Source: TM7 phylum sp. oral taxon 348
GTDB taxonomy: Bacteria > Patescibacteriota > Saccharimonadia > Saccharimonadales > Saccharimonadaceae
Length of the DNA stretch: 64,000 nt
Assembly (NCBI GenBank): GCA_007845485.1
Contig: SDRW01000002.1
Location: 1-64,000 of the forward strand
Direction: 5' to 3'
Positions 1 to 64,000 of this stretch are shown here, in pieces. Position 1 is the first letter of the stretch. Every line of letters begins with the position of its first letter. Under the pieces are notes generated by a model that did not search any database, was not told where the DNA came from, and worked only from the letters and a program-made list of their open reading frames with translations. The translations under genes were made by a program, and so were the position numbers.

Positions 1-76
1 TCTTTTTGGGATTGAGATTCACTTTGTACAGATGAATTTGGTTTAGCCTGTGGTTGCCAAGTTTATTAATGATAAT

Positions 77-535
77 ATGTCTAAAAAGAATAATGATCTT
101 GATCAAAAGACAGACATGAAGCTGGACGATGAATCTAAATCCATTAGTAATATTGATAGTAATTCTAAAAATGATCCTATTAGTGATATCTTTATCTTAG
201 TTGGTTATTCTGTAGCTCTCTTTAGTTTATGTAATGCTGTCTTTATAAATAGTGTATTTGTTGATGGGATGCCAATTGGACTGTATAACATAGTATGGAT
301 AGTATTACTCATCGCTTTTATATATTTTTGTTTTTCAATAAGTTTTCGTAAACATGATAGAAATTTGTTTTTGATCACATCTTTATTTACGATATATGCT
401 TCTATAGGCACCTGTATAAGATATTTAAGCCAATTTTCTGTGGCGTTAAGTTTAGCTTCATCTGCTATTATCCTTGTAATTTGTGCAATTATTTTAACAA
501 ATGTTCATAAAAAATATTTTTCCACTAGTAGTTGA
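77..535 (+). CDS. small four-helix membrane protein, unknown function
   Basis: The protein has a charged, Lys/Asp/Ser-rich N-terminal stretch of about 35 residues followed by four hydrophobic segments, so it is probably a small inner-membrane protein. I do not recognise a family. A GTG at 50 is in frame, but no SD precedes either start. The ATG at 77 lies 7 nt after a possible -10 (TATTAA, 64-69), which fits the leaderless pattern seen elsewhere in the window. It lies directly upstream of parA and ends in TGA. Confidence 0.6.
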   Translation: MSKKNNDLDQKTDMKLDDESKSISNIDSNSKNDPISDIFILVGYSVALFSLCNAVFINSVFVDGMPIGLYNIVWIVLLIAFIYFCFSISFRKHDRNLFLITSLFTIYASIGTCIRYLSQFSVALSLASSAIILVICAIILTNVHKKYFSTSS

Positions 536-589
536 TGCTGTTTTAATCTGGTTATGTTATAATACTACTATTACGAGGGAAAATAAATA

Positions 590-1354
590 ATGTCAGTAGT
601 TATTTCTATAACCAATCAAAAGGGAGGGGTTGGCAAGACAACCAGCGCGGTTAATCTTGCTTATTATCTAGCAAAAGCAGGTAAGAAAGTTCTGTTAGTA
701 GACTTTGATCCGCAAGGTAATGCAACTAGCGGATTGGGCGTGGATAAGGATAAATTAAACATCACTATGAGTGATGTTATGTTAGGTAAAAAGTTGCTAA
801 AGGACACTATTATTGCTACTGACTATAAAAATTTATGGCTAGCACCTAGTACACCTCACCTAGCAAATACAGAAGCTGAGCTTGCTCAGGCAGAGAGGCG
901 ATTTAGCAGACTTAAAGTTGCGATTGAATCTGTCGCTAATCAATACGATTTTATATTAATTGATAGCCCGCCAAGTCTTAGCCTACTAACTGTTAATGGG
1001 CTGATAGCGGCTAGGTATATTTTATTGCCAGTCCAGGCTGAATTTTATGCTTTAGAGGGGCTTGGGCAATTATTGGAGACAATGAAACTTGTGCGTAAGA
1101 ATATTAATCCAACGCTTGATTTATTGGGTGTATTGCCAACTATGATAAACAGCAGAACTAGTCTTAGTCAACAGGTTTACGAAGAAATTAAACAACATTT
1201 CCCAGGCAAGGTGTTTAAACAGACTATTCCGCGTAATATTAGGTTGGCTGAGGCTCCAAGCTACGGCGTACCTATTGGTGAATATGATAAGTGGAGTAAA
1301 GGTGCCCGGGCATATAAAGCTGTAGCAAAGGAGGTGATTGAGCGTGTCGGCTAA
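590..1354 (+). CDS. parA: ParA/Soj chromosome-partitioning ATPase
   Basis: This is a 254-aa ParA-type ATPase that would move ParB-parS complexes during chromosome segregation. It carries the deviant Walker A KGGVGKTT at residues 11-18, the DFDPQGN switch I motif and a Walker B-like ILIDSPPS. A TATAAT at 558-563 sits upstream with a weak SD (GAGGG). Its last codons overlap parB, as in typical soj-spo0J operons. Length and motifs are normal for the family. Confidence 0.95.
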   Translation: MSVVISITNQKGGVGKTTSAVNLAYYLAKAGKKVLLVDFDPQGNATSGLGVDKDKLNITMSDVMLGKKLLKDTIIATDYKNLWLAPSTPHLANTEAELAQAERRFSRLKVAIESVANQYDFILIDSPPSLSLLTVNGLIAARYILLPVQAEFYALEGLGQLLETMKLVRKNINPTLDLLGVLPTMINSRTSLSQQVYEEIKQHFPGKVFKQTIPRNIRLAEAPSYGVPIGEYDKWSKGARAYKAVAKEVIERVG

Positions 1355-2240
1355 AAAGCGTGGTTTAGGTAGGGGATTTAGCTCATTAATACCAGACGAT
1401 ATTTTAGATGAATCGTTTGACCCTACAGCTATTGAAGATGAAAGAATCAGTGATCTTCGACAGATTAAGATTTCGCAGGTTTTTCCAGATCCAGATCAGC
1501 CGCGCCGTAATTTTGATCAGGAAGCGCTTGATAGATTAGCTATTTCTATTGGCGAGCATGGAGTTTTGCAGCCTATAGTGGTTATCCCCCGTGGTGATAA
1601 ATATATGATAGTCGCGGGCGAGAGGCGTTGGAGAGCGGCTAATATTGCTAAGCTTGATAAAATTCCAGCTTTGGTTAGAACTTTAAGTGATCAGCATAAA
1701 CTAGAGTTATCTTTAATTGAGAATATACAGCGTAGTGATTTAAATCCTATAGAGACAGCTACTGCTTACTTGAAACTGCGAGATCAATTCAATTTATCGC
1801 TTGATGTAATAGCTAAACGAATGGGTGCTAAATCTGTGAGTACTGTTAGCAATAAAATGCGCTTATTAAAGTTGCCAAAATCTGTACAAAAGAAACTAGC
1901 TAGCGGTGACATTAAAGAAGGTCAAATTCGTCCATTAATTGGGTTAGATGAATCTGTTGTAGTTGATATAACCAATAAGATTATAAAAGAGGGGTGGAGT
2001 GCCCGCAAAGTTGAACAACTTATTGTTGCAATGAAAAAACAACAGCCGAAGGAAACTCCTGAACCTAAAAAAAGAATAGAAACTGCGGCTGCAGTATATA
2101 ATAAGCAGATCGAAAATATTAGCAACAAGCTTGGTACAAAGGTAAAAATACGCAGCAATAGCAAGGGGTCTGGTATGATTTCTATTGCTTTTAAGAACGC
2201 GGAAGATCTAGAGCGTATCGAAAGCATGCTTACTAGCTAA
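1344..2240 (+). CDS. parB: ParB/Spo0J chromosome-partitioning protein
   Basis: ParB-type CTP-dependent DNA clamp that loads on parS. The N-terminal RGLGRGFSSLIP box is the typical ParA-interacting motif. The ParB domain follows, with GERRWRA and ENIQRSDLNPIE, then a helix-turn-helix region and a C-terminal dimerisation part. An in-frame TTG lies at 1338, but AAGGAGGT at 1329-1336 is well spaced only for the GTG at 1344, giving MSAKKRGLGRG. It overlaps the end of parA by 11 bp, so translation is probably coupled. No parS site was recognised. Confidence 0.93.
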   Translation: MSAKKRGLGRGFSSLIPDDILDESFDPTAIEDERISDLRQIKISQVFPDPDQPRRNFDQEALDRLAISIGEHGVLQPIVVIPRGDKYMIVAGERRWRAANIAKLDKIPALVRTLSDQHKLELSLIENIQRSDLNPIETATAYLKLRDQFNLSLDVIAKRMGAKSVSTVSNKMRLLKLPKSVQKKLASGDIKEGQIRPLIGLDESVVVDITNKIIKEGWSARKVEQLIVAMKKQQPKETPEPKKRIETAAAVYNKQIENISNKLGTKVKIRSNSKGSGMISIAFKNAEDLERIESMLTS

Positions 2241-2249
2241 TTGATAAGA

Positions 2250-2864
2250 TTAGGAAGAGAAGTAACCAACCTTATTCAGCGGCCATATTCTAACAGAGAC
2301 TGGACCTACAATTCTATACATAGGTATGTAGCCAAGTCCGTTTCTTGAATCGTACGAAAAGTTATCATTGCGGTGATCACCTGATACAAATATTGAACCT
2401 TGTGGCACCTCACCATTAAAATCACCCGAGGTAGGTGTGCTGAGTGTTTTTGCATAATCTTTATCTGGATTAAAACCTTTTGGATTTTGATTATTAAATA
2501 CAGTTAATGATCCGTCTTTAACAACTACGCGTTCGCCTGGGAAGGCGATTACACGTTTCACTATGTATTGATCGTTCCTAGATTTGCTAGTACTATCGTA
2601 TCTAGGATTTTCAAAGACTATAATTTCTCCACGTTTTGGCATGTATAATTCATTTTTAAGACTACTCATTGTAACAGGTATACGGTTTACTATTAAACGG
2701 TCGCCTGTGTGCATAGTAGGCTCCATACTTGGTCCAACTACAGAAAATGTGCGGAAAATAAAACTATTTATAAAAATAGTACCAACTGCTACACAAATGG
2801 CAAAAATAACTAGATTAAGAGCATCTTTAACATTTGGGTGTCGTTGTGTAAAACTTAAATTCAT
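2250..2864 (-). CDS. lepB: signal peptidase I
   Basis: S26 serine protease that cleaves Sec signal peptides at the outer face of the membrane. One N-terminal membrane segment (about residues 15-37) is followed by GPSMEPTM with catalytic Ser46 and by YIVKRVIAFPGE with catalytic Lys103. The C-terminal GDHRNDNFSYDSR box is also typical. At 204 aa it is a compact Gram-positive-like form. It converges on parB with only a short gap. Confidence 0.93.
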   Translation of the reverse strand: MNLSFTQRHPNVKDALNLVIFAICVAVGTIFINSFIFRTFSVVGPSMEPTMHTGDRLIVNRIPVTMSSLKNELYMPKRGEIIVFENPRYDSTSKSRNDQYIVKRVIAFPGERVVVKDGSLTVFNNQNPKGFNPDKDYAKTLSTPTSGDFNGEVPQGSIFVSGDHRNDNFSYDSRNGLGYIPMYRIVGPVSVRIWPLNKVGYFSS

Positions 2865-2958
2865 CTCTGTTTATTATACAGGTGCTTAAATAAAATTGCC
2901 AATAGGTCTTTTATAATTGTAAAGGCTTATGTATTATAGATAGAGAGTTAAGGGATTT

Positions 2959-4659
2959 ATGAATAAGAATAATAACTTGAACAACGGTTTTACTACACGT
3001 AAGAGTGTTGACGGTATGGTGGGTGTGCCACGTACGCAGGGTGTTGGTGGTATGATTAACAGTAGCAGCTCCCAGCATGCGTCACACGGTAAGATTTTGA
3101 ATAAAAAAACTATCCAGATTAATCCGTCTAGTGATATTAGTAGGCAAAGAGCGGCCGCTCAGTTGAATAATAAAATTAATCCTGCGATTGATACTAAGCG
3201 TCGTGTTTCGGCTCAAGACGTTATAAATCGTGGAGCTAAGCGAGATCTTGATGATTCTCTGAATGCGATTGATTTACAAGAGCAAAAACAAAACAAGAAA
3301 GATGATCCAAAACGCAAGGCTAAACGCCGTAAGATTATAAAATATGTATCTATTATTGTAGGCGTTTTAATCGTTTTGGTTATTGGCTTTATAGTGATTA
3401 AGGCTATCTTGGCTGGAAATAAATCTTTCCAAGGAGGCTTTTTAGGATTTATTCAAAAAGCAAAACTCAAGCAGGATGCCAACGGTCGATCTAATATTTT
3501 GATCTTTGGTACCTCTGAAGATAGTGATGGTGGTAATCACCCAGGCGGTAATTTAACTGACTCCATTATGGTTTTAAGCGTAAATCAAACCAAGAAGGAT
3601 GCTTACATGGTGAGTGTTCCACGCGATCTTTGGGTTAAGCTTGATACGCCGTGTGATATCGGCAGAGAAGAAAAAATTAATACAGTTTACATGTGTGCTT
3701 CTAGTGATGGCAAGAATGATCCAAAAGGTTCAGACGCTCTGCGTAAAAAAGTTAGTCAAATATTAGGGCTAGACGTTCAGTACTATGCACATTTGAACTA
3801 TAAAGTTGTATCTGATGCTGTTAATGCTGTTGGTGGTGTTGATGTGAAGATCGAAACTGATGATCCGCGTGGTATCTATGATCCAAACTTCGATTGGACC
3901 TGTAGCTATAAATGTAAGATGGTTAATTATAAAAATGGTCAAATCGCCCATCTTGATGGTCCACATGCTTTGGCTTTGGCTCGAGCAAGAAATGCTCAAG
4001 GGGGCTACGGATTGTCAGGTGGTAACTTTGACCGCGAACGTAATCAACAGAAGATCCTAAGGGCATTACAGGAAAAATCTCTAAGTGCTGGGACATTAGC
4101 AGATGTAAGCAAGGTTATTGGTTTAATTGATGCGCTTGGTAACAACTTGAGAACTAACATAAATACAAGCGAGGTTCGTACACTAATGGAACTGGCTCAG
4201 AGTATTAAGGGTGATAAACTTAAATCTATTTCTCTTGATGAAGAGGGCAAGGCTGTTGTTACAACTGGTCAATATTTAGGTAGGAGTATAGTTCGACCAG
4301 TTGACGGTGTATATGACTATTCTGGTATTCAAGCTTTAGTGGCGAAGAATATTAAGAATGAAAAAACTCCAGCAAAGGAAGATGCAAAAGTATCTGTTTA
4401 TAATGGTTCGGGAATTGAAGGTTTAGCTAAAAAATCAGCTGACAAACTAAAAGCTCAGGGCATATCTATTGGAGAGATAGGTAATGCACCTGGTGTAAAA
4501 AGGCGAGACACGGTCATATATCAGGTTCAGAATGGCTTTCCATCGACTAAATCTCTTCTAGAATCTCATTATGGAGTAAGTGTTGTATCTGGCGGGAATA
4601 TTCCTGTATCATCTGAGGGGGTTCAGTTCGTAGTAATACTAGGTACGTCTGCTCAGTAG
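2959..4659 (+). CDS. LytR-CpsA-Psr (LCP) family protein with LytR_C domain
   Basis: Membrane-anchored LCP phosphotransferase, the family that attaches undecaprenyl-linked polymers to peptidoglycan. A long, basic, low-complexity cytoplasmic N-terminus of about 125 residues is followed by one membrane helix (about 130-150). Next comes the LCP domain with NLTDSIMVLSVN, YMVSVPRDLWV and a Arg-rich ALARARN segment, and a C-terminal LytR_C-like domain beginning near SVYNGSGIEGLA. At 566 aa it is a full-length two-domain form. Confidence 0.9.
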   Translation: MNKNNNLNNGFTTRKSVDGMVGVPRTQGVGGMINSSSSQHASHGKILNKKTIQINPSSDISRQRAAAQLNNKINPAIDTKRRVSAQDVINRGAKRDLDDSLNAIDLQEQKQNKKDDPKRKAKRRKIIKYVSIIVGVLIVLVIGFIVIKAILAGNKSFQGGFLGFIQKAKLKQDANGRSNILIFGTSEDSDGGNHPGGNLTDSIMVLSVNQTKKDAYMVSVPRDLWVKLDTPCDIGREEKINTVYMCASSDGKNDPKGSDALRKKVSQILGLDVQYYAHLNYKVVSDAVNAVGGVDVKIETDDPRGIYDPNFDWTCSYKCKMVNYKNGQIAHLDGPHALALARARNAQGGYGLSGGNFDRERNQQKILRALQEKSLSAGTLADVSKVIGLIDALGNNLRTNINTSEVRTLMELAQSIKGDKLKSISLDEEGKAVVTTGQYLGRSIVRPVDGVYDYSGIQALVAKNIKNEKTPAKEDAKVSVYNGSGIEGLAKKSADKLKAQGISIGEIGNAPGVKRRDTVIYQVQNGFPSTKSLLESHYGVSVVSGGNIPVSSEGVQFVVILGTSAQ

Positions 4660-4686
4660 AGATATGTTATAATATAAGGTATATTT

Positions 4687-5481
4687 ATGGATATTTTGGG
4701 CAAGCTAAAAGGTAGAAATATTACGAGTAGTATCTTGCATATTTTGTTTAATGCTGTATTTGCCACCATGGTATTTTTGGCGATAAATATTGGCGGACAA
4801 ATAGAAGTAGCTTTAATACTTATTTTAGTAAGTAAGTGGCGTATTTTCGCAGTACGTTCGCGCTATTGGGGTGTTAATATTCTAGCTAATTTAGTTGATA
4901 TCGTGGTTGGTTTTGGAATGGTTGGCTTAATATATCTTGCAGGTGCCATACAGGGTCAACTTGGTTTTTGGACTCAAATCTTCATTACTTTACTTTATGC
5001 TACCTGGTTAATTGTCATTAAACCGCTTTCAGGTAAAAAGGCTGCTCGTATACAGTCTGGAATTAGCTTATTTGTTGGTACGTGGGTGGTTATGGCAGTG
5101 GCTCATAATTTCTCAAGCATACCTTTTCTGGTTGAGTTACTGCTCTTTATTATAGGTTATAGCTCTGCTCGCCATGTACTTTCCACTCACAAGGAAGAGC
5201 AAGTTCAGATCCTCTCGCTGATTTTTGGGTTAATAGTAGCCGAGATTGGCTGGCTAGCATCTCATTGGACTATAGGTTATGAATTTTATCTTTCAAGCGC
5301 ATTTAAATTGCCGCAAGTAGCTATTATAGTTACTTTATTAGGCTTAATTTCTGAGCGTTTTTATTCATCCACTCGCACTGGTCGCTCAATCTGGTCTTCG
5401 GAATATAGTGCGCCAGTATTATTTTCTGTATTGGCAATTATCGTAATGCTTATATATTTTAGCTCGGCTGTAAGTATATAA
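4687..5481 (+). CDS. polytopic membrane protein, unknown function
   Basis: A 264-aa protein made almost entirely of hydrophobic segments, about seven or eight helices, with no soluble domain. I do not recognise the family. A TATAAT at 4668-4673 ends 13 nt before the ATG, so the leader would be very short. It lies between the LCP and HtrA genes, which suggests an envelope role, but that is context only. Confidence 0.7.
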   Translation: MDILGKLKGRNITSSILHILFNAVFATMVFLAINIGGQIEVALILILVSKWRIFAVRSRYWGVNILANLVDIVVGFGMVGLIYLAGAIQGQLGFWTQIFITLLYATWLIVIKPLSGKKAARIQSGISLFVGTWVVMAVAHNFSSIPFLVELLLFIIGYSSARHVLSTHKEEQVQILSLIFGLIVAEIGWLASHWTIGYEFYLSSAFKLPQVAIIVTLLGLISERFYSSTRTGRSIWSSEYSAPVLFSVLAIIVMLIYFSSAVSI

Positions 5482-5509
5482 TTGAAAATCTAAATAAAGG
5501 AGGTGTAGT

Positions 5510-6706
5510 ATGGGTAATAAAAAAGTTCTGTATGTTATTTTAGCGGTTATATGTTTAAGTTTAACGGCATGTGCTGGCGCTGGTGTTATGTATTCACTAA
5601 TGTCGGCTAATCGTTCAGAATTAAATTCTAACAGCATTGATGGCAATAAGTTGCAGTTAAAAAATGAAACCAGTATAGCTAAAGTTGCCTCAGATGTCGC
5701 ACCAAGCGTAGTCTCTATAACGACGAAGTCTGGTGCTGGTTTATCGTCAAAGCAAGGGGCTGGTACCGGTATTGTTGTTAGTGAAGATGGCTATGTCATT
5801 ACTAATAAGCATGTTATAAAAAATGCGTCTGATATCGCAGTTACAACCTCGGATGGATTGATTTTTGATAATATTAAAACAATAGGGGAAGATCCATTAA
5901 ATGATGTCGCCTTTCTCAAAATAAACGGTGCAAAAAAGCTAAAGCCAGCCAAACTTGGTAATTCTAGCACACTGCAAATAGGTCAAAATGTTGTTGCAAT
6001 TGGTAATACGCTTGGTTTGTATCAAAATACTGTAACTAGCGGAATTGTTTCTGGACTTGGACGTCCTGCTGCTGCGTCTTCTCAATCTGGAGGGTCGGCT
6101 GAATCGCTAAATGATCTTATACAGACTGATACGGCTATTAATCCGGGTAACTCTGGTGGTCCATTAGTGAACTTGGCTGGTCAAGTAATAGGTATAAATA
6201 CTGCCATAGTCAGCAATGCGCAAGGTATTGGATTTGCTATCCCGATTGATGTGGTAAAAGGTATGCTTGAGGGTGTACTGAAAAAAGGTAAGCTTGAGCG
6301 TGCATACTTAGGTGTGCGTTATGGCGAGATTACTCCAGCAATTGCCAAGCAGAGAAATCTTTCGACTAACAGAGGTGCATTAGTAGCTGAGGATGGCGTT
6401 GAATCTGGTGGTCCAGCCGATAAAGCTGGTATAAAGCCAGGTGATATCATTACAAAAGTCGGTGATTTGGTAGTCGGTGAAAAGGGTAACGTGAGTAGTT
6501 TAATTTCAAGATATAAACCTGGAGATAATGTAGATATCGTTGCATTGCGTAATGGTAAACAGATTAATTTTAAGGTGAGATTAGGTGTACTAAAATCTGG
6601 CGCAAAATTAAATAGTTTACAGTCAGAGGATGGATCGAAAGAGTTAGACTCTGATTCAGATTCATCTAATAAAGGAATGAGTTTGGAAGATTTATTTGGA
6701 TTTTAA
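5510..6706 (+). CDS. htrA: HtrA/DegP-like serine protease with PDZ domain
   Basis: Extracytoplasmic trypsin-like protease for misfolded envelope proteins. The catalytic triad is visible as His101 (NKHVIKN), Asp132 (DPLNDVAFLKI) and Ser215 (NPGNSGGPL), followed by a single PDZ domain (about 290-370). The N-terminal hydrophobic segment ends LSLTAC at Cys21. This resembles a lipobox, so the protein may be a lipoprotein rather than simply membrane-anchored. A strong SD (AAGGAGGTG) precedes the ATG. Its 3' end overlaps the convergent prmC by 15 bp. Confidence 0.93.
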   Translation: MGNKKVLYVILAVICLSLTACAGAGVMYSLMSANRSELNSNSIDGNKLQLKNETSIAKVASDVAPSVVSITTKSGAGLSSKQGAGTGIVVSEDGYVITNKHVIKNASDIAVTTSDGLIFDNIKTIGEDPLNDVAFLKINGAKKLKPAKLGNSSTLQIGQNVVAIGNTLGLYQNTVTSGIVSGLGRPAAASSQSGGSAESLNDLIQTDTAINPGNSGGPLVNLAGQVIGINTAIVSNAQGIGFAIPIDVVKGMLEGVLKKGKLERAYLGVRYGEITPAIAKQRNLSTNRGALVAEDGVESGGPADKAGIKPGDIITKVGDLVVGEKGNVSSLISRYKPGDNVDIVALRNGKQINFKVRLGVLKSGAKLNSLQSEDGSKELDSDSDSSNKGMSLEDLFGF

Positions 6707-7528
6707 TCTGATAACCAGGCAGTAATTGATCTGTAGAATTTTTGTAAAAGAATATTGGTTGGCATATTTTATTATTGCATCGTGTTGAATAGGGTCGGCT
6801 TCAAGAAAAATGAGTCCGTCCCTATTTAGATGACTAGGAGATTGCTTAATCAATTTAAAAATCAGCTCCAACCCCGATTTGTCTGCGTAAAGAGCTAAAG
6901 CAGGTTCGTGTCGAAGGTCGGGCGACGTGTCTTGCCATGATTTATCGACATAGGGTAGGTTAGCTATAATATAGTCAAATTTTTTATTAGTTTCACTTAA
7001 TAGACTAAATGGTTTATTTATATTTACCTTAGCTTTTAGATTAGATGCATTTATTGAGGCTATATTGAGCGCTTCAGGGCTTATATCTGATAAGTCAACT
7101 TTAATATTAGGGCATTCAAGTGATGTGGTTATTCCTAGTATACCGCTACCAGTGCCTATATCTATGGCTGATTTAGAAACTGTATCTTTATTTAATATTT
7201 TTATCGCATTAATAATATCTTCTGATTCGGGGCGAGGTATCAGAGTCGCGGGTGTAACCTTAAATTTCCGCCCGTAAAACTCTTTGTATTTTAAGATATA
7301 AGCGATTGGTACGTGGTCTACTCTCAAGCTTAAACGAGCATTTAATATTGGTAAAAAATACTCAGGAATAATATATTCAGGGTGTGCTCGCAAAAAAGTT
7401 TTAGCTACGCTAAGAGTATCTTGTAATATTAGTTCTGCATCAAGTTGACTGGATTTAATATTTACAGATTTTAGTGATGTAGACGCATATTTTAACCAGT
7501 CTAAAACTGTTGTCGATTGTCTAATCAT
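6692..7528 (-). CDS. prmC: release factor glutamine N5-methyltransferase
   Basis: SAM-dependent methyltransferase that modifies the GGQ glutamine of RF1 and RF2. The SAM-binding [11 protein letters not shown] motif is followed by the substrate-binding ANLPYV (NPPY-type) motif, written here with Leu. The N-terminal helical domain (about residues 1-90) matches HemK proteins. The start overlaps the end of prfA by 8 bp, so enzyme and substrate genes are probably co-translated. Confidence 0.92.
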
Positions 7529-8591
7529 TAATATTTTTAGCTAGGAGCTCACGTTCGTAAGATTGTAGATGTTCAGTTAAGTCGTTTATATTACCGTCCA
7601 TGGCTTGTGGTATACCACTGCGACTATAGCTGATTCGATGATCAGTAATGCGATCTTGCGGAAAATTATAAGTGCGGATTTTTTCGCTACGATCTCCGCT
7701 ACCGATTAGACTACGCCGTTCGGCTGTTAGCTTAGCTTGCTCCTTTTCAATTTTAGACTGCAGAAGGCGACTTCGTAAGACACTCAATGCCTTCTCTTTA
7801 TTCTTAATCTGTGATTTCTCATCTTGATTTGTCACTACTAAACCTGTTGGCAAATGTGTTATTCGAACTGCTGAATCTGTAGTATTAACACTTTGCCCGC
7901 CATGTCCGCCAGAGCGGAATACATCAATTTTTAAATCATTTGGATTTATTTCTATGTCTGTTTCTTCTGCTTCAGGAAGAACTGCAACGGTAACGGTGCT
8001 TGTATGGACGCGACCCTGGCTTTCGGTGGATGGAACTCGTTGCACTCGGTGTACTCCAGATTCAAATTTTAGCTTTGCGTAAGGGCTATCGCCCTTAATT
8101 GAAAATATAACTTCTTTATAGCCACCAGCATCATTTGGTGATTCACTAATAATTTCAGTTTTAAAATTATGTATTTCGCAATATCGTAAGTACATTCTAT
8201 AGAGTTCACTGGCGAAAAGGCTAGCTTCATCTCCACCTGCACCAGCTCTGATTTCCATAATTATATTTTTGTCATCATTGGGGTCTTTGGGTGTGAGCAT
8301 TATAAAGATTTCATCTTCAAGCTTGGCAAGTTTTGATTGGCTTTCTGCCAATTCTTGCTTAGCTAATTCTGCTAGCTCGCCACTATCACCAGTTAATTGC
8401 TTAGCTTCTTCGATATTTTTTATAAGTCGTTCGCGCTGCCTAGCGATTTTTATTAATGATTCTAGCTCCGAAAAACGCTTATTTTTAGTAGAGAATTGAG
8501 GGTCGGAATAGGCATTAGGCGTAGCTAAAAATTCACTTAGGCGTTGTCTCTCATCTGTTAACTCATCTAAATTTAAAACTATTTTTGGCAT
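7521..8591 (-). CDS. prfA: peptide chain release factor 1
   Basis: RF1 (356 aa), which terminates translation at UAA and UAG. The domain-3 motif [19 protein letters not shown] holds the catalytic GGQ. The N-terminal coiled-coil region and the [17 protein letters not shown] block are RF1-like. It is the first gene of the minus-strand prfA-prmC pair. Since prfB is also present (31007), both classical release factors exist, as expected for the standard bacterial code. Confidence 0.95.
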
Positions 8592-8668
8592 AATTATATC
8601 TAATTATAGCATATTATGATCTTTAGAGACTGGCGCTACTTGATTGAAGTATGCTTAAATAGCAATAT

Positions 8669-9331
8669 ATGGAATATAAAAGTTGGCGGGATTTTATAGA
8701 GTCTCAGGCGGAAGAGTCTTATTTTAGAAGGTTAATGAACTTTGTAGATCAAGAGAGACAGGTTAAAGATATTTATCCTCCTAGAAAAGATATGTTCTCC
8801 TGTTTTGCTGCGTGTCAACTTAGTGACGTAAAAGTTGTGATCATTGGACAAGATCCATATCACGGTCCAGGTCAGGCACATGGCATGAGTTTTTCTGTGA
8901 GAGAGGGTGTAAAAATACCACCTAGTTTGGTTAATATTTTTAAAGAATTACAAAGTGATTTAGGTATATCACCTCCAAAGAGTGGATTTCTACAGAAATG
9001 GGCAGAACGTGGTGTATTATTAATGAACACCAGCTGGAGTGTAGAGAAAGGAAAACCTGGTAGTCATTCAAGGTTAGGCTGGATGGAGTTTTCGGAACGT
9101 ATTCTAAAAATGCTTAATGATCATAAGGATCCCATGGTTTTTATTCTATGGGGCGCTCATGCCCAGAAGGTTGGCTGTGTAGTTACAAATCCGAAACATC
9201 TTATAATAAAGAGTGCGCATCCGTCGCCGTTTTCAGCTGATAGGGGATTTTTTGGTAGTAGACCTTTTTCGAGAGCTAATAAATTTTTAGAAGAAACTGG
9301 TCGAGGTGCCATTAATTGGGATTTAAATTAA
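8669..9331 (+). CDS. ung: uracil-DNA glycosylase, family 1
   Basis: Removes uracil from DNA. The active-site motif GQDPYHGPGQAHG (catalytic Asp62) and the C-terminal HPSPFS motif with its His are intact. At 220 aa the length is normal. It ends just before a bidirectional terminator shared with the convergent L31 gene. Confidence 0.95.
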   Translation: MEYKSWRDFIESQAEESYFRRLMNFVDQERQVKDIYPPRKDMFSCFAACQLSDVKVVIIGQDPYHGPGQAHGMSFSVREGVKIPPSLVNIFKELQSDLGISPPKSGFLQKWAERGVLLMNTSWSVEKGKPGSHSRLGWMEFSERILKMLNDHKDPMVFILWGAHAQKVGCVVTNPKHLIIKSAHPSPFSADRGFFGSRPFSRANKFLEETGRGAINWDLN

Positions 9332-9361
9332 AATAAAGCCCTCACAATGAGGGTTTTATTT
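9331..9361. terminator. bidirectional Rho-independent terminator between ung and rpmE2
   Basis: CCCTCA-caa-TGAGGG stem flanked by AAATAAA and TTTTATTT, so either strand gives a hairpin followed by a U-rich tail. Confidence 0.85.
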
Positions 9362-9379
9362 GAGTTACTAAATTCTATT

Positions 9380-9709
9380 TTAGGCAATAGATTTTTCTGC
9401 TTTTTTAGCTCTGTTAGCAGCAGCTTTTTTAGCCTTATTTGCCAGTGCAGCTTTTTGCTGTGCAGCCTTTTCCATACGTGCCTTAAATCGATCAACGCGA
9501 CCTTCTGTGTCGATGATTTTTTCTTCACCAGTGAAGAATGGGTGAGAGGCACTAGAAATATGCATTTTAACTAATGGGTAAGTTTGACCGTCTTCCCATT
9601 TAATAGTTTCTTTGGTTTGCGCAGTTGAACGGGTCAAAAATGCAAACCCAGCGACTTCATCGCTAAATACGACAAGTCGATAATCTTGTGGGTGTATACT
9701 GCTTTTCAT
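9380..9709 (-). CDS. rpmE2: 50S ribosomal protein L31, type B
   Basis: The N-terminal [17 protein letters not shown] and the central [20 protein letters not shown] match L31. No cysteine is present, so it is the zinc-independent type B form. The Lys/Ala-rich tail of about 35 residues makes it longer (109 aa) than usual. Such tails are common in CPR L31 proteins but the role is unknown. Monocistronic on the minus strand. Confidence 0.9.
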
Positions 9710-9810
9710 ATCCGTGCTATTTTAACATAATACATCAACCTGTGTCAAAGTAGTAGTAAAATATTTGATATTTTGTTATAATACTATCTGTAAATTTATT
9801 AAATGATACA

Positions 9811-9848
9811 ATTTCTTGCGTTACTTCTAAATTTTAAGTGCGAGAAAT
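9811..9848 (+). promoter_or_regulatory. hairpin in the rpsB 5' leader
   Basis: The arms ATTTCTTGC (9811-9819) and GCGAGAAAT (9840-9848) pair with one G-U, extended by ACTT/AAGT. It lies between a TATAAT (9777-9782) and the rpsB SD, about 15 nt before the AAGGAG. S2 is known to autoregulate rpsB-tsf in other bacteria. A similar role here is inference. Confidence 0.5.
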
Positions 9849-9866
9849 GAAGAAAAAGGAGTAAGT

Positions 9867-10583
9867 ATGGCTGTAAAAGTTGATATTAAAGCTTTGCTTG
9901 AGGCTGGCGTTCATTTTGGACATAAGACGAGTCGATGGCATCCAAAAATGGCACCTTACATTCACAGTAAGCGCCAAGATAGCCACATAATAGATTTAGT
10001 GAAGACGGTTGAAGCACTAGACAAGGCATTGCCTTTCTTGACTAAGGTTTCTACATCTAAACCAGTTCTATTTGTGGGTACTAAAAAACAGATTAAGCAA
10101 GTTACTAAGGAGGCTGCTGAATCTGTTAATCAGCCTTATGTTACAGAACGATGGATAGGTGGAATGCTGACCAATGTCTCTACTATTACACGTCAACTTA
10201 AAAAGCTTAAGAATCTTGAAAGACGAATGGCGAGTGGTGACCTAGAAAAGCGTTATAATAAGCTGGAAGTTCAACGCTATCAGGAAGAAATTGATTTGCT
10301 TAATCAAAAATACGGCGGTATCAAAAACATGAATGGCCGCCCAGGTGCTGTAGTGGTAACAGATGTTATTGCTGATGCAAACGCTGTACGTGAAGCTAAG
10401 ACACTAGGTATACCAGTAGTAGCTATTGTTGATACTAATGCAAATCCTGATGGTATTGATTATGTAATTCCTGCTAATGATGATGCGGTTAAAGGTGTAA
10501 AATTACTTTTGGATTATTTTGCTGCAGCTATTAATGAAGGCGCTGGTACAGCTCAAAAGATAGAAAAGAAAGAGGTAAAATAG
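9867..10583 (+). CDS. rpsB: 30S ribosomal protein S2
   Basis: Small-subunit protein S2, 238 aa. It opens with the diagnostic LLEAGVHFGHKTSRWHPKMAPYI block and contains FVGTKKQ, RWIGGMLTN and GIPVVAIVDTNANPDGIDYVIPANDDA. A strong AAAAGGAG SD precedes the ATG. It is followed after 1 nt by tsf, forming the classical rpsB-tsf operon, which ends in a terminator at 11201. Confidence 0.97.
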   Translation: MAVKVDIKALLEAGVHFGHKTSRWHPKMAPYIHSKRQDSHIIDLVKTVEALDKALPFLTKVSTSKPVLFVGTKKQIKQVTKEAAESVNQPYVTERWIGGMLTNVSTITRQLKKLKNLERRMASGDLEKRYNKLEVQRYQEEIDLLNQKYGGIKNMNGRPGAVVVTDVIADANAVREAKTLGIPVVAIVDTNANPDGIDYVIPANDDAVKGVKLLLDYFAAAINEGAGTAQKIEKKEVK

Positions 10584-10584
10584 A

Positions 10585-11181
10585 ATGGGTATTTCACTTG
10601 AAGACATTAAAAAGCTAAAAGAGCTTACGGGTGTAGGTTTAACTGATGCAAAAACTGCATTAATTGAATCTGATGGTAATTTCGATAAAGCACTTGAAGC
10701 TATGCGTAAAAAGGGTCTGACTCGCGCTGAAAAGAAGAGTGATCGTGAAGCTCGCGAAGGTATTATTGAAAGCTATGTTCATAGTGGTAGAATTGGCGTT
10801 GTCTTAGAACTAAATTGCGAAACTGATTTTGTGGCGCGTTTAGATGATTTTAAAAAGCTTGCACACGAACTTGCTATGCAAGTTGCTGCAATGAGTCCGC
10901 GCTATGTAACATCTGATGATATACCAACTAGTGAATATGACCGAGTAAAAGCAGAAAAACTAGAGGCTATTAAAAGTGAAGGCAAGCCTGCTGATATGGC
11001 TGAAAAAATAGTTGAAGGTCAGTTGAAAAAATATTTTGCTGAGCAAGTTTTACTAAGTCAGGCTTATATTTTGGATGATAGTAAAACTGTTCAAGATCAT
11101 ATTAAAGAAGCTATTGCTAAATTGGGTGAAAATATAGTTGTAGGTCAGTTTAAGCGCATAGAACTTGGCGTTAACGAATAG
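10585..11181 (+). CDS. tsf: elongation factor Ts
   Basis: Nucleotide exchange factor for EF-Tu, 198 aa, the short form typical of small genomes. The N-terminal UBA-like region LKELTGVGLTDAKTALIES and the NCETDFVARLDDF core that contacts EF-Tu are conserved. Cotranscribed with rpsB; the start codon follows the rpsB stop almost directly. Confidence 0.96.
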   Translation: MGISLEDIKKLKELTGVGLTDAKTALIESDGNFDKALEAMRKKGLTRAEKKSDREAREGIIESYVHSGRIGVVLELNCETDFVARLDDFKKLAHELAMQVAAMSPRYVTSDDIPTSEYDRVKAEKLEAIKSEGKPADMAEKIVEGQLKKYFAEQVLLSQAYILDDSKTVQDHIKEAIAKLGENIVVGQFKRIELGVNE

Positions 11182-11200
11182 TAAAAATCTAGCTAAAAAT

Positions 11201-11232
11201 CAGCGGGCTTTGTATGGCTCGCTGGTTTTTTT
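11201..11232 (+). terminator. Rho-independent terminator after rpsB-tsf
   Basis: Imperfect CAGCGGGC / GCTCGCTG stem with an 8-nt loop, followed by GTTTTTTT. Confidence 0.85.
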
Positions 11233-11298
11233 ATTAGGCATTAGTGGTATTAAGTTAACTGGTGGTGTATACTAAAAGGAGCTAAAAGAAGAGGAATT

Positions 11299-11853
11299 AT
11301 GTTTGATACTGATATTTATAAAGATAAAATGCAAAATGCCCTAGATCATTTTAGTGAAGAGCTGAAAAAGGTCCGTACTGGTCGTGCTCATGCAAATATG
11401 CTTGACGGTATAGAGATAGAAGCTTACGGGGTAAAAATGCCTCTAAACCAAGTTGCTAATGTTACAGCACCAGAAGCGCAGATGCTGCTTGTCACTCCGT
11501 TTGACCCGAGTAATATTACTGCGATTGAGGCTTCTATTAGAGCAAATGAGGCGCTAGGATTTAATCCTAGTGATGACGGTAGAGTTGTACGTATACCTGT
11601 TCCACCTTTAACAGAAGAACGCCGCAAGCAAATGGTTAGACTAGCTAGCGAGAAAGTCGAAGATGTGAGGATTTCAATGCGTAATATTCGCCAAGATGCC
11701 TTGAAAGAAGCTAAAAATCTTAAAGAAAACAAAGAGCTTTCGGAAGATGATTTGAAGCTTATTGAAAAGGAAATTGATAAATTGATGAGCGAAATGCAAA
11801 CTAAGATTGATGCTATTTTCGATTCCAAGAAGAAAGAGATTTTAACTGTATAA
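11299..11853 (+). CDS. frr: ribosome recycling factor
   Basis: RRF (184 aa) splits post-termination ribosomes with EF-G. The motifs KVRTGRAHANMLDGI, YG...PLNQVANV and VRIPVPPLTEERRKQ are diagnostic. A TATACT box and GAGGA SD precede it. Its stop overlaps the uppS start by one base, so it begins the frr-uppS-rseP operon. Confidence 0.96.
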   Translation: MFDTDIYKDKMQNALDHFSEELKKVRTGRAHANMLDGIEIEAYGVKMPLNQVANVTAPEAQMLLVTPFDPSNITAIEASIRANEALGFNPSDDGRVVRIPVPPLTEERRKQMVRLASEKVEDVRISMRNIRQDALKEAKNLKENKELSEDDLKLIEKEIDKLMSEMQTKIDAIFDSKKKEILTV

Positions 11854-12548
11854 TGCAAAATAGTCCAGCTCCGTGTAAACATATTGGTTATATTGTTGAT
11901 GGTAATCGCCGTTGGGCGAAATATCATGGTTTACCAGCTTACGAAGGGCATTTGGCTGGATATAATACAATAAAAGATGTCGCTAAAGCTACTTTTGATG
12001 CTGGGGTAGAGTATGTAAGCGCTTACGTATTTAGTACTGAAAATTGGCAAAGGACTAAGGGCGAAGTTAAGCATTTAATGGGCCTAGTTTTGCGTTTATT
12101 GACAGATGATTTACCAGAATTTGAAAGACACAATATTCGGTTGAAAATACTTGGTTCGCGCGATGGAGTTGATGTGAAGATTCTATCGGCAATAGATAAT
12201 GCTGAATCTAAAACTGCAAATAATCATTCTGGTACGTTAGCGCTGTGTTTTAATTATGGTGGCCAACTAGAAATTGCAGATGCTTGTAAAAAGATTATAA
12301 ATAAGGGTATATCTGCTGATAAAATCACGCCAGAGTTGATTGCTAATAATCTATACTGTCCTGATATTCCCTCTCTTGATCTCGTTGTACGTACTAGTGG
12401 TGAACAGCGAATTAGTAATTTTATGTTGTGGCGCGCAGCGTATAGCGAATTTATGTTTATAGACAAGCCGTGGCCAGACATGACAAAAGAAGACGTAGGT
12501 TTGATATTAAATAATTTTTCCAGTAGAAGTAGGAGATTTGGAAAATAA
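11853..12548 (+). CDS. uppS: isoprenyl (undecaprenyl) diphosphate synthase
   Basis: cis-Prenyltransferase making the C55 lipid carrier for cell-wall synthesis. The active-site DGNRRWAK (Asp16) near the N-terminus, FSTENWQR and the C-terminal LVVRTSGEQRISNFMLWRAAYSEF block are all present. It overlaps frr and rseP by one base at each side, indicating tight translational coupling. uppP (18362) recycles the same carrier. Confidence 0.95.
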   Translation: MQNSPAPCKHIGYIVDGNRRWAKYHGLPAYEGHLAGYNTIKDVAKATFDAGVEYVSAYVFSTENWQRTKGEVKHLMGLVLRLLTDDLPEFERHNIRLKILGSRDGVDVKILSAIDNAESKTANNHSGTLALCFNYGGQLEIADACKKIINKGISADKITPELIANNLYCPDIPSLDLVVRTSGEQRISNFMLWRAAYSEFMFIDKPWPDMTKEDVGLILNNFSSRSRRFGK

Positions 12549-13711
12549 TGATAATAGGAATAATTATCGGATTAATTGTTTTGACGCTTTTAGTGGCGGC
12601 TCATGAACTTGGTCATGCGATTGTAGCGCGCCGAAACGGTGTTATTGTTGAAGAATATGCTCTTGGCTTTCCACCAAAGGCAATTGGAAAAAAAGTTAAG
12701 AAGAGCTTTTTAGGCAAAAATGTTGAGTACCGTATAAACTGGCTTCCTCTTGGAGGATATGTGCGTATGAAAGGCGAATACGATGCTTCTAATAAAAAAG
12801 GTGATTATGGTGCCGCTAGTTATTGGGCAAAAACTAAAATTTTATTTGCAGGCGTAGCTGTTAACTGGCTAGTTGCTGCTTTAATTTTAACTGTTTTAGC
12901 TTGGATAGGACTACCTAAGATTGTAGATAATCAATTTTCTATAAATGGTGACTCTCGAACCGTTATATTTGAGCCAGGTGAGGTTAGTATCGCTTCAGTT
13001 GTATCAAAATCTATCGCTGAAAAAAATGATATAAAAACTGGCGATAAACTTATTAGGGTAAATAATCAAAAGGTAGAATCTGCTGCTGCTGTATCTAGAT
13101 TAATCAAAGAGAGTTCAGATAATTCTAATAAAATTACTATTGAAATTGAGCGCTCAGGTAATAAAATTACTAAAGTTGCGCCTATTGGTAAGGGAGAAAA
13201 ACTTGGTATAGCTATGGGTGAACGTAAGGCGCGCGAGATGCTTTACAGTACATGGTCGGCACCTATTGTAGGTGTGGGTACGACATTACAATTTACAGGT
13301 ATGACCTTTACGGGGGTTGGAAATATACTGGGTAAGTTGGTGACTGGTATAGTTGATAAATTTAATTCAAGCGAGATTGTGCGCAATGGAGCATCTCAGA
13401 AGCTAAATGAAGTTAGCCAAAGTGTCACTGGTCCAGTAGGGATCTTGGGCGTAATTTTTCCACAAGCTGGTCAGATGGGACTGCAGATGATATTATTTTT
13501 GGCGGCTATAATCTCTATAAGTTTAGCCGTTATGAATGTTCTGCCTATACCAGCGCTTGATGGTGGGCGTTGGCTTGTGATGACTATTTATAAGTTGTGC
13601 GGGAAAGTATTAACTAAAGAACGTGAAGAAAATATCCAAGCGATAGGTATGATAATTTTGCTTGCTCTAATGGTGGTAATAACCTATTTGGATTTTACTA
13701 AGTTAAAATAA
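12548..13711 (+). CDS. rseP: RseP-like site-2 intramembrane metalloprotease
   Basis: M50 family zinc protease that cleaves membrane-embedded substrates. The first helix carries HELGH (His19, Glu20, His23), a PDZ domain lies around residues 145-220, and the second zinc-binding motif is PALDGGRW near the C-terminus. At 387 aa it is normal length. The position after uppS matches the frr-uppS-(cdsA)-rseP order of many bacteria; cdsA is absent here. Confidence 0.93.
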   Translation: MIIGIIIGLIVLTLLVAAHELGHAIVARRNGVIVEEYALGFPPKAIGKKVKKSFLGKNVEYRINWLPLGGYVRMKGEYDASNKKGDYGAASYWAKTKILFAGVAVNWLVAALILTVLAWIGLPKIVDNQFSINGDSRTVIFEPGEVSIASVVSKSIAEKNDIKTGDKLIRVNNQKVESAAAVSRLIKESSDNSNKITIEIERSGNKITKVAPIGKGEKLGIAMGERKAREMLYSTWSAPIVGVGTTLQFTGMTFTGVGNILGKLVTGIVDKFNSSEIVRNGASQKLNEVSQSVTGPVGILGVIFPQAGQMGLQMILFLAAIISISLAVMNVLPIPALDGGRWLVMTIYKLCGKVLTKEREENIQAIGMIILLALMVVITYLDFTKLK

Positions 13712-13713
13712 TT

Positions 13714-14532
13714 ATGCACAAGAAAGATTCTATAAAAAATCCTATTCATAATAAAATTAATCGATCTAAAAAATCTCCACATATTAGAGTTGGCATGTGT
13801 GTGGCGTACTGTATTTGGGTTATTACAGTATTTGTGGCAGTAAATTACATAACTAGCGCAATTATAGGATTGATAGTTCGCTTTGGTCATGGAGATTGGC
13901 TAGGCAATGCTAACGTTGCACAAACTTTAGCATCTGTTTTTATTTATGTAGTTACAATTACTATAGCGATCTATTTTCCTTATAAACTATTTCATGATAA
14001 AACAGGGATAAAAGATCTAGGTATAAAAAGAAAACTACCAAACTGGGTAGATGTAGGTTTAGCGCCAATTGCTTATTTTGCATCGTTACTCTGCATATTT
14101 GGAGTTATGTATTTAATTAAGCAATTTATACCTGGTTTTAATATTGAACAGCGGCAGCAAGTTGGATTTAATCCTTCAACAATCACCACACAGTTTGAAC
14201 TAATTTTAGTTTATTTTACTTTGGCTGTTTTAGCTCCAGTCGCAGAAGAGACCTTGTTTAGAGGGTATTTGTTTGGTAAGATACGTCGTTATTTTTCAGT
14301 AGTACCGACTGTATTTATTACTGCATTTATTTTTAGCGTAATGCATTTGGGAGTTGGTTTTTTGACTGATTTACAGTGGAATGTAGCTTTGGCTACTTTT
14401 GTACTTGGTATTACCCTTGGGTGGTTGCGCGCAGCTACTGATAATTTATGGGCTAGTATAGTTCTACATATGTTACAGAATACGGTAGCTTTCTTGCTTT
14501 TATTTGCAGTACCTTTCACTGTAGGTAGATAG
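13714..14532 (+). CDS. CPBP family intramembrane protease
   Basis: A 272-aa polytopic protein with the CPBP (Abi/CAAX protease) signature EETLFRG and downstream His motifs (FSVMHLG and HMLQN). These would form the intramembrane metal site. Six or more hydrophobic segments are evident. It starts 2 nt after rseP, so it is probably the last gene of that operon. The substrate is unknown. Confidence 0.88.
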   Translation: MHKKDSIKNPIHNKINRSKKSPHIRVGMCVAYCIWVITVFVAVNYITSAIIGLIVRFGHGDWLGNANVAQTLASVFIYVVTITIAIYFPYKLFHDKTGIKDLGIKRKLPNWVDVGLAPIAYFASLLCIFGVMYLIKQFIPGFNIEQRQQVGFNPSTITTQFELILVYFTLAVLAPVAEETLFRGYLFGKIRRYFSVVPTVFITAFIFSVMHLGVGFLTDLQWNVALATFVLGITLGWLRAATDNLWASIVLHMLQNTVAFLLLFAVPFTVGR

Positions 14533-14538
14533 TTTTGG

Positions 14539-14553
14539 TATAATAGGTATATT
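14539..14553 (+). promoter_or_regulatory. leaderless -10 box for proS
   Basis: TATAAT at 14539-14544 ends 9 nt before the ATG, with no SD between, so the transcript probably starts at or beside the start codon. Confidence 0.6.
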
Positions 14554-16260
14554 ATGAGAAGGACAGAGCTATTTACTAAGACTAATAAGACATCTCCATC
14601 TGGAGAGGTCTCAAAGAACGCACAGCTATTAATTAGAGCTGGATTTATTGCAAAAGAAATGGCTGGAGTCTATGCATTTTTGCCCTTGGGTTTGAAAGTT
14701 GTCGAAAATATCAAAAGCATTGTTCGTGAAGAAATGAATAAAATTGGCAGCAAAGAGCTACTTATGACAAATCTTCAGCGCAAGGAAGTCTGGGAAAAAA
14801 CTAATCGTTGGAATGATGATATTGTTGACATTTGGTTTAAAACTAAACTAAAAGATGATACAGAAGTTGGTTTGGGTTGGAGCCACGAAGAGCCAATTGT
14901 TAATATGATGCGCCAGTTTATTCGCAGCTATAAAGATTTGCCAGTTAGTGTATATCAATTCCAAAATAAAATGCGTAATGAATTGCGTGCAAAAAGTGGT
15001 ATTATGCGTGGGCGTGAATTTGTTATGAAAGATATGTATTCATTTCATGCTACTAAAGAAGATCTAGAAGAATATTATCATAAAGTCATGGAGGCTTATA
15101 AACAGTGTTACAGACGCTTGGGTGTTGGTGATGATACATATGTTACGTTTGCTTCTGGCGGTGCGTTTACTAAATTTAGCCACGAATTCCAGACTGTTTG
15201 TGATGCAGGTGAAGATGATATCTATATAGTACCAAGTATGAATATTGCTTATAATGCAGAAATTGCGCCAGTTAAGGTATCTGCTAATCCCGCCGCTAAT
15301 GAGTCTTTAAAGCAGCTAGAGATTCTTGATGATGAATCTGTTATTGGAGCCGAATCTCTTATTAAGACATTGGATATTCCAATAACATCAAGTACTAAAT
15401 CAATGTTTTATGATACTGATAGAGGCTTAATTTTAGCGGTAGTGCGTGCTGATTATACTATCAATGAAGATAAATTAAAAACAGTAGCTGATGTAGAATG
15501 GCTAAAACTAGCTTCTGCAGATTCTGTTGAAGATGCTACTGGTGCTAAACTCGGTTTTTCTGGCTTATATAATTTACCTATGGGTCCAGATATTAGATTA
15601 ATCGTTGATGATTCATGCCGTGATATGGTTAATTTTGAAACTGGAGCTAATAAAACGGGGCAACATGCCTATAATGTTAATTGGGAGAGAGACGTACCTA
15701 TGCCAGATCAATTCTTTGATATTAAGCTGGTGCGCGATGGTGACATATCTCCAGAAACAGGCGAACCATATATCCGCAAAAGAACGGCGGAAGTTGGTAA
15801 TATATTTAATTTTGGAAGTCAAAAGACTGATGAAATGGAGCTGTATTATACTGATTCAAAAGGTGAACAGAAATCAATATTTTTAGGCTCTTATGGAATA
15901 GGTATAACCAGGATTATGGGTGTAATTGCTGAAAAACTTTCTGACGAAAAAGGGTTGGTTTGGCCTGTTGATATTGCTCCAGCTAAAGTTTACTTAGTTA
16001 GTATTGGTAGTGGAGATGCCATCAAAGAAGCTGATAGGCTTTATGAATTAATGAAAATCAAAGGTATAGAGGTTATTTATGATGACCGCAATGTACGCCC
16101 TGGCGAAAAATTTACCGATGGAGAATTAATGGGTATTCCACATATGGTTACTGTTAGTGATCGTTTAATTAAGACTGGTAATTTTGAACATAAGTTACGT
16201 TCAACGGGTGAAGTTAGTTTATTGACACAAGACGAGCTATTTGATACTATTTCACAATAG
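14554..16260 (+). CDS. proS: prolyl-tRNA synthetase
   Basis: Class II aaRS charging tRNA-Pro, 568 aa. Motif 2 is seen in FQNKMRNELRAKSGIMRGREFVMKD, motif 3 in GSYGIGITRIMGV, and the C-terminal anticodon-binding domain begins near LVWPVDIAPAKVYLV. The INS editing region between motifs 2 and 3 (about residues 230-400) is present, so it is a bacterial-type ProRS. Confidence 0.96.
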   Translation: MRRTELFTKTNKTSPSGEVSKNAQLLIRAGFIAKEMAGVYAFLPLGLKVVENIKSIVREEMNKIGSKELLMTNLQRKEVWEKTNRWNDDIVDIWFKTKLKDDTEVGLGWSHEEPIVNMMRQFIRSYKDLPVSVYQFQNKMRNELRAKSGIMRGREFVMKDMYSFHATKEDLEEYYHKVMEAYKQCYRRLGVGDDTYVTFASGGAFTKFSHEFQTVCDAGEDDIYIVPSMNIAYNAEIAPVKVSANPAANESLKQLEILDDESVIGAESLIKTLDIPITSSTKSMFYDTDRGLILAVVRADYTINEDKLKTVADVEWLKLASADSVEDATGAKLGFSGLYNLPMGPDIRLIVDDSCRDMVNFETGANKTGQHAYNVNWERDVPMPDQFFDIKLVRDGDISPETGEPYIRKRTAEVGNIFNFGSQKTDEMELYYTDSKGEQKSIFLGSYGIGITRIMGVIAEKLSDEKGLVWPVDIAPAKVYLVSIGSGDAIKEADRLYELMKIKGIEVIYDDRNVRPGEKFTDGELMGIPHMVTVSDRLIKTGNFEHKLRSTGEVSLLTQDELFDTISQ

Positions 16261-16305
16261 ATTGACCAGGCTTTATAATAACTTGTTAAATGAAGGGGAA
16301 TTAAT

Positions 16306-16761
16306 ATGAATAAGGTGTATCAGATTACCGAAGCTGGTAAAAATGAGCTGAAAGACGAACTTGAAACGCTAAAAGGTCGACGTGGTGAAATTGCTGAAAA
16401 GATTGCTGAAGCACGCGATTATGGCGACCTAAGTGAAAATGCTGAATATGATGCTGCACGTGAAGAGCAGGGTATAGTTGAAACCCGTATTGCAGAGATC
16501 GAAAATATATTACAGAATGCGGCTATCATTACGGGTGGAATAAGTGGTCAGGTTGGCTTGGGTTCTGTGGTTGAGCTTATGACAGGTTCTAAAACTGCGG
16601 TTTATACTGTTGTTGGTCCAGTTGAGGCTGATCCTCTTGAAGGAAAAGTAAGTAATGAATCGCCTATAGGTGCAGCTTTGATGGGTAAAAAAGTTGATGA
16701 TACAGTAGAAATAAATACACCTAAAGGTAAACTAGAATACAAAATTATTTCCATTAAATAG
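16306..16761 (+). CDS. greA: transcription elongation factor GreA
   Basis: Rescues backtracked RNA polymerase by stimulating transcript cleavage. The N-terminal coiled coil contains the acidic tip ARDYGDLSENAEYDAAREEQ. The C-terminal FKBP-like domain follows and includes SPIGAALMGKKVDDTVEI. 151 aa, normal. An AAGGGG SD and a TATAAT (16274-16279) precede it. Confidence 0.96.
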   Translation: MNKVYQITEAGKNELKDELETLKGRRGEIAEKIAEARDYGDLSENAEYDAAREEQGIVETRIAEIENILQNAAIITGGISGQVGLGSVVELMTGSKTAVYTVVGPVEADPLEGKVSNESPIGAALMGKKVDDTVEINTPKGKLEYKIISIK

Positions 16762-16833
16762 TTAATAATAGTAACTATATACTTATCTGTATGCTTGAGG
16801 TAAGTTGTTATCTGATGTATACTTAACCTAATT

Positions 16834-18339
16834 ATGGCAACATTACAAGACTACAGAAATGAAAGATTACGCAAATTAGAAGAACTACACAAGCTTGGTA
16901 TAGATCCATACCCAGCTAGAAGCGAGCGCACACATACATGTTATCAGATCGTTAATGATTTTGAAAATCTAGAAGGTAAAGAAGTGTCCGTAGTTGGACG
17001 CGTGATGAATCTGCGTAAATTTGGTAAATTAGCTTTCATAGTTTTAAGAGACTCAAGTGGACAGGTTCAGCTATTTTTACATGGTCCAGATGTAACTGAG
17101 CTGGATGCTAAGCGCGGTATTCTAGGTATGAAACAATTATCTTTGCTAGATTCTGGAGACTATTTGCAGGCAACTGGTATTGTTATAAAAACTAAGACAG
17201 GTGAGATATCTGTTGGCGTTCGTGAGTTGCGTTTATTAACAAAGTCACTTAGACCTATACCAGAAAAACTTGAGAATAAAGAAGAACGTTTCCGCCGTCG
17301 ATATCTTGATATGAATGTTAATCAAGAAGTTCGCCAGCGATTTATTCGCCGTAGCAAATTTTGGCAGGCGACCCGCGACTTCTTGAATAATAATGGATTT
17401 ATTGAAATTAACACGCCAGTCCTTGAATATACGACTGGAGGTGCTGATGCTAACCCATTTGTAACTTATATGGACGCTTTGGATAAGCAACAATTTTATT
17501 TGCGAATTAGCCAGGAGCTACCGCTAAAAAGATTGATTGGTGCTGGTTTTGAAAAGGTTTATGATCTAGGTCCACGTTTCAGAAATGAAAGTTATTCAGA
17601 TGAACATTTACCTGAACATATTGCTATGGAGTGGTATGCTGCCTACTGGGACTGGCAGAAGGGGCGTAGTTTTATGGAGGATATGTATAAATATGTTCTC
17701 AAGGAAACTTTTGGTACACTTAAGTTCAATATTAAAGGATTTGATATCGACATGGGCAGAGCGTGGGAAGTTTGGGATTATGCCGAAGTAATTGCTAAAC
17801 ATTATAATATTGATGTATATAATACAACTATGGAAGAGGTTGCTAAAAAACTTAAGGAAAATAATCTTGAAGTTAAAAAGACTGATTCAATTCCACGAGG
17901 AATTGACAAGCTTTGGAAAGATATCCGCAAGGATGTTGCTGGACCAGTTTGGCTTGTAAATACTCCAAAATTTATTTCGCCTTTAGCTAAATCTAATATA
18001 GATAATCCTCTTGCTGTTGAGCGTTTTCAGCCTGTAATTGCTGGTACTGAGCTAGGTAATGGCTATTCTGAGTTGAATGATCCGATTGATCAACTTAATC
18101 GCTTTACTGAACAGCAGGCGATGCGTGATGCTGGCGATGATGAAGCAATGATGCTTGATATTGATTTTGTGGAAATGCTGGAATACGGAATGACTCCTAC
18201 TTGTGGTTGGGGATATTCAGAGCGTGTTTTTTGGACTTTTGAGGGTGTAACTGCACGTGAGGGTGTGCCTTTTCCTCATTTAAAGCATGAAATTGATGAA
18301 TCTACTAAAGCAATTTATTCTAATCTAAATTTAAACTAA
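16834..18339 (+). CDS. lysS: lysyl-tRNA synthetase, class II
   Basis: A 501-aa class II LysRS. The N-terminal OB-fold (about 55-145) contains VVGRVMNLRKFGKLAFIVLRD. Motif 2 appears as YDLGPRFRNE and motif 3 begins near GMTPTCGWGYSERV. Motif 3 normally reads GxGxGIDR; here it is GWGYSERVFWTF, which departs from the common form. The ATG is 10 nt after TATACT (16818-16823) without SD. Confidence 0.93.
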   Translation: MATLQDYRNERLRKLEELHKLGIDPYPARSERTHTCYQIVNDFENLEGKEVSVVGRVMNLRKFGKLAFIVLRDSSGQVQLFLHGPDVTELDAKRGILGMKQLSLLDSGDYLQATGIVIKTKTGEISVGVRELRLLTKSLRPIPEKLENKEERFRRRYLDMNVNQEVRQRFIRRSKFWQATRDFLNNNGFIEINTPVLEYTTGGADANPFVTYMDALDKQQFYLRISQELPLKRLIGAGFEKVYDLGPRFRNESYSDEHLPEHIAMEWYAAYWDWQKGRSFMEDMYKYVLKETFGTLKFNIKGFDIDMGRAWEVWDYAEVIAKHYNIDVYNTTMEEVAKKLKENNLEVKKTDSIPRGIDKLWKDIRKDVAGPVWLVNTPKFISPLAKSNIDNPLAVERFQPVIAGTELGNGYSELNDPIDQLNRFTEQQAMRDAGDDEAMMLDIDFVEMLEYGMTPTCGWGYSERVFWTFEGVTAREGVPFPHLKHEIDESTKAIYSNLNLN

Positions 18340-18348
18340 ACTATGTGC

Positions 18349-18361
18349 TAAAATAAGACAT
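18349..18361 (+). promoter_or_regulatory. leaderless -10 box for uppP
   Basis: TAAAAT at 18349-18354 ends 7 nt before the ATG; no SD is present. Confidence 0.5.
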
Positions 18362-19198
18362 ATGCAGGTGTGGCACGCTATTATTCTGGGTATAATTGAA
18401 GGTATTACTGAGTTTTTACCTATATCTAGTACAGGACATTTAACTATAGCTGAAAAAATGCTAGGGTACTCTATCAGCGATTCTAGTATTACAGCATTTA
18501 CTGCAATTATTCAAAGTGGTGCAGTTTTGGCGACTGTGGTCTATTTTTGGAAAGATATTTCGCGGGTTTTAATGGCATGGATGCGTGGTTTATTTGTAAA
18601 TAAATATCGCAAAAATAGTGATTATAAATATGGCTGGGCTATAATAATAGGTTCTATACCTATAGCTATAGTCGGTATCTTATTTAAAGATGAGATTGAA
18701 ACGGTTTTGCGTAGTTTATGGTTTGTTGCAATAGCCTTAATTCTATGGAGTTTAGTTATGTGGTGGGCAGATAAAAAGGCTAAGCAAAATCTACATGAAG
18801 AAGATATAACTTGGCGTGATACGTTAGCGGTTGGAATAGCGCAGTGTTTGGCGTTAATACCTGGTGTGTCTCGTAGTGGTGCGACGATGTCGGCTGGTTT
18901 ATTGCGTAATTTTGATAGAGTGGCTGTTACAAAACTTAGCTTTTTCTTAAGTATACCAGCTCTCTCGGCAGCGGGTATTTTACAGATAATAAGTAAGCAT
19001 TCTGCTATAGGGGCTAGCGTGGGATGGACTGCAACTATAATCGCAACCTTAATTTCTTTTGTTGTAGCTTATATTTCTGTGGCTTGGTTGCTAAAATTCG
19101 TAGCTAAACATGATTACTCGGTATTCATTTGGTATAGAGTTATTGTAGGAGTATTACTACTTATAGCTTTAGCTACTAATTTTATTAGTGCAAATTAG
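18362..19198 (+). CDS. uppP: undecaprenyl-diphosphatase (BacA type)
   Basis: Integral membrane phosphatase that recycles undecaprenyl diphosphate for wall synthesis. The two conserved blocks GITEFLPISSTGHL and PGVSRSGATMSAGL are intact, and about eight hydrophobic segments are seen in 278 aa. Monocistronic with an apparent leaderless start. Confidence 0.95.
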   Translation: MQVWHAIILGIIEGITEFLPISSTGHLTIAEKMLGYSISDSSITAFTAIIQSGAVLATVVYFWKDISRVLMAWMRGLFVNKYRKNSDYKYGWAIIIGSIPIAIVGILFKDEIETVLRSLWFVAIALILWSLVMWWADKKAKQNLHEEDITWRDTLAVGIAQCLALIPGVSRSGATMSAGLLRNFDRVAVTKLSFFLSIPALSAAGILQIISKHSAIGASVGWTATIIATLISFVVAYISVAWLLKFVAKHDYSVFIWYRVIVGVLLLIALATNFISAN

Positions 19199-19241
19199 AT
19201 TTAGCTTTAGTATTGACGATGCGTAAAATATTTATTAATAC

Positions 19242-19276
19242 TTGACAATATTTACTACTTTGTATAACATAGAACT
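19242..19276 (+). promoter_or_regulatory. promoter of the padR-pspC-ABC operon
   Basis: TTGACA (19242-19247) and TATAAC (19263-19268) are separated by 15 nt. The -10 ends 8 nt before the ATG, so the transcript is probably leaderless. Confidence 0.55.
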
Positions 19277-19678
19277 ATGAAAGAAGATAGTAATAATAAA
19301 GATAATACAGCTGGAACTGATCAACAGTATCAAAAGGCTGTTAGTTACGCTGATAATTTATCTATTCAGTTACGTAAGGGCTTTATTGCTTATTGCGTAT
19401 TGGTAATTTGCGCGCAGCGTCCACATTATACTGGCGATATAATTAAAGTATTAAGAGAAGCGGAAATGGTGGTAGTTGAGGGGACTGTATATCCGTTACT
19501 AAGTCGTTTGTATAAAGATGGTCTATTAAAATATGAATGGCAGGAGTCTGAACAAGGCCCACCGCGCAAGTATTATGAAACAACTGAACTTGGCGAATAC
19601 ACTTGTCGGGAGCTAAAAAATCATCTAAAAAAACTAAATTTAACGCTAAAAGCTTTGGAGAAAGGATCTAAAAAATGA
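19277..19678 (+). CDS. PadR family transcriptional regulator
   Basis: A 133-aa winged-helix protein. VEGTVYPLLSRLYKDGLLKYEW is the PadR recognition-helix region, followed by GPPRKYYETTELGEY (wing) and a C-terminal dimerisation helix. It overlaps the next gene by 4 bp. PadR proteins commonly repress linked transporter operons, so it probably controls the downstream PspC/ABC genes. Confidence 0.9.
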   Translation: MKEDSNNKDNTAGTDQQYQKAVSYADNLSIQLRKGFIAYCVLVICAQRPHYTGDIIKVLREAEMVVVEGTVYPLLSRLYKDGLLKYEWQESEQGPPRKYYETTELGEYTCRELKNHLKKLNLTLKALEKGSKK

Positions 19679-20931
19679 AAGAAATAACACGTATTCATCT
19701 GGCGAAAACGCCTTATGATATTGAATTGGATGCAAAAGAAGTTCTGCAAAAATATCTATCCGAAATTAAGCAAATGATGGGTTCAGAGGATACGATGTAT
19801 GAAATTGAAGCTCGCATGGTTGAGCTACTTGGTGAGCGCGGCGTTCAGAATAATGGTATTATAACTATGTCGGATGTGGAAGATTTACGCTCCAAAATGG
19901 GTCTACCTAAAGAGTTTTCGGATAGTGAATCTACTGAAGATAGTCAAGCTGATTTAGCACCAAGTAATTCACCTGCCAAACGTTTAATGCGCGATACCGA
20001 TAATGCAATCTTTGGTGGAGTTTGTGCTGGAATTGCGGCTTACTGGGGTATTAATCCTCTGTGGGTAAGATTGTTATTTATAATTTCACCATTCATAACG
20101 TTTGGTACAGCGCTTTTAGTATATATTATAATTTGGATTAGTTTACCCGAGGCAAAGACTGCGGCAGAAAAATTACAGATGCGCGGCGAACCAGTAACTT
20201 TAGATTCTTTAAAGAAAGCTGCTAATAATAGTGAATCAAAATATCGTGCTAAAGAAACATTAGCAAAGATTTTACGTATTTGCTTGGCTCTTGGACTATT
20301 TTTCACAACACTTGGACTTCTAGCTGTTTTGGTGGTAGGTTCAATTACGGGAATTATGGCAATGCCATTCATTAATGAATTTACTCATGCGCAGCCATGG
20401 GCTTGGGGATTACTTATATCATTAATAATTGCTGGAATTATGGCAGTGGAAATGTTTGGCGTACTAACATTTAGTGTAGCTAGGATGAAATTTACTAAAG
20501 CTGTATTAATTACACTGGTTATTACATCTGTAATAGGTGTTTTAAGTATAGCCGGTATGGTTATAACTGGCAGTAAACTATCTAATGAAGTAGTGCAAGA
20601 TAGACAAAGATTAACAAAAGTTATTCATGCGAAATTACCTAACAATGTAGAAGGTGTAAAATATGTAGAATTAGAAGGTAATCACATGACTAGTGAAATT
20701 ATTCCTTCTTCAAATTTACGAGTTGAGGCTGAATATATTAACTATAAAGGTTCTGAAAAGCCTAAAATCGAAATTGTTCGTGATGGCGATACCTTAGAAA
20801 TAGAGTTATTAAATCGAAACAAACCGTGTAAAAATTCCACATTATTTTATTGTGTAGATTCGCCAGTGCATATTAAAATTTACGGACCAGTTAATTTTAA
20901 AAATGAGGATATAGATCATGATAGAAGTTAA
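19675..20931 (+). CDS. PspC-domain membrane protein
   Basis: The cytosolic N-terminus (about 1-95) precedes a PspC domain, with RLMRDTDNAIFGGVCAGIAAYWGINPLWVRLL then a hydrophobic helix. Two or three more membrane segments (about 205-300) follow, then a soluble C-terminal region. PspC proteins sense or respond to envelope stress. In the PadR-PspC-ABC arrangement it may gate or signal to the transporter; that is inference. It overlaps the ABC ATPase gene by 14 bp. Confidence 0.85.
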   Translation: MKEITRIHLAKTPYDIELDAKEVLQKYLSEIKQMMGSEDTMYEIEARMVELLGERGVQNNGIITMSDVEDLRSKMGLPKEFSDSESTEDSQADLAPSNSPAKRLMRDTDNAIFGGVCAGIAAYWGINPLWVRLLFIISPFITFGTALLVYIIIWISLPEAKTAAEKLQMRGEPVTLDSLKKAANNSESKYRAKETLAKILRICLALGLFFTTLGLLAVLVVGSITGIMAMPFINEFTHAQPWAWGLLISLIIAGIMAVEMFGVLTFSVARMKFTKAVLITLVITSVIGVLSIAGMVITGSKLSNEVVQDRQRLTKVIHAKLPNNVEGVKYVELEGNHMTSEIIPSSNLRVEAEYINYKGSEKPKIEIVRDGDTLEIELLNRNKPCKNSTLFYCVDSPVHIKIYGPVNFKNEDIDHDRS

Positions 20932-21604
20932 AAACGTAACGAAGATCTATAATAAAAAGAATGCCTTTACTGCGCTAGATAATATAAATCTTACAATCCC
21001 TAGTAATACGAGCGTAGCGATTTTAGGTAAATCTGGGTCTGGAAAATCGACCCTCATGCATGTAATCTCTGGGCTTGATAAACCACAAAAGGGTCAGGTT
21101 TTGGTTGATGGTGAAGACATTTTACGCCTAAAGCCGCGAGCTACAGATAGGTTTCGAGCTAGTAAGATGGCGTTTATTTTTCAAAGTTTTTTCGTAGAAG
21201 GTGGAGAGAGTTGTTATAACAACGTTAGTCTTTCTCTGGAGACAGCTGGTGTACCAGTTAGAAAGCGCAAGAAATTAATTGAACAGGCTTTGCAGTCGGT
21301 TGATTTGGGTGATAAAATTAAATCTCGTGCAAAAGATCTTTCTGGAGGTCAAAAGCAGAGACTTGCGATAGCTCGAGCGATCGTTGGTGAACCTGAAATT
21401 TTATTTGCAGATGAGCCAACTGGCAATTTGGATTCTGTAACTTCAAAAGTTATTGAGGATTTATTGTTTAATTATCAAAAGAAAAATCGTGCAACTTTAA
21501 TTATTGTCACCCATGATGAGGAATTAGCATCGCGTTGTAATACGGTTATAAATATTAAAGATGGAAAAATTGTAAGTCAAAGCACAGAGGAGTCAAAGAA
21601 ATGA
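20918..21604 (+). CDS. ABC transporter ATP-binding protein (MacB/LolD type)
   Basis: A 228-aa ATPase with Walker A GKSGSGKST, signature LSGGQKQRLAIARAI and Walker B ILFADEPTGNLDS. The DEPTGNLD form is characteristic of the MacB/LolD/FtsE group. It overlaps genes on both sides and pairs with the permease at 21601. The substrate is unknown, probably a peptide or envelope stress agent. Confidence 0.93.
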   Translation: MIEVKNVTKIYNKKNAFTALDNINLTIPSNTSVAILGKSGSGKSTLMHVISGLDKPQKGQVLVDGEDILRLKPRATDRFRASKMAFIFQSFFVEGGESCYNNVSLSLETAGVPVRKRKKLIEQALQSVDLGDKIKSRAKDLSGGQKQRLAIARAIVGEPEILFADEPTGNLDSVTSKVIEDLLFNYQKKNRATLIIVTHDEELASRCNTVINIKDGKIVSQSTEESKK

Positions 21605-22956
21605 GAACTTTAGATATAGTAGCTCGTGCGAGTCGTAATTTACGGCGTGCAAAAATGCGTACATTTTTAACCAGTGTAGCCATCGCGGTCGGAGGTTTTG
21701 CTATTACTGCTAGTTTAATGGCGGGTGAAGGTGCTCGCCAGTATGTAAGCCGTGTTGTGTCTGGAAATATTGATCCAAAAGGGTTGTTAATTACAAAAAG
21801 TGATGAAAACTTTACTACTGAGTCTGGTAGAAAACTACATGAATATGATCCAGATTCTGGTATATATAATGGTCATAATTTTAAAGCTGTTACTGATCAA
21901 GAATTGCAAAGATTGCGCTCTAGAAAAGACTTAAAGAATGTTGAGCCAATGTATCAAGTTCAGCCAAAATATATGACTTTTAGTGCAAAGCCAGATAAAA
22001 AATATGTTGGCGAAACAGTAATGCGAGATAGTGCAATTCGCTTGGAGGCTGCCGCTGGAAAGACTTTGGAAAAAGGTCTTCAGCTAAAGGATGGCGAGGC
22101 TGCTATACCAGATGATTATGCTGAATCTCTTGGAATTTCGGCACAAAGTTTGATAGGTAGTAAAATAACTTTTAGAGTTGAGCAAATCCCTCAAAGGATT
22201 AGTAATGATGAGATTGCTAAAGTTTATGCTGAACGAGGTGAAGATGGTGTACGTGAAATTACCGAATCAAAAATTATGGATAAGAATTTTACTATTGTTT
22301 CGGTAGTAAAAAAGACTCCTGATCAAACTGGTAATATTTCACGTACTTATATTAGCCCTGACTCTGCTAAAGAGCTCTCTGAATTTAGTACTTTAGGTAC
22401 TGATCAGTATAAAAAATATATAACGATTATGGCAACTGTAGCGGACGGCAAAAATCCAGAAGACGTAAAACAAGAATTAAAGTCTGAAGGCTTGAACGTA
22501 ATGACTGCGAATGATATTCAAGGAATGCTATTTATATTTGTAAACTTGTTGCAGAGTATAGTGCTTGGTTTTGGTGTTTTAGCACTTGTCGTTAGTATAT
22601 TTGGCATAGTGAACACACAATATATTTCAGTTTTGGAGCGTACTCAGCAAATTGGTTTAATGAAAGCTCTAGGTGCATCAAGGCGAGATATAGGGAGGCT
22701 ATTTAGATATGAAGCTGCTTGGGTCGGATTATTAGGTGGTACTCTTGGTGTTATCGGTGCATGGTTTACTGGGTTAATGTTGAATCCTTGGATATCTAAA
22801 ACTATAGGATTTGGAAATTACGACCTTTTGGTATTTCAACCTATTGCAGGTGTAAGTGTGATCGCACTACTAATTGTAGTAGCTATTATTGCGGGATTTT
22901 TACCAAGTCGTAAAGCGGCAAAGCTCGATCCGATTGAAGCACTGCGTACTGAATAG
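21601..22956 (+). CDS. ABC transporter permease (MacB/FtsX fold)
   Basis: A 451-aa permease. One N-terminal helix is followed by a large extracytoplasmic MacB_PCD-type domain (about 40-300). Three C-terminal helices form the FtsX domain with ERTQQIGLMKALGASRRDIGRLF. It overlaps the ATPase gene by 4 bp and ends the operon that starts with padR. This is probably a mechanotransmission-type exporter. Confidence 0.92.
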   Translation: MRTLDIVARASRNLRRAKMRTFLTSVAIAVGGFAITASLMAGEGARQYVSRVVSGNIDPKGLLITKSDENFTTESGRKLHEYDPDSGIYNGHNFKAVTDQELQRLRSRKDLKNVEPMYQVQPKYMTFSAKPDKKYVGETVMRDSAIRLEAAAGKTLEKGLQLKDGEAAIPDDYAESLGISAQSLIGSKITFRVEQIPQRISNDEIAKVYAERGEDGVREITESKIMDKNFTIVSVVKKTPDQTGNISRTYISPDSAKELSEFSTLGTDQYKKYITIMATVADGKNPEDVKQELKSEGLNVMTANDIQGMLFIFVNLLQSIVLGFGVLALVVSIFGIVNTQYISVLERTQQIGLMKALGASRRDIGRLFRYEAAWVGLLGGTLGVIGAWFTGLMLNPWISKTIGFGNYDLLVFQPIAGVSVIALLIVVAIIAGFLPSRKAAKLDPIEALRTE

Positions 22957-22970
22957 ATGAGTTTTAGTGT

Positions 22971-22982
22971 TATAATGATTGT
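22971..22982 (+). promoter_or_regulatory. leaderless -10 box for serS
   Basis: TATAAT at 22971-22976 ends 6 nt before the ATG with no SD. Confidence 0.6.
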
Positions 22983-24233
22983 ATGTTAGATATTAACTAT
23001 ATTCGAGATAATGCTGATCATGTACAAAAATCAGCTGAAAATAAAGGTTACAATCTTTCGATAGCAGAACTTTTGCAGATTGATGATAACCGCCGTGAAC
23101 TTCAGAAAAAGGTTGACGCTTTACGTACCGAGAGGAATTTAATTGCAGCGGAGGTTAAACAATCTTTAGGAAAACCCAGCGAAGAACTTCTAGCGAGAGG
23201 TAAATATGTAAAATCTGAGCTTGCAAATTTGGAGGCTGAATATAAATCTGTTCAATCTGATTTTGATGCAAAAATGCGGTCAATTCCTAACCCAGCTTTT
23301 GAAGATGTTCCACTTGGCGGTGAGGATGATAGTGTAGAAATTAAAAGACACGGCGGACAACCTGTTGGAGCAATTGATCATCTTGATTTTGCCACTAAGC
23401 ATGATTGGGTTGATTTTGAACGTGGCGCAAAAGCGGCAGGTGCTAAATTTTATTATCTAAAAGGTGATTTAGCCTTGCTAGAAAATGCAATCATGCAATT
23501 TGCGCTTAATTTTTTGATTAATAAGGGCGCTAAATTTTTGACAGTACCTCATATGGTGAATACTAGAGTAGCGGAAGGAGCGGGTTTTGCTCCAAAGGGT
23601 GATGCTAGTGGTAATGAGTATTTTATTGAAGGTGAGGATCTAACTCTGATTGGTACAGCAGAAGCACCGCTGACTGGTTATCATGCTGATGAGATCTTAG
23701 AAGAAAATGATTTACCGTTGTTTTATGTTGGCTATAGTCCATGTTACCGTAAAGAAGCTGGCACTTATGGTAAGCATGCTAGGGGTCTTTTTAGGGTGCA
23801 TCAATTTAATAAATTAGAAATGTATATATACTGTTTGCCAGAACAAAGTCGTGATATGCATGAAAAGATTCTTTCTCTTGAAGAAGAATTGTGGCAGGCA
23901 ATTGGTATACCGTATCGTGTGGTAAATATTGCCGCTGGAGACTTAGGCGCCCCAGCAGCCAAAAAATATGATATAGAATATTGGTCACCTGCTGATGAAA
24001 AGTATCGTGAGCTAACTAGTTGTTCTAACTGTACTGATTTTCAGGCACGTAATTTAAATATACGTGTACGCCGTAAGGATGGTTCTATAGAGACGGCTCA
24101 TACATTGAATGGTACCGCTGTAAGCTTAGCGCGTTCACTAGTAGTCATTCTAGAAAACTTTCAAAATGAGGATGGCACATTAGCTGTGCCAGAAGTTCTG
24201 CAGCAGTACATGCAGAACCGAAAATATATATAA
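22983..24233 (+). CDS. serS: seryl-tRNA synthetase
   Basis: Class II SerRS, 416 aa. The N-terminal antiparallel coiled coil (about 25-105) that grips tRNA-Ser is followed by motif 2 (YVGYSPCYRKEAGTYGKHARGLFRVHQFNKLE) and motif 3 (LNGTAVSLARSLVVILENFQ). It ends with the usual VPEVLQQYM. Confidence 0.96.
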   Translation: MLDINYIRDNADHVQKSAENKGYNLSIAELLQIDDNRRELQKKVDALRTERNLIAAEVKQSLGKPSEELLARGKYVKSELANLEAEYKSVQSDFDAKMRSIPNPAFEDVPLGGEDDSVEIKRHGGQPVGAIDHLDFATKHDWVDFERGAKAAGAKFYYLKGDLALLENAIMQFALNFLINKGAKFLTVPHMVNTRVAEGAGFAPKGDASGNEYFIEGEDLTLIGTAEAPLTGYHADEILEENDLPLFYVGYSPCYRKEAGTYGKHARGLFRVHQFNKLEMYIYCLPEQSRDMHEKILSLEEELWQAIGIPYRVVNIAAGDLGAPAAKKYDIEYWSPADEKYRELTSCSNCTDFQARNLNIRVRRKDGSIETAHTLNGTAVSLARSLVVILENFQNEDGTLAVPEVLQQYMQNRKYI

Positions 24234-24314
24234 ATATTTCGATAAACATAAATTATAAGTAAATATGGTATAATGAATAAGTAAATAAAACCATGTATGT
24301 CTAAAGGAGGACGC

Positions 24315-24689
24315 ATGATTGAAGCATTAACAATCACCGGTATTAAGTATGATGTTGATGAAAAAACTAAAAAGTATGTAACTAAAAAAATTGGTACACT
24401 TGATCGTTATCTCCCGCGTCATGCTCGCAAGAGTGTGAAAGCTGCTGTTCGTATTGAGAAGATTGATCAAAAGGATGGCAATAAATACGAAGTAGAAATT
24501 GTACTAACAGTGCCAGAAAAGATTATCACCGCTAAAGATACTACTATGAATGCTTTAGCTGCCGTTGATATTGTGGAGGCTAAATTGACTGGCCAACTAC
24601 GTAAATATAAAGAAACCCGTCTTGCTCATGTTGGCAAACAAGGTATAATGGCTAGATTTAAGCGTAGTTTCCGCCGCGAGCAACAATAG
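24315..24689 (+). CDS. hpf: ribosome hibernation promoting factor (HPF/RaiA)
   Basis: Binds the 30S subunit and dimerises or silences ribosomes in starvation. The protein has the beta-alpha-beta-beta-beta-alpha pattern and the VEIVLTVPEKIITAKDTTMNALAAVD core. An in-frame ATG at 24297 would place the strong AAAGGAGG (24303-24310) inside the gene, so the ATG at 24315 is chosen, giving 124 aa. This is the short form without the C-terminal dimerisation domain. TATAAT at 24269-24274. Confidence 0.9.
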   Translation: MIEALTITGIKYDVDEKTKKYVTKKIGTLDRYLPRHARKSVKAAVRIEKIDQKDGNKYEVEIVLTVPEKIITAKDTTMNALAAVDIVEAKLTGQLRKYKETRLAHVGKQGIMARFKRSFRREQQ

Positions 24690-24714
24690 ACTTAATGATT
24701 CAAATAAACTTTAC

Positions 24715-24742
24715 AGCCCTGGGATAATATTCTTGGGGTTGT
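24715..24742 (+). terminator. probable terminator after hpf
   Basis: AGCCCTGGGA and TCTTGGGGTT arms pair with several G-U pairs and are followed by GTTTTGG. The stem is imperfect. Confidence 0.5.
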
Positions 24743-24830
24743 TTTGGTTACCCCGCTATTTAAAGTTGAGCAGTAAAAGTGTATAATATATATCAGTTTT
24801 ATAGATTCAGAAAATTGAGAGGGAAACTTT

Positions 24831-27464
24831 ATGGTTAGTAGGCAGAAAGTGCTATCGAAAGTATTCGGCGATCCACAGCGTCGTATTATTAAGAATTTGG
24901 AAAAGCGTGTTAAAGAAATCAACGAGCTTGAATCTAAATATCAAAAAATGGATGATAAAGAATTGGCAGACCAGACCAATATTCTAAAAGAAAAGCTTAG
25001 TGATAAAAAAACAACCCTTGATACAATCTTGCCAGATGCATTTGCTTTAGTGCGTGAATCTAGTCGTCGTATACTTGGCATGCGACATTTTGATGTTCAG
25101 ATGATCGGTGGAATGGTACTTCATGAAGGTAATGTAGCTGAAATGAAAACTGGTGAAGGTAAAACTTTGGTAGCTACTTTGCCTGTATATTTGAATGCTC
25201 TTGAAGGCAAGGGTGTTCATGTTGTTACTGTAAACGACTATCTGGCGCAGCGTGACGCTAGTTGGATGGGAGAGTTGTACAATTTTTTGGGCTTGACAAC
25301 TGGTGTAATCATAAATGACGCGTCATTTATATACGATCCTGATTATGATAATGAAGCGCATGATGATGAAAAAATGCGTAAACTTCGTCCAGTTGGCAGA
25401 AAAGAGGCTTACAGTGCTGATATTACTTACGGGACAAATAATGAGTTCGGCTTTGATTATTTGCGTGATAACATGGTTAATGATGTTGAATTATTACGCC
25501 AGCGCGAACTAAATTTTGCGATAGTTGACGAGGTGGATTCAATATTGATAGACGAGGCTCGCACACCGCTTATTATTAGCGCTCCTGCTGAAGATAATCC
25601 TGATAATTATATTAATTTTGCTAAAATTGCTAATAAAGTTGCAGCCGATAAAGTTAACTATATTCTTGATGAAAAACGCCGCTCTGTTAGCTTGAGTGAT
25701 GAGGGTGTTGAAAAAGTGCAGAATATGCTTGGTATAAAAAACTTATACACACCAGATAATGTGCGAAGTGTTTATCATATGGACCAAGCATTAAGAGCTG
25801 AAACTTTATTCAAGCGAGATAAGGATTACGTTGTTACAACTGATGGCGAAGTTATTATTGTTGATGAGCATACTGGTCGTTTGATGCATGGGCGTCGATA
25901 TTCTGAAGGCTTGCATCAGGCTATTGAAGCGAAAGAACAGGTTAGAGTGCAGAACGAAAGTATGACTTTAGCAACCGTCTCATTCCAGAATTTCTTCCGT
26001 TTGTATAAAAAACTTAGCGGTATGACGGGTACGGCGTTTACTGAAGCTGAAGAGTTTCAACAAATTTACTCACTTGACGTAGTACAGATTCCACCGAACA
26101 AGCCTATTGCTCGTATAGATAAGGAAGACTTGATATTTAAGACAGAAAAAGCAAAGCTAAAGGCTGTTGCAGAAGCTATTAAGGAATATCATAAATTGGG
26201 CAGACCAGTTCTGGTTGGTTCTGGTTCGATCGTAAAGAATGAACTAATTGCCAAATGGCTTGATAAAGAAGGTATAAAATACGAGCTTTTAAATGCAAAG
26301 AATAATGAGCGTGAGGCATCAATTATTGCTAAGGCTGGCGAAAAGGGAGCTATTACATTAGCTACAAACATTGCTGGTCGTGGTACGGATATTAAGCTTG
26401 GTGAAGGTGTAAAAGAACTTGGCGGTTTGGTGGTTATTGGCTCAGAGCGTCATGAGTCACGCCGAATTGATAATCAGTTGCGCGGTCGTGGCGGGCGACA
26501 AGGTGATCCAGGTGAGACGCAATTCTATGTATCAACAGAAGATGATTTAATGCGAATATTCCAGGGTGAAAGAATAGCATCTTTAATGGATCGTCTAGGT
26601 GTGGATGAAGATACTCCGATTCAAAATAGAGCCGTAAGCAAGACTTTAGAAGCTGCTCAGAAGCGTGTAGAAGGCTACAATTTTGATACTCGTAAAAATG
26701 TTGTTCAATACGATAATGTTATTAACCGTCACCGTCGAGTTGTTTATGCTATTAGGCGTAAGATTTTAGAGGGCGATGATATCAAGAATGAGATTAACCG
26801 CCTAATTCGCGAGGCTATAAAAAGCCTAACAGTTGTGCCCGCTAAAAATAATAAAAAATTTGCCGAGGAGTTTGATGCATTATTCCCAATTGGTAGTGAT
26901 AAAATTGAAAAAATTGGTGCTGAACGTAACGACAAAAAGCGATATAATATAGCGCTTAAGGCTGCTAAAGATTTGTATGCTGAGCAAGAGAAAATAATTA
27001 CCCCCGAAACTTTACGTAAGCTTGAGCGCGAAGTTTATATGGAGGTTCTTGATCAACTTTGGATGCAACATCTTGAAAATATGCATCATTTGCGCGAAGG
27101 AATTCACTGGCGAGGTGTTGGTCAAAGGGATCCGTTGGTCGAATATAGAGTGGAGTCGCAAAAATTATTTGAAGGGCTACAAGAAGCGTTGCGGATGGAA
27201 ACATTACGTATTATTATGCGCGTTCATCCAACAGATATTAAGGCTAAAAATGTAGATGATGAATATGAAACTGAACTTACTCGTTTAGCAGAAACAGCAG
27301 TTGAACAAGGGGTTAACGAGGCTACTAGTGTAACTCATGTTAGTGATGATGATTTTGGTAAAATCAAAAAGGATAAAACCACCGCTGAAAAAAATCATAC
27401 TAAGAATGTTGCTCGTAAAAGGAAAAAAGCGCAACGTCAAAATCGCAAAAAGAACCGCAGGTAA
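24831..27464 (+). CDS. secA: preprotein translocase ATPase SecA
   Basis: Motor of Sec export, 877 aa. Walker A MKTGEGKTLVA, DEVDSILIDEARTPLI (Walker B), TGTAFTEAEEF, TNIAGRGTDIKL and the GRGGRQGDPGETQFY motor motif are all present. The C-terminus ends in a Lys/Arg-rich tail instead of the Cys-rich zinc motif of E. coli SecA. A TATAAT (24782-24787) lies upstream. Confidence 0.96.
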   Translation: MVSRQKVLSKVFGDPQRRIIKNLEKRVKEINELESKYQKMDDKELADQTNILKEKLSDKKTTLDTILPDAFALVRESSRRILGMRHFDVQMIGGMVLHEGNVAEMKTGEGKTLVATLPVYLNALEGKGVHVVTVNDYLAQRDASWMGELYNFLGLTTGVIINDASFIYDPDYDNEAHDDEKMRKLRPVGRKEAYSADITYGTNNEFGFDYLRDNMVNDVELLRQRELNFAIVDEVDSILIDEARTPLIISAPAEDNPDNYINFAKIANKVAADKVNYILDEKRRSVSLSDEGVEKVQNMLGIKNLYTPDNVRSVYHMDQALRAETLFKRDKDYVVTTDGEVIIVDEHTGRLMHGRRYSEGLHQAIEAKEQVRVQNESMTLATVSFQNFFRLYKKLSGMTGTAFTEAEEFQQIYSLDVVQIPPNKPIARIDKEDLIFKTEKAKLKAVAEAIKEYHKLGRPVLVGSGSIVKNELIAKWLDKEGIKYELLNAKNNEREASIIAKAGEKGAITLATNIAGRGTDIKLGEGVKELGGLVVIGSERHESRRIDNQLRGRGGRQGDPGETQFYVSTEDDLMRIFQGERIASLMDRLGVDEDTPIQNRAVSKTLEAAQKRVEGYNFDTRKNVVQYDNVINRHRRVVYAIRRKILEGDDIKNEINRLIREAIKSLTVVPAKNNKKFAEEFDALFPIGSDKIEKIGAERNDKKRYNIALKAAKDLYAEQEKIITPETLRKLEREVYMEVLDQLWMQHLENMHHLREGIHWRGVGQRDPLVEYRVESQKLFEGLQEALRMETLRIIMRVHPTDIKAKNVDDEYETELTRLAETAVEQGVNEATSVTHVSDDDFGKIKKDKTTAEKNHTKNVARKRKKAQRQNRKKNRR

Positions 27465-27467
27465 GTT

Positions 27468-28757
27468 ATGAAACATACTGTTGAAGAGATTCGCCTAAGT
27501 AATGGGGCGCGAGGTCTGTTAATTGATGTACCTGATGCTACAGTGATGAATTTTGAGTTCCAATTTAGAGCAGGTAATCGTTTCACTCGCAGTAAAGATA
27601 TATATGAAACCGCTCATATTATGGAGCATATGGCTTTTGGTGCTAATGCTAAATATAAAGACGAACATGAATTTGAGGCTGAGTTTACGAAGAATGGTGC
27701 CTATCATAATGCATTTACTAGTGATGTTAGCATGGTTTATGCGGCAGAATGTGCCGATTTTGAGTGGGAGAGAATATTACAGCTACAAGAACTCTCAATC
27801 TGTAGCCCTCGTTTTAATGAAACTGAACTTAAGGCAGAAAAGGGGAATGTTAAGAGCGAATTAACGGGTTATTTAGATAGTCACTTACATTTACTTTGGA
27901 TTAAGATGCAACAGTTACTTGGTGAAGATATTTTGACCATGTCTGAGCGCCTTAAAACTATACCAAATATTACCTTAGATGATATAGAAGAGCATTATAA
28001 ACGAACTCATACTAGCAATAATATGCGGTTTGCAATTGCGGGGCGTATGCATGGTCGTAAAAGCGCCATTAAGCGTTATCTAGAAGGATGGAATTTGCCA
28101 AAGGGCGAACGTTTTTCTGTTCCTGTAGATAAATTACATTCTGCGAAGCCTACTTTAATAAAGCGTAAAGAGTCATCAAACATTAAGTTTGGTTGGTCAA
28201 TGATTTTGCCAAAAGTTCTTTCTGATGAAGAATATGTAGCTATGTCGCATTTGAATCATATTTTAACTGGAACTATGCATTCTTATATTTTTGGTACTGC
28301 TAGAAAACGTGGCTTGGCTTATGGAATGTTTAGTACGACAGCTAAATATCCATATTTTTCTAGTTGGGATTTTGGCGGAGAAGTTAACCATGAAACTGCA
28401 GCGCAGGTTTTTGATATTATGTACGATCAATTGAAAAAGGTTCTTAGTGGCGATGTTAAAAAATCTGATCTAGAAATGGCTAAAAGTTATATGCTTGGGC
28501 GATATCAAATGAATGCTCAGACAGTTGGCATGATTTTAAGTTATTACACTGGATATTATTTTCCAACGGATAAAGTCTATAAATATGATGATATTCCAGA
28601 GCGAATTAAGAAAGTAAAATTTAGTGATATGATAGAGGTAGCTCGTCAATTTATTGATGCTGATACTTGGTCATTAGCGATGGTCGGATCTGGTGAACAT
28701 ACTAAGCCTGCTGATTTAGCTAAAATAATTCAACCTTTATATAAAAAGGAGCTCTAA
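27468..28757 (+). CDS. M16 family zinc peptidase
   Basis: A 429-aa pitrilysin/processing-peptidase-like protein. The inverted zinc motif HxxEH is seen as HIMEH (His50, Glu53, His54), with the downstream Glu in ELKAEKGNVKSEL as the third ligand. Two M16 halves are present; the second half lacks the motif, as usual. It starts 3 nt after secA and 2 nt before murD, so it is part of a long operon. Confidence 0.9.
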   Translation: MKHTVEEIRLSNGARGLLIDVPDATVMNFEFQFRAGNRFTRSKDIYETAHIMEHMAFGANAKYKDEHEFEAEFTKNGAYHNAFTSDVSMVYAAECADFEWERILQLQELSICSPRFNETELKAEKGNVKSELTGYLDSHLHLLWIKMQQLLGEDILTMSERLKTIPNITLDDIEEHYKRTHTSNNMRFAIAGRMHGRKSAIKRYLEGWNLPKGERFSVPVDKLHSAKPTLIKRKESSNIKFGWSMILPKVLSDEEYVAMSHLNHILTGTMHSYIFGTARKRGLAYGMFSTTAKYPYFSSWDFGGEVNHETAAQVFDIMYDQLKKVLSGDVKKSDLEMAKSYMLGRYQMNAQTVGMILSYYTGYYFPTDKVYKYDDIPERIKKVKFSDMIEVARQFIDADTWSLAMVGSGEHTKPADLAKIIQPLYKKEL

Positions 28758-28759
28758 AG

Positions 28760-30103
28760 ATGAAAATAGCAATAGCAGGATATGGTTTGGAGGGAAAGCA
28801 AAATTATAAATATTTCAACAAACCAGGCAATGACTTAACAATTGTAGATGAACGTGAAGATATAGATATACCAAGCGACGCAAAGTATATTACGGGTGAT
28901 GGTGTATACGATGATATGAGTCAGTTTGATATGGTTATTAGAACTGCTGGGCTTAGCCCTTTAAAAATTAAAAAAGCTAAATTAGTATGGTCTGCTACCA
29001 ATGAATTTTTTGCCAAATGCAAAGCACCGATTATAGGAGTAACAGGAACTAAAGGTAAGGGTACTACTTCAAGTTTTATAACAAGTATCTTACGCGCGTC
29101 TGGTAAGAAGGTTCATTTAGTTGGGAATATTGGCGTGCCAGCATTATCTGTTTTGCCCGATATACGTTCAGAGGATTTTGTGGTTTATGAGATGAGTAGC
29201 TTTCAGCTTTGGGATATTAAATATTCTCCGCATATAGCTGTTGTTTTAATGATAGAGCCTGACCATCTAGATGTTCACACTGATTTTGAAGATTACCTTA
29301 AGGCTAAATCTAATATTCGGCGCTGGCAGAATTTGAATGATATCTGTATTTATCATCCTTCAAATCCATTTAGTCAAAAAATTGCTTCAGTTACACTCGC
29401 CACTCTAGATCAAACAACTAAGGGTGATTATCTAAATAATATACATCGTTATGGTATTAAAGATGACGGACTTGTGTATATTAAAGATGATTTTTTCTAT
29501 ACAAACGACCGTAAAATTTGCCCGATTAGCTGCGTTAAATTACCTGGTAAGCATAACCTAGAGAATGCTTGCGCCGCTATGAGTGCTGTGCTTGAACTAC
29601 AATTAGATATTTCAGATAATCAGTTCGCCGAGGGATTAAGATCATTTACAGGATTGCCGCACAGATTAAAATATGTTAGCGAAATTAATGATGTCAAATT
29701 TTATGATGATAGTATATCAACAACGCCAGGTAGTGCAATTGCTGCAATTAAATCATTTACTTCGCCAAAGGTTCTAATCCTTGGTGGATCTTATAAGGGT
29801 GGTGATTTCACTGATTTGGTAAAAGAAATAAAGAAAAGTAATATTCGTCAAATTATATTAATGGGCGATGAAGCAAATAGAATTGAACAATTTTTAAAAG
29901 ATGCTGGTATAGCAAAATATGTCAATTTGGAGCGATGCTCAATGTTTGAAATTGTATCTAAAGCCGCCGCTGCAGCTAGTCCTGGTGATGTAGTTATCCT
30001 TAGTCCAGCATGTGCAAGTTTTGGAATGTTTAAAAATTATCAAGATAGAGGCAAAAAGTTTATTAATGCTGTTGATTTATTGAAGAGTGGAGAAACAATA
30101 TGA
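28760..30103 (+). CDS. murD: UDP-N-acetylmuramoylalanine--D-glutamate ligase
   Basis: Mur ligase adding D-Glu to the peptidoglycan precursor. The ATP loop GVTGTKGKGTTSSFI, the central VYEMSSFQLWDI with the MurD-type SSFQL signature, and the C-terminal DDSISTTPGSAIAAI block are conserved. 447 aa. Overlaps the M48 gene by 4 bp. It shows that peptidoglycan is made de novo. Confidence 0.94.
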   Translation: MKIAIAGYGLEGKQNYKYFNKPGNDLTIVDEREDIDIPSDAKYITGDGVYDDMSQFDMVIRTAGLSPLKIKKAKLVWSATNEFFAKCKAPIIGVTGTKGKGTTSSFITSILRASGKKVHLVGNIGVPALSVLPDIRSEDFVVYEMSSFQLWDIKYSPHIAVVLMIEPDHLDVHTDFEDYLKAKSNIRRWQNLNDICIYHPSNPFSQKIASVTLATLDQTTKGDYLNNIHRYGIKDDGLVYIKDDFFYTNDRKICPISCVKLPGKHNLENACAAMSAVLELQLDISDNQFAEGLRSFTGLPHRLKYVSEINDVKFYDDSISTTPGSAIAAIKSFTSPKVLILGGSYKGGDFTDLVKEIKKSNIRQIILMGDEANRIEQFLKDAGIAKYVNLERCSMFEIVSKAAAAASPGDVVILSPACASFGMFKNYQDRGKKFINAVDLLKSGETI

Positions 30104-31023
30104 ATGTACCGCAAATAGTAAAAGATGCCAATAAAAAAAGTGACTATATAGTTTTTTGGCTGTCAGTTATTATTTGTATTACGATTATAATCGCTACAGT
30201 TTCGCTTGGATTTATAGCCGCATTATATGCTGCACATGAAATTGATGAAAATGGCTTTTCGCAGTTTGAATCATTCTTTACGCAAAACATAATCTTTTTA
30301 CTAACTGGTATAGCAGGATTTATATTATTACTGGTTTCTATTAGGATAATGCGCCAAACTTATCTAGGGAACGCCTTGCAGGTAGAATATAGCGATTGCG
30401 TATGGCTAAGAAACTGGTCTAACAAGGTTGCAAAAGATTTAGAGATGCCTGAAGTAGAAATCATGGTAACTCAAGATCCAGTGATGAATGCTTTTGCTTT
30501 TGGTTTCATCAAGCCGTATACGATTGTGCTAAATTCTGGTTTGATACGCTACGCTGCTGACGATGAGCTAAAAGCAATCATTGTACATGAGATGGCGCAT
30601 ATTAAATATGGTCATACCAAAATGGGCACCTATTCTAGTATTTTTAGATTTATGCCTGGTCTTGGGTCTGTTTTCAGTTGGATACTTGATTTTTGGGGGC
30701 GTCGGTCTGAGTTTACAGCTGACAGGCTAGCTCTAGCTTATTTAAAGAGTAAAGAGCAGGTGAAGCGAGCACTAGTGTGCGTACATATCGGACCAGATAT
30801 GGCTAAGTCATTTAATGATTTAGCTCAGCAGTGGCAAGTTTACAAGACGGACTCATCATTTAATCGATTTTCACAGACGTTTTCATCTCATCCGTTTTTG
30901 GTTCGTAGGTTGCAGAGAATTGATAGTTCAAACCTAATCAACGATACATTACCTAAAATTTCTGAATCTAATGATAAAAATAATACCAAAATAAAGGACT
31001 CTAAAGATGGATCAGATTCATAA
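30100..31023 (+). CDS. M48 family (HtpX-like) membrane metalloprotease
   Basis: Two N-terminal membrane helices (about 18-45 and 63-82) precede the zinc motif HEMAH (His163, Glu164, His167) and the third-ligand region RRSEFTADRLAL. It resembles HtpX, which degrades misfolded membrane proteins. 307 aa. It overlaps murD by 4 bp and prfB by 17 bp. Confidence 0.9.
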   Translation: MNVPQIVKDANKKSDYIVFWLSVIICITIIIATVSLGFIAALYAAHEIDENGFSQFESFFTQNIIFLLTGIAGFILLLVSIRIMRQTYLGNALQVEYSDCVWLRNWSNKVAKDLEMPEVEIMVTQDPVMNAFAFGFIKPYTIVLNSGLIRYAADDELKAIIVHEMAHIKYGHTKMGTYSSIFRFMPGLGSVFSWILDFWGRRSEFTADRLALAYLKSKEQVKRALVCVHIGPDMAKSFNDLAQQWQVYKTDSSFNRFSQTFSSHPFLVRRLQRIDSSNLINDTLPKISESNDKNNTKIKDSKDGSDS

Positions 31024-32095
31024 AAGGTTGGATGAATTACGTTCAGATTTCCATCATGTTTATGAAGGGCTTTCAATTAATGATGAGCGTGCCAAATTAA
31101 AACAAATTGAGCAAGAATTATTACAGCCAGAAATTTGGAATAATCCATCTCATGCAGCTAAACTTAATAAAAAAGCCTCAGATCTTCACACTGCATTGCA
31201 GCCGTGGTTGGCGCTTGAAATGCAGATTAACGATATTACCGAGCTAATGGAGCTTGGCGGAGAAGAACTTGAGAAGGAATTTAGAGATCAGCTAACGGCA
31301 ATGGAAAAGGATTTTACTAACTTAAAAAAGCTACTGGCTTTTTCTGGAAAATACGATAACTATAATGCCATAATTAGAATTACAGCTGGCGTAGGCGGTA
31401 CTGACGCACAGGATTTCGCTGAAATGCTTGAAAGAATGTATTTACGTTTTGCTGAAAAATCTAGTTTAGAAGCTAAAATAGTGGAGCGTTCTTCTGGTGA
31501 TGAGGCTGGCTTAAAAACTAGTGTTATAGAGATTAATGGTCCATACGCCTATGGAAGATTACATAGTGAACATGGCGTACATAGATTAGTGCGCTTAAGT
31601 CCATTTAATAGTGATAATTTGCGCCAGACTAGCTTTGCTTTAGTGGAAGTTTTGCCGCAAATAGAAACTGCAGACGAAGTTAATATTAACGATAAGGACT
31701 TACGTATAGATGTATATCGCAGTGGTGGCCGTGGTGGACAGGGTGTAAATACAACTGATAGTGCAGTTAGAATTACCCATTTGCCGACAGGCATAACGGT
31801 GGCAATACAGAATGAACGCAGCCAAATTCAAAATAAAGAGACTGCTTTAAAGATTCTAAGATCTAAATTGGTACAGATTCAGACTGAGCAACATGCCGAA
31901 ACTATTAACGATTTACGGGCGGGTGAGAGTGCTAACTGGGGTTCACAAATTCGCAATTATATTTTGCATCCATACACTTTAATAAAAGACACGCGTACCA
32001 AATATGAAGAGAAAAATGCTAAAGATGTGTTGGATGGTAAAATTGATGGTTTTATAGATGCATATATTGAATCGAACTTACAAGCTGATTTATAA
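31007..32095 (+). CDS. prfB: peptide chain release factor 2
   Basis: RF2 (362 aa), recognising UAA and UGA. The [19 protein letters not shown] motif carries the catalytic GGQ. The reading frame is continuous from the start; the in-frame UGA and +1 frameshift that autoregulate RF2 in many bacteria are absent. Its presence supports UGA being a stop in this organism. Confidence 0.95.
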   Translation: MDQIHKRLDELRSDFHHVYEGLSINDERAKLKQIEQELLQPEIWNNPSHAAKLNKKASDLHTALQPWLALEMQINDITELMELGGEELEKEFRDQLTAMEKDFTNLKKLLAFSGKYDNYNAIIRITAGVGGTDAQDFAEMLERMYLRFAEKSSLEAKIVERSSGDEAGLKTSVIEINGPYAYGRLHSEHGVHRLVRLSPFNSDNLRQTSFALVEVLPQIETADEVNINDKDLRIDVYRSGGRGGQGVNTTDSAVRITHLPTGITVAIQNERSQIQNKETALKILRSKLVQIQTEQHAETINDLRAGESANWGSQIRNYILHPYTLIKDTRTKYEEKNAKDVLDGKIDGFIDAYIESNLQADL

Positions 32096-32139
32096 AAAAG
32101 ATTAGAATAGACTAATTAGCGCTTATCCTAAAAAAATGC

Positions 32140-32153
32140 TATACTGAGAATAT
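32140..32153 (+). promoter_or_regulatory. leaderless -10 box for ftsEX
   Basis: TATACT at 32140-32145 ends 8 nt before the ftsE ATG; no SD is visible. Confidence 0.55.
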
Positions 32154-32837
32154 ATGATTTTGTTGGATAGGGTAACGAAGACTTATGATAAAAATCATAA
32201 TCCTGCTCTAAATAGGGTTAGTCTACATATTAGCCCAAAGGAGTTTGTGATTTTGGTAGGTACAAGCGGTGCTGGCAAGAGCACATTGTTAAAACTTTTA
32301 ACTCGTGAAGAAAAGCCGTCAAGCGGCAAGATTGTTGTAGGTGGAATTGATTATGACACTCTAAAGGATAAGCATATTCCGTTATTGCGCCGTAAGATAG
32401 GCGTAGTTTTTCAGGACTTTAAGCTACTGCCGCAACGTACTGTATTTGAAAATGTAGCTTTTGCCTTAGAGATAGCAGGAATGACAAATCGCGAGATTAA
32501 AACTACCGTTCCAAAAGTTATTGAATTAGTAGGTCTTAAGGGTAAAGAGAAGAGTTTTCCTCATCAGCTAAGTGGTGGGGAACGTCAACGTGTGGCTATT
32601 GCTCGTGCTATTGTTCGTCAGCCAAAAATTTTAGTTGCAGATGAACCTACTGGTAATCTTGACCCAAAACATAGTTGGGACATAGTAAAATTACTTGAAA
32701 AGATTAATAAATATGGTACTACAGTACTGCTAACTACTCATAATGCCGAGATAGTTAATAAATTAAAACGTCGGGTGGTTGTGCTTGAACATGGTAAAAT
32801 TACTAGTGATCAAGTACAGGGGAGTTATAAACAATGA
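32154..32837 (+). CDS. ftsE: cell-division ATPase FtsE
   Basis: ABC ATPase that works with FtsX to activate septal peptidoglycan hydrolases. Walker A GTSGAGKST, signature LSGGERQRVAIARAI and Walker B ILVADEPTGNLDP are intact, with VVFQDFKLLPQRTVFENV typical of FtsE. 227 aa. Overlaps ftsX by 4 bp. Confidence 0.94.
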   Translation: MILLDRVTKTYDKNHNPALNRVSLHISPKEFVILVGTSGAGKSTLLKLLTREEKPSSGKIVVGGIDYDTLKDKHIPLLRRKIGVVFQDFKLLPQRTVFENVAFALEIAGMTNREIKTTVPKVIELVGLKGKEKSFPHQLSGGERQRVAIARAIVRQPKILVADEPTGNLDPKHSWDIVKLLEKINKYGTTVLLTTHNAEIVNKLKRRVVVLEHGKITSDQVQGSYKQ

Positions 32838-33817
32838 GTCGAAAAAAGAAAATACCCGCTAAGGAATTTGCCTTACAAAAGCGTAAGCGCCGCCAGTGGA
32901 TTACCTTTGTGCGTATGTGTAGATATGGTGTCCATAACTTCAGCCGTAATGCCTGGTTGACTGCGGCTGCTACGGCTATGATGACACTAACTCTTTTTGT
33001 AATAATGGTATCATTAATTGCCCGAAATGTTTTAATTGACACGACTACTGTAATCCGCGATAAGGTTGATATTTCTCTATATATCAAACATGATGCACCG
33101 CAGAAAGAATTAAATAAAATGCAAAATGACATTAGTAAACTTAATGGTGTAAAGACGGTTACATTTATTACGCCTCAGCAGGCTAGGCAAGATTATATTG
33201 AAACAAACAAAGATCGCCCTGAGCTTATTAACGCTTTAAATATAGCGAATACAAAATTTTCTAGCGTAATAAGAGTTAATTTAACAGATGTTAATAATAC
33301 TGTATCTCTCGAAAAATATGCTGCTGAAAATAAAACTTATTTAAAATATAAAGATCCAAAAAGAGATGCTTCTTTTGCTGGTGATCGTCGGGTCGCTGTA
33401 GATAGTATTGGACGCTGGGTTAACTTCGCAGAAAAGATGGGGTTGGTTATTAGTGTCGTCCTTATAACTATATCTTCGTTGGTTGTCTTTAATACTATAA
33501 GGATGGCTATATTTAATCGTAAAGAGGAAATTCAGATGATGAAACTTATCGGTGCTGATAAGGGCTTTATTCGTGGTCCGTTCATAGTGGAGGCTATTGT
33601 GTATGGATTCATAGCAGCTGTAATAGCTATGGGATTAGGGGTCTCTGGTCTTATGCTGTCTCGAGTAAAACTAGAGACTTACGGAATTCAGATTGAATCT
33701 ACGATGCATATCATAATTGCATACGCACCTTTTGTTTTACTTGGATTGATTGTAATCGGCGCGATTATTGGCATCATTTCTTCTCTATTAGCAACCAGGC
33801 GTTATTTAAAGATTTAG
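32834..33817 (+). CDS. ftsX: cell-division permease FtsX
   Basis: A 327-aa four-helix protein. One helix (about 38-62) is followed by an extracytoplasmic domain, then three C-terminal helices with FNRKEEIQMMKLIGADKGFIRGPF, the FtsX cytosolic loop. It follows ftsE directly. The next gene, a coiled-coil CHAP hydrolase, is its likely periplasmic client. Confidence 0.93.
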   Translation: MSRKKKIPAKEFALQKRKRRQWITFVRMCRYGVHNFSRNAWLTAAATAMMTLTLFVIMVSLIARNVLIDTTTVIRDKVDISLYIKHDAPQKELNKMQNDISKLNGVKTVTFITPQQARQDYIETNKDRPELINALNIANTKFSSVIRVNLTDVNNTVSLEKYAAENKTYLKYKDPKRDASFAGDRRVAVDSIGRWVNFAEKMGLVISVVLITISSLVVFNTIRMAIFNRKEEIQMMKLIGADKGFIRGPFIVEAIVYGFIAAVIAMGLGVSGLMLSRVKLETYGIQIESTMHIIIAYAPFVLLGLIVIGAIIGIISSLLATRRYLKI

Positions 33818-33882
33818 TTTGCTTTTATAAACATAATCATTTTGTTGACAATATGTAAGTGCTTATAGTAATATAGTATTAT

Positions 33883-35052
33883 ATGAAACTACAGTCCACC
33901 ACAATGTCAGTTTCGAAACAGTCTCTCGCAGCTCGTGCGGCTTATATTGCTTGTGCTGTTTTAGTTACTGTTTCGATGCCAATTCAGTTAAGTAAAACTG
34001 TTTTTGCTGATCAATACGATGATCAGATAAAATCCGCTCAAAACGAAGCGAATGAGAATAATTCTCAAGCTAACGAGTTAGCCATGATGGCATCCACTTA
34101 CCAGGAAGAACTTAGGCAGCTAGAATCGCAATCGCGTTTAATTCAAGAACAGATTACCAAAAGCCAATCTAGATACAATCAACTATCTAAAGACATTAAA
34201 ACTAGTCAGAACAAAATAGATGAAAGTAAAGATGCATTAGGTGATGTGATTGTTGAATATTCTATTACACAGAGTATAACACCTCTTGAAATGGTGGCAA
34301 GTAAGGGTAATATTGCGGATGTTGTTGATAGTATTAGTCAGCAATCTGCTATGCAAAAGAAGCTTACTGAAACTGTAGATGAAATAAACCGTTTAAAGAA
34401 GAAGCTTGAGGGTCAGCAGAAGGCTGTTCAACGCGAACTTGAGACGCAAAAAGCTCAGCGCGCTCAATTAGCTGCAAAAGAATCTGAGAAGCAAAAACTT
34501 ATAGAAGATACTAAGGGCGAAGAGAATGCCTACCGCGAAAGGGCAAATGCTAATAATCTGCGTGTAGAGCAGCTTCGTGCAGCTCAGGCTGAGGCTAACG
34601 CTCGTGCAGCCCAAGCTGCTATGCGCAGCAATGGTGGTAGCAGTCAGGTGTCAATTCCAGCTGGCGAGCCAGGCGGCGGAGGCTATCCAGGTGCGTGGGC
34701 GAGTGCTCCACTAGATGCTTATATTGATCCTTGGGGTTTGTATACTCGTGAATGCGTGAGCTATGTGGCATGGAAAATTCATAGTACCGGGCGTTACGTG
34801 CCACATTTTAATGGCGCAGGAAATGCTAACGAATGGCCATCAACGGCTGCGCGTCATGGTATTTCTAGCGGCTCTACACCAAAAGCTGGAGCAGCAGCGG
34901 TTATGAACATTGGTTATTATGGACATGTTATGTATGTAGAGTCTGTAAATGGAGACGGTACTATTACTGTAAGCGATTATAATTTTGCTTGGGATGGTTT
35001 ATATCGTAAATACACTCGTTCAGCTGCAGGTCTTACTTACGTTTACTTCTAA
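33883..35052 (+). CDS. PcsB-like coiled-coil CHAP peptidoglycan hydrolase
   Basis: The 389-aa protein has an N-terminal signal peptide ending near VFA. A long coiled coil rich in Gln, Glu and Lys (about 45-245) and a Gly-rich linker follow, then a C-terminal CHAP domain with Cys291 (ECVSYVAW) and His348 (GHVMYVE). This is the architecture of streptococcal PcsB, which FtsEX controls. A TTGACA at 33845-33850 lies upstream. Confidence 0.9.
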   Translation: MKLQSTTMSVSKQSLAARAAYIACAVLVTVSMPIQLSKTVFADQYDDQIKSAQNEANENNSQANELAMMASTYQEELRQLESQSRLIQEQITKSQSRYNQLSKDIKTSQNKIDESKDALGDVIVEYSITQSITPLEMVASKGNIADVVDSISQQSAMQKKLTETVDEINRLKKKLEGQQKAVQRELETQKAQRAQLAAKESEKQKLIEDTKGEENAYRERANANNLRVEQLRAAQAEANARAAQAAMRSNGGSSQVSIPAGEPGGGGYPGAWASAPLDAYIDPWGLYTRECVSYVAWKIHSTGRYVPHFNGAGNANEWPSTAARHGISSGSTPKAGAAAVMNIGYYGHVMYVESVNGDGTITVSDYNFAWDGLYRKYTRSAAGLTYVYF

Positions 35053-35100
35053 TATATAAAACGTTAAAGCTTTGTTATAGCGTACATTATGTTTGTGCGC

Positions 35101-35113
35101 TATAATTATATAG
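35101..35113 (+). promoter_or_regulatory. leaderless -10 box for the S41 peptidase gene
   Basis: TATAAT at 35101-35106 ends 7 nt before the ATG; no SD is present. Confidence 0.6.
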
Positions 35114-36322
35114 ATGAGTGAGAAAGATACTAAATCAAAACGGAATTTTAGCACTAAATTTTTAATTCTTGCGGTTGTTTTTGCTCTTGCGGCTGGGCTA
35201 CTAGCTGGTACTAGCGGTTCTAATTTGATAGTAGAAGCAGCTTCCCGTGTTGGCTTGAAAATTCCAGTCATGGCGTCAGATTCGCCAGATTTTAGTGATG
35301 CTAGAAGTATTTATTACATGCTTAAATCTAAATATAATGGTGATATTTCTAATGAAAAATTAAAAGCCTACTTGAATAAAGGTGTAGCCGCAGCAGCCGA
35401 AGATCCTTATACAGAATATTATACTGAGCAAGAAGCGCGCGAGTTAGAAAAAGACTTAGATGGTACTATAGGTGGCGGTATCGGTGCAGAACTAGGAATG
35501 CGCAATAATAAACCTACTGTAGTGCGTCCGTTGAAGGATTCTCCCGCCGAAAAAGCTGGCTTAAAAGCTGGAGATATTATTTTAGCAGTTAATAACAAAG
35601 CTACTGCTAATATGTCGATTGAAGATATAGTGCGGATGGTTCGTGGTGAGGTAGGTACTACTGCTAAAATCACTATTAGGCGTGGTAGTGAGCGTATGGA
35701 TATTTCTGTTAAACGTGAAGAAATTACCTCTCCAGATATTGAAACGCAGATAAAAAATGAAATTGGTATTATAAAGTTAAGTCGATTCGGTACAGATAGT
35801 GCTGCGAAAGTTAGAGCTGCAGCTGAAGATATGAAACATCAAAATGTAAAGGGTGTGATCTTAGATTTACGTGGTAATGGCGGTGGCTATTTACAGACTG
35901 GTATAGATGTTGCCGGAGTGTGGTTAAATGATAAAGATGTGGTTAGCGAAAAAGGAAAATCTAATAATCCAAAAACATTAAAATCGGGAAAACAGGCTAT
36001 TTTAAATGGTATGCCAACGGTTGTATTGATTGATTCTAGCTCTGCTAGTGCTAGTGAGATTGTTGCGGGAGCATTAAAAGACCATCAAGCTGCTACGTTA
36101 ATTGGTGAAAAATCATTTGGTAAGGGTAGTGTTCAGGAAATGATAGATCTACCAAAAGGTGATATGCTTAAGGTTACGGTAGCAAATTGGTATACACCAA
36201 AGGGTAAGAATATTAGTAAAGAGGGGATAGAGCCTGATAAAAAGGTTGAGCTTTCATCTGATGATATTAATAATAACCGTGATCCACAATTAGATGCGGC
36301 GGTAGATTATCTACAGAAGTAA
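35114..36322 (+). CDS. ctpA: C-terminal processing peptidase (S41, CtpA-like)
   Basis: Secreted or membrane-anchored serine protease, 402 aa. An N-terminal hydrophobic anchor (about 13-32) precedes a PDZ domain (about 120-200). The S41 core follows with LDLRGNGGGYL, the catalytic Ser in SSSASASEIVAG and the catalytic Lys in EKSFGKGSVQ. CtpA enzymes often process envelope proteins or regulate wall hydrolases, which fits its place after the CHAP hydrolase. Confidence 0.93.
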   Translation: MSEKDTKSKRNFSTKFLILAVVFALAAGLLAGTSGSNLIVEAASRVGLKIPVMASDSPDFSDARSIYYMLKSKYNGDISNEKLKAYLNKGVAAAAEDPYTEYYTEQEARELEKDLDGTIGGGIGAELGMRNNKPTVVRPLKDSPAEKAGLKAGDIILAVNNKATANMSIEDIVRMVRGEVGTTAKITIRRGSERMDISVKREEITSPDIETQIKNEIGIIKLSRFGTDSAAKVRAAAEDMKHQNVKGVILDLRGNGGGYLQTGIDVAGVWLNDKDVVSEKGKSNNPKTLKSGKQAILNGMPTVVLIDSSSASASEIVAGALKDHQAATLIGEKSFGKGSVQEMIDLPKGDMLKVTVANWYTPKGKNISKEGIEPDKKVELSSDDINNNRDPQLDAAVDYLQK

Positions 36323-36366
36323 GACTAGGTATATAGTAACTAAAAGCTATAGTCTACCTCGTGAAT

Positions 36367-36408
36367 AAATACCAGGTTTATACTGGTATTTATTTTATAT
36401 TTTTGTGT
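36367..36408 (+). terminator. Rho-independent terminator after ctpA
   Basis: AAATACCAG / CTGGTATTT perfect 9-bp stem with a 7-nt loop, followed by a T-rich stretch. Confidence 0.8.
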
Positions 36409-36415
36409 TTTTTAA

Positions 36416-36437
36416 AACCGCTCACTAAAGAGCGGTT
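36416..36437 (-). terminator. Rho-independent terminator of rpmA
   Basis: AACCGCTC / GAGCGGTT perfect stem with a 6-nt loop, flanked by A and T runs, downstream of the minus-strand L27 gene. Confidence 0.8.
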
Positions 36438-36465
36438 AAAAATATAATTCATTTATAATACTTAA

Positions 36466-36738
36466 TTACAATACTGTAACTTGTGTGCGTGGTACATTGC
36501 GACCTGTAAATAAAGTCTTTTTTACCTTCTTAAAGGTTACTACGCCATCCTTAGCTGCGTGTATAGTATAATTTCGACTCATATAAGTACCTTCGCCAGC
36601 AATCTTGGTTGCACCAGTTTGACGCACTAAAACTTCGCCTGAACTAACTTTTTGTCCGCCAAATCTTTTTACACCTAGGCGCTGCCCAGCATTATTGTGA
36701 ATGTTTTTACTCGAGCCGCCAGCCTTAACTTTCGACAT
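36466..36738 (-). CDS. rpmA: 50S ribosomal protein L27
   Basis: A 90-aa L27. The sequence KAGGSSKNIHNNAGQRLGVKRFGGQ is diagnostic and DGVVTFKK closes the core. The N-terminal MSKVKAGG lacks the cleavable Firmicutes extension. A strong AAGGAGAG SD precedes it on the minus strand. It is not linked to rplU here. Confidence 0.94.
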   Translation of the reverse strand: MSKVKAGGSSKNIHNNAGQRLGVKRFGGQKVSSGEVLVRQTGATKIAGEGTYMSRNYTIHAAKDGVVTFKKVKKTLFTGRNVPRTQVTVL

Positions 36739-36900
36739 TTAACTCTCCTTGATGTTCAATATATAATACAATCCTTTATATTCTACTCTAAAGCGTGATA
36801 ATAGTCAAATATTATATTAACCAGACTATATCGGAAGTTGACAATTTTAATCATAAGGGTTAGCATTATATTTAGCTATAATGTAGGGAATAGGGTAGGT

Positions 36901-37980
36901 ATGGATAAAACCAAAAAACTAAATGATACCAGTACTGGGAGTGGATCTAAAAATAGCTCCAGGGATGAGTTAGAGCGTGAACTTGCACGGGTTGAAAGTA
37001 TAGAAGCAGCCTATTATAATAAAATGCCTACTAATGAGGAAAGTATTTCTATCTCGGATACTGGTAAAGTAAATAAGCTTGAAGAGTCTCCAGAAGAGAT
37101 AAGTGTTAAAGCAGAGTCGGACAAACCTCTGGTTAAGAGTAATATTAGTGAGACTAAACAAAACATTACTCCTAAGCAAAAGCAAATTCCCGCTAGAAAA
37201 CCAATCACCATAGGAAAACTAGAAAGACCTAGACATGAGATAGGTACTAATAAGATAAAGCCAGAAAGAAGAAGTAAAACACGCACTCTCGGAACTTTTT
37301 TAGCTTTTATTTTGTTTTTTTCATTAATTGGACTAAGCGGATGGTTGTACTATCAGCAGTTATTGCTTAAGGATCAGTTAGAAACCACCCAGGATCAACT
37401 AAATAATCAAGAATATAGGTTATCAGAGGTTAGACTTGCAGGTGAGAGAAGAAACGCACTAGCGGGTGCGAATGGTTATATGGAAATACCTGAATGGAAA
37501 GTAAAATATAGATCAGATATAAATACCGCGGGTTCAGATAAGGACATAAAATATAAGTTTATGATTAATTCCACAAGTGGCGTAGAGTATCTAGGATTTT
37601 ATTCAGCTGAATTGGCGCGCACTGCTACTAATCGTAAACTAATAAATAATTCACCTAGTATGAAGGCTGAGGTTTATGGCTGTGGTAAAGATGCTTATTT
37701 TGCCACTATTTATCGCGTGAAAGCAAATGATATAGAAGTAGATGGGAAAGTGAGCGAAGCTAAATTGCGTGAATTTTATAGATTTGCAGCGAATCCTAAT
37801 AGTTCTATATATAAAAAGGTTGGTGATTATTACTATCTAGCGACAGATACATATGTAACGGATGGTAATTTTAAATCTTGCCTACCAGATGGCTCTGAAT
37901 ACAAAAAAGAACAGGATAAAGCCAAGGATATCGCCAGCTATGCTAAAAAAATTGTTCAAAATTTAGAACAGTCCCAGTAG
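36901..37980 (+). CDS. single-pass membrane protein, unknown function
   Basis: A charged, Ser/Glu/Lys-rich N-terminal cytosolic region (about 125 residues) is followed by one membrane helix (LGTFLAFILFFSLIGLSGWLYY), a short coiled coil and an extracytoplasmic domain of about 190 residues with three Cys. I do not recognise the family. An upstream GTG or ATG at 36838 would extend it. The ATG at 36901 is chosen because TATAAT (36877-36882) and a GGTAGGT SD lie just before it. Confidence 0.7.
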   Translation: MDKTKKLNDTSTGSGSKNSSRDELERELARVESIEAAYYNKMPTNEESISISDTGKVNKLEESPEEISVKAESDKPLVKSNISETKQNITPKQKQIPARKPITIGKLERPRHEIGTNKIKPERRSKTRTLGTFLAFILFFSLIGLSGWLYYQQLLLKDQLETTQDQLNNQEYRLSEVRLAGERRNALAGANGYMEIPEWKVKYRSDINTAGSDKDIKYKFMINSTSGVEYLGFYSAELARTATNRKLINNSPSMKAEVYGCGKDAYFATIYRVKANDIEVDGKVSEAKLREFYRFAANPNSSIYKKVGDYYYLATDTYVTDGNFKSCLPDGSEYKKEQDKAKDIASYAKKIVQNLEQSQ

Positions 37981-38017
37981 CAACTTATTAAGAAGAATAC
38001 ATTTTTAGTACTTATGT

Positions 38018-39202
38018 TTATCGGGATTTAATTTTGGTTAGAATTAGAATATCACGTGCTACAATTTGGTTTTCTCGGAAATAGAGTAGGGGATTTTTGT
38101 TGTGTAAATTATATCCTAGTTTATCTATATATTTAATTAACGGTAATCTGTGAATAGTGTTAAATTCTGTATCACGCCATGCGGGTATTGCTATACATAG
38201 GGCCGTTTTTTGATTTATTTGTGGATGAATATTTTCTAGGAAGTTACTAATAATATTATTACAATTACCTTTGACTTGTTCTAATTTTGTTGGGTTAGGT
38301 GTTGAATTAAAGGGTTGTCCTAAATACGTTTCGCAGATCACTGCATTTAATTCATTAGCATAGTTCCATGTATGAATAGTAGCATCACCTTGCTGTATAT
38401 GCAGTTTATAAGCTTGACTTTTAGTAAGCCAGGCTATATTTTGTTGGGTATAATTTACCATCTTTGGATTTAAATCTGTACCGTATATTTTGGCACCACG
38501 TAAATAGGCTTCTTGCAATATTACGCCAGTCCCACAAAACGGATCCAGAATGGCTGGCTGGCTTAGCTTTTTATTTAAAATAGATTGGCTTTTGCCAATA
38601 GCCATGTTATACATCATTAAAGCTAATTTAGGTGGTAGCATACCCACAAAAGCATCTCGCTTAGGTCTTGTTTGATCTCGTTTTGCTAAGGCAGTGATAT
38701 TCTGTGCTCCAATACTTTCGGCAATTATTGTTCTGCTATTATGTTGAATTATGATAATTTCTTTTTTATTTTCTCTCAAACCTAACTTATTATGATGAGA
38801 TGTGGCAGTATTTAAAACTGGATCGTTATTTGGTATTATACGCACAGTTCCGCCTAATTTTTTGGCATTAAACTTTATGGCGGCGCCTATTTTTTTAATC
38901 TGCGTTGTTTTTATATTAGCATTGTAGGCGCTAATTCCGATTGTTAGTTTAGATAAATCTTTTCTGATTGCCCGTTTTGAATAAGAATCTATAATTTTAT
39001 GCGATATTTCTGATATTTTCGCATTATACAAATTATAAACAACACGAGCTGCCTTTTGTGAGCCGCCCAAATTCTGAATATCTAAATGGTCTATATTTAC
39101 TAGAGCAGCTTCACTTCCAAATCTAGTAACTTTACCAGGATAAAGAGATTCCAACTCAGTTAATCCTAGTTCTGGTTGACGTCCTAAAATGCATAAAATC
39201 AC
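38018..39202 (-). CDS. TRM11/UPF0020-like RNA methyltransferase
   Basis: A 394-aa protein. The N-terminal half resembles a THUMP-like RNA-binding region. The C-terminal half is a class I SAM methyltransferase with ILDPFCGTGVILQEAYLRGAKIYGTDLNPKM. The usual catalytic (N/D)PPY motif is not obvious; the equivalent position reads VICETYLGQPF. It probably methylates tRNA or rRNA guanosine. It is divergent from the flippase-like gene at 39247. Confidence 0.8.
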   Translation of the reverse strand: MILCILGRQPELGLTELESLYPGKVTRFGSEAALVNIDHLDIQNLGGSQKAARVVYNLYNAKISEISHKIIDSYSKRAIRKDLSKLTIGISAYNANIKTTQIKKIGAAIKFNAKKLGGTVRIIPNNDPVLNTATSHHNKLGLRENKKEIIIIQHNSRTIIAESIGAQNITALAKRDQTRPKRDAFVGMLPPKLALMMYNMAIGKSQSILNKKLSQPAILDPFCGTGVILQEAYLRGAKIYGTDLNPKMVNYTQQNIAWLTKSQAYKLHIQQGDATIHTWNYANELNAVICETYLGQPFNSTPNPTKLEQVKGNCNNIISNFLENIHPQINQKTALCIAIPAWRDTEFNTIHRLPLIKYIDKLGYNLHNKNPLLYFRENQIVARDILILTKIKSR

Positions 39203-39233
39203 AATACTAGTATACCTGATTCTTAAAATGTCG

Positions 39234-39246
39234 TATAATAATCATT
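39234..39246 (+). promoter_or_regulatory. leaderless -10 box for gene at 39247
   Basis: TATAAT at 39234-39239 ends 7 nt before the ATG; no SD is seen. Confidence 0.6.
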
Positions 39247-40308
39247 ATGATTAAGAGAGTTTCTGGGCGTGTATGGCTAAGTTTAGCTACGGCTGTTATT
39301 TTAGTGGTGATAATTTATCTTTCACGGCACGAGATTATGCAATCTTGGCATTTACTAGGCAAGGTTGATATGAGTATAATCCTGTGGTTGATTCCGTTAC
39401 AGTTTTTATCTTTTTACTCCATGGGTGCATCAATGTTTTCGTACTTGCGTGCTCAGGGTAGGGCGCGTCACATTTCTGCCCCAGATCTTGCTAGATTATC
39501 ATTAGAAATGAATTTTGTTAACCATATTTTACCTAGCGCTGGAGTAAGTGGTGTGTCTTATATTGGTTGGAGACTCAAGTTTTACGGTATTTCGCCTAGT
39601 AAGTCGGCTGCTGCTCAATTGATTAGAATTGTTGCTACGTTTATTGCTTATGTAGTAATACTACTAATTTCTGTCACCGCTATGCTATTTGATGGCTCTC
39701 TAAATAGGCTAACGGTGATTGTAACTATAGGTCTAGCTATATTGATATTTGGCGTAGTTGCGATAGTTGTATATATTCTGGAGCATAATAAAAACTTCGA
39801 AAATACTGCCAAGAAAATCATAAATTTTGTAAATAAATCTATTCAAGTAATTACATTTGGGCGCCATAAGAAAGGTATTAAATCTTCTAAGTCCTTAGCT
39901 GGGTTTCTAAATGAGCTTCAAAAAGATTATTGCCAGGTAAAGTCTAAGAAAAAGATGATAATAAAGCCATTCTTCTGGGGTCTTGTACTTAATTTATCTG
40001 ATATTGCGATGTTCTACTGTGTATTTTTGGCGCTTGGTCACCCTATAAATCCAGCGCCTTTAGTGGCTGCTTATGGTCTGGCTGGCGCTTCAAGTATTTT
40101 TATGGTTACACCAGGCGGAGCTGGTGCATATGAATTGATTATGGTGGCGTTCTTGGCAGCTGCAGGTATTGATAATCAGGCTGGTATAGCTGCAATTGTA
40201 TTAACTAGAGTTCTTTTAATGGCTGGAACAATTATTGGTGGCTATGCGTTTTATCAACAGGCGATAGTTAAGCGAGGTAAAAGTGATGATACCGACGCTA
40301 ACAGTTAG
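39247..40308 (+). CDS. LPG synthase/AglD-type (UPF0104) membrane protein
   Basis: A 353-aa polytopic protein with the features of the lysylphosphatidylglycerol synthase transmembrane family: a LSLEMNFVNHILPSAGVSG block and a late TPGGAGAYELIMVAFL block. Such proteins act as lipid-linked flippases or accessory glycosylation factors. The soluble MprF aminoacyl domain is missing. It overlaps xseA by 26 bp. Confidence 0.82.
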   Translation: MIKRVSGRVWLSLATAVILVVIIYLSRHEIMQSWHLLGKVDMSIILWLIPLQFLSFYSMGASMFSYLRAQGRARHISAPDLARLSLEMNFVNHILPSAGVSGVSYIGWRLKFYGISPSKSAAAQLIRIVATFIAYVVILLISVTAMLFDGSLNRLTVIVTIGLAILIFGVVAIVVYILEHNKNFENTAKKIINFVNKSIQVITFGRHKKGIKSSKSLAGFLNELQKDYCQVKSKKKMIIKPFFWGLVLNLSDIAMFYCVFLALGHPINPAPLVAAYGLAGASSIFMVTPGGAGAYELIMVAFLAAAGIDNQAGIAAIVLTRVLLMAGTIIGGYAFYQQAIVKRGKSDDTDANS

Positions 40309-41383
40309 TGATTTTATCGCGATAACAAACCAGTCTTTTGAAACTATCTACCCAAGTGTTTTTATTGAAGGAGAGGTTGAATCTTTTTCTATAAATCAGT
40401 CTAAATTTGTGTTTTTCAATCTAAAAGATAAAGAATCAAGTGTGAACTGTTTTATGATGAAATTTGCTCTACATATTTCAATTGAAGATGGTATGTACAT
40501 TAGAGCTAAAGCTCGTCCAAAAATAACTCAAAAAGGAAAGTTTAGTCTAACAATTGACAGTATAAGACCAATTGGTGAAGGTAGTGTAAAAAAGAGTTTT
40601 GAACTTTTACGTGCTAAATTAGCCGCAGAAGGTCTGTTCGATGAATCGCGTAAGCGAATCTTGCCATGGTTGCCCCGTAAAATCGCGGTTATTAGTAGTA
40701 AACAAGCTGCTGGATATATAGATTTTATGAAGATAGCAGATTCGCGTATAAAAGGTGTTGATTTCATAATCTGTAATGCTCAAGTCCAGGGTAATGATGC
40801 ACCTGAGTCAATTGTCAATGCAATTGAAAAGTGTAATAAAATGTCTAATCTACCAGATGTTATAGCTATAGTGCGCGGTGGTGGTAGTGCAGATGATCTA
40901 GCTACTTTTAATGACGAGAGGGTGGTTCGTGCAATTGCCGCTAGTCGAGTTCCTGTTATAACTGGAATTGGGCACGAGATAGATACAACTTTGGCTGATC
41001 TAGTATCTGATATAAGAGCTGCGACGCCCACTCATGCTGCGACAATTTTATTACCTAGTTTAGATGATGTGCGGTTGAAAATTAGGCAGAGTATTTTACG
41101 AGTTAAACCCACTTTACATCAAATTATATCAGATAATAAAGCACATCTTCATAGTAGAAAGCTAACTGTGAGATATCATATTTTAAATTATATTGATCTT
41201 CAAAAAGCTAAAATTGCCGCACTTGGCAAAATAGCAAAATCATTAGATCCACGTAATGTTTTGGCACGCGGTTATGCAATTATGCGAATGGAGAATGATA
41301 TTTTATCTAATGGTGCACAGATAGATATTGAAACTAAAGATTATTTTATAAAAGCAAAGGTAATAGACTATGAAAGAAAGTAA
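40283..41383 (+). CDS. xseA: exodeoxyribonuclease VII large subunit
   Basis: The N-terminal OB-fold is followed by the catalytic region with LPRKIAVISSKQAAGYIDF, VRGGGSADDLATFNDE and GIGHEIDTTLADLVSDIRAATPTHAA, all typical of XseA. At 366 aa it is shorter than the roughly 450 aa of E. coli; the C-terminal coiled coil is reduced. It overlaps xseB by 14 bp. Confidence 0.94.
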   Translation: MMIPTLTVSDFIAITNQSFETIYPSVFIEGEVESFSINQSKFVFFNLKDKESSVNCFMMKFALHISIEDGMYIRAKARPKITQKGKFSLTIDSIRPIGEGSVKKSFELLRAKLAAEGLFDESRKRILPWLPRKIAVISSKQAAGYIDFMKIADSRIKGVDFIICNAQVQGNDAPESIVNAIEKCNKMSNLPDVIAIVRGGGSADDLATFNDERVVRAIAASRVPVITGIGHEIDTTLADLVSDIRAATPTHAATILLPSLDDVRLKIRQSILRVKPTLHQIISDNKAHLHSRKLTVRYHILNYIDLQKAKIAALGKIAKSLDPRNVLARGYAIMRMENDILSNGAQIDIETKDYFIKAKVIDYERK

Positions 41384-41561
41384 TCTAACATTAGAAGAAA
41401 AGATAGCAAAAATTGAGCGAGAAACTGCCTGGTTTGAGGGTGATGATTTTGTGCTCGAGAAGGCAATTGAAAAATATAAGGAAATTATTGCTTTAGTTGC
41501 AGAAGTAGAAAAGGAACTAACTGAATTAGAGAACACAATAATAGACTTAGAGGATAATTAA
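41370..41561 (+). CDS. xseB: exodeoxyribonuclease VII small subunit
   Basis: A 63-aa acidic helical protein with LTLEEKIAKIERETAWFEGDDFVLEKAIEKYKE, the XseB pattern. Its overlap with xseA fits the obligate complex that degrades single-stranded DNA. Confidence 0.9.
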   Translation: MKESNLTLEEKIAKIERETAWFEGDDFVLEKAIEKYKEIIALVAEVEKELTELENTIIDLEDN

Positions 41562-41567
41562 GATTCT

Positions 41568-42098
41568 ATGGTAGAGAGTATAATAGGTATAGTAGTAATT
41601 TGTGTGTTGATTTTTTTATTAACGGCATTATTTGGTGCGCCCTATGTTCCTACACAGAGAAAACAGATAGAATCTGCTTTTAGTAAGTTACGTCCATTTA
41701 AAAAAAATGATGTTCTGGTAGATTTAGGTAGTGGCGATGGTGTAGTTTTAGATGAAGCTATTAGAGCTGGTGCTAGTAAGGTGATTGGCTATGAAATAAA
41801 TCCAATTCTGGTATTAATTTCATGGTTGCGGCTACGTAGTAATAGAGGGCGATTTACTATTTTTTGGCGTAGCTTTTGGAGGATTAGCGCCCTCCCTGAT
41901 GTTAGTATCGTTTATACTTTTGGTGAGTCGCGTGATATTAAAAAAATGTATGACTTAGTACAAAAATGGTCCAACCGGTCTGGAAGAGAAATTGATTTTA
42001 TAAGTTATGGGTTTGAAGTGCCAGGATTCAATTATTCTAAAAAAGAAAATGCCCACTTTTTATACAATATAGCGCCTTTACATAGCCAAAAAACATAA
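41568..42098 (+). CDS. membrane-anchored SAM-dependent methyltransferase
   Basis: An N-terminal membrane helix (about 2-24) is followed by motif I VLVDLGSGDGVVLDEAIRAGASKVIGYEINP. At 176 aa it resembles the small FAM173/ATPSCKMT-like methyltransferases found in many CPR genomes. The substrate is unknown. It follows xseB by 6 nt. Confidence 0.75.
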   Translation: MVESIIGIVVICVLIFLLTALFGAPYVPTQRKQIESAFSKLRPFKKNDVLVDLGSGDGVVLDEAIRAGASKVIGYEINPILVLISWLRLRSNRGRFTIFWRSFWRISALPDVSIVYTFGESRDIKKMYDLVQKWSNRSGREIDFISYGFEVPGFNYSKKENAHFLYNIAPLHSQKT

Positions 42099-42099
42099 G

Positions 42100-42111
42100 T
42101 ATAATGACATC
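42100..42111 (+). promoter_or_regulatory. leaderless -10 box for gene at 42112
   Basis: TATAAT at 42100-42105 ends 6 nt before the ATG; no SD is seen. Confidence 0.6.
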
Positions 42112-42765
42112 ATGGATAATGTAAATAAACAACATGGTAGTGTAATTTTGGGTGTTTTGCTAGCTGTAACTTCAATTTTAGCGTTGGCTTTTGGCGGTCT
42201 AGCTATTTGGGCTTATATGCAGTATAACACCGCTAAAACAGATGTAGATTCTCAAATAAAGGTAGCGGTTATAGATGCAGAACGTCGCCAGTCTCAAAAG
42301 GAAGAAGCAAAATATGCTGAGCGCGAAAAAGAGCCAAATCTTGAATTTTCAGGACCAGCTGATTATGGTAGACTAACCTTTAAATACCCTAAAACTTGGA
42401 ATCTTTATGAGGCAACCGATGTTGAATCTCGTGGTGGTGAGTATAGGGCGTATCTACATCCCTCAAAGGTCCCTCCAGTTGTTGCTGATCAACAATTTGC
42501 TTTACGCGTAACTATTGAAAACAAGGAATATGATAAAGTAGTACAGCAATATGATGCTTTGGTTAAAAAAGGTGATTTGCGTAGTTCTAGTACAAGTTCT
42601 ATGGGCAATACAGGTACTCGCTTAGATGGTAATTTTAGTAAAAACATACGCGGTGCAGCTGTTATCTATAAGGTTAGGGATAAGACCGCAACTGTACGTA
42701 CAGATGCGAATGAAACGTTTAAAGCTGATTTTAATAAAATTATCCAAACTATTAATTTCGAATAA
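42112..42765 (+). CDS. membrane-anchored extracytoplasmic protein
   Basis: One N-terminal helix (about 9-34), a short charged coiled-coil linker, then an extracytoplasmic domain whose GRLTFKYPKTWNLYEA segment resembles the PsbP/LpqN-like fold. No catalytic motif is visible and the function is unknown. 217 aa. Confidence 0.7.
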   Translation: MDNVNKQHGSVILGVLLAVTSILALAFGGLAIWAYMQYNTAKTDVDSQIKVAVIDAERRQSQKEEAKYAEREKEPNLEFSGPADYGRLTFKYPKTWNLYEATDVESRGGEYRAYLHPSKVPPVVADQQFALRVTIENKEYDKVVQQYDALVKKGDLRSSSTSSMGNTGTRLDGNFSKNIRGAAVIYKVRDKTATVRTDANETFKADFNKIIQTINFE

Positions 42766-42816
42766 AGTAAATAATATCTGCCAGCTATTTTTAGGGTGAT
42801 TATTTTGTTGCCATGC

Positions 42817-42828
42817 TAAAATGAATAT
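42817..42828 (+). promoter_or_regulatory. leaderless -10 box for the histidine kinase gene
   Basis: TAAAAT at 42817-42822 ends 6 nt before the ATG; no SD is seen. Confidence 0.5.
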
Positions 42829-43536
42829 ATGAATGAACGGCTGCAGGGTAGTAATAGCGATAGATCGTTTCTAGGTGATTATTTTGACGTAGTTGCTGCT
42901 GCTCATGAATTGAAGAGTCCAGTCGCCTTAATTCGTCAATTGGCGCTTAATCTGAAAGATTTAGATAATTTAACCGAGTCTACTCGTCAGGATTATATAA
43001 GTAGAATTATATTGACCAGCGAACGTTCGTTACGCTTGACTAGTATTTTAACTCAGTCAGAAAAAATAAATGAAGAATTATTTAATACAGAGCCTATTAA
43101 TATAAAGCAGCTTTGTGAAGACGTAGCCCATGAGCTAACGCCTCTTTATAAAGCTTATGGGCGTAAAATTATGGTCAAAGGCCGCCGTTCTGCGCCTTTA
43201 GTGGTGGCAAACCGTGATCTTCTTCGGCGAATTTTACTAGGTTTTGGCGATAATGCTTTACATTATTCAAATAAAGAAGCTGTATTTAATCTAGCGCATA
43301 ACGCTAATAAAATTAGGGTTGGACTGCGCGATTTTGGTCCCTCTCTTTCTGGTATTAATATAAATAATCAGATAAAGCAACAACGAATTTATCGTCCAGA
43401 AAGCAGTGGTTTGGGGCTGGTTATTGCTAAGCGGTTCGCTGATGCTATAAATGGCAATATTGGCACGATTCGCCATCGGAATGGGATGACATATTATGTG
43501 GACGTTATAAAATCGGAGCAACTATGTCTATTATAG
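42829..43536 (+). CDS. soluble sensor histidine kinase
   Basis: A 235-aa kinase lacking any membrane segment or separate input domain. The H-box HELKSPVALIRQ carries His26, the N-box is GFGDNALHYSN, and the G2-type box is SSGLGLVIAKRFADAINGN. The sensor must be another protein or the first 20 residues. It overlaps the response regulator gene by 13 bp, so the two are a pair. Confidence 0.88.
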   Translation: MNERLQGSNSDRSFLGDYFDVVAAAHELKSPVALIRQLALNLKDLDNLTESTRQDYISRIILTSERSLRLTSILTQSEKINEELFNTEPINIKQLCEDVAHELTPLYKAYGRKIMVKGRRSAPLVVANRDLLRRILLGFGDNALHYSNKEAVFNLAHNANKIRVGLRDFGPSLSGININNQIKQQRIYRPESSGLGLVIAKRFADAINGNIGTIRHRNGMTYYVDVIKSEQLCLL

Positions 43537-43898
43537 ATAAGCCAAAAATTCTACTAATTGATGATGATATATGGCAGAGCGATATTTATGTTAATGTTTT
43601 AAAAAATAATTACGAAATTAAATCTACACAAAACTTAAATAATGCAATAAAACTAATTGAATCGTGGTCACCTCAGCTAATAATTGCTGATATTTTACTA
43701 TCTGGTGAAACAATATTTACTCTGTTAAATGAGCTACAATCTGATGTGTATCTTGGCAAAATACCAGTCGTTATTATTACTAATATAGCCGACCGTTTAT
43801 CTGGAATAGATTTAAAAGCTTATGGTATTAATGATCTACTTGATAAATCTAAAATTACGCCACAAGATATTTTGGCAGCCGCGAGGCGTATATTATGA
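43524..43898 (+). CDS. single-domain response regulator
   Basis: A 124-aa receiver domain only. Acidic residues Asp13-15, phospho-acceptor Asp56 (IIADILL), Thr (IITN) and Lys (LLDKSK) are in place. No DNA-binding output domain is present, so it signals by protein contact. It overlaps the kinase gene and recO (4 bp). Confidence 0.88.
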   Translation: MSIIDKPKILLIDDDIWQSDIYVNVLKNNYEIKSTQNLNNAIKLIESWSPQLIIADILLSGETIFTLLNELQSDVYLGKIPVVIITNIADRLSGIDLKAYGINDLLDKSKITPQDILAAARRIL

Positions 43899-44575
43899 AA
43901 TCTGAAACTACTGAAGCAATTGTACTTAGACGTACAAATTATGGTGAAGCAGATAGGATTATTCAATTTTCAACACCGCTTGGCCGCCGCAGTGCAATGG
44001 CGCGTGGTGTGCGTAAATCAAGATCTAAACTGGCTGGTGGGGTTGAGCTTTTAAGTCTTTCACAAGTAGTCTTGCGTCATGGTAGAGGTGAAATATCTAC
44101 GCTCGTGCAGGCAAGAATGATTAAATTTTATAAGAATATTTTAGATAACTATGATAAATTACAATTTGCCTACGAGGCAATGAAAATGGTGGCGTATTCT
44201 AGTGAAATAATCGATGAACCGGGATGGTTTAGTATTTTAAAGGAAACCTTAGAAGCGCTTGATAATAAAACGGTTAATTTTGCTCTAATAAAAACCTGGT
44301 TTTATTTAAACTATGCTAAACTTTTAGGTAATGAATTGAGTTTAGTAAGTGACGTATCTGGACAAGCGCTTAGTCAAAATAGGCGCTATATTTACGATAA
44401 AATAGAGCATGGTTTACGCCATAGCGAGAGAGGCGAAATTACGGCGGATCATATTAAATTGCTTAGATTAATGTCTAACTACCCGTTACGCGTTGTAATG
44501 CAGGTTGGTGGAATTGAAGGTATATTGCCAGATTGCTGGCTAATTGCCCGTAGCCATACTGAACTGAACAAGTAA
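43895..44575 (+). CDS. recO: DNA repair protein RecO
   Basis: Recombination mediator of the RecFOR pathway. The N-terminal OB-fold has TEAIVLRRTNYGEADRIIQFSTPLGRRSAMARGVRKSRSKLAG, the classic RecO pattern, and a helical C-terminal part follows. 226 aa; the zinc-binding Cys cluster is reduced. It is translationally coupled to the upstream response regulator gene. Confidence 0.92.
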   Translation: MKSETTEAIVLRRTNYGEADRIIQFSTPLGRRSAMARGVRKSRSKLAGGVELLSLSQVVLRHGRGEISTLVQARMIKFYKNILDNYDKLQFAYEAMKMVAYSSEIIDEPGWFSILKETLEALDNKTVNFALIKTWFYLNYAKLLGNELSLVSDVSGQALSQNRRYIYDKIEHGLRHSERGEITADHIKLLRLMSNYPLRVVMQVGGIEGILPDCWLIARSHTELNK

Positions 44576-44659
44576 AATCATGCTATACTAAAATGCAGAG
44601 AGTAAATATTTGTTGTACCTACTGTACCTCAAACACAAGGAAGAGAAAGGAGACTTCTT

Positions 44660-46006
44660 GTGAATCAAGTAAAAATGGAAGATATTATTAGCCTATGTAA
44701 GCGCCGTGGTTTTATTTATCAGGGTTCAGATGTTTATGGCGGTCTTTCTGGAACTTGGGATTACGGTCCATTGGGTGTGCAGTTGAAACGCAATATTATG
44801 CAATTGTGGTGGCGCCGGTTTGTTGATGAGCGTGATGATATTTATGGTGTCGACGCGGCGATTTTAATGAATCAGAAGGTATGGAAAGCTAGTGGGCATG
44901 TTGATACTTTTGTTGATCCGCTATGTGAGGATATGGTTAATCATCGTCGCTATCGTACTGATCATATTCTCAAGGACAATGGCATTGATGCGGACGGCAT
45001 GACGATGGCAGAGATGGACGCGGCGATTGCGGAAAAAGGAATTAAAAGTCCTGATGGCAATCCGCTGAGCAAGTCGCGCACTTTCAATATGATGTTCAAG
45101 ACGCACGTTGGCGCGACCGAGAGTGATGACAGTATTTCTTATCTCCGTCCAGAAACAGCCCAAGGTATTTTTACCAATTTCAAAAACGTTGTTGATAGTT
45201 TTTACCCTAATTTACCGTTTGGTATTGCTCAGCAGGGCAAGGCGTTTCGTAATGAGATTGCGCCGCGCGACTTTGTGTTCCGCTCCCGGGAGTTTGAACA
45301 GATGGAGATTGAATATTTTGTTGATCCGAGTAAATGGCAGGAAGCGTTTGATGAGCTATTAGCTGCAACACATGCATTTTTAGAGGAATTGGGACTAAAG
45401 CCAGAGTATATTCATGAGCTAGATGTGCCGCCAGAAGATCGAGCACATTACAGCAAAAAAACTATCGATATTGAATATGATTATCCAATTGGCCGTGAAG
45501 AACTTATGGGTATTGCTTATCGTACTGATTTTGATTTAATGAATATCCAGCGCGTCAGTAATAAGAGTATGGAATACACCGTCAAGGGTACGAACACAAA
45601 ATTTGTGCCACATGTTATTGAACCTAGTTTTGGCGTGGAGCGGGCGCTGATGGCGGTGCTGTCGGGCGCGTACCGCGAGGACGAGCAGAACGGTGAAAAG
45701 CGGGTGTATTTGGCGTTGCCAGAGCACTTGGCACCAGTTAGATTTGCCGTTTCGCCGCTACTTAAAAACAAGCCAGAATTGGTGGAAAAAGCCCGCGAAG
45801 TCTACGCTCAGCTCGCCAAAGCCAACCCTGGCCGAGTGATGTGGGACGACAACGGCAACATCGGCAAACGCTACCGCCGCCAAGACGAAATCGGTACCCC
45901 GCACTGCGTGGTCATCGACTTCCAGACACTGGAGGACGACACCGTTACTGTGCGCGAGCGGGATACGACGGAGCAGAGGCGGGTGAAGGTTGAGGAGTTA
46001 GTGTGA
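44660..46006 (+). CDS. glyS: glycyl-tRNA synthetase (alpha2 type)
   Basis: Single-chain class II GlyRS, 448 aa, starting with GTG behind AAAGGAG. Early YGGLSGTWDYGPLGVQLK, motif 2 GIAQQGKAFRNEIAPRDFVFRSREFEQMEIEYF and motif 3 HVIEPSFGVERALMAVL are intact, followed by an anticodon-binding domain. The region 45781-45960 is about 61% GC by hand count, far above neighbouring genes, and uses many C- and G-ending codons. This suggests replacement of the 3' part by recombination. Confidence 0.95.
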   Translation: MNQVKMEDIISLCKRRGFIYQGSDVYGGLSGTWDYGPLGVQLKRNIMQLWWRRFVDERDDIYGVDAAILMNQKVWKASGHVDTFVDPLCEDMVNHRRYRTDHILKDNGIDADGMTMAEMDAAIAEKGIKSPDGNPLSKSRTFNMMFKTHVGATESDDSISYLRPETAQGIFTNFKNVVDSFYPNLPFGIAQQGKAFRNEIAPRDFVFRSREFEQMEIEYFVDPSKWQEAFDELLAATHAFLEELGLKPEYIHELDVPPEDRAHYSKKTIDIEYDYPIGREELMGIAYRTDFDLMNIQRVSNKSMEYTVKGTNTKFVPHVIEPSFGVERALMAVLSGAYREDEQNGEKRVYLALPEHLAPVRFAVSPLLKNKPELVEKAREVYAQLAKANPGRVMWDDNGNIGKRYRRQDEIGTPHCVVIDFQTLEDDTVTVRERDTTEQRRVKVEELV

Positions 46007-46806
46007 ATAGTGATTTTCGTCGACGATGGGGGCTGTCCGAGCCAAGTATTGAGGATAATATTACTACAGCGATTTATAGAATACGTGCTCTAATAGGCGA
46101 TTCTTTGTATGTTCAAGATCATAGTAAGCTAAATAAGTTTGCATTTATAGCGGCGGTTCCGCTAGAGAAGTATATAGAACTTACTTATGAAGGTGGAAAT
46201 TTTAATTTCAAAAAGTATTTTTCAGGTATAGTATCTACCGTAGTCATGGCGGAGAAACTTGAATGTATCCTAGTTTCTAGTGTAATTAGCGATAATCAAA
46301 AGGATATGATCGTTACGATAATTAATAATGAAAATGTAGGAATTAGGATCGGCAAAGATAAGAGAGGAAAATATGTAACTTATCCTCAAGGTGAGCCGAT
46401 GCTAGATGAAAAGGTCGTAGAGCGTACTTTGCTGAGTCTGGACGGCGAGAGTGCAAATAAATACGAGGAGGCATTAAAAGCATACGCTTCAGCGAAATGG
46501 AATGAGTCATCAAACGCCACTCGGCTTACCCTTGAAGAATATTTGAGGCAATATCTGAATAATACAAAAGGTCTTCAAGCGAATATTAACACAATAGGAG
46601 GTATCCTGAAGAAAGCTGGCATCGCCGACCATTTCCGTAGCTCAATTATCAATCAACTTAGAACATTGGATAGTCACTACAATTCAGGTTCAAAACATGG
46701 CTCAAATACACAAGGAGCTGCGGAGGCTGAATATTTGATATATTCCGTTGGTGTCATTGTGAATACTTTGGAACAGCTAAAAATATCTGACGAGGGTGCT
46801 TTATAG
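46003..46806 (+). CDS. orphan protein coupled to glyS, unknown function
   Basis: The 267-aa frame starts with GTG overlapping the glyS stop (GTGTGA), with GAGGAG as SD inside glyS. It has a mixed N-terminal region, a central segment (IVTIINNENVGIRIGKDKRGKYVTYP) and a helical C-terminal region (about 160-260) ending VGVIVNTLEQLK. The C-terminal part looks like a helical bundle of the kind seen in abortive-infection or HEPN-like proteins, but I see no RX4-6H motif I would trust. Function unassigned. Confidence 0.6.
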   Translation: MNSDFRRRWGLSEPSIEDNITTAIYRIRALIGDSLYVQDHSKLNKFAFIAAVPLEKYIELTYEGGNFNFKKYFSGIVSTVVMAEKLECILVSSVISDNQKDMIVTIINNENVGIRIGKDKRGKYVTYPQGEPMLDEKVVERTLLSLDGESANKYEEALKAYASAKWNESSNATRLTLEEYLRQYLNNTKGLQANINTIGGILKKAGIADHFRSSIINQLRTLDSHYNSGSKHGSNTQGAAEAEYLIYSVGVIVNTLEQLKISDEGAL

Positions 46807-46819
46807 TATAATTATCTCC
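46807..46819 (+). promoter_or_regulatory. leaderless -10 box for the NUDIX gene
   Basis: TATAAT at 46807-46812 overlaps the end of the upstream gene and ends 7 nt before the ATG at 46820, supporting that start. Confidence 0.55.
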
Positions 46820-47290
46820 ATGTCAAAAATTACCAACGGACACCTCATTACCCAAGATTCGGATGGCGCGACTCGCTATGATTATCTCTACCGCATTTCG
46901 CTCAAAGCCTTGATTTATAACGACGCTGGGCAAATTTTGGTCGTTAAGGAAATTAATCGGACGTATTGGGATTTGCCTGGTGGTGGTATGGATTTTGGCG
47001 AGACGATTGAATCGTCACTGAAACGTGAGCTATATGAAGAAGTTGGCTACAAGGGTGATTTGCGTTATCAGATTTTTGATGCGTCGGATGAGATGTATAT
47101 CGAGAGGATTAATGCTAATCAAATCTGCTTTTATTTCCGTGTCTGGCCAGAGAATTTTGATTTTATACCAGGTGAAGAGGGTGACGAAGTAATGTTTATT
47201 AACCCTGAGGAGTTATTGCTTCAGAAGGGTAAGGTTGATGCGCCAGCTCGAGCGTATAGGGCGCATATGAAATGGCAGGATTTAAAGTAG
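46820..47290 (+). CDS. NUDIX hydrolase
   Basis: A 156-aa protein with a complete Nudix box, GGMDFGETIESSLKRELYEEVGY (key residues G, E, REL, EE, G). This family cleaves nucleoside diphosphates linked to other moieties; the substrate here is unknown. A frame upstream reaches 46796, but the ATG at 46820 sits 7 nt after a TATAAT and is preferred. Confidence 0.9.
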   Translation: MSKITNGHLITQDSDGATRYDYLYRISLKALIYNDAGQILVVKEINRTYWDLPGGGMDFGETIESSLKRELYEEVGYKGDLRYQIFDASDEMYIERINANQICFYFRVWPENFDFIPGEEGDEVMFINPEELLLQKGKVDAPARAYRAHMKWQDLK

Positions 47291-48095
47291 TAGCAATAAA
47301 CAGGTTTAACTACTAAAGAAATGTGTTAACAAGCAAATATTAATTATAACAGTTAGTTAAAACGTGAAGTGCGTAATGACCCACGTATTGTATTCATGAG
47401 AGATAAAATCCGTGGGAGAAAATTATCAATATAAAGCTAAAGATGTTGACAGAATAAAAGAAATCTGGATAGAAAGAAAGAGAAAAATGAGGTAAGATTG
47501 GATAGAGAACAAAGAGCAACTATTAAGAACATGTTAGTTATTACCAATCTGATTACAGCATATACAGACAAATTAAAAAATGTTAGAAAAATGTTTTTCC
47601 TTACTCATAGCCTTATAGGTGTAAAGGGATACTCTATGTTAAAATCACTAGAGGAAAAGGCAATTTCAGACCGCGCCCCCTAGATTAGAAAAACTTCCCT
47701 TGATTATTATTTTCCATAACGTAAAAAACCTATATAACAACTAAATCAGAGTTGAAACTAGGGGTTAAACAAGTGATATTTAAATAAAAAAGTACCCGCT
47801 TAGTTTAAAACCTTAAAAAAGTTGAACTGGATACATAGAAATTGTAACGAAAGCTAAATTAAAAATCAATAACAATAGGTATTCCATAAACAGATATTAA
47901 ATTGAAAAATTTTAAATCATTATTGAAATAAAAATATAAAATAAAGTTCAGGACGGAATTTTATATATAAAAACAGTCTAAATAAAATTTTTTAATAGCT
48001 ATATATAATAAAATATAAAAAATTGTTAGTTTTTCACAAATGTGAAACAGAAATGAAGTTTTTGTGCTAATACTATGTTGAATCCGCTTTATCTA
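47291..48095. other. about 800 bp AT-rich intergenic region without a convincing gene
   Basis: The stretch is rich in A/T runs and short frames. One 61-codon frame (47498-47683) has no recognisable similarity and no clear SD. A short inverted repeat CCCACG / CGTGGG occurs near 47380-47417. The texture suggests decayed or acquired DNA at the edge of the CsbD/GlsB island. Confidence 0.5.
48032..48047. repeat. palindromic putative operator
   Basis: TTTCACA-AA-TGTGAAA is a perfect 7-bp inverted repeat with a 2-nt centre, about 50 bp upstream of the csbD -35. It could be a repressor site; the regulator is unknown. Confidence 0.35.
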
Positions 48096-48123
48096 TTGAT
48101 AACTATACTATTTAATGTATAAT
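48096..48123 (+). promoter_or_regulatory. promoter of the csbD-like gene
   Basis: TTGATA (48096-48101) and TATAAT (48118-48123) are 16 nt apart. This gives a leader of about 60 nt ending in the SD AAAAGGGGA. Confidence 0.65.
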
Positions 48124-48188
48124 TAAATTAATATTGTAATAGCTTTCATTGTTGTTACAAGAAAATATAGCAAAAGGGGAGTCTGAAA

Positions 48189-48404
48189 ATGACAGATAAA
48201 GGATTTACAGATAAAGTAAAAGGTAAAGCAAAGGAAGTCGTAGGGGAAGCTACAAACGACGATTCTAAAAAGGCTGAAGGTATTTTAGACCAAGTAGTTG
48301 GAAAAACTAAAGAGGTTGCGTCTAATGTTAAAGATGTTGCAACTGAATTAGTTGAAAAATCTAAAGATGCTATTGATTCTAAATTAGAAGATAAAGAAAA
48401 ATAA
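48189..48404 (+). CDS. CsbD family stress protein
   Basis: A 71-aa, highly charged protein. KGFTDKVKGKAKEVVGEATNDDSKKAEGILDQVVGKTKEV is the CsbD pattern of two amphipathic repeats. CsbD proteins are general-stress (sigma B type) products in Firmicutes; the molecular role is unclear. It has its own promoter, a strong SD and a terminator, and lies in an AT-rich accessory stretch. Confidence 0.88.
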   Translation: MTDKGFTDKVKGKAKEVVGEATNDDSKKAEGILDQVVGKTKEVASNVKDVATELVEKSKDAIDSKLEDKEK

Positions 48405-48429
48405 TAGTCGTAATTGATTTTGTACATTA

Positions 48430-48460
48430 GAAAGTACGGCTAAAACCGTACTTTCTTTTT
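48430..48460 (+). terminator. Rho-independent terminator after csbD
   Basis: GAAAGTACGG / CCGTACTTTC perfect 10-bp stem with a 6-nt loop, followed by TTTTTATT. Confidence 0.88.
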
Positions 48461-48488
48461 ATTAATTATTAATAAGGAGTGAAATAAT

Positions 48489-48737
48489 ATGGGTATTTTA
48501 TCATGGATTATTCTTGGAGCATTTTCAGGATGGATTGCAAGTATTATTATGAAAAAGAATGCTTCTATGGGAGCTTTCGCAAATATCTTTACAGGTATTG
48601 TTGGGGCCTTCATTGGTGGAGCAGTTTTTAATTTCTTTGGTGGATATGAGGTTACAGGCTTAAATCTCCATAGTGTAATTGTTTCTGTAGTAGGAGCTTG
48701 TATTCTTCTATGGATAATTAATAAAATTAAAGGATAA
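48489..48737 (+). CDS. GlsB/YeaQ/YmgE family stress-response membrane protein
   Basis: An 82-aa protein with three hydrophobic segments. MGILSWIILGAFSGWIASIIMKK and GAFANIFTGIVGAFIGGAVFNFFGGY are the glycine-rich blocks of the transglycosylase-associated (GlsB/YeaQ) family. AAGGAG SD 6 nt upstream. Paired with csbD, this looks like an imported stress pair. Confidence 0.88.
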   Translation: MGILSWIILGAFSGWIASIIMKKNASMGAFANIFTGIVGAFIGGAVFNFFGGYEVTGLNLHSVIVSVVGACILLWIINKIKG

Positions 48738-48740
48738 TAA

Positions 48741-48824
48741 AACACTTATTTAACCTCCAAAGAGGAAGTAGAAGAATATTTTAAAGAAATAAAAAAACGG
48801 AATCTTAATTTAGATACTGAATAA
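48741..48824 (+). pseudogene. possible C-terminal remnant of a stress-cluster protein
   Basis: After a stop at 48738 the frame reads about 27 codons ending SKEEVEEYFKEIKKRNLNLDTE and a TAA. The composition looks like the tail of a real helical protein, but there is no start codon or SD. It may be a truncated neighbour brought in with the CsbD/GlsB pair. Confidence 0.3.
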
Positions 48825-49091
48825 TAATTATGAAAATACTTCAGAAATATTATTTTTAATTCTCGCCGTGAGGGTGGAGGTTTTGTTTCGGTTACAGAGA
48901 GTAACAGAGATTGATTATTTTATGTTATTCATGGTTAAATATTTAAGTCATGAAACGTTGTTATGTCAGTGTTTATCAATCAATACAATTTAATATAAAA
49001 CGCTATTTTTTAATGGCAGGATCTATATGGTGAGCAGCGAGCATTATAATAAAAATATATTTAATAGATGTAATAAATAAGGAGATATTTT
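48825..49091. other. intergenic region, nothing convincing
   Basis: About 270 bp of AT-rich sequence with no ORF of note. Its last 30 bp hold the SD AAGGAG for the next gene and AT-rich promoter-like sequence. Confidence 0.4.
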
Positions 49092-49784
49092 ATGACAAAA
49101 ATACTCGCAATAATTTCCACCCACGGTAACGAATTATTAGGCCCAAATGTGCTAGCATATATGCTCTCTAAAAGATCTAAGCTGCTGGAGGATATAGAAT
49201 TTATCATAGCTAATCCGCGCGCTTACGCAAAGAATGTGCGGTATACTGAATCGGATCTAAATAGGATTTACGGGCTTGGTCTGGATACTTATGAGGGTCG
49301 GCGTGCGAAGATTATTGAAGAGCGTATTCGGTTACTGAAGCCAGAGTTAGTATTGGATTTTCATACAACCACTGCCGAACAGCCAGATATTTTGATAACG
49401 GCAGATAGAAATAATGAAGTAGTGCAGAGGTTTATCAATGCTAGTGCCATAAAAGATAGTTTAGTGGTCTCGCCATTAAATGATATCACTACAGTGGCGC
49501 AGAACTTTGTGGCTTATGAGGTGTCTAATTCGCGCCTGAATGATGATTTGTACGAGCAGATATGCACTGATATAGAACGATACTTGGATGGGAAGATGAT
49601 TGACCAGGAACGAGCTTTTTATAAGATGATAGGAAAAATTCTGCCAGAGGAAGAAAAGAGCATAGATGGTCTTGAGAATTTTGTCTATAATGATGAACTT
49701 CAGGCTATTCCTTCGTTCCTAGGCTCAAAAGCCTATAAGCAGGATGGAACCTATGCTGGATTTAAATTAGAGAGGCTTGTTTGA
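49092..49784 (+). CDS. AstE/AspA-like zinc-dependent (des)acylase
   Basis: A 230-aa protein of the succinylglutamate desuccinylase/aspartoacylase (M14-related) family. The zinc ligands are in THGNELLG (His and Glu) and LDFHTTT (His). The substrate-binding DLNR is present. It probably removes an acyl group from an amino acid or peptide; the true substrate is unknown. AAGGAG SD precedes the ATG. Confidence 0.82.
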   Translation: MTKILAIISTHGNELLGPNVLAYMLSKRSKLLEDIEFIIANPRAYAKNVRYTESDLNRIYGLGLDTYEGRRAKIIEERIRLLKPELVLDFHTTTAEQPDILITADRNNEVVQRFINASAIKDSLVVSPLNDITTVAQNFVAYEVSNSRLNDDLYEQICTDIERYLDGKMIDQERAFYKMIGKILPEEEKSIDGLENFVYNDELQAIPSFLGSKAYKQDGTYAGFKLERLV

Positions 49785-49810
49785 AACTATGATATAAGTT
49801 TTGTGGTTAT

Positions 49811-49854
49811 AAACTAAAATAGCCCCATTATTTTAATTGAGGCTATTTTAGTTT
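49811..49854. terminator. bidirectional terminator between AstE-like and hsp20 genes
   Basis: AAACTAAAATAGCC / GGCTATTTTAGTTT perfect 14-bp inverted repeat with a 16-nt loop, T-rich on both strands. Confidence 0.85.
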
Positions 49855-49864
49855 GATGTTAGAT

Positions 49865-50302
49865 TTACTTCTTTTTACTGTGTGACTTAACAGCTATCTT
49901 CTTTGGCTCTGGTGCTGGTGTTACTGGTATAGTGACCTTTAAAATACCATCATCCAAATGTGCCTCTATAGAATCAGCGTCAGCGCGTTCTGGCAATTGA
50001 ACACTACGGTAAAAGCTGCTGCTTGATTCACGTACAACGTATTTTTTATCCTTATCTTCTTCTTTTTCATGGCGCTCGGCTTGAATTACCAAATTACCAT
50101 GTTCTACTGAAATATTAACATCATCTTCATGGAAATTTGGCAAATGAGCCTCTACGACTAATGAATTATCTTTAAGATACACATCAGTAGTTGGTAGTCC
50201 AACCGAGCGCATCTGGCGTGGTGTCCAGCTATCATCATTAAAGAAACGGCGTTGCAAAGCATCCATCTCTGCAAATGGATCGAATCGAACGAGTTTATTC
50301 AT
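49865..50302 (-). CDS. Hsp20/alpha-crystallin small heat shock protein
   Basis: A 145-aa ATP-independent holdase. It begins with VRFDPFAEMDALQRRFF and contains the alpha-crystallin domain (VEAHLPNFHEDDVNISVEHGNLVIQAERHEKEE, then SFYRSVQLPERAD and LDDGILKVTIP). The C-terminal tail is Lys-rich. A CIRCE operator lies about 60 bp upstream of the start, pointing to HrcA heat-shock control. Confidence 0.94.
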   Translation of the reverse strand: MNKLVRFDPFAEMDALQRRFFNDDSWTPRQMRSVGLPTTDVYLKDNSLVVEAHLPNFHEDDVNISVEHGNLVIQAERHEKEEDKDKKYVVRESSSSFYRSVQLPERADADSIEAHLDDGILKVTIPVTPAPEPKKIAVKSHSKKK

Positions 50303-50360
50303 TTTATATACTCCTTTCGTTTAGTTTGGTGAGCTTTCGCTCTAATTTTATTGTAATTTT

Positions 50361-50387
50361 TTAGCACTCATATGTCAAGAGTGCCAA
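50361..50387. promoter_or_regulatory. CIRCE element (HrcA operator) for hsp20
   Basis: TTAGCACTC, a 9-nt spacer, then GAGTGCCAA matches the CIRCE consensus TTAGCACTC-N9-GAGTGCTAA with one mismatch. It sits in the divergent region between hsp20 (minus) and the amidotransferase gene (plus). Confidence 0.88.
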
Positions 50388-50437
50388 ACATAAGCATAAT
50401 AAATATTAGTTAATTTTGCATAAAATAAAAAATTAAT

Positions 50438-50451
50438 TATAATAAAAGTTT
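50438..50451 (+). promoter_or_regulatory. leaderless -10 box for the amidotransferase gene
   Basis: TATAAT at 50438-50443 ends 8 nt before the ATG; no SD is seen. Confidence 0.55.
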
Positions 50452-51198
50452 ATGATTAAACCTTTTTTATTGTTACAGTCACGTCCAGAAGATTCCGCTT
50501 CAGATAGCGAATATAAGGCTTTTTGCCATTTTGGTGGATTAAATTCAAATGAACTTGAACGTCTAAGATTAGATACTGGCACTTACCCAAAGATTGATTT
50601 AAATAAATACAGTGGAATAATTATGGGTGGAGGTCCAGCTAATTTTGCTTATGATTATAGTGAAAAATCAGCTAATCAAATTAAATTTGAAAACTACATA
50701 CTACCATTGATGCGCCAAATTATTGATGAAGATAAACCATTCTTAGGGGCTTGTTTGGGTATGGGAGCGTTAGTTTCAGCCCTTGGTGGAAAGCCTAGTT
50801 TTGATTATGGTGAAGATATTAGCGCAGTGGATGTTCAACTAGAGCCTTCTTCTAAAAATGATACTTTAGTATGTGATTTGCCAAATAATTTTAGGGCCTT
50901 TGTCGGTCATAAAGAGGGGGTTGGCAGCATAGAAGGTCTGAACAATTGTGTAGTTCTAGCGAAATCAGAAAAATGCTTACAGCTGGTGCGCGCTGGTCAA
51001 AATGTTTATGCAGCTCAGTTTCATCCAGAATTAGATGTTGAAGGTTTAATTTTACGGATTAATATATATAAATATGCTGGTTATTTTAATCCAAGTGAAG
51101 CTCAAAATATAATAGATAAAATCACTAAAGAAAACATCACAGAACCTGTTAAAATTCTAAGAAAATTCATTGATAAATACGCCGTAAAGTTAGATTAA
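50452..51198 (+). CDS. class I glutamine amidotransferase domain protein
   Basis: A 248-aa stand-alone GATase. The nucleophile elbow GACLGMGALV holds the catalytic Cys, and AAQFHPELD supplies the His and Glu. The oxyanion-site IIMGGGPAN is also recognisable. It resembles the GuaA N-terminal and GlnA-like GATase families. No synthetase partner lies nearby, so the acceptor reaction is unknown. Confidence 0.88.
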   Translation: MIKPFLLLQSRPEDSASDSEYKAFCHFGGLNSNELERLRLDTGTYPKIDLNKYSGIIMGGGPANFAYDYSEKSANQIKFENYILPLMRQIIDEDKPFLGACLGMGALVSALGGKPSFDYGEDISAVDVQLEPSSKNDTLVCDLPNNFRAFVGHKEGVGSIEGLNNCVVLAKSEKCLQLVRAGQNVYAAQFHPELDVEGLILRINIYKYAGYFNPSEAQNIIDKITKENITEPVKILRKFIDKYAVKLD

Positions 51199-51296
51199 AT
51201 TATTATGCTAAATATAGCTTTTAACTAGCTACTATGGTAGAATGTAAGTACCTTATCATTCGATTAGGTAGTTCTTCTATAAGTTGAGGTGATTTT

Positions 51297-52232
51297 ATGT
51301 CTACTAAGGTAGATACTAAACTTGATATTAGCAAGATTTTAAGCATGCTTTCCAGTGCTTATTCAGTATATGGTTATGGTTGGAAGCTTAAAATATCTGC
51401 AAAGAAAAACCACAATCGCAAGTCACATAAGCAATTAAAATTCTTAATTGCTGAAGAAGACTGTCCAGAAAGTATTAAGCAAAAAAATACTTACAGTAAC
51501 ATGGATAGCAGCCGCGATAAGAGTTTGCATGTTGCAAAAATAACAAAGCGAAGGCTGCGTAATTTGGAGAGTTCTACTAAATCGGCATATGAGTCTGATT
51601 TAAAGGTTGTCGCACGTGATATTAATGCACGTAATTTGCACGGTGAATCTTTTGAAGATATCTGTGATGATTACGATTGTAGCGATATGTATACACATGC
51701 TGATAAATATAGTTTTAATCAGAGGCGTATAGCTAAAAGTGTAAATATAGCTAAAGCTGGATTTCAACGCGCTCGCTCTAATCATCGCAAAGTCAAGAAA
51801 AGCGCCATACGCTCTTACGCGCAATGGGCTGGCTGCTTGACAGAGGAGGTGGTTAAAATTTTGGGGATTCCAGCACATTCTCAGGAATGGGTCATTATAA
51901 ATAAGGGCCGTTACCTTTATCACGGGAGTGGCGCTAAAGAAGCCGCTCTGCATGTATATTTTGGCGATAAATGCCACGATATGAAAGATAAAGGCCATGG
52001 TCATTATATTATTGGCTTGGAATCTGGTAAAATACTATACGCGCGCAATATGTGTGGACCTCGAGGGCCACAAAATAACACTACTAGCGATATGCCTAGC
52101 AGTGATTCAGCTAATTATCTATCTCGCCCGTGGTTACGTGTTATTAATAGTGTACGCAAGAATAGCTCTACTGCAGATGATTCTTTCCGCAAGGTCTCTA
52201 ATTCTGTAAGTAAAGAACTTACAGTAGCCTAA
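51297..52232 (+). CDS. basic cytosolic protein of unknown function
   Basis: A 311-aa protein, strongly basic in the first 170 residues, with HNRKSHKQLKF and KRRLRNLESS patches, then a more mixed region rich in Gly and His. I recognise no family or catalytic motif. It has a GAGGTG SD. Its leader begins GTACCTTATCA at 51248, close to the box of the 53-63 kb array, so it may be an outlying array member. A strong terminator follows. Confidence 0.6.
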   Translation: MSTKVDTKLDISKILSMLSSAYSVYGYGWKLKISAKKNHNRKSHKQLKFLIAEEDCPESIKQKNTYSNMDSSRDKSLHVAKITKRRLRNLESSTKSAYESDLKVVARDINARNLHGESFEDICDDYDCSDMYTHADKYSFNQRRIAKSVNIAKAGFQRARSNHRKVKKSAIRSYAQWAGCLTEEVVKILGIPAHSQEWVIINKGRYLYHGSGAKEAALHVYFGDKCHDMKDKGHGHYIIGLESGKILYARNMCGPRGPQNNTTSDMPSSDSANYLSRPWLRVINSVRKNSSTADDSFRKVSNSVSKELTVA

Positions 52233-52264
52233 ACTTATAATTTCGCTCAAAGAAAGGAGTGGAT

Positions 52265-52292
52265 AAAACCTGTTTTAAGCAGGTTTTTTATT
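52265..52292 (+). terminator. Rho-independent terminator
   Basis: AAAACCTG / CAGGTTTT stem with a 7-nt loop followed by TTATTTT. Confidence 0.85.
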
Positions 52293-52314
52293 TTGAAAAG
52301 ATATGACTTATTGC

Positions 52315-52328
52315 TATAATTTAGAACT
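52315..52328 (+). promoter_or_regulatory. leaderless -10 box for gene at 52329
   Basis: TATAAT at 52315-52320 ends 8 nt before the ATG; no SD is seen. Confidence 0.6.
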
Positions 52329-53099
52329 ATGATTTCTTTTATAAGATTATATAGAATTTTTCTAGTTAGTGTTTTAATGGCAATATTAGTCGTGGCTTTA
52401 AAATATGTTTTGCATATTTTAGGTTTTGAGCCAGTGGAGCAATCTTCTCTTCATAATGGCGTTATTTCTAGTGTTACATTTGTTATTGGTTTTTTGCTTT
52501 CAGCTACAATAGCAGACTACAAAGAATCCGAGCGTATGCCATCAGAATTTGCCGCTCAGGTAGAAAATATGTATGATGATGCCGCATCTATCTACCAAAA
52601 CTATCCAACTTTTGATATTGAAGGATTTCGCAGCCAAATGTATAAAATCGCTACTGGATTTACAAAGGATGCCCGCCGTCGTTCATATGATGTACGAAAC
52701 GATATACGGGGATTATTGCCATACTTTGCTGAGATGGAAAAGGGAGGAGTGCCAGCTAATTTTATAGTTAAACTAAAGCAGCAACAAATGGCTCTTTTGC
52801 GCAGTCGTCACCGTGTAAATTATATCCAGCGTATTAAATTTATACCTTCTGCCACTATTTTGGCTCGTTCTATAGTTATTGTTTTAATTGCTTTACTACT
52901 TGTTACGGATATAAACCCATTTTATGGTGGTTTGGTCATGATTGGGCTAATTAGCTTTATATTGATCTATATGCTCATTTTGATTAGAGTTATTTCTACG
53001 CCTTTTCATAAAGCTGGGCGTACACAAGATGATGTTAGTCTTTTCTTGATTAAAGATGCAGTAAATTATCTAAAAAATCAAGCAAATAAAACTAAATAG
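52329..53099 (+). CDS. bestrophin-like/polytopic membrane protein, unknown function
   Basis: A 256-aa protein with two N-terminal hydrophobic segments (about 5-30 and 42-62), a charged cytosolic helical middle (about 65-175) and two C-terminal segments (about 177-225). This layout loosely resembles DUF4239 or bestrophin-type channels, but I cannot assign it. The leaderless start contrasts with the leadered genes that follow. Confidence 0.6.
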   Translation: MISFIRLYRIFLVSVLMAILVVALKYVLHILGFEPVEQSSLHNGVISSVTFVIGFLLSATIADYKESERMPSEFAAQVENMYDDAASIYQNYPTFDIEGFRSQMYKIATGFTKDARRRSYDVRNDIRGLLPYFAEMEKGGVPANFIVKLKQQQMALLRSRHRVNYIQRIKFIPSATILARSIVIVLIALLLVTDINPFYGGLVMIGLISFILIYMLILIRVISTPFHKAGRTQDDVSLFLIKDAVNYLKNQANKTK

Positions 53100-53118
53100 T
53101 TATAAAACCACTCTCAGT

Positions 53119-53212
53119 TTGACAAATTAAAATAATTGGAATATAATTACTAATTGTGTGAACTTTAAAATAACGAATCCTGTAATTTTGTCATCTACCT
53201 AAGGAGACTATT
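53119..53212 (+). promoter_or_regulatory. array unit 1 promoter and leader
   Basis: TTGACA (53119-53124), 17-nt spacer, TATAAT (53142-53147), then 12 nt to the box GAACTTTAAAA (53160-53170, a one-base variant). SD TAAGGAGA before the ATG at 53213. No long hairpin is evident in this leader. Confidence 0.8.
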
Positions 53213-53806
53213 ATGTCATCTTTACAAAATCGGGCTGCAAAGCCAAAGTCCAAGAAGAAGGTAACACTCGTCGTTTCATGTGTGGAGAAATTTCTTCACG
53301 ACGGAAGTGCAACTCCTGCAATGAAAAAAACTGTTCGCAAAGACTTGAAGAAACTGAAATCTGAATTTGAGTCTCTCATTAATAAGCTTAATAAGCTCAG
53401 TTTTGCGGGTGAAAACAAAGCAGAAAAAAATAAACTTAACTATCACTATGTTGATATGTTTAAGTCCATTTTCGATGCTGTTTCTAAGGACATCGAATCG
53501 AATTTGAAGCTTATCCCTAAGCGTAAGCCTGACAACGAAAAGGATGTCGAGTACTTTTCTAAGATTGTATTGGATAAGGCTTATGATTTCATGGAGTTTG
53601 TCGAAAAAATTGAAGAGATCGCAAATCTCGATCCCGACAAATGTAAATCCAATGAGGCAGATGAAAAAGCTAAAAAAGCTCTGAAATCTGTTCAGGATAG
53701 CGTCTCGCTCTCGCACTTGGTACCCAACTCTAAGGTCTGTCATCAAGAGCCAGAAGTTTTGCTTGTGAAAGAGGATCTTGTAGGGTGTCACACCCAAACC
53801 ACCTAA
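53213..53806 (+). CDS. array unit 1 orphan: Lys-rich helical protein
   Basis: A 197-aa protein with a basic N-terminus (KPKSKKKVT), long predicted amphipathic helices (about 40-170) and a less charged tail with two Cys. No signal peptide or membrane helix. I recognise no family. The codons include many C-ending forms, unlike the surrounding core genes, which suggests high expression. It has its own promoter and terminator. Confidence 0.75.
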   Translation: MSSLQNRAAKPKSKKKVTLVVSCVEKFLHDGSATPAMKKTVRKDLKKLKSEFESLINKLNKLSFAGENKAEKNKLNYHYVDMFKSIFDAVSKDIESNLKLIPKRKPDNEKDVEYFSKIVLDKAYDFMEFVEKIEEIANLDPDKCKSNEADEKAKKALKSVQDSVSLSHLVPNSKVCHQEPEVLLVKEDLVGCHTQTT

Positions 53807-53862
53807 GCCTATAACTATTGTAGTTGGTAGGCGAAAGGGTTTCGTTAAATAAAGTTCATACG

Positions 53863-53887
53863 CCCCCGTTTTACGGGGGTTTCTTCT
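53863..53887 (+). terminator. array unit 1 terminator
   Basis: CCCCCG-tttta-CGGGGG stem followed by TTTCTTCTTT. Confidence 0.88.
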
Positions 53888-53905
53888 TTGCTAAAGTACT
53901 TAATA

Positions 53906-54080
53906 TTGACAAATATCAATAATTGATATATAATATGCATCGTAGAACCTTAAAATATAACTCAATAGAGGAGTCTATACGTTTAGGCGTGGCAGATTAG
54001 CTATTTAGTTAGGTAGCGTGTCTGCTGCGCCTAATTCTAGCGTAGCAAATCCATCTCTGTACTACTGAAGGAGTGATCTT
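53906..54080 (+). promoter_or_regulatory. array unit 2 promoter and structured leader
   Basis: TTGACA (53906-53911), 17 nt, TATAAT (53929-53934), 10 nt, GAACCTTAAAA (53945-53955). A 14-bp stem follows: TTAGGCGTGGCAGA (53983-53996) with TCTGCTGCGCCTAA (54021-54034), including two G-U pairs. The SD AAGGAG (54068-54073) serves a GTG start. Confidence 0.82.
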
Positions 54081-54503
54081 GTGATTACTACTCAGACCTA
54101 TAACCCGATCGAGTCTGTAGGCGCACTTGCTACTGCTATTGACGGTATTCAAGAGGCTTACGCAAAAGATTTGAAGCTTTCTAATACTGGCTTTAGTCGA
54201 TCTCTTGCATCTCTTGAGTCTCTGTATGAGTATATCAAGGGGAGTGGTAAGCTTCAAAGTACTAAGTCGAAATCCAATGTAAGTCCTGTAGAAGAAAATA
54301 TCCGTATTATGGAGCGTGATTTTCAACAGCTAAAGGGGTTCTTGGAAGAGCCTTTAGGTGCTGGTGATTATTGTTACTACTATAAAGCCAATGATCTTAT
54401 TGGTTGTTGCTATGTACTTCTTAATCGGTTGAGGACTTCTATTGAATGTGTTGTATTTTATCCTGATGTTTATATCAATCGTCCAGATCAATATACAGCA
54501 TAA
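54081..54503 (+). CDS. array unit 2 orphan protein
   Basis: A 140-aa cytosolic protein starting with GTG. The N-terminal half is helical (ALATAIDGIQEAYAKDL), a Ser/Lys-rich linker lies near residues 55-68, and the C-terminal half includes YYYKANDLIGCCYVLLNRLRTSIE. No known family. The late Leu-Arg-x-Ser helix loosely resembles those of units 4-7, but the match is weak. Confidence 0.72.
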   Translation: MITTQTYNPIESVGALATAIDGIQEAYAKDLKLSNTGFSRSLASLESLYEYIKGSGKLQSTKSKSNVSPVEENIRIMERDFQQLKGFLEEPLGAGDYCYYYKANDLIGCCYVLLNRLRTSIECVVFYPDVYINRPDQYTA

Positions 54504-54515
54504 AGGTCTCTACAT

Positions 54516-54570
54516 GCCGCCTTAAACAATTTATATGTGAATATATTTTGTCTTTTGGCGGCTTTTCTTT
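54516..54570 (+). terminator. array unit 2 terminator
   Basis: GCCGCC (54516-54521) pairs with GGCGGC (54557-54562) across a long AT-rich loop, followed by TTTTCTTT. Confidence 0.8.
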
Positions 54571-54599
54571 GTATTATCTATAAAATATTATGTTTATAC

Positions 54600-54788
54600 T
54601 TGACAAAAAATATTTTTACTATATAATAAACAATTGTAGAACCTTAAAAGATAAATCAATATCCAAATTCTATTCTATCTTTCTGTATAGAATTGTTGCT
54701 TAAGTAGGGCAGACTACTGATTTAAAAATGAACTAAATCCGTAATCTGCCTTACCTAGGCAGCCTCCGCAAGGAGTAAGTTCTATCCT
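54600..54788 (+). promoter_or_regulatory. array unit 3 promoter and structured leader
   Basis: TTGACA (54600-54605), 16 nt, TATAAT (54622-54627), 11 nt, GAACCTTAAAA (54639-54649). Two hairpins follow: AATTCTAT / ATAGAATT (54666-54694), and GGCAGA / TCTGCC (54708-54750) with an inner GATTTA / TAAATC. The SD AAGGAG is at 54770-54775. Confidence 0.82.
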
Positions 54789-55463
54789 ATGGAAAGAGGA
54801 TATATCGTGGTCAGCAAATTTGATAACCATGATCCAAGTGTCTTTTGGATGACCGTAAAGGATGTCGATAAGCTCAAGATAGCTCTTGACTACATGAAGA
54901 AAAATAATACCGCAACAGAGGAATATGGGGAATTTTTAAATCCTATTGTTCAACGCTGTAGCGACGGTGTTCTGGTGTATGCGGGTCTTGTTCAGTACTT
55001 CGACGATACCAACGGAAACAAAGGCCCTTTGTCTAAGCGTAAGCTTTCTCTGCTTTTTGATTCCGTCGCGAAACTGAAGGATTGTATCTGCAATCTGAAG
55101 ATTTTGGTTGAAGAGTTGAGTGGAATTCACGAGATTTGTAAGGAAACTGACGACTCTTACCGCGAAGCTTATAACAAGATCCATTACGATGTCTGGGCAG
55201 AGTCTAAGGGCTGGATCAAGGAAGATCTTAAGAAAATTCTTAAGATTTTTAATAAGATCATCGATATCATCGATATCATCGATAAGATCTTGCTTAGCTG
55301 TGACCCTAGTAAGTATAAGAGGTATGTGAAGACCTTGGGGAATTCAGGATCTCTTACTTACAACCCGTTCAAGGACCTTCGAAATCAAGTTAAGAACTCA
55401 GATGAGAAGGGTAAGAAGAGCAAGAAGAATTCAAAAAACAAAAAGGATAAGAAGGAGGATTAA
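54789..55463 (+). CDS. array unit 3 orphan: helical protein with basic tail
   Basis: A 224-aa protein (from ATG 54789). A GTG at 54807 preceded by AGAGGA is an equally good start, because AAGGAG (54770-54775) is 13 nt from the ATG. Long helices fill the middle. Residues near 157-166 come from a three-fold 9-bp repeat (55257-55283) reading IIDIIDIID. The last 20 residues are almost all Lys, Ser, Asn and Asp. No family recognised; no signal peptide. Confidence 0.75.
   Translation: MERGYIVVSKFDNHDPSVFWMTVKDVDKLKIALDYMKKNNTATEEYGEFLNPIVQRCSDGVLVYAGLVQYFDDTNGNKGPLSKRKLSLLFDSVAKLKDCICNLKILVEELSGIHEICKETDDSYREAYNKIHYDVWAESKGWIKEDLKKILKIFNKIIDIIDIIDKILLSCDPSKYKRYVKTLGNSGSLTYNPFKDLRNQVKNSDEKGKKSKKNSKNKKDKKED
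55257..55283 (+). repeat. three tandem 9-bp repeats inside unit 3 gene
   Basis: ATCATCGAT occurs three times in tandem, encoding an Ile-Ile-Asp heptad-like stretch. Slippage could change its copy number without breaking the frame. Confidence 0.85.
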
Positions 55464-55489
55464 GTCTTAAGGTTTTACCGCCACCATAC

Positions 55490-55537
55490 AATTTGTATAG
55501 TAATAAATATAGATTGTCCCTGGTGGCTTTTTCCTTT
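55490..55537 (+). terminator. array unit 3 terminator
   Basis: GCCACCA (55490-55496) pairs with TGGTGGC (55521-55527), followed by TTTTTCCTTTT. Confidence 0.82.
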
Positions 55538-55541
55538 TCTC

Positions 55542-55746
55542 TTGACAATTAATACCTATATATCATAAACTAGATAACCGTGGTACCTTAAAAGTGTTAA
55601 ATGCAGCAATCTGTTCATCGTGTATAAACTAAACCCACACACATTTATTAGTTTAGATGGGCAGATTGCTGCATTTAAAATGAGTGCGGTTCTATCTCTA
55701 GAAAGCGTAGATTACGTTTTCTTTTACATGCCTAAGGAGGCTTTTC
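55542..55746 (+). promoter_or_regulatory. array unit 4 promoter and long-hairpin leader
   Basis: TTGACA (55542-55547) with a weaker -10, probably TAAACT (55566-55571). The box variant GTACCTTAAAA is at 55583-55593. A perfect 17-bp stem joins TTAAATGCAGCAATCTG (55597-55613) to CAGATTGCTGCATTTAA (55662-55678), with an inner 8-bp stem TAAACTAA / TTAGTTTA. SD TAAGGAGG, GTG start. Confidence 0.8.
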
Positions 55747-56358
55747 GTGGAAACTGAAACTACTAAAGGAAATGAGCCTACTGTGATGAAATCTATTGTA
55801 AAGGGGACTCTGAACGCAGTATATAACGGAGAGCCATTGAAACAATATATCGTATGTTTGGTTCGGCGTACAGTAACCAATGCCCAAGTAGATGAAGCGA
55901 TTGATAAATTCCATCTTGAAAATGAGTTGGATAATGCGTGCTATATCTACGATGATATTGATACGAAGATTTCATCTTTTGAAAGTAAGGTGAAAGAGTA
56001 TTCTGGATATGGTATCTTTGAGGAGCATGACAAAACCTGTAAGCTTGATGATTATATTAAGAAAGCTTCAGATTTACTAGATAAAGCTTATGCTCTTGCT
56101 GATGATATTATTAAGCAGGGTAGTGGTGTAAGTAAAAGGAATCAACTGTCTAATCTTAAGAGCTACTTGCGTGATTCTGTTGTCAACCTTCGTAATGCTG
56201 TTGGGTTTATCATTGCAAAAGTAGAGGGGTGTTCTTATGAAGATCTGATTAAGCATTTCTATAAACAGTGTGATTATGAGTCTGTAGACAAGACAAACGC
56301 CATCAAGACTGATTATAATTATAGTCTTACATCTGGTCTGTATTGGCATACCGCATAG
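55747..56358 (+). CDS. array unit 4 orphan, paralog of units 5-7
   Basis: A 203-aa helical cytosolic protein with GTG start. The segment RRTVTNAQVDEAIDKFHLENELDN lines up with unit 7 RVVTHEMIDEMLNEYEKEVIDD, and NLKSYLRDSVVNLRNAVGFIIAKVEG lines up with the second conserved helix of units 6 and 7. No motif of known function. Confidence 0.78.
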   Translation: METETTKGNEPTVMKSIVKGTLNAVYNGEPLKQYIVCLVRRTVTNAQVDEAIDKFHLENELDNACYIYDDIDTKISSFESKVKEYSGYGIFEEHDKTCKLDDYIKKASDLLDKAYALADDIIKQGSGVSKRNQLSNLKSYLRDSVVNLRNAVGFIIAKVEGCSYEDLIKHFYKQCDYESVDKTNAIKTDYNYSLTSGLYWHTA

Positions 56359-56373
56359 ATAAGGTCTGTTTGT

Positions 56374-56410
56374 ACCGCTGCAACTTATTTGATTTGCAGC
56401 GGTTTTTCCT
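56374..56410 (+). terminator. array unit 4 terminator
   Basis: ACCGCTGCAA / TTGCAGCGGT perfect 10-bp stem followed by TTTTCCTTTT. The 3' arm is the left end of a 112-bp repeat. Confidence 0.88.
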
Positions 56411-56506
56411 TTTATAAAAACAATTACTTCTTGACAAAATATATAAATATATGTATAATAAGCAATGGTTGTGTATATGATACATAGCCTGCGAACCTTA
56501 AAATCC
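56395..56506 (+). repeat. 112-bp direct repeat, copy 1
   Basis: Identical to 57213-57324 (818 bp downstream). It spans the 3' arm and U-tract of the preceding terminator, the whole promoter and the GAACCTTAAAA box, ending at AAAATCC. Confidence 0.95.
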
Positions 56507-56546
56507 CTTGAGGTGAGCTTCCGTATCTATTTGTAAGGAGGCCATT
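56431..56546 (+). promoter_or_regulatory. array unit 5 promoter and leader
   Basis: TTGACA (56431-56436), 17 nt, TATAAT (56454-56459). The box GAACCTTAAAA (56493-56503) is 33 nt further, but a second -10-like TATGAT (56476-56481) ends 11 nt before it, as in other units. CCTTAA / TTGAGG can pair within the box region. SD TAAGGAGG, GTG start. Confidence 0.78.
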
Positions 56547-57164
56547 GTGGCACCTATTACCGAGCGAATGTTCTTCGATCTGATTGATAACGTGGTTACA
56601 CACGATATCCTGATTGAAGAAGTTCGTAGTTGCGAGACTAAACATCACCTTGATGATGTAGAGAATCTTGCTAATCGCGAGATGTTGCATATCAGCGTTG
56701 AAAACTTCTTCCATAAGCTTGAAGAAGTTTCAAAGAGCGTCGGGATTTACGATCTTAAATCACGATTACTGTATACGTCCACGTATATGATGGAAGCCTT
56801 ACAGGCTGTTCAAAAATGCTCTTTAATAATTAAGTTTATTAGTGAGAAAGAGCGACTATCTAATGATCATGTCAGGTCTTCTCTTGACGAGAAGTTTGCG
56901 CTTTTTGATAAGAGTCTGATCTATGTATGTTTGGACTTGGTCAAGACCACTGCTTCTATTATTGAGGAAGTTGGTCTTGAAGAAGATCTTGCGTTTAAGA
57001 TTAAGAATCTTGATCTGAATGAACTGGCTACCCATGGACTTGAGTTGGTTTTGAGTAAGTATCCTGATCAAATTTTCCCCAATGAATTCTGTGCTAAATT
57101 TGATTTCTTCCGCCACAAGCTTGACTCAGTCTTAAATATGCTCCCCGAGGAATATGTCAATTAA
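56547..57164 (+). CDS. array unit 5 orphan, paralog of units 4, 6, 7
   Basis: A 205-aa helical protein. FFDLIDNVVTHDILIEEV matches unit 7 FFRLLDRVVTHEMIDEML, and NFFHKLEEVSKSVGIYDLKS matches NFFNKTINLAEKVGFSDKS. The C-terminal half (LVKTTASIIEEVGLEEDLAFKI) matches the second half of the interrupted unit 7 gene. It contains one copy of the roughly 20-residue module that is repeated in unit 7. Function unknown. Confidence 0.8.
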   Translation: MAPITERMFFDLIDNVVTHDILIEEVRSCETKHHLDDVENLANREMLHISVENFFHKLEEVSKSVGIYDLKSRLLYTSTYMMEALQAVQKCSLIIKFISEKERLSNDHVRSSLDEKFALFDKSLIYVCLDLVKTTASIIEEVGLEEDLAFKIKNLDLNELATHGLELVLSKYPDQIFPNEFCAKFDFFRHKLDSVLNMLPEEYVN

Positions 57165-57176
57165 GGCTCGTGCCTG

Positions 57177-57229
57177 ACCGCTGTATGATTCTACTATTTA
57201 GTTAGTGTCGTCTGCAGCGGTTTTTCCTT
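57177..57229 (+). terminator. array unit 5 terminator
   Basis: ACCGCTG (57177-57183) / CAGCGGT (57215-57221) stem with TTTTCCTTTT; the right arm lies in repeat copy 2. Confidence 0.82.
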
Positions 57230-57324
57230 TTATAAAAACAATTACTTCTTGACAAAATATATAAATATATGTATAATAAGCAATGGTTGTGTATATGATA
57301 CATAGCCTGCGAACCTTAAAATCC
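57213..57324 (+). repeat. 112-bp direct repeat, copy 2
   Basis: Identical to 56395-56506. The coding sequences that follow the two copies (units 5 and 6) are strongly diverged. Confidence 0.95.
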
Positions 57325-57361
57325 GTTAAGGCGCTTTCCATCTATCCCTAAGGAGGATATT
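57249..57361 (+). promoter_or_regulatory. array unit 6 promoter and leader
   Basis: Same promoter as unit 5: TTGACA (57249-57254), TATAAT (57272-57277), TATGAT (57294-57299), box 57311-57321. The box forms a perfect hairpin, CCTTAA-AATCCG-TTAAGG. SD AAGGAGG lies 5 nt before a TTG start. Confidence 0.8.
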
Positions 57362-57949
57362 TTGTCAGAACCATTATCTAAGCAGGAATTGCACCACTTA
57401 CTGGGTGTTTCTGTGACTGATAGCCACATCACTCGCGCCACGTATATCAATGAACTCGAAGAAGCTCCTAACAAGATGGATGTCTTGGATAGGTATATTG
57501 ATATCCACAAGAAGGCAAAAGAGTACCACAAGACAACACTGGAATATGCAAAAAAGGCTGGTTTTGTCAATGAGAGTTTGGCATCTTCTATCTTAGAAGA
57601 TAAAAGTTGGATGCCAGATGTCAATATTATCCAAAATTGGTATAATAATTGTACCGAAGAAGATTGTATTGATAAGCTGCTGGTTTCTGCTCACAGTCAC
57701 ATTCTTCATGCTTCATCGCAGCTAATCTACGCTGTAGATATTTTCAAGGAGATTCCCGAGAATTTACGGAAGGATCATCGTGACATTGAGGACTGTTACG
57801 CTCAGTTTGAGTGTTACTTGCGTAAGTCTGTTTTCGCCACGACATTGGCTGTTAGTCGCATTTTTGCAGGTTCAAGTAACAGTAAATATGTTGTAGCTGA
57901 TTTAGAGCAAGCGATTGAAATAAGTCAAACTAAAGCGCTTAACGCCTAA
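57362..57949 (+). CDS. array unit 6 orphan, paralog of units 4, 5, 7
   Basis: A 195-aa helical protein starting with TTG. VSVTDSHITRATYINELEEA, EYHKTTLEYAKKAGFVNESL and CYLRKSVFATTLAVSRIFAG correspond in order to conserved blocks of unit 7. The sequence identity is low although the promoter is identical to that of unit 5. Function unknown. Confidence 0.78.
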   Translation: MSEPLSKQELHHLLGVSVTDSHITRATYINELEEAPNKMDVLDRYIDIHKKAKEYHKTTLEYAKKAGFVNESLASSILEDKSWMPDVNIIQNWYNNCTEEDCIDKLLVSAHSHILHASSQLIYAVDIFKEIPENLRKDHRDIEDCYAQFECYLRKSVFATTLAVSRIFAGSSNSKYVVADLEQAIEISQTKALNA

Positions 57950-57961
57950 GGTTGGCTCAAT

Positions 57962-58022
57962 GCCGCTGTTAAATATTATTTTTTAATTTTTTAAAGTAGT
58001 ATTTGCAGCGGCTTTTCTTTTT
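57962..58022 (+). terminator. array unit 6 terminator
   Basis: GCCGCTG (57962-57968) / CAGCGGC (58006-58012) with an AT-rich loop and TTTTCTTTTTTT tail. Confidence 0.82.
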
Positions 58023-58041
58023 TTGTGCATAGAAAACAGGC

Positions 58042-58133
58042 TTGACAGATGCCAGTAAGATATTTATAATTATCAATTGCGAACCTTAAAATCCGTTAAG
58101 GCGCTTTTCGTCTATTTTATAAGGAGACCATTA
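58042..58133 (+). promoter_or_regulatory. array unit 7 promoter and leader
   Basis: TTGACA (58042-58047), 17 nt, TATAAT (58065-58070), 10 nt, GAACCTTAAAA (58081-58091). It shares about 30 nt with the unit 6 leader, including the CCTTAA-AATCCG-TTAAGG hairpin. SD TAAGGAGA. Confidence 0.82.
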
Positions 58134-58976
58134 ATGGTGGCCAAAATTCCTGGCGAGGATTTTTTCCGTTTGCTGGATCGTGTTGTAACTCATGAGATGA
58201 TTGATGAAATGTTGAATGAATATGAAAAAGAAGTCATCGACGATGAGATGCTTACTGGGTATCAGAATGTCTATAATGCTATTTGCAACTTTTTTAACAA
58301 GACCATAAATCTTGCTGAAAAAGTTGGTTTTTCGGATAAATCACTGATAATTCAGAGCCCTAATGATTTTAGCCATATTCCGTCCGTGGATATTAAGAAT
58401 CTATTTTCTGAACGTAATGATGTAGATAATATTCTCGGTATTAATATGACTGAAGCCCTATTCTGTCTTTCTAATTCCGAGGAGATTCTTGCTAAAGTTT
58501 GGGAGAAAACTCACCAAGAGTTTATTGATTTATCATCATAACAATCTATAGATCTTCTACTAGCAAAGGTAGAAAGTTTGCTACGTAAGACTGCAAATTG
58601 TCTGCGCAATTCTATTGCAGAGCTTGTCTTTGAGGCAGGTATTGATGATGATATCATGCTTTCGCTTTTTGAAGAAACATCTGATCTAGCTCTGGTTGGT
58701 CTATCGGTTGTTTTGGATGTAAGTCCTGGCGATAAAGTTATCCTTTCAGAGGAAGAATTGAGAAAGATTCATGAGTCTTTCGATAATGAGGGGAAAGTAA
58801 TCTACACTTCAGAGGAGGAGTGCCGTAAGGTATGCGAAGTCTTGGGTTCTAAGGAATTATACAATGTATACATTCTAGAATCAGAGTTCGATGAAATCTA
58901 TAATTCCTACTATAAAAAGGTTATGGCTATTCGTCTGCTAATCGAAAAAGTCTCTCCTTGTTGTATGTGTGAGTAA
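58134..58976 (+). pseudogene. array unit 7 orphan gene interrupted by one in-frame TAA
   Basis: The ATG at 58134 opens a frame of 135 codons that ends in TAA at 58539-58541. The same frame then runs open to 58976 (QSIDLLLAKVESLLRKTANCLRNSIAELVF...). Both halves match unit 5 in order, so this was one gene of 280 codons. The C-terminal part holds about three copies of a 20-residue module (KVILSEEELRKI, KVIYTSEEECRKV, NVYILESEFDEI). No SD suits an independent restart, so it is either a recent pseudogene or read through. Confidence 0.78.
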
Positions 58977-58986
58977 TGTTCGCTTT

Positions 58987-59034
58987 GCCGCTACATGATG
59001 CTAATTGCATCGCCTGTAGCGGCCTTTCTTTTAC
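58987..59034 (+). terminator. array unit 7 terminator
   Basis: GCCGCTACA (58987-58995) / TGTAGCGGC (59015-59023) with an inner GATGC / GCATC, followed by CTTTCTTTT. Confidence 0.88.
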
Positions 59035-59078
59035 TATTGCTTTTTTTGGATTTTAGTGTATAATCAGTAAGGCTGATT

Positions 59079-60656
59079 ATGAATAAGATTACCCAAGAGC
59101 GTCAGCAACACTCCCATAACGCTGCTATGCGTTCAATTAATTATTTTATGGATGAAGCGTATGCTGATGATTTAGAAAAGCGCACAGAAGCACTCAATAG
59201 AATAAGTCGAGTACGTGATTATATAGATATATTTGCTGGTGATGTTATGTCACCTGAAGCAGCTCATGCTGGTATACTTTATGAAATCAAAAAAGAGGAA
59301 AATTCAAATATTGAAAATGCTATTGCATCGGCTACTGCGTTGATGGAATATTATACATATCCAAACACGCACGAAGATGCTGCTAGCTATACGGCGGCGC
59401 TACTTAACGATATGGAATATATGGATAATTACGCCACATATTGCAGAAATAGCGATACATATATGAGCCATAGGGCAAATAATAATGATAACGATGCCTG
59501 GCGTAAGACGTCTGCACCGATTGACATAAAAGAAATGGGCCGCTTGAGTGATGAAGTAAATATTGAATCAATTATAATTAAATCTTGCATTGTTTTAGAT
59601 AAACTTGTTGAGCCTGCTCGCGAAGTAGAGGAGAGCGGGGATTTAAGCAGATTAGACGATAAAGTTTTAAAGAATATTACTGAGGCAGAGATTTTTTATG
59701 GACCATTATGCGAAGTATTTGGTTTTGATGGTCTGGCAATGGATTTACGCAGTCAATCGCACGTACTTAGGCTTTTAAAGAACGGCAAGCTGGAGGATGC
59801 CGCAAAAGTGCGGGAATATTGCAATTCTATGCGTGAAATTGGTCCGCAGGCTGTACTAAGTAATATTGTGGGTGAAGGTAACTTTGCTGTGTTTAATGCA
59901 GTTAAAGATGTTGATTGTATCCATGATTATGATTCAGAAATTCCATATTCAAGTATCCAGCTTGGCGAATTTGTGACTGATTTTGGTAACTTTTGGAGTG
60001 GCAAGGAAGGGGATCATATGCTAACGGCTGGTAATTGGCGCTTAAAAAGCGTTGGTTCGTTAGCAAATAAGATACAGAATTCCGAAAAAAGAGGATTCCC
60101 AATGGACGTGATGGGCTTTACTTTTATTCTTAAAGACGAAGAAGAACTGGCTGATGTGTTTGCGTGTGTAATAGAAAAAGTAATTTTAAGTGAAAATCTT
60201 GAATGTGTGCCAGCGCCTTCAAAAGAAAATTGGGTTTTTGTACAAGGCGATGATAATTTTCGCAGATTGATACGCAAGAGGTTTAGCTATGATTTTATTC
60301 AAAAAAATATCCAAGTTATGGAAAAAGATGTGCATTATCGTGTAGCTAAGCTGACTTGTATATTGCTGGATGAGGAAAAGAATAGACAAATGCCAGTAGA
60401 AATGCAATTTTTAACTAAAGAAGATAGAAAAAACGCCAGAACAGGTACAGCGGCTCATATTATTTATAAAGCACAAAGTGAAGGAATTTTTTACTCTGCA
60501 GATGACCGTGAGCGAGCTTCAAAAATATTAACCAAGATGTATAATCGCAAAACTCATATGTATGATAGTGTAAGTACTCTTGAGGCAAATACGGAGTCTT
60601 TAATTCGCGGTACTGGCGATATGGATCGGGTTTATATGTTTAGCTGTCCAAAATAA
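59079..60656 (+). CDS. divergent RelA/SpoT-like protein
   Basis: A 525-aa protein. Residues about 315-480 resemble a (p)ppGpp synthetase domain: NWRLKSVGSLANKIQNSEKRGFPMDVMGFTFIL, then VEMQFLTKEDRKNARTGTAAHIIYK. The N-terminal part (SPEAAHAGILYEIKKEENSNIENAI) looks like a decayed HD hydrolase region. No TGS or ACT domain. TATAAT (59059-59064) and AAGG precede the ATG; the array box is absent. Activity cannot be judged from sequence. Confidence 0.55.
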   Translation: MNKITQERQQHSHNAAMRSINYFMDEAYADDLEKRTEALNRISRVRDYIDIFAGDVMSPEAAHAGILYEIKKEENSNIENAIASATALMEYYTYPNTHEDAASYTAALLNDMEYMDNYATYCRNSDTYMSHRANNNDNDAWRKTSAPIDIKEMGRLSDEVNIESIIIKSCIVLDKLVEPAREVEESGDLSRLDDKVLKNITEAEIFYGPLCEVFGFDGLAMDLRSQSHVLRLLKNGKLEDAAKVREYCNSMREIGPQAVLSNIVGEGNFAVFNAVKDVDCIHDYDSEIPYSSIQLGEFVTDFGNFWSGKEGDHMLTAGNWRLKSVGSLANKIQNSEKRGFPMDVMGFTFILKDEEELADVFACVIEKVILSENLECVPAPSKENWVFVQGDDNFRRLIRKRFSYDFIQKNIQVMEKDVHYRVAKLTCILLDEEKNRQMPVEMQFLTKEDRKNARTGTAAHIIYKAQSEGIFYSADDRERASKILTKMYNRKTHMYDSVSTLEANTESLIRGTGDMDRVYMFSCPK

Positions 60657-60661
60657 AATGT

Positions 60662-60674
60662 TATAATCTACCTT
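60662..60674 (+). promoter_or_regulatory. leaderless -10 box for rnhA
   Basis: TATAAT at 60662-60667 ends 7 nt before the ATG; no SD is seen. Confidence 0.6.
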
Positions 60675-61103
60675 ATGATAATTTACTATACTGATGGTTC
60701 TGCAGTGCCCAATCCTGGTCCTGGTGGCTTTGCTGTAATTAAGGATATGAAGCCCCACATTTTAGGTAAAGACGATGATACTACTAATATACGCATGGAG
60801 GGGCTAGCTATAATAGCTGCACTTAAGGATTCTGCTGGTGCGCCATGTGAAATTTATACAGATAGTGAATTTTGGGTAAATGTAATTACAAAATGGGCAG
60901 CGGGTTGGCAATCTAAAGGTTGGAATAAAAAAGGTGGCGGCGAAATTAAAAATCTAGACATTGTAAAAGAGGTGTATCCGCTTTATAAAGCCTCGCAAGC
61001 TAAATTAATCTGGGTACGCGGACATGTTGGCCATGAAGGTAATGAACTAGCGGATACTTGGGCAAATAAGGCGCGTGAAGGCGAAAAATTGACTAATTTC
61101 TAA
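60675..61103 (+). CDS. rnhA: ribonuclease HI
   Basis: A 142-aa RNase H that removes RNA from RNA-DNA hybrids. The catalytic acidic residues are visible in YTDGSAVPNPGPGG, MEGLAIIAAL, YTDSEF and NELADTWAN, with the conserved His loop WVRGHVGHEGN. It sits inside the orphan array together with the RelA-like gene but has its own leaderless promoter. Confidence 0.94.
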   Translation: MIIYYTDGSAVPNPGPGGFAVIKDMKPHILGKDDDTTNIRMEGLAIIAALKDSAGAPCEIYTDSEFWVNVITKWAAGWQSKGWNKKGGGEIKNLDIVKEVYPLYKASQAKLIWVRGHVGHEGNELADTWANKAREGEKLTNF

Positions 61104-61110
61104 TAGTCTA

Positions 61111-61277
61111 TTGACAATATAAAAAGTAGGTGATATAATCAATTGATGTGTGAACCTTAACATATCAAATGAGATCAGTTCAAACCTGAGAGGTTTTTCC
61201 TCTCACAACCATAAGCCTAATCCCGGGCGACCATCTGTTTGAATACAGGTGTATTTCTATCAATAGGAGGGGCAATT
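61111..61277 (+). promoter_or_regulatory. array unit 8 promoter and structured leader
   Basis: TTGACA (61111-61116), 17 nt, TATAAT (61134-61139), 12 nt, box variant GAACCTTAACA (61152-61162). Hairpin TGAGAGG-ttttt-CCTCTCA (61187-61205), and TTCAAAC / GTTTGAA (61179-61185, 61237-61243) may close a larger stem. SD AGGAGG (61264-61269). Confidence 0.8.
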
Positions 61278-61916
61278 ATGCCTTTTTTATCACCTTCAGT
61301 TGAAGAATTGAATCCTTTGACTTCTTCTGACGAGCAACTGCAAAAGGAGCTCAAGGAGGATTTTGGAGCCTCGATGGCGGAAGTGATCAATAACCAAAAG
61401 GTTAGCGATAGTACCCGCATTCTCCTTGACGGTATTGACTGTATGTTTGCAGACATGATGGACATTCTTCGTGGCTGCTACACTACGGGCCGAGAAGAGG
61501 CTAATCGTAATGTTGTTGATGAGATCAAAGTTTTCATCAACAAAGTCAAAGAGATGAAAGATCTTTGCGATAATAATCACGAAGATCATGTGAACAATGA
61601 GATCAATCAGGCAATGTCTTCTGTGCATAAGCTTGATAACGTTGGTCATCTTGTAGCAAAGCATTTTCCTGGACTCTGCAAGTGTCCAATCGAGTATCGT
61701 AATCGAAATCTTTTGGATGATTTCGACTATGCTGATCACGACTTTACTGAGGAAGGATCTCCTGACTCGGGAGAGTCTGATCAAGACCCCCTTGAAGAGT
61801 ATTCTGCTGCAGAATTGTCTGACAAAGATCTTTTGGATGGATTTTCTGTAGTTGAGTTTTGCCTTCAAGGTTCTTCTGAGAAATTTCCTTTGCCGAAATA
61901 TTCTAATGAAATGTAA
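61278..61916 (+). CDS. array unit 8 orphan: acidic protein
   Basis: A 212-aa protein from the ATG at 61278; a longer frame from 61239 is rejected because AGGAGG would lie inside it. The N-terminal 125 residues are helical. The C-terminal 75 residues are very acidic with three loose repeats (LLDDFDYADHDF, PLEEYSAAELSD, LLDGFSVVEFC). No family recognised. Confidence 0.76.
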   Translation: MPFLSPSVEELNPLTSSDEQLQKELKEDFGASMAEVINNQKVSDSTRILLDGIDCMFADMMDILRGCYTTGREEANRNVVDEIKVFINKVKEMKDLCDNNHEDHVNNEINQAMSSVHKLDNVGHLVAKHFPGLCKCPIEYRNRNLLDDFDYADHDFTEEGSPDSGESDQDPLEEYSAAELSDKDLLDGFSVVEFCLQGSSEKFPLPKYSNEM

Positions 61917-61947
61917 CTGATTCTCTTTGATATTTAGGTTCACCACC

Positions 61948-61976
61948 ACCCCTGTATTTTACAGGGGTTTTTCTTG
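61948..61976 (+). terminator. array unit 8 terminator
   Basis: ACCCCTGT / ACAGGGGT perfect 8-bp stem, then TTTTTCTTG. Confidence 0.88.
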
Positions 61977-61986
61977 TGTTTGCATT

Positions 61987-62068
61987 TTGACGAATTGGGG
62001 TAATTAATATAGAATAGTTTTTGTGAACCTTAAAAGAGCGGCTTTTATATAGATAGAAAGGTAAGAAG
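61987..62068 (+). promoter_or_regulatory. array unit 9 promoter and short leader
   Basis: TTGACG (61987-61992), 17 nt, TAGAAT (62010-62015), 9 nt, GAACCTTAAAA (62025-62035). The box ACCTT could pair with AAGGT at the SD just before the ATG. Confidence 0.75.
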
Positions 62069-62941
62069 ATGCTTCCTTTAATGGGTTATTCAAAAGAACA
62101 ACTTAAAGAAATTGCCATAGATGAGTATCGTTACTATGTAGATGGTAAAAAGAAGGCTACTAATTTATCTAATGATCATACTCTAACTGCCTATTGTAGT
62201 GATTTAAAACGGTTTATTGATGAAGCTAGCCGTCTTTTGTGTGTTGATAGTTCTAATTATTATAAAAAAGAACTCCAAGACAAGCTAGATAACACTCTCC
62301 AAAAGTTAGGTAAAAATGAGACGCGGGAGGATTTTCTAAGTAGTGTAAATTTACTGTATAGCCAATCCCTTCAGGCTGCTGATTTTGTAGCAGAAGTGAT
62401 TTTACGGGATTTTGCTATCTCTGTTTTTGACGATTATTTTTTGGAGATGCAAAAGAATAATCTAAAAGGCGAGTACTATGGCATGTATAAATGTATTTTG
62501 CTTTTGATGTTTATTTATGATCATCAGTACGATGCTTTACGGGAATTTGAAAACATGTGGTGGCGTAAGATTTCTGAAGATCATAGTAACCTTTCACATG
62601 GAGTTGCTGAACGCGTGGCTAAGTTAGTTCAGCGAGCGGGGAGTTTTAAAACTAGCGATTGGGCGAATATCTTTGAGCAAATTAATCGCGATTTTGCTGA
62701 TTATGAGATTGAGACTCTAAAAGATGAACAAGATTGCTTTGATTGGAAGAGTGCTCTAGAAGTAGGAAAGGATAAAAGCCGTACTGCAATAATTTTGCGA
62801 GATATCGGAGCTAATATTAACTCTAATTTGATTTATCTGGTTAAGTTAGCCATTGATCTTAATAAGGTTATTTGCAAGGATATGAAGCATTATTCATATA
62901 ACTGGCTACGCTTTATGGATATTATCATAGATAAAGCATAG
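62069..62941 (+). CDS. array unit 9 orphan: large helical protein
   Basis: A 290-aa protein, the largest intact array product. It is helical throughout, rich in Asp, Lys, Tyr and Leu, with no signal peptide and no membrane helix longer than a short hydrophobic run near 143-152. Codon use is closer to the genome background than in units 1 and 3. Family unknown. Confidence 0.76.
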   Translation: MLPLMGYSKEQLKEIAIDEYRYYVDGKKKATNLSNDHTLTAYCSDLKRFIDEASRLLCVDSSNYYKKELQDKLDNTLQKLGKNETREDFLSSVNLLYSQSLQAADFVAEVILRDFAISVFDDYFLEMQKNNLKGEYYGMYKCILLLMFIYDHQYDALREFENMWWRKISEDHSNLSHGVAERVAKLVQRAGSFKTSDWANIFEQINRDFADYEIETLKDEQDCFDWKSALEVGKDKSRTAIILRDIGANINSNLIYLVKLAIDLNKVICKDMKHYSYNWLRFMDIIIDKA

Positions 62942-62967
62942 GTTGCTGTTGTGTGAAGGCTCTGTAT

Positions 62968-63012
62968 AGCCGTCCTATTGGGTTTATTATAATGCCAGGG
63001 GCGGCTCTTTTA
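62968..63012 (+). terminator. array unit 9 terminator
   Basis: AGCCGTCCT / AGGGGCGGCT pair with one G-U, loop about 20 nt, tail CTTTTATT. Confidence 0.7.
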
Positions 63013-63122
63013 TTGACAATACATTGATTATACTATATAATTAGCACCCGTGAACCTTAAAAAATAAGTATTTACCACTAATTCAACAAAGATCTACTCT
63101 AAGAAGAAAGGTTGTGAGGGTA
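63013..63122 (+). promoter_or_regulatory. array unit 10 promoter and leader
   Basis: TTGACA (63013-63018), 17 nt, TATAAT (63036-63041), 10 nt, GAACCTTAAAA (63052-63062). AACCTT in the box is a perfect complement of AAGGTT at the SD (63108-63113). Confidence 0.8.
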
Positions 63123-63896
63123 ATGAACCCTAACAATGAAGCTATTTCGTCTCTGCACTCAGAAATGATTAAGGCTTTTGAATATGCACATTCCATGTTA
63201 CATATGTTTTGTGAACATGATGAATATGCGACATCTCAGGAAAAATTTGCATATCTTTATGAACTCGCTAGTATGAAAAAAGATATGATTGCTAGCTTGG
63301 ATAATATGTCTTATAAAGATATGAATAATCATAAAAAAGATATTGAGTTGACGATCGTTTCTATAAAGCGGCTTATTAGTTTTCATGTGCTATTCAAATT
63401 GGTTAGAACTATAGCATTCATTGATATGACTTTTGATATTCTGGAAAGAATTGCTAAACCAGATGATATACCTGATGCTTTTGAGCCTGAAATTAATGAG
63501 ATTGCTAATCAGCTTAATATTTTGTCTGCTTTGGATGCTGAGGATGTAAATTCTGATAATGGTCAATTTACATTACAACCAAGTCTTGCTACATTGTCTA
63601 AAATACTCTTTAAAGATACTGAGTCGCAAGATATAGAGCCAGTTGGCGAAGAAAATGTGGAGTTGACTAGTAGGGAAGAACTTATTAAGATGATATGCTG
63701 GATGCATGATGTCGATCGTGCAGAGTCTAGTTCTCAGAAGTGTGATAAATGGCATATTATTTATGATCCAAAAGAATGTAACTTTACGCTATATATTTAT
63801 AGTCGTAATCATAGCTATGATCTTAAGCGCGACTATACAAATGTATGGAGTACTGTTAACTATACTGCTCATCTTATTAGATATCCCTATAAATAA
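63123..63896 (+). CDS. array unit 10 orphan: helical protein
   Basis: A 257-aa protein from the ATG at 63123. The GTG at 63114 is also possible but is only 2 nt from the AAAGG SD. Long helices carry many Met, Ile and Asp; a hydrophobic stretch lies near 85-110. The C-terminal 40 residues (KWHIIYDPKECNFTLYIYSRNH) look beta-rich, unlike the other units. Family unknown. Confidence 0.72.
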   Translation: MNPNNEAISSLHSEMIKAFEYAHSMLHMFCEHDEYATSQEKFAYLYELASMKKDMIASLDNMSYKDMNNHKKDIELTIVSIKRLISFHVLFKLVRTIAFIDMTFDILERIAKPDDIPDAFEPEINEIANQLNILSALDAEDVNSDNGQFTLQPSLATLSKILFKDTESQDIEPVGEENVELTSREELIKMICWMHDVDRAESSSQKCDKWHIIYDPKECNFTLYIYSRNHSYDLKRDYTNVWSTVNYTAHLIRYPYK

Positions 63897-64000
63897 TCCA
63901 GTGTTGAGTTGCCTTAAATAATTAGCGCTTGCCGCTTTGTGGTTGTACTTATACTTGGGTTTGCCCATGCCGTTTGCTAGAATATATTTAAAATATTCAT

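Follow-up and report, generated by a model that had tools for sequence, protein, structure and literature searches.

A lineage-specific array of one-gene cassettes in a TM7 genome, and possible pairing between the two ends of their mRNAs

Introduction

Pairing between the 5' and 3' untranslated regions (UTRs) of a bacterial mRNA is so far known from a few single mRNAs. One example is the hbs mRNA of Bacillus subtilis, on which the pairing work is reportedly that of Braun et al. 2017. In this mRNA, a 14-nt pairing of the 5'UTR with the 3'UTR gives protection from RNase Y (reviewed in PMC7821165). Another example is the icaR mRNA of Staphylococcus aureus. Its 3'UTR covers the Shine-Dalgarno sequence (SD), represses the gene and feeds the mRNA to RNase III (PMC3868564).

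The locus described here belongs to TM7 phylum sp. oral taxon 348, from a group that has cultivated members with genetic tools (PMC10633639). The window, that is, the whole stretch of DNA analysed, comprises 64,000 nt. It holds most of an array of small genes in which, as in hbs, stretches of similar length in the 5'UTR and 3'UTR of one mRNA are predicted to pair. However, hbs is a single gene, whereas the array consists of eleven adjacent genes with self-matched pairs and unit-specific flanks. A further difference from hbs is that a fixed box, close to the predicted start of the mRNA, serves as the 5' partner. The array shares with icaR a pairing of the two UTRs inside one mRNA, but the SD that is covered in icaR would be free here.

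The array also resembles integron cassette arrays, in which small orphan ORFs, mostly unrelated to one another, likewise follow in tandem on one strand within a lineage-specific block. Integron cassettes are promoterless and bounded by attC sites, whereas every unit here comes with a promoter and a terminator of its own, and no attC-like repeat was recognised between the units. No published account of such arrays turned up in literature searches.

The reading that we favour, with moderate confidence, is that of a lineage-specific array of monocistronic cassettes, in which mRNA panhandles would serve the very high expression of a fast-diverging family.

Layout of the array

The sequence-only reading had described ten cassettes in a row, each separately started and stopped. 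The units are real, and each does have its own promoter and its own terminator, so that the array is not an operon of co-transcribed genes behind one promoter. Their number, however, is eleven, with unit 11 just beyond the window end, and the row is interrupted: a RelA/SpoT-like ORF and an RNase HI gene, both conserved, split it into two blocks (Table 1).

Each cassette begins with a sigma-70 promoter (of consensus sequence in nine) and the box, continues with a strong SD and an orphan ORF, and closes with an intrinsic terminator. A G+C-rich stem and a T-run follow the ORF of every unit, units 10 and 11 included. An automatic scan found three terminators, the loops being mostly too long for it. 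Leader hairpins are also present (z-scores -4.5 to -8), long ones in units 2, 3, 4 and 11. These hairpins, and the role of the box as a pairing arm, are points that the earlier reading had missed. Rfam and tRNA scans gave no matches.

In unit 7, the frame is interrupted by an in-frame TAA (58539-58541) and is open thereafter to its end, where it resembles the C-terminus of unit 5. Unit 7 may therefore be a fresh pseudogene, or the TAA may be a sequencing error.

The neighbours examined were p256, the RelA/SpoT-like ORF, the RNase H, a KwaB-like gene and PIF1. The conserved KwaB-like neighbour, p331, lies downstream.

Table 1. Units of the array and the two genes between its blocks, all on the + strand. 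Each box listed within the window matches GAACCTTAAAA with at most one mismatch.
Feature	Span	Promoter	Box	Leader	ORF	3' anti-box	Terminator
Unit 1	53119-53880	53119-53147	53160-53170, variant GAACTTTAAAA		53213-53806, 197 aa	53849-53863	53862-53880
Unit 2	53906-54574	53906-53934	53945-53955	hairpin, z -4.5	54081-54503, 140 aa, GTG start	54502-54517	long loop
Unit 3	54600-55536	54600-54627	54639-54649	hairpin, z -5.9	54789-55463, 224 aa, Lys-rich tail	55466-55479, 12 pairs	present
Unit 4	55542-56411	degenerate, from 55542	55583-55593, variant GTACCTTAAAA	hairpin, z -6.3	55747-56358, 203 aa	56359-56379, weak	present
Unit 5	56431-57230	56431-56459	56493-56503		56547-57164, 205 aa	57162-57174	present
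Unit 6	57249-58020	57249-57277	57311-57321		57362-57949, 195 aa	57947-57957	present
Unit 7	58042-59035	58042-58070	58081-58091		58134-58976, TAA-interrupted	58974-58988	present
RelA/SpoT-like (not a unit)	59079-60656				525 aa, conserved; congener ortholog at same place		
RNase HI (not a unit)	60675-61103				congener ortholog at same place		
Unit 8	61111-61975	61111-61139	61152-61162, variant GAACCTTAACA	long	61278-61916, 212 aa	61935-61948	61948-61968
Unit 9	61987-63015	61987-62015, 10/12 consensus	62025-62035		62069-62941, 290 aa	62979-62988, weak	present
Unit 10	63013-64000	63013-63041	63052-63062		63123-63896, 257 aa	63935-63961, weak, interrupted	extends beyond window end
Unit 11 (outside window)			at contig position 64076		64217-64831	present	present

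Promoters, box and predicted expression

The promoter matches the consensus at 12 of 12 positions in nine of the eleven units; that of unit 4 has a poor -10. The array thereby holds nine of the 17 perfect TTGACA-N16-18-TATAAT promoters of the 890-kb genome. By codon usage, units 1-9 rank between the 84th and 99th percentile of non-ribosomal genes in their likeness to ribosomal-protein genes, while unit 10 (72nd percentile) and unit 11 (64th) rank lower. Promoter quality and codon usage support the earlier prediction of strong expression.

Box matches in the whole window number 13, compared with 2.3 expected from shuffles. When the 890-kb genome was searched with TGAACCTTAAAA, allowing at most one mismatch, 15 matches were found. 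Ten of these are array units, and the other five have no promoter upstream. The earlier reading had named the motif before ordinary housekeeping genes as one finding that would refute it; the genome scan found it before none.

Two more general explanations of the box were ruled out. It is not a common promoter element: the rest of the genome lacks it, and in 295 genomes of the family it is no more frequent than expected by chance. Nor does a TGAAC element generally follow strong promoters: the matches are mostly ATGAAC starts of leaderless genes, and the L218 case in genome G005 is a leaderless gene set with such starts. A scan of 85,000 species genomes for the promoter with the box gave 33 single matches, none with a second box close by, and 64 viral contigs had one match each.

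Protein products

The products of all eleven units are soluble, charged and unusually rich in cysteine, with 4-8 Cys in each (2.2% vs 0.87%). They were described earlier as orphans, and sequence-, profile- and PDB-based searches agree: nothing significant was found in Pfam, PHROGs, PADLOC, NCBIfam or PDB, and no relatives were detected beyond the source genome. Among the ten products scanned with the PADLOC models of anti-phage defence, none had a significant match. A concatenated family search also gave no relatives, a weak result for units 1-4, which it did not re-find in their own genome. An AlphaFold model of unit 5 was all helical with a pLDDT of 47 and was unusable for a fold search.

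Only units 5-7 are recognisable paralogs; beyond them, pairwise scores are no higher than those of the control. The proposal of one functional family is supported by the common composition of the eleven products and by the paralogy of units 5-7. For the remaining units, architecture and composition, and not homology, suggest membership.

Tandem multigene families of variable proteins, such as the surface lipoprotein families of mycoplasmas, are comparable in that conserved flanking regulatory DNA is combined with fast-diverging coding sequence. Unlike these, the array products have no signal peptide or membrane segment, their homology is undetectable, and all units look expressed. The proteins are probably made in large amounts and are likely to be soluble, Cys-rich and mostly helical, either staying in the cytoplasm or being exported non-classically. 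The likeliest driver would be a role against a changing partner, either a host cell or a phage.

Predicted pairing between the ends of the mRNA

The box and its unit-specific flank are complementary to sequence that follows the gene's own stop codon. The mean duplex energy is -11.6 kcal/mol with a unit's own 3'UTR, -9.5 with those of other units and -7.5 with those of other genes. The test was devised after the sequences of a second genome, G099, had been seen, so its p-values are nominal: 0.0008 for own against swapped 3'UTRs and 5e-5 for own against other genes. Own 3'UTRs beat swapped ones in all fifteen window choices (p 5e-5 to 0.09; with windows of 65-80 nt, 5e-5 to 0.001). As a negative control, the 3'-terminal 65 nt of the ORFs gave no own-versus-swapped signal (p 0.48).

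Further evidence can be provided by compensatory changes, for which there are few informative cases. The one clear case in the array is unit 1, the sole unit altered in the CCTT core of the box (CTTT instead). Its 3' side, TAAAGTTCATACG, carries the compensating change and forms 13 pairs.

When whole transcripts were folded, 4.7-8.8 of the 11 nt of the box were predicted to pair with the unit's own 3'UTR in nine of eleven units. With swapped 3'UTRs, a mean of 2.1 nt of the box is paired, and of 26 ordinary genes only two attain 4.5 nt. Units 4 and 5 show no such pairing in these foldings, and the duplex of unit 9 is weak (-8.1). The pairing is not unique to the array, as two of five other strong-promoter genes of the genome also pair their ends.

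Alternatively, the box could be a DNA operator, through which a dedicated transcription factor runs an eleven-unit regulon, with the 3' complement arising by chance or playing a secondary part. This 11-mer, found in the array only, usually lies 9-12 nt 3' of the -10, where repressor sites commonly lie. The distance is 33 nt in units 5 and 6, however, and there is no obvious regulator gene within the array. An operator also leaves unexplained why the unit-specific flank and the unit 1 variant match sequence past their own stop codon. We regard this model as unlikely.

The favoured panhandle model starts from the promoter position, by which the box would lie among the ~15 nt that begin the mRNA. 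Box and upstream flank would then pair past the stop codon of their own transcript, closing the mRNA into a 5'-3' panhandle with the SD left free. With its 5' end hidden in this way, full-length, terminated mRNA may be spared from decay that depends on the 5' end, by analogy with the protection of hbs, and may be re-used more readily by ribosomes. The long leader hairpins may add to the protection.

Similar arrays in a second genome

Two arrays of the same build, a and b, occur in G099, which belongs to another genus of the same family (L214 5153-9556; L215 about 5181-8204). They too consist of tandem one-gene cassettes with a consensus promoter, a common leader element and 5'-3' complementarity, but their box sequences differ from that of the main array. 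Array a has a common terminator and encodes six recognisable paralogs with membrane segments; own against swapped 3'UTRs is marginal only (p 0.015-0.15). In array b, which is closer to icaR, the SD region pairs with the 3'UTR over 10-11 nt, with one compensated change. With long 3'UTRs the own-versus-swapped test is uninformative for these arrays, because G+C-rich terminators dominate.

Such SD pairing raises the alternative that the panhandle represses, through double-strand cleavage or limited translation, and keeps the genes off until a signal opens it. The icaR mRNA offers a precedent (PMC3868564). In the main array, however, it is the 5' end that takes part in the pairing; the SD is no more complementary to the 3'UTR than background (p 0.88), and consensus promoters with ribosomal-protein-like codons better suit constant high output. 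Repression is therefore improbable here.

Origin of the array

In a congener, the same flanking genes are found with no units in between, and both insertion places are unit-free. Its 777 kb were also searched directly with tblastn, since the concatenated search had missed units 1-4 in their own genome, and no homolog of the units was found. On this comparison, the array is suggested to be a recent gain in the lineage.

One clue to its growth comes from units 5 and 6. A 119-nt stretch comprising terminator arm, promoter and box is 98% identical between them, while their proteins are only 16% identical, which argues for recombination at regulatory DNA. The array may thus have grown by duplication and such recombination, with ORFs diverging beyond recognition.

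Another model treats the array as a landing site for small mobile cassettes, which a transposase or recombinase would move and whose terminal inverted repeats would be the box and anti-box. Each ORF is indeed flanked by matching inverted sequences, the congener has two unit-free sites nearby, and an orphan gene inserted in lepA, unrelated to the units, is driven by a similar promoter. Yet the G-U pairs and bulges in the paired stretches suit RNA better than DNA repeats, and all units share a single strand. The repeats also lie inside the transcribed unit, with promoter and terminator outside, so that they do not bound the cassette. We give this model little credence.

Some phage early regions typically carry small orphan genes, each with a strong promoter of its own. 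The array resembles these and is recent, but fixed phage or plasmid cargo (an early or accessory gene block) is hardly probable, since its G+C content and codon usage are native to the genome, the neighbours include no recognised phage gene, there was no good PHROG match, and neither eight units searched against phage records by tblastn nor unit 5 against plasmids gave a match.

Implications

If the panhandle model holds, the array would offer many natural replicates for testing how pairing controls the life of an mRNA. The most strongly promoted genes of this reduced genome are all orphans, and are candidates for bulk products. More tentatively, these bacteria might possess a dedicated gene format, a self-closing one-gene cassette whose start box and tail co-vary from gene to gene. 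Such a format, arising with different boxes in different genera, could be a platform for hypervariable, lineage-specific families directed against hosts, rivals or phages. A matched pair in gene after gene would amount to a heritable, modular design.

Organization of the Array

The array is located on contig C7 of an 890 kb assembly of 19 contigs, bases 1-64000 of which form the window. Although the estimated contamination of the assembly is 7.67%, C7 belongs to the genome, since it carries a ribosomal protein cluster and its gene order is collinear with that of a congener. The array comprises eleven ORFs, between 140 and 290 codons long, and every one of them has a separate promoter, box (a conserved 11-mer near the inferred mRNA start), leader, SD and terminator. 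The sequence-only reading was right about tandem same-strand cassettes and counted ten; the eleventh begins just beyond the window end. A RelA/SpoT-like gene and an RNase HI gene split the array into units 1-7 and units 8-11.

Unit 7 contains an in-frame TAA. The frame is open on both sides, and the resemblance to unit 5 continues beyond it. This may represent a fresh pseudogene, readthrough, or a sequencing error. Elsewhere on C7, beside the ribosomal protein cluster, two adjoining ORFs resemble a broken insertion-sequence transposase.

The box occurs 13 times in the window against 2.3 expected, a number reached by none of 100 shuffles. Such a motif could have preceded genes throughout the genome; in the 890 kb, a box with a promoter in front is confined to the array. 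Perfect consensus promoters are scarce, with 17 in the whole genome, 9 of which lie within the array. Among the other genes examined behind such promoters are dnaK (which has a CIRCE-like element), a gene for a sigma factor and a cas2-like gene. The last is followed by a repeat array (translation IIPISKLLGNYN) that is apparently CRISPR.

Ranked by how closely their codon usage matches that of ribosomal protein genes, units 1-9 stand at the 84th-99th percentile, and the ribosomal protein genes span an overlapping range. This supports the view that the units are genuine genes, translated at a high level and present in the genome for some time. The strong expression proposed earlier is thus also predicted from codon usage and promoters.

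Coordinates of the array and of other loci
Feature	Location	Strand
Eleven-unit array	C7, 53.1-64.9 kb	plus
In-frame TAA of unit 7	window 58539-58541	
KwaB-like gene	C7:64958-65950 (L016 12958-13950)	
Broken transposase-like ORFs	C7:254837-255659	
cas2-like gene and repeat array	C5:332155 and downstream	minus
Interrupted lepA	C5:240121-242935 (L220 121-2935)	minus
YFGxK...GxGHY...GK..Y genes	window 51297-52232 (two genes before unit 1); L220 1219-1998; L066 11250-12194	
Rhs-type core ends of congener G001	C9, promoter-like sites 55430 and 57705	minus
One-gene cassette arrays of G099	L214 5153-9556; L215 5181-8204	

Predicted Pairing of Transcript Ends

Arrays built in the same way emerged from a scan for consensus promoters in G099, whose genus is a different one within the family. 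One array consists of six paralogs with membrane segments. In the other, some proteins carry a GHDPxxCxxC motif, and the SD region is complementary to the 3'UTR by 10-11 nt. One member has a compensated difference, GAGACAGGGA with TCCCTGTCTC compared with GAGACAGAGG with CCTCTGTCTC.

Because of this complementarity, the same pairing test was applied to the eleven-unit array. Pairing between SD and 3'UTR is at background level there (p 0.88). Instead, the box and its upstream flank, which varies by unit (GTAGA, GCGAA, GTGAA or GCAGA), find their complement within the tens of bases that directly follow their own unit's stop codon. The unit with the altered box core GAACTTT carries TAAAGTTCATACG after its stop codon.

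Own pairs average -11.6 kcal/mol in duplex energy; pairing with 3'UTRs taken from other units gives a mean of -9.5, and with those from other genes -7.5. Under random reassignment, the own-pair energy has a p of 0.0008, which is nominal, as the statistic was devised after inspecting the sequences. The own-pair advantage has the same direction for all choices of test window and is strongest with a 65-80 nt 3'UTR (nominal p 5e-5 to 0.001). It disappears when the ORF end is substituted for the 3'UTR.

Whole-transcript folds (650-1000 nt) join the box to the unit's own 3'UTR for 9 of the 11 units; in units 4 and 5 the pairing is absent. Only 2 of 26 control folds, from ordinary genes with arbitrary 5' ends, show such end pairing. 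It is also seen for G099 members a1, a4, a6 and b1-b3. In the source genome, 2 of 5 other strong-promoter genes show end pairing as well, so the habit may extend beyond the array. Leader hairpins occur in units 2, 3, 4 and 11 (z -4.5 to -8.1).

Possible Mechanism

Promoters, terminators, complementarity and leader hairpins can all be read from the sequence. The transcript would start 4-7 nt upstream of the box, so pairing would cover the extreme 5' end of the mRNA, which should stop enzymes that require a free 5' end. Only an mRNA already transcribed to its terminator could pair in this way, and its SD would remain open.

The nearest precedent is the hbs mRNA of B. subtilis: its 5' and 3' regions interact over 14 nt, which is described as shielding the transcript from attack by RNase Y (PMC7821165, citing Braun et al. 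2017). The opposite case is icaR of S. aureus, in which the 3'UTR covers the SD and causes repression (PMC3868564), whereas the array would leave it open. A literature search found no description of long same-strand arrays of such self-pairing units.

Origin of the Array

In the one congeneric genome compared, the gene order is the same (p256, RelA/SpoT-like, RNase H, KwaB-like, PIF1 helicase, beta-glucosidase, mraZ), and none of the units lies between these genes. The proteins of units 1-10 have no tblastn match in 777 kb of the congener; unit 11 was covered by the locus comparison and the family-genome search. Among 245 family genomes, profile and sequence searches, one of them weak for units 1-4, found the units in the source genome only. 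Together, the congener locus and the family searches indicate that this lineage either evolved or acquired the array, in two blocks around two older genes. Its G+C and codon usage are native to the genome.

The conserved gene adjoining the array, which has a second copy on C6, matches the Pfam model for Kiwa KwaB-like proteins (E 3e-10). Most family genomes contain this gene, so defence is probably not its role here.

Other Loci

In the source genome, an orphan gene of 259 aa, whose consensus promoter is akin to those of units 5 and 6, interrupts lepA (EF4) following residue 277. lepA is broken at the same junction in G004, G007 and apparently G003, and the genes inserted in G004 and G007 differ from that of the source genome. 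In G002 it is split near residue 180, and in G005, G008 and G037-G040 it is intact. This distribution points to lepA as a recurrent insertion hotspot. The insert has the C-terminal motif YFGxK...GxGHY...GK..Y in common with a gene lying upstream of the array and with the syntenic counterpart of that gene in the congener; the three form a small, undescribed family. The congener also has two near-identical Rhs-type core ends (GARVYLPILGRFLQVDP), 2.3 kb apart and with different C-terminal parts, a possible polymorphic toxin locus.

Divergence of the Units

Units 5, 6 and 7 are recognizable paralogs; pairwise scores among other units are not clearly above control. Between units 5 and 6, terminator arm, promoter and box are 98% identical over 119 nt, whereas the downstream proteins are 16% identical. 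Most units have terminators with a common GCCGC...GCGGC stem and TTTTC tail. Thus, the regulatory DNA has been kept alike or exchanged while the coding sequence diverged.

All eleven products share a composition, with Asp and Glu up and Gly and Pro down relative to the genome. Each has 4-8 cysteines (2.2% compared with a genome mean of 0.87%); at least four are found in only 20% of the genome's proteins of similar size. By hydropathy, the products have no membrane segment and, as previously noted, no signal peptide. Fast divergence under fixed regulation is the pattern that would be expected of proteins facing a changing partner.
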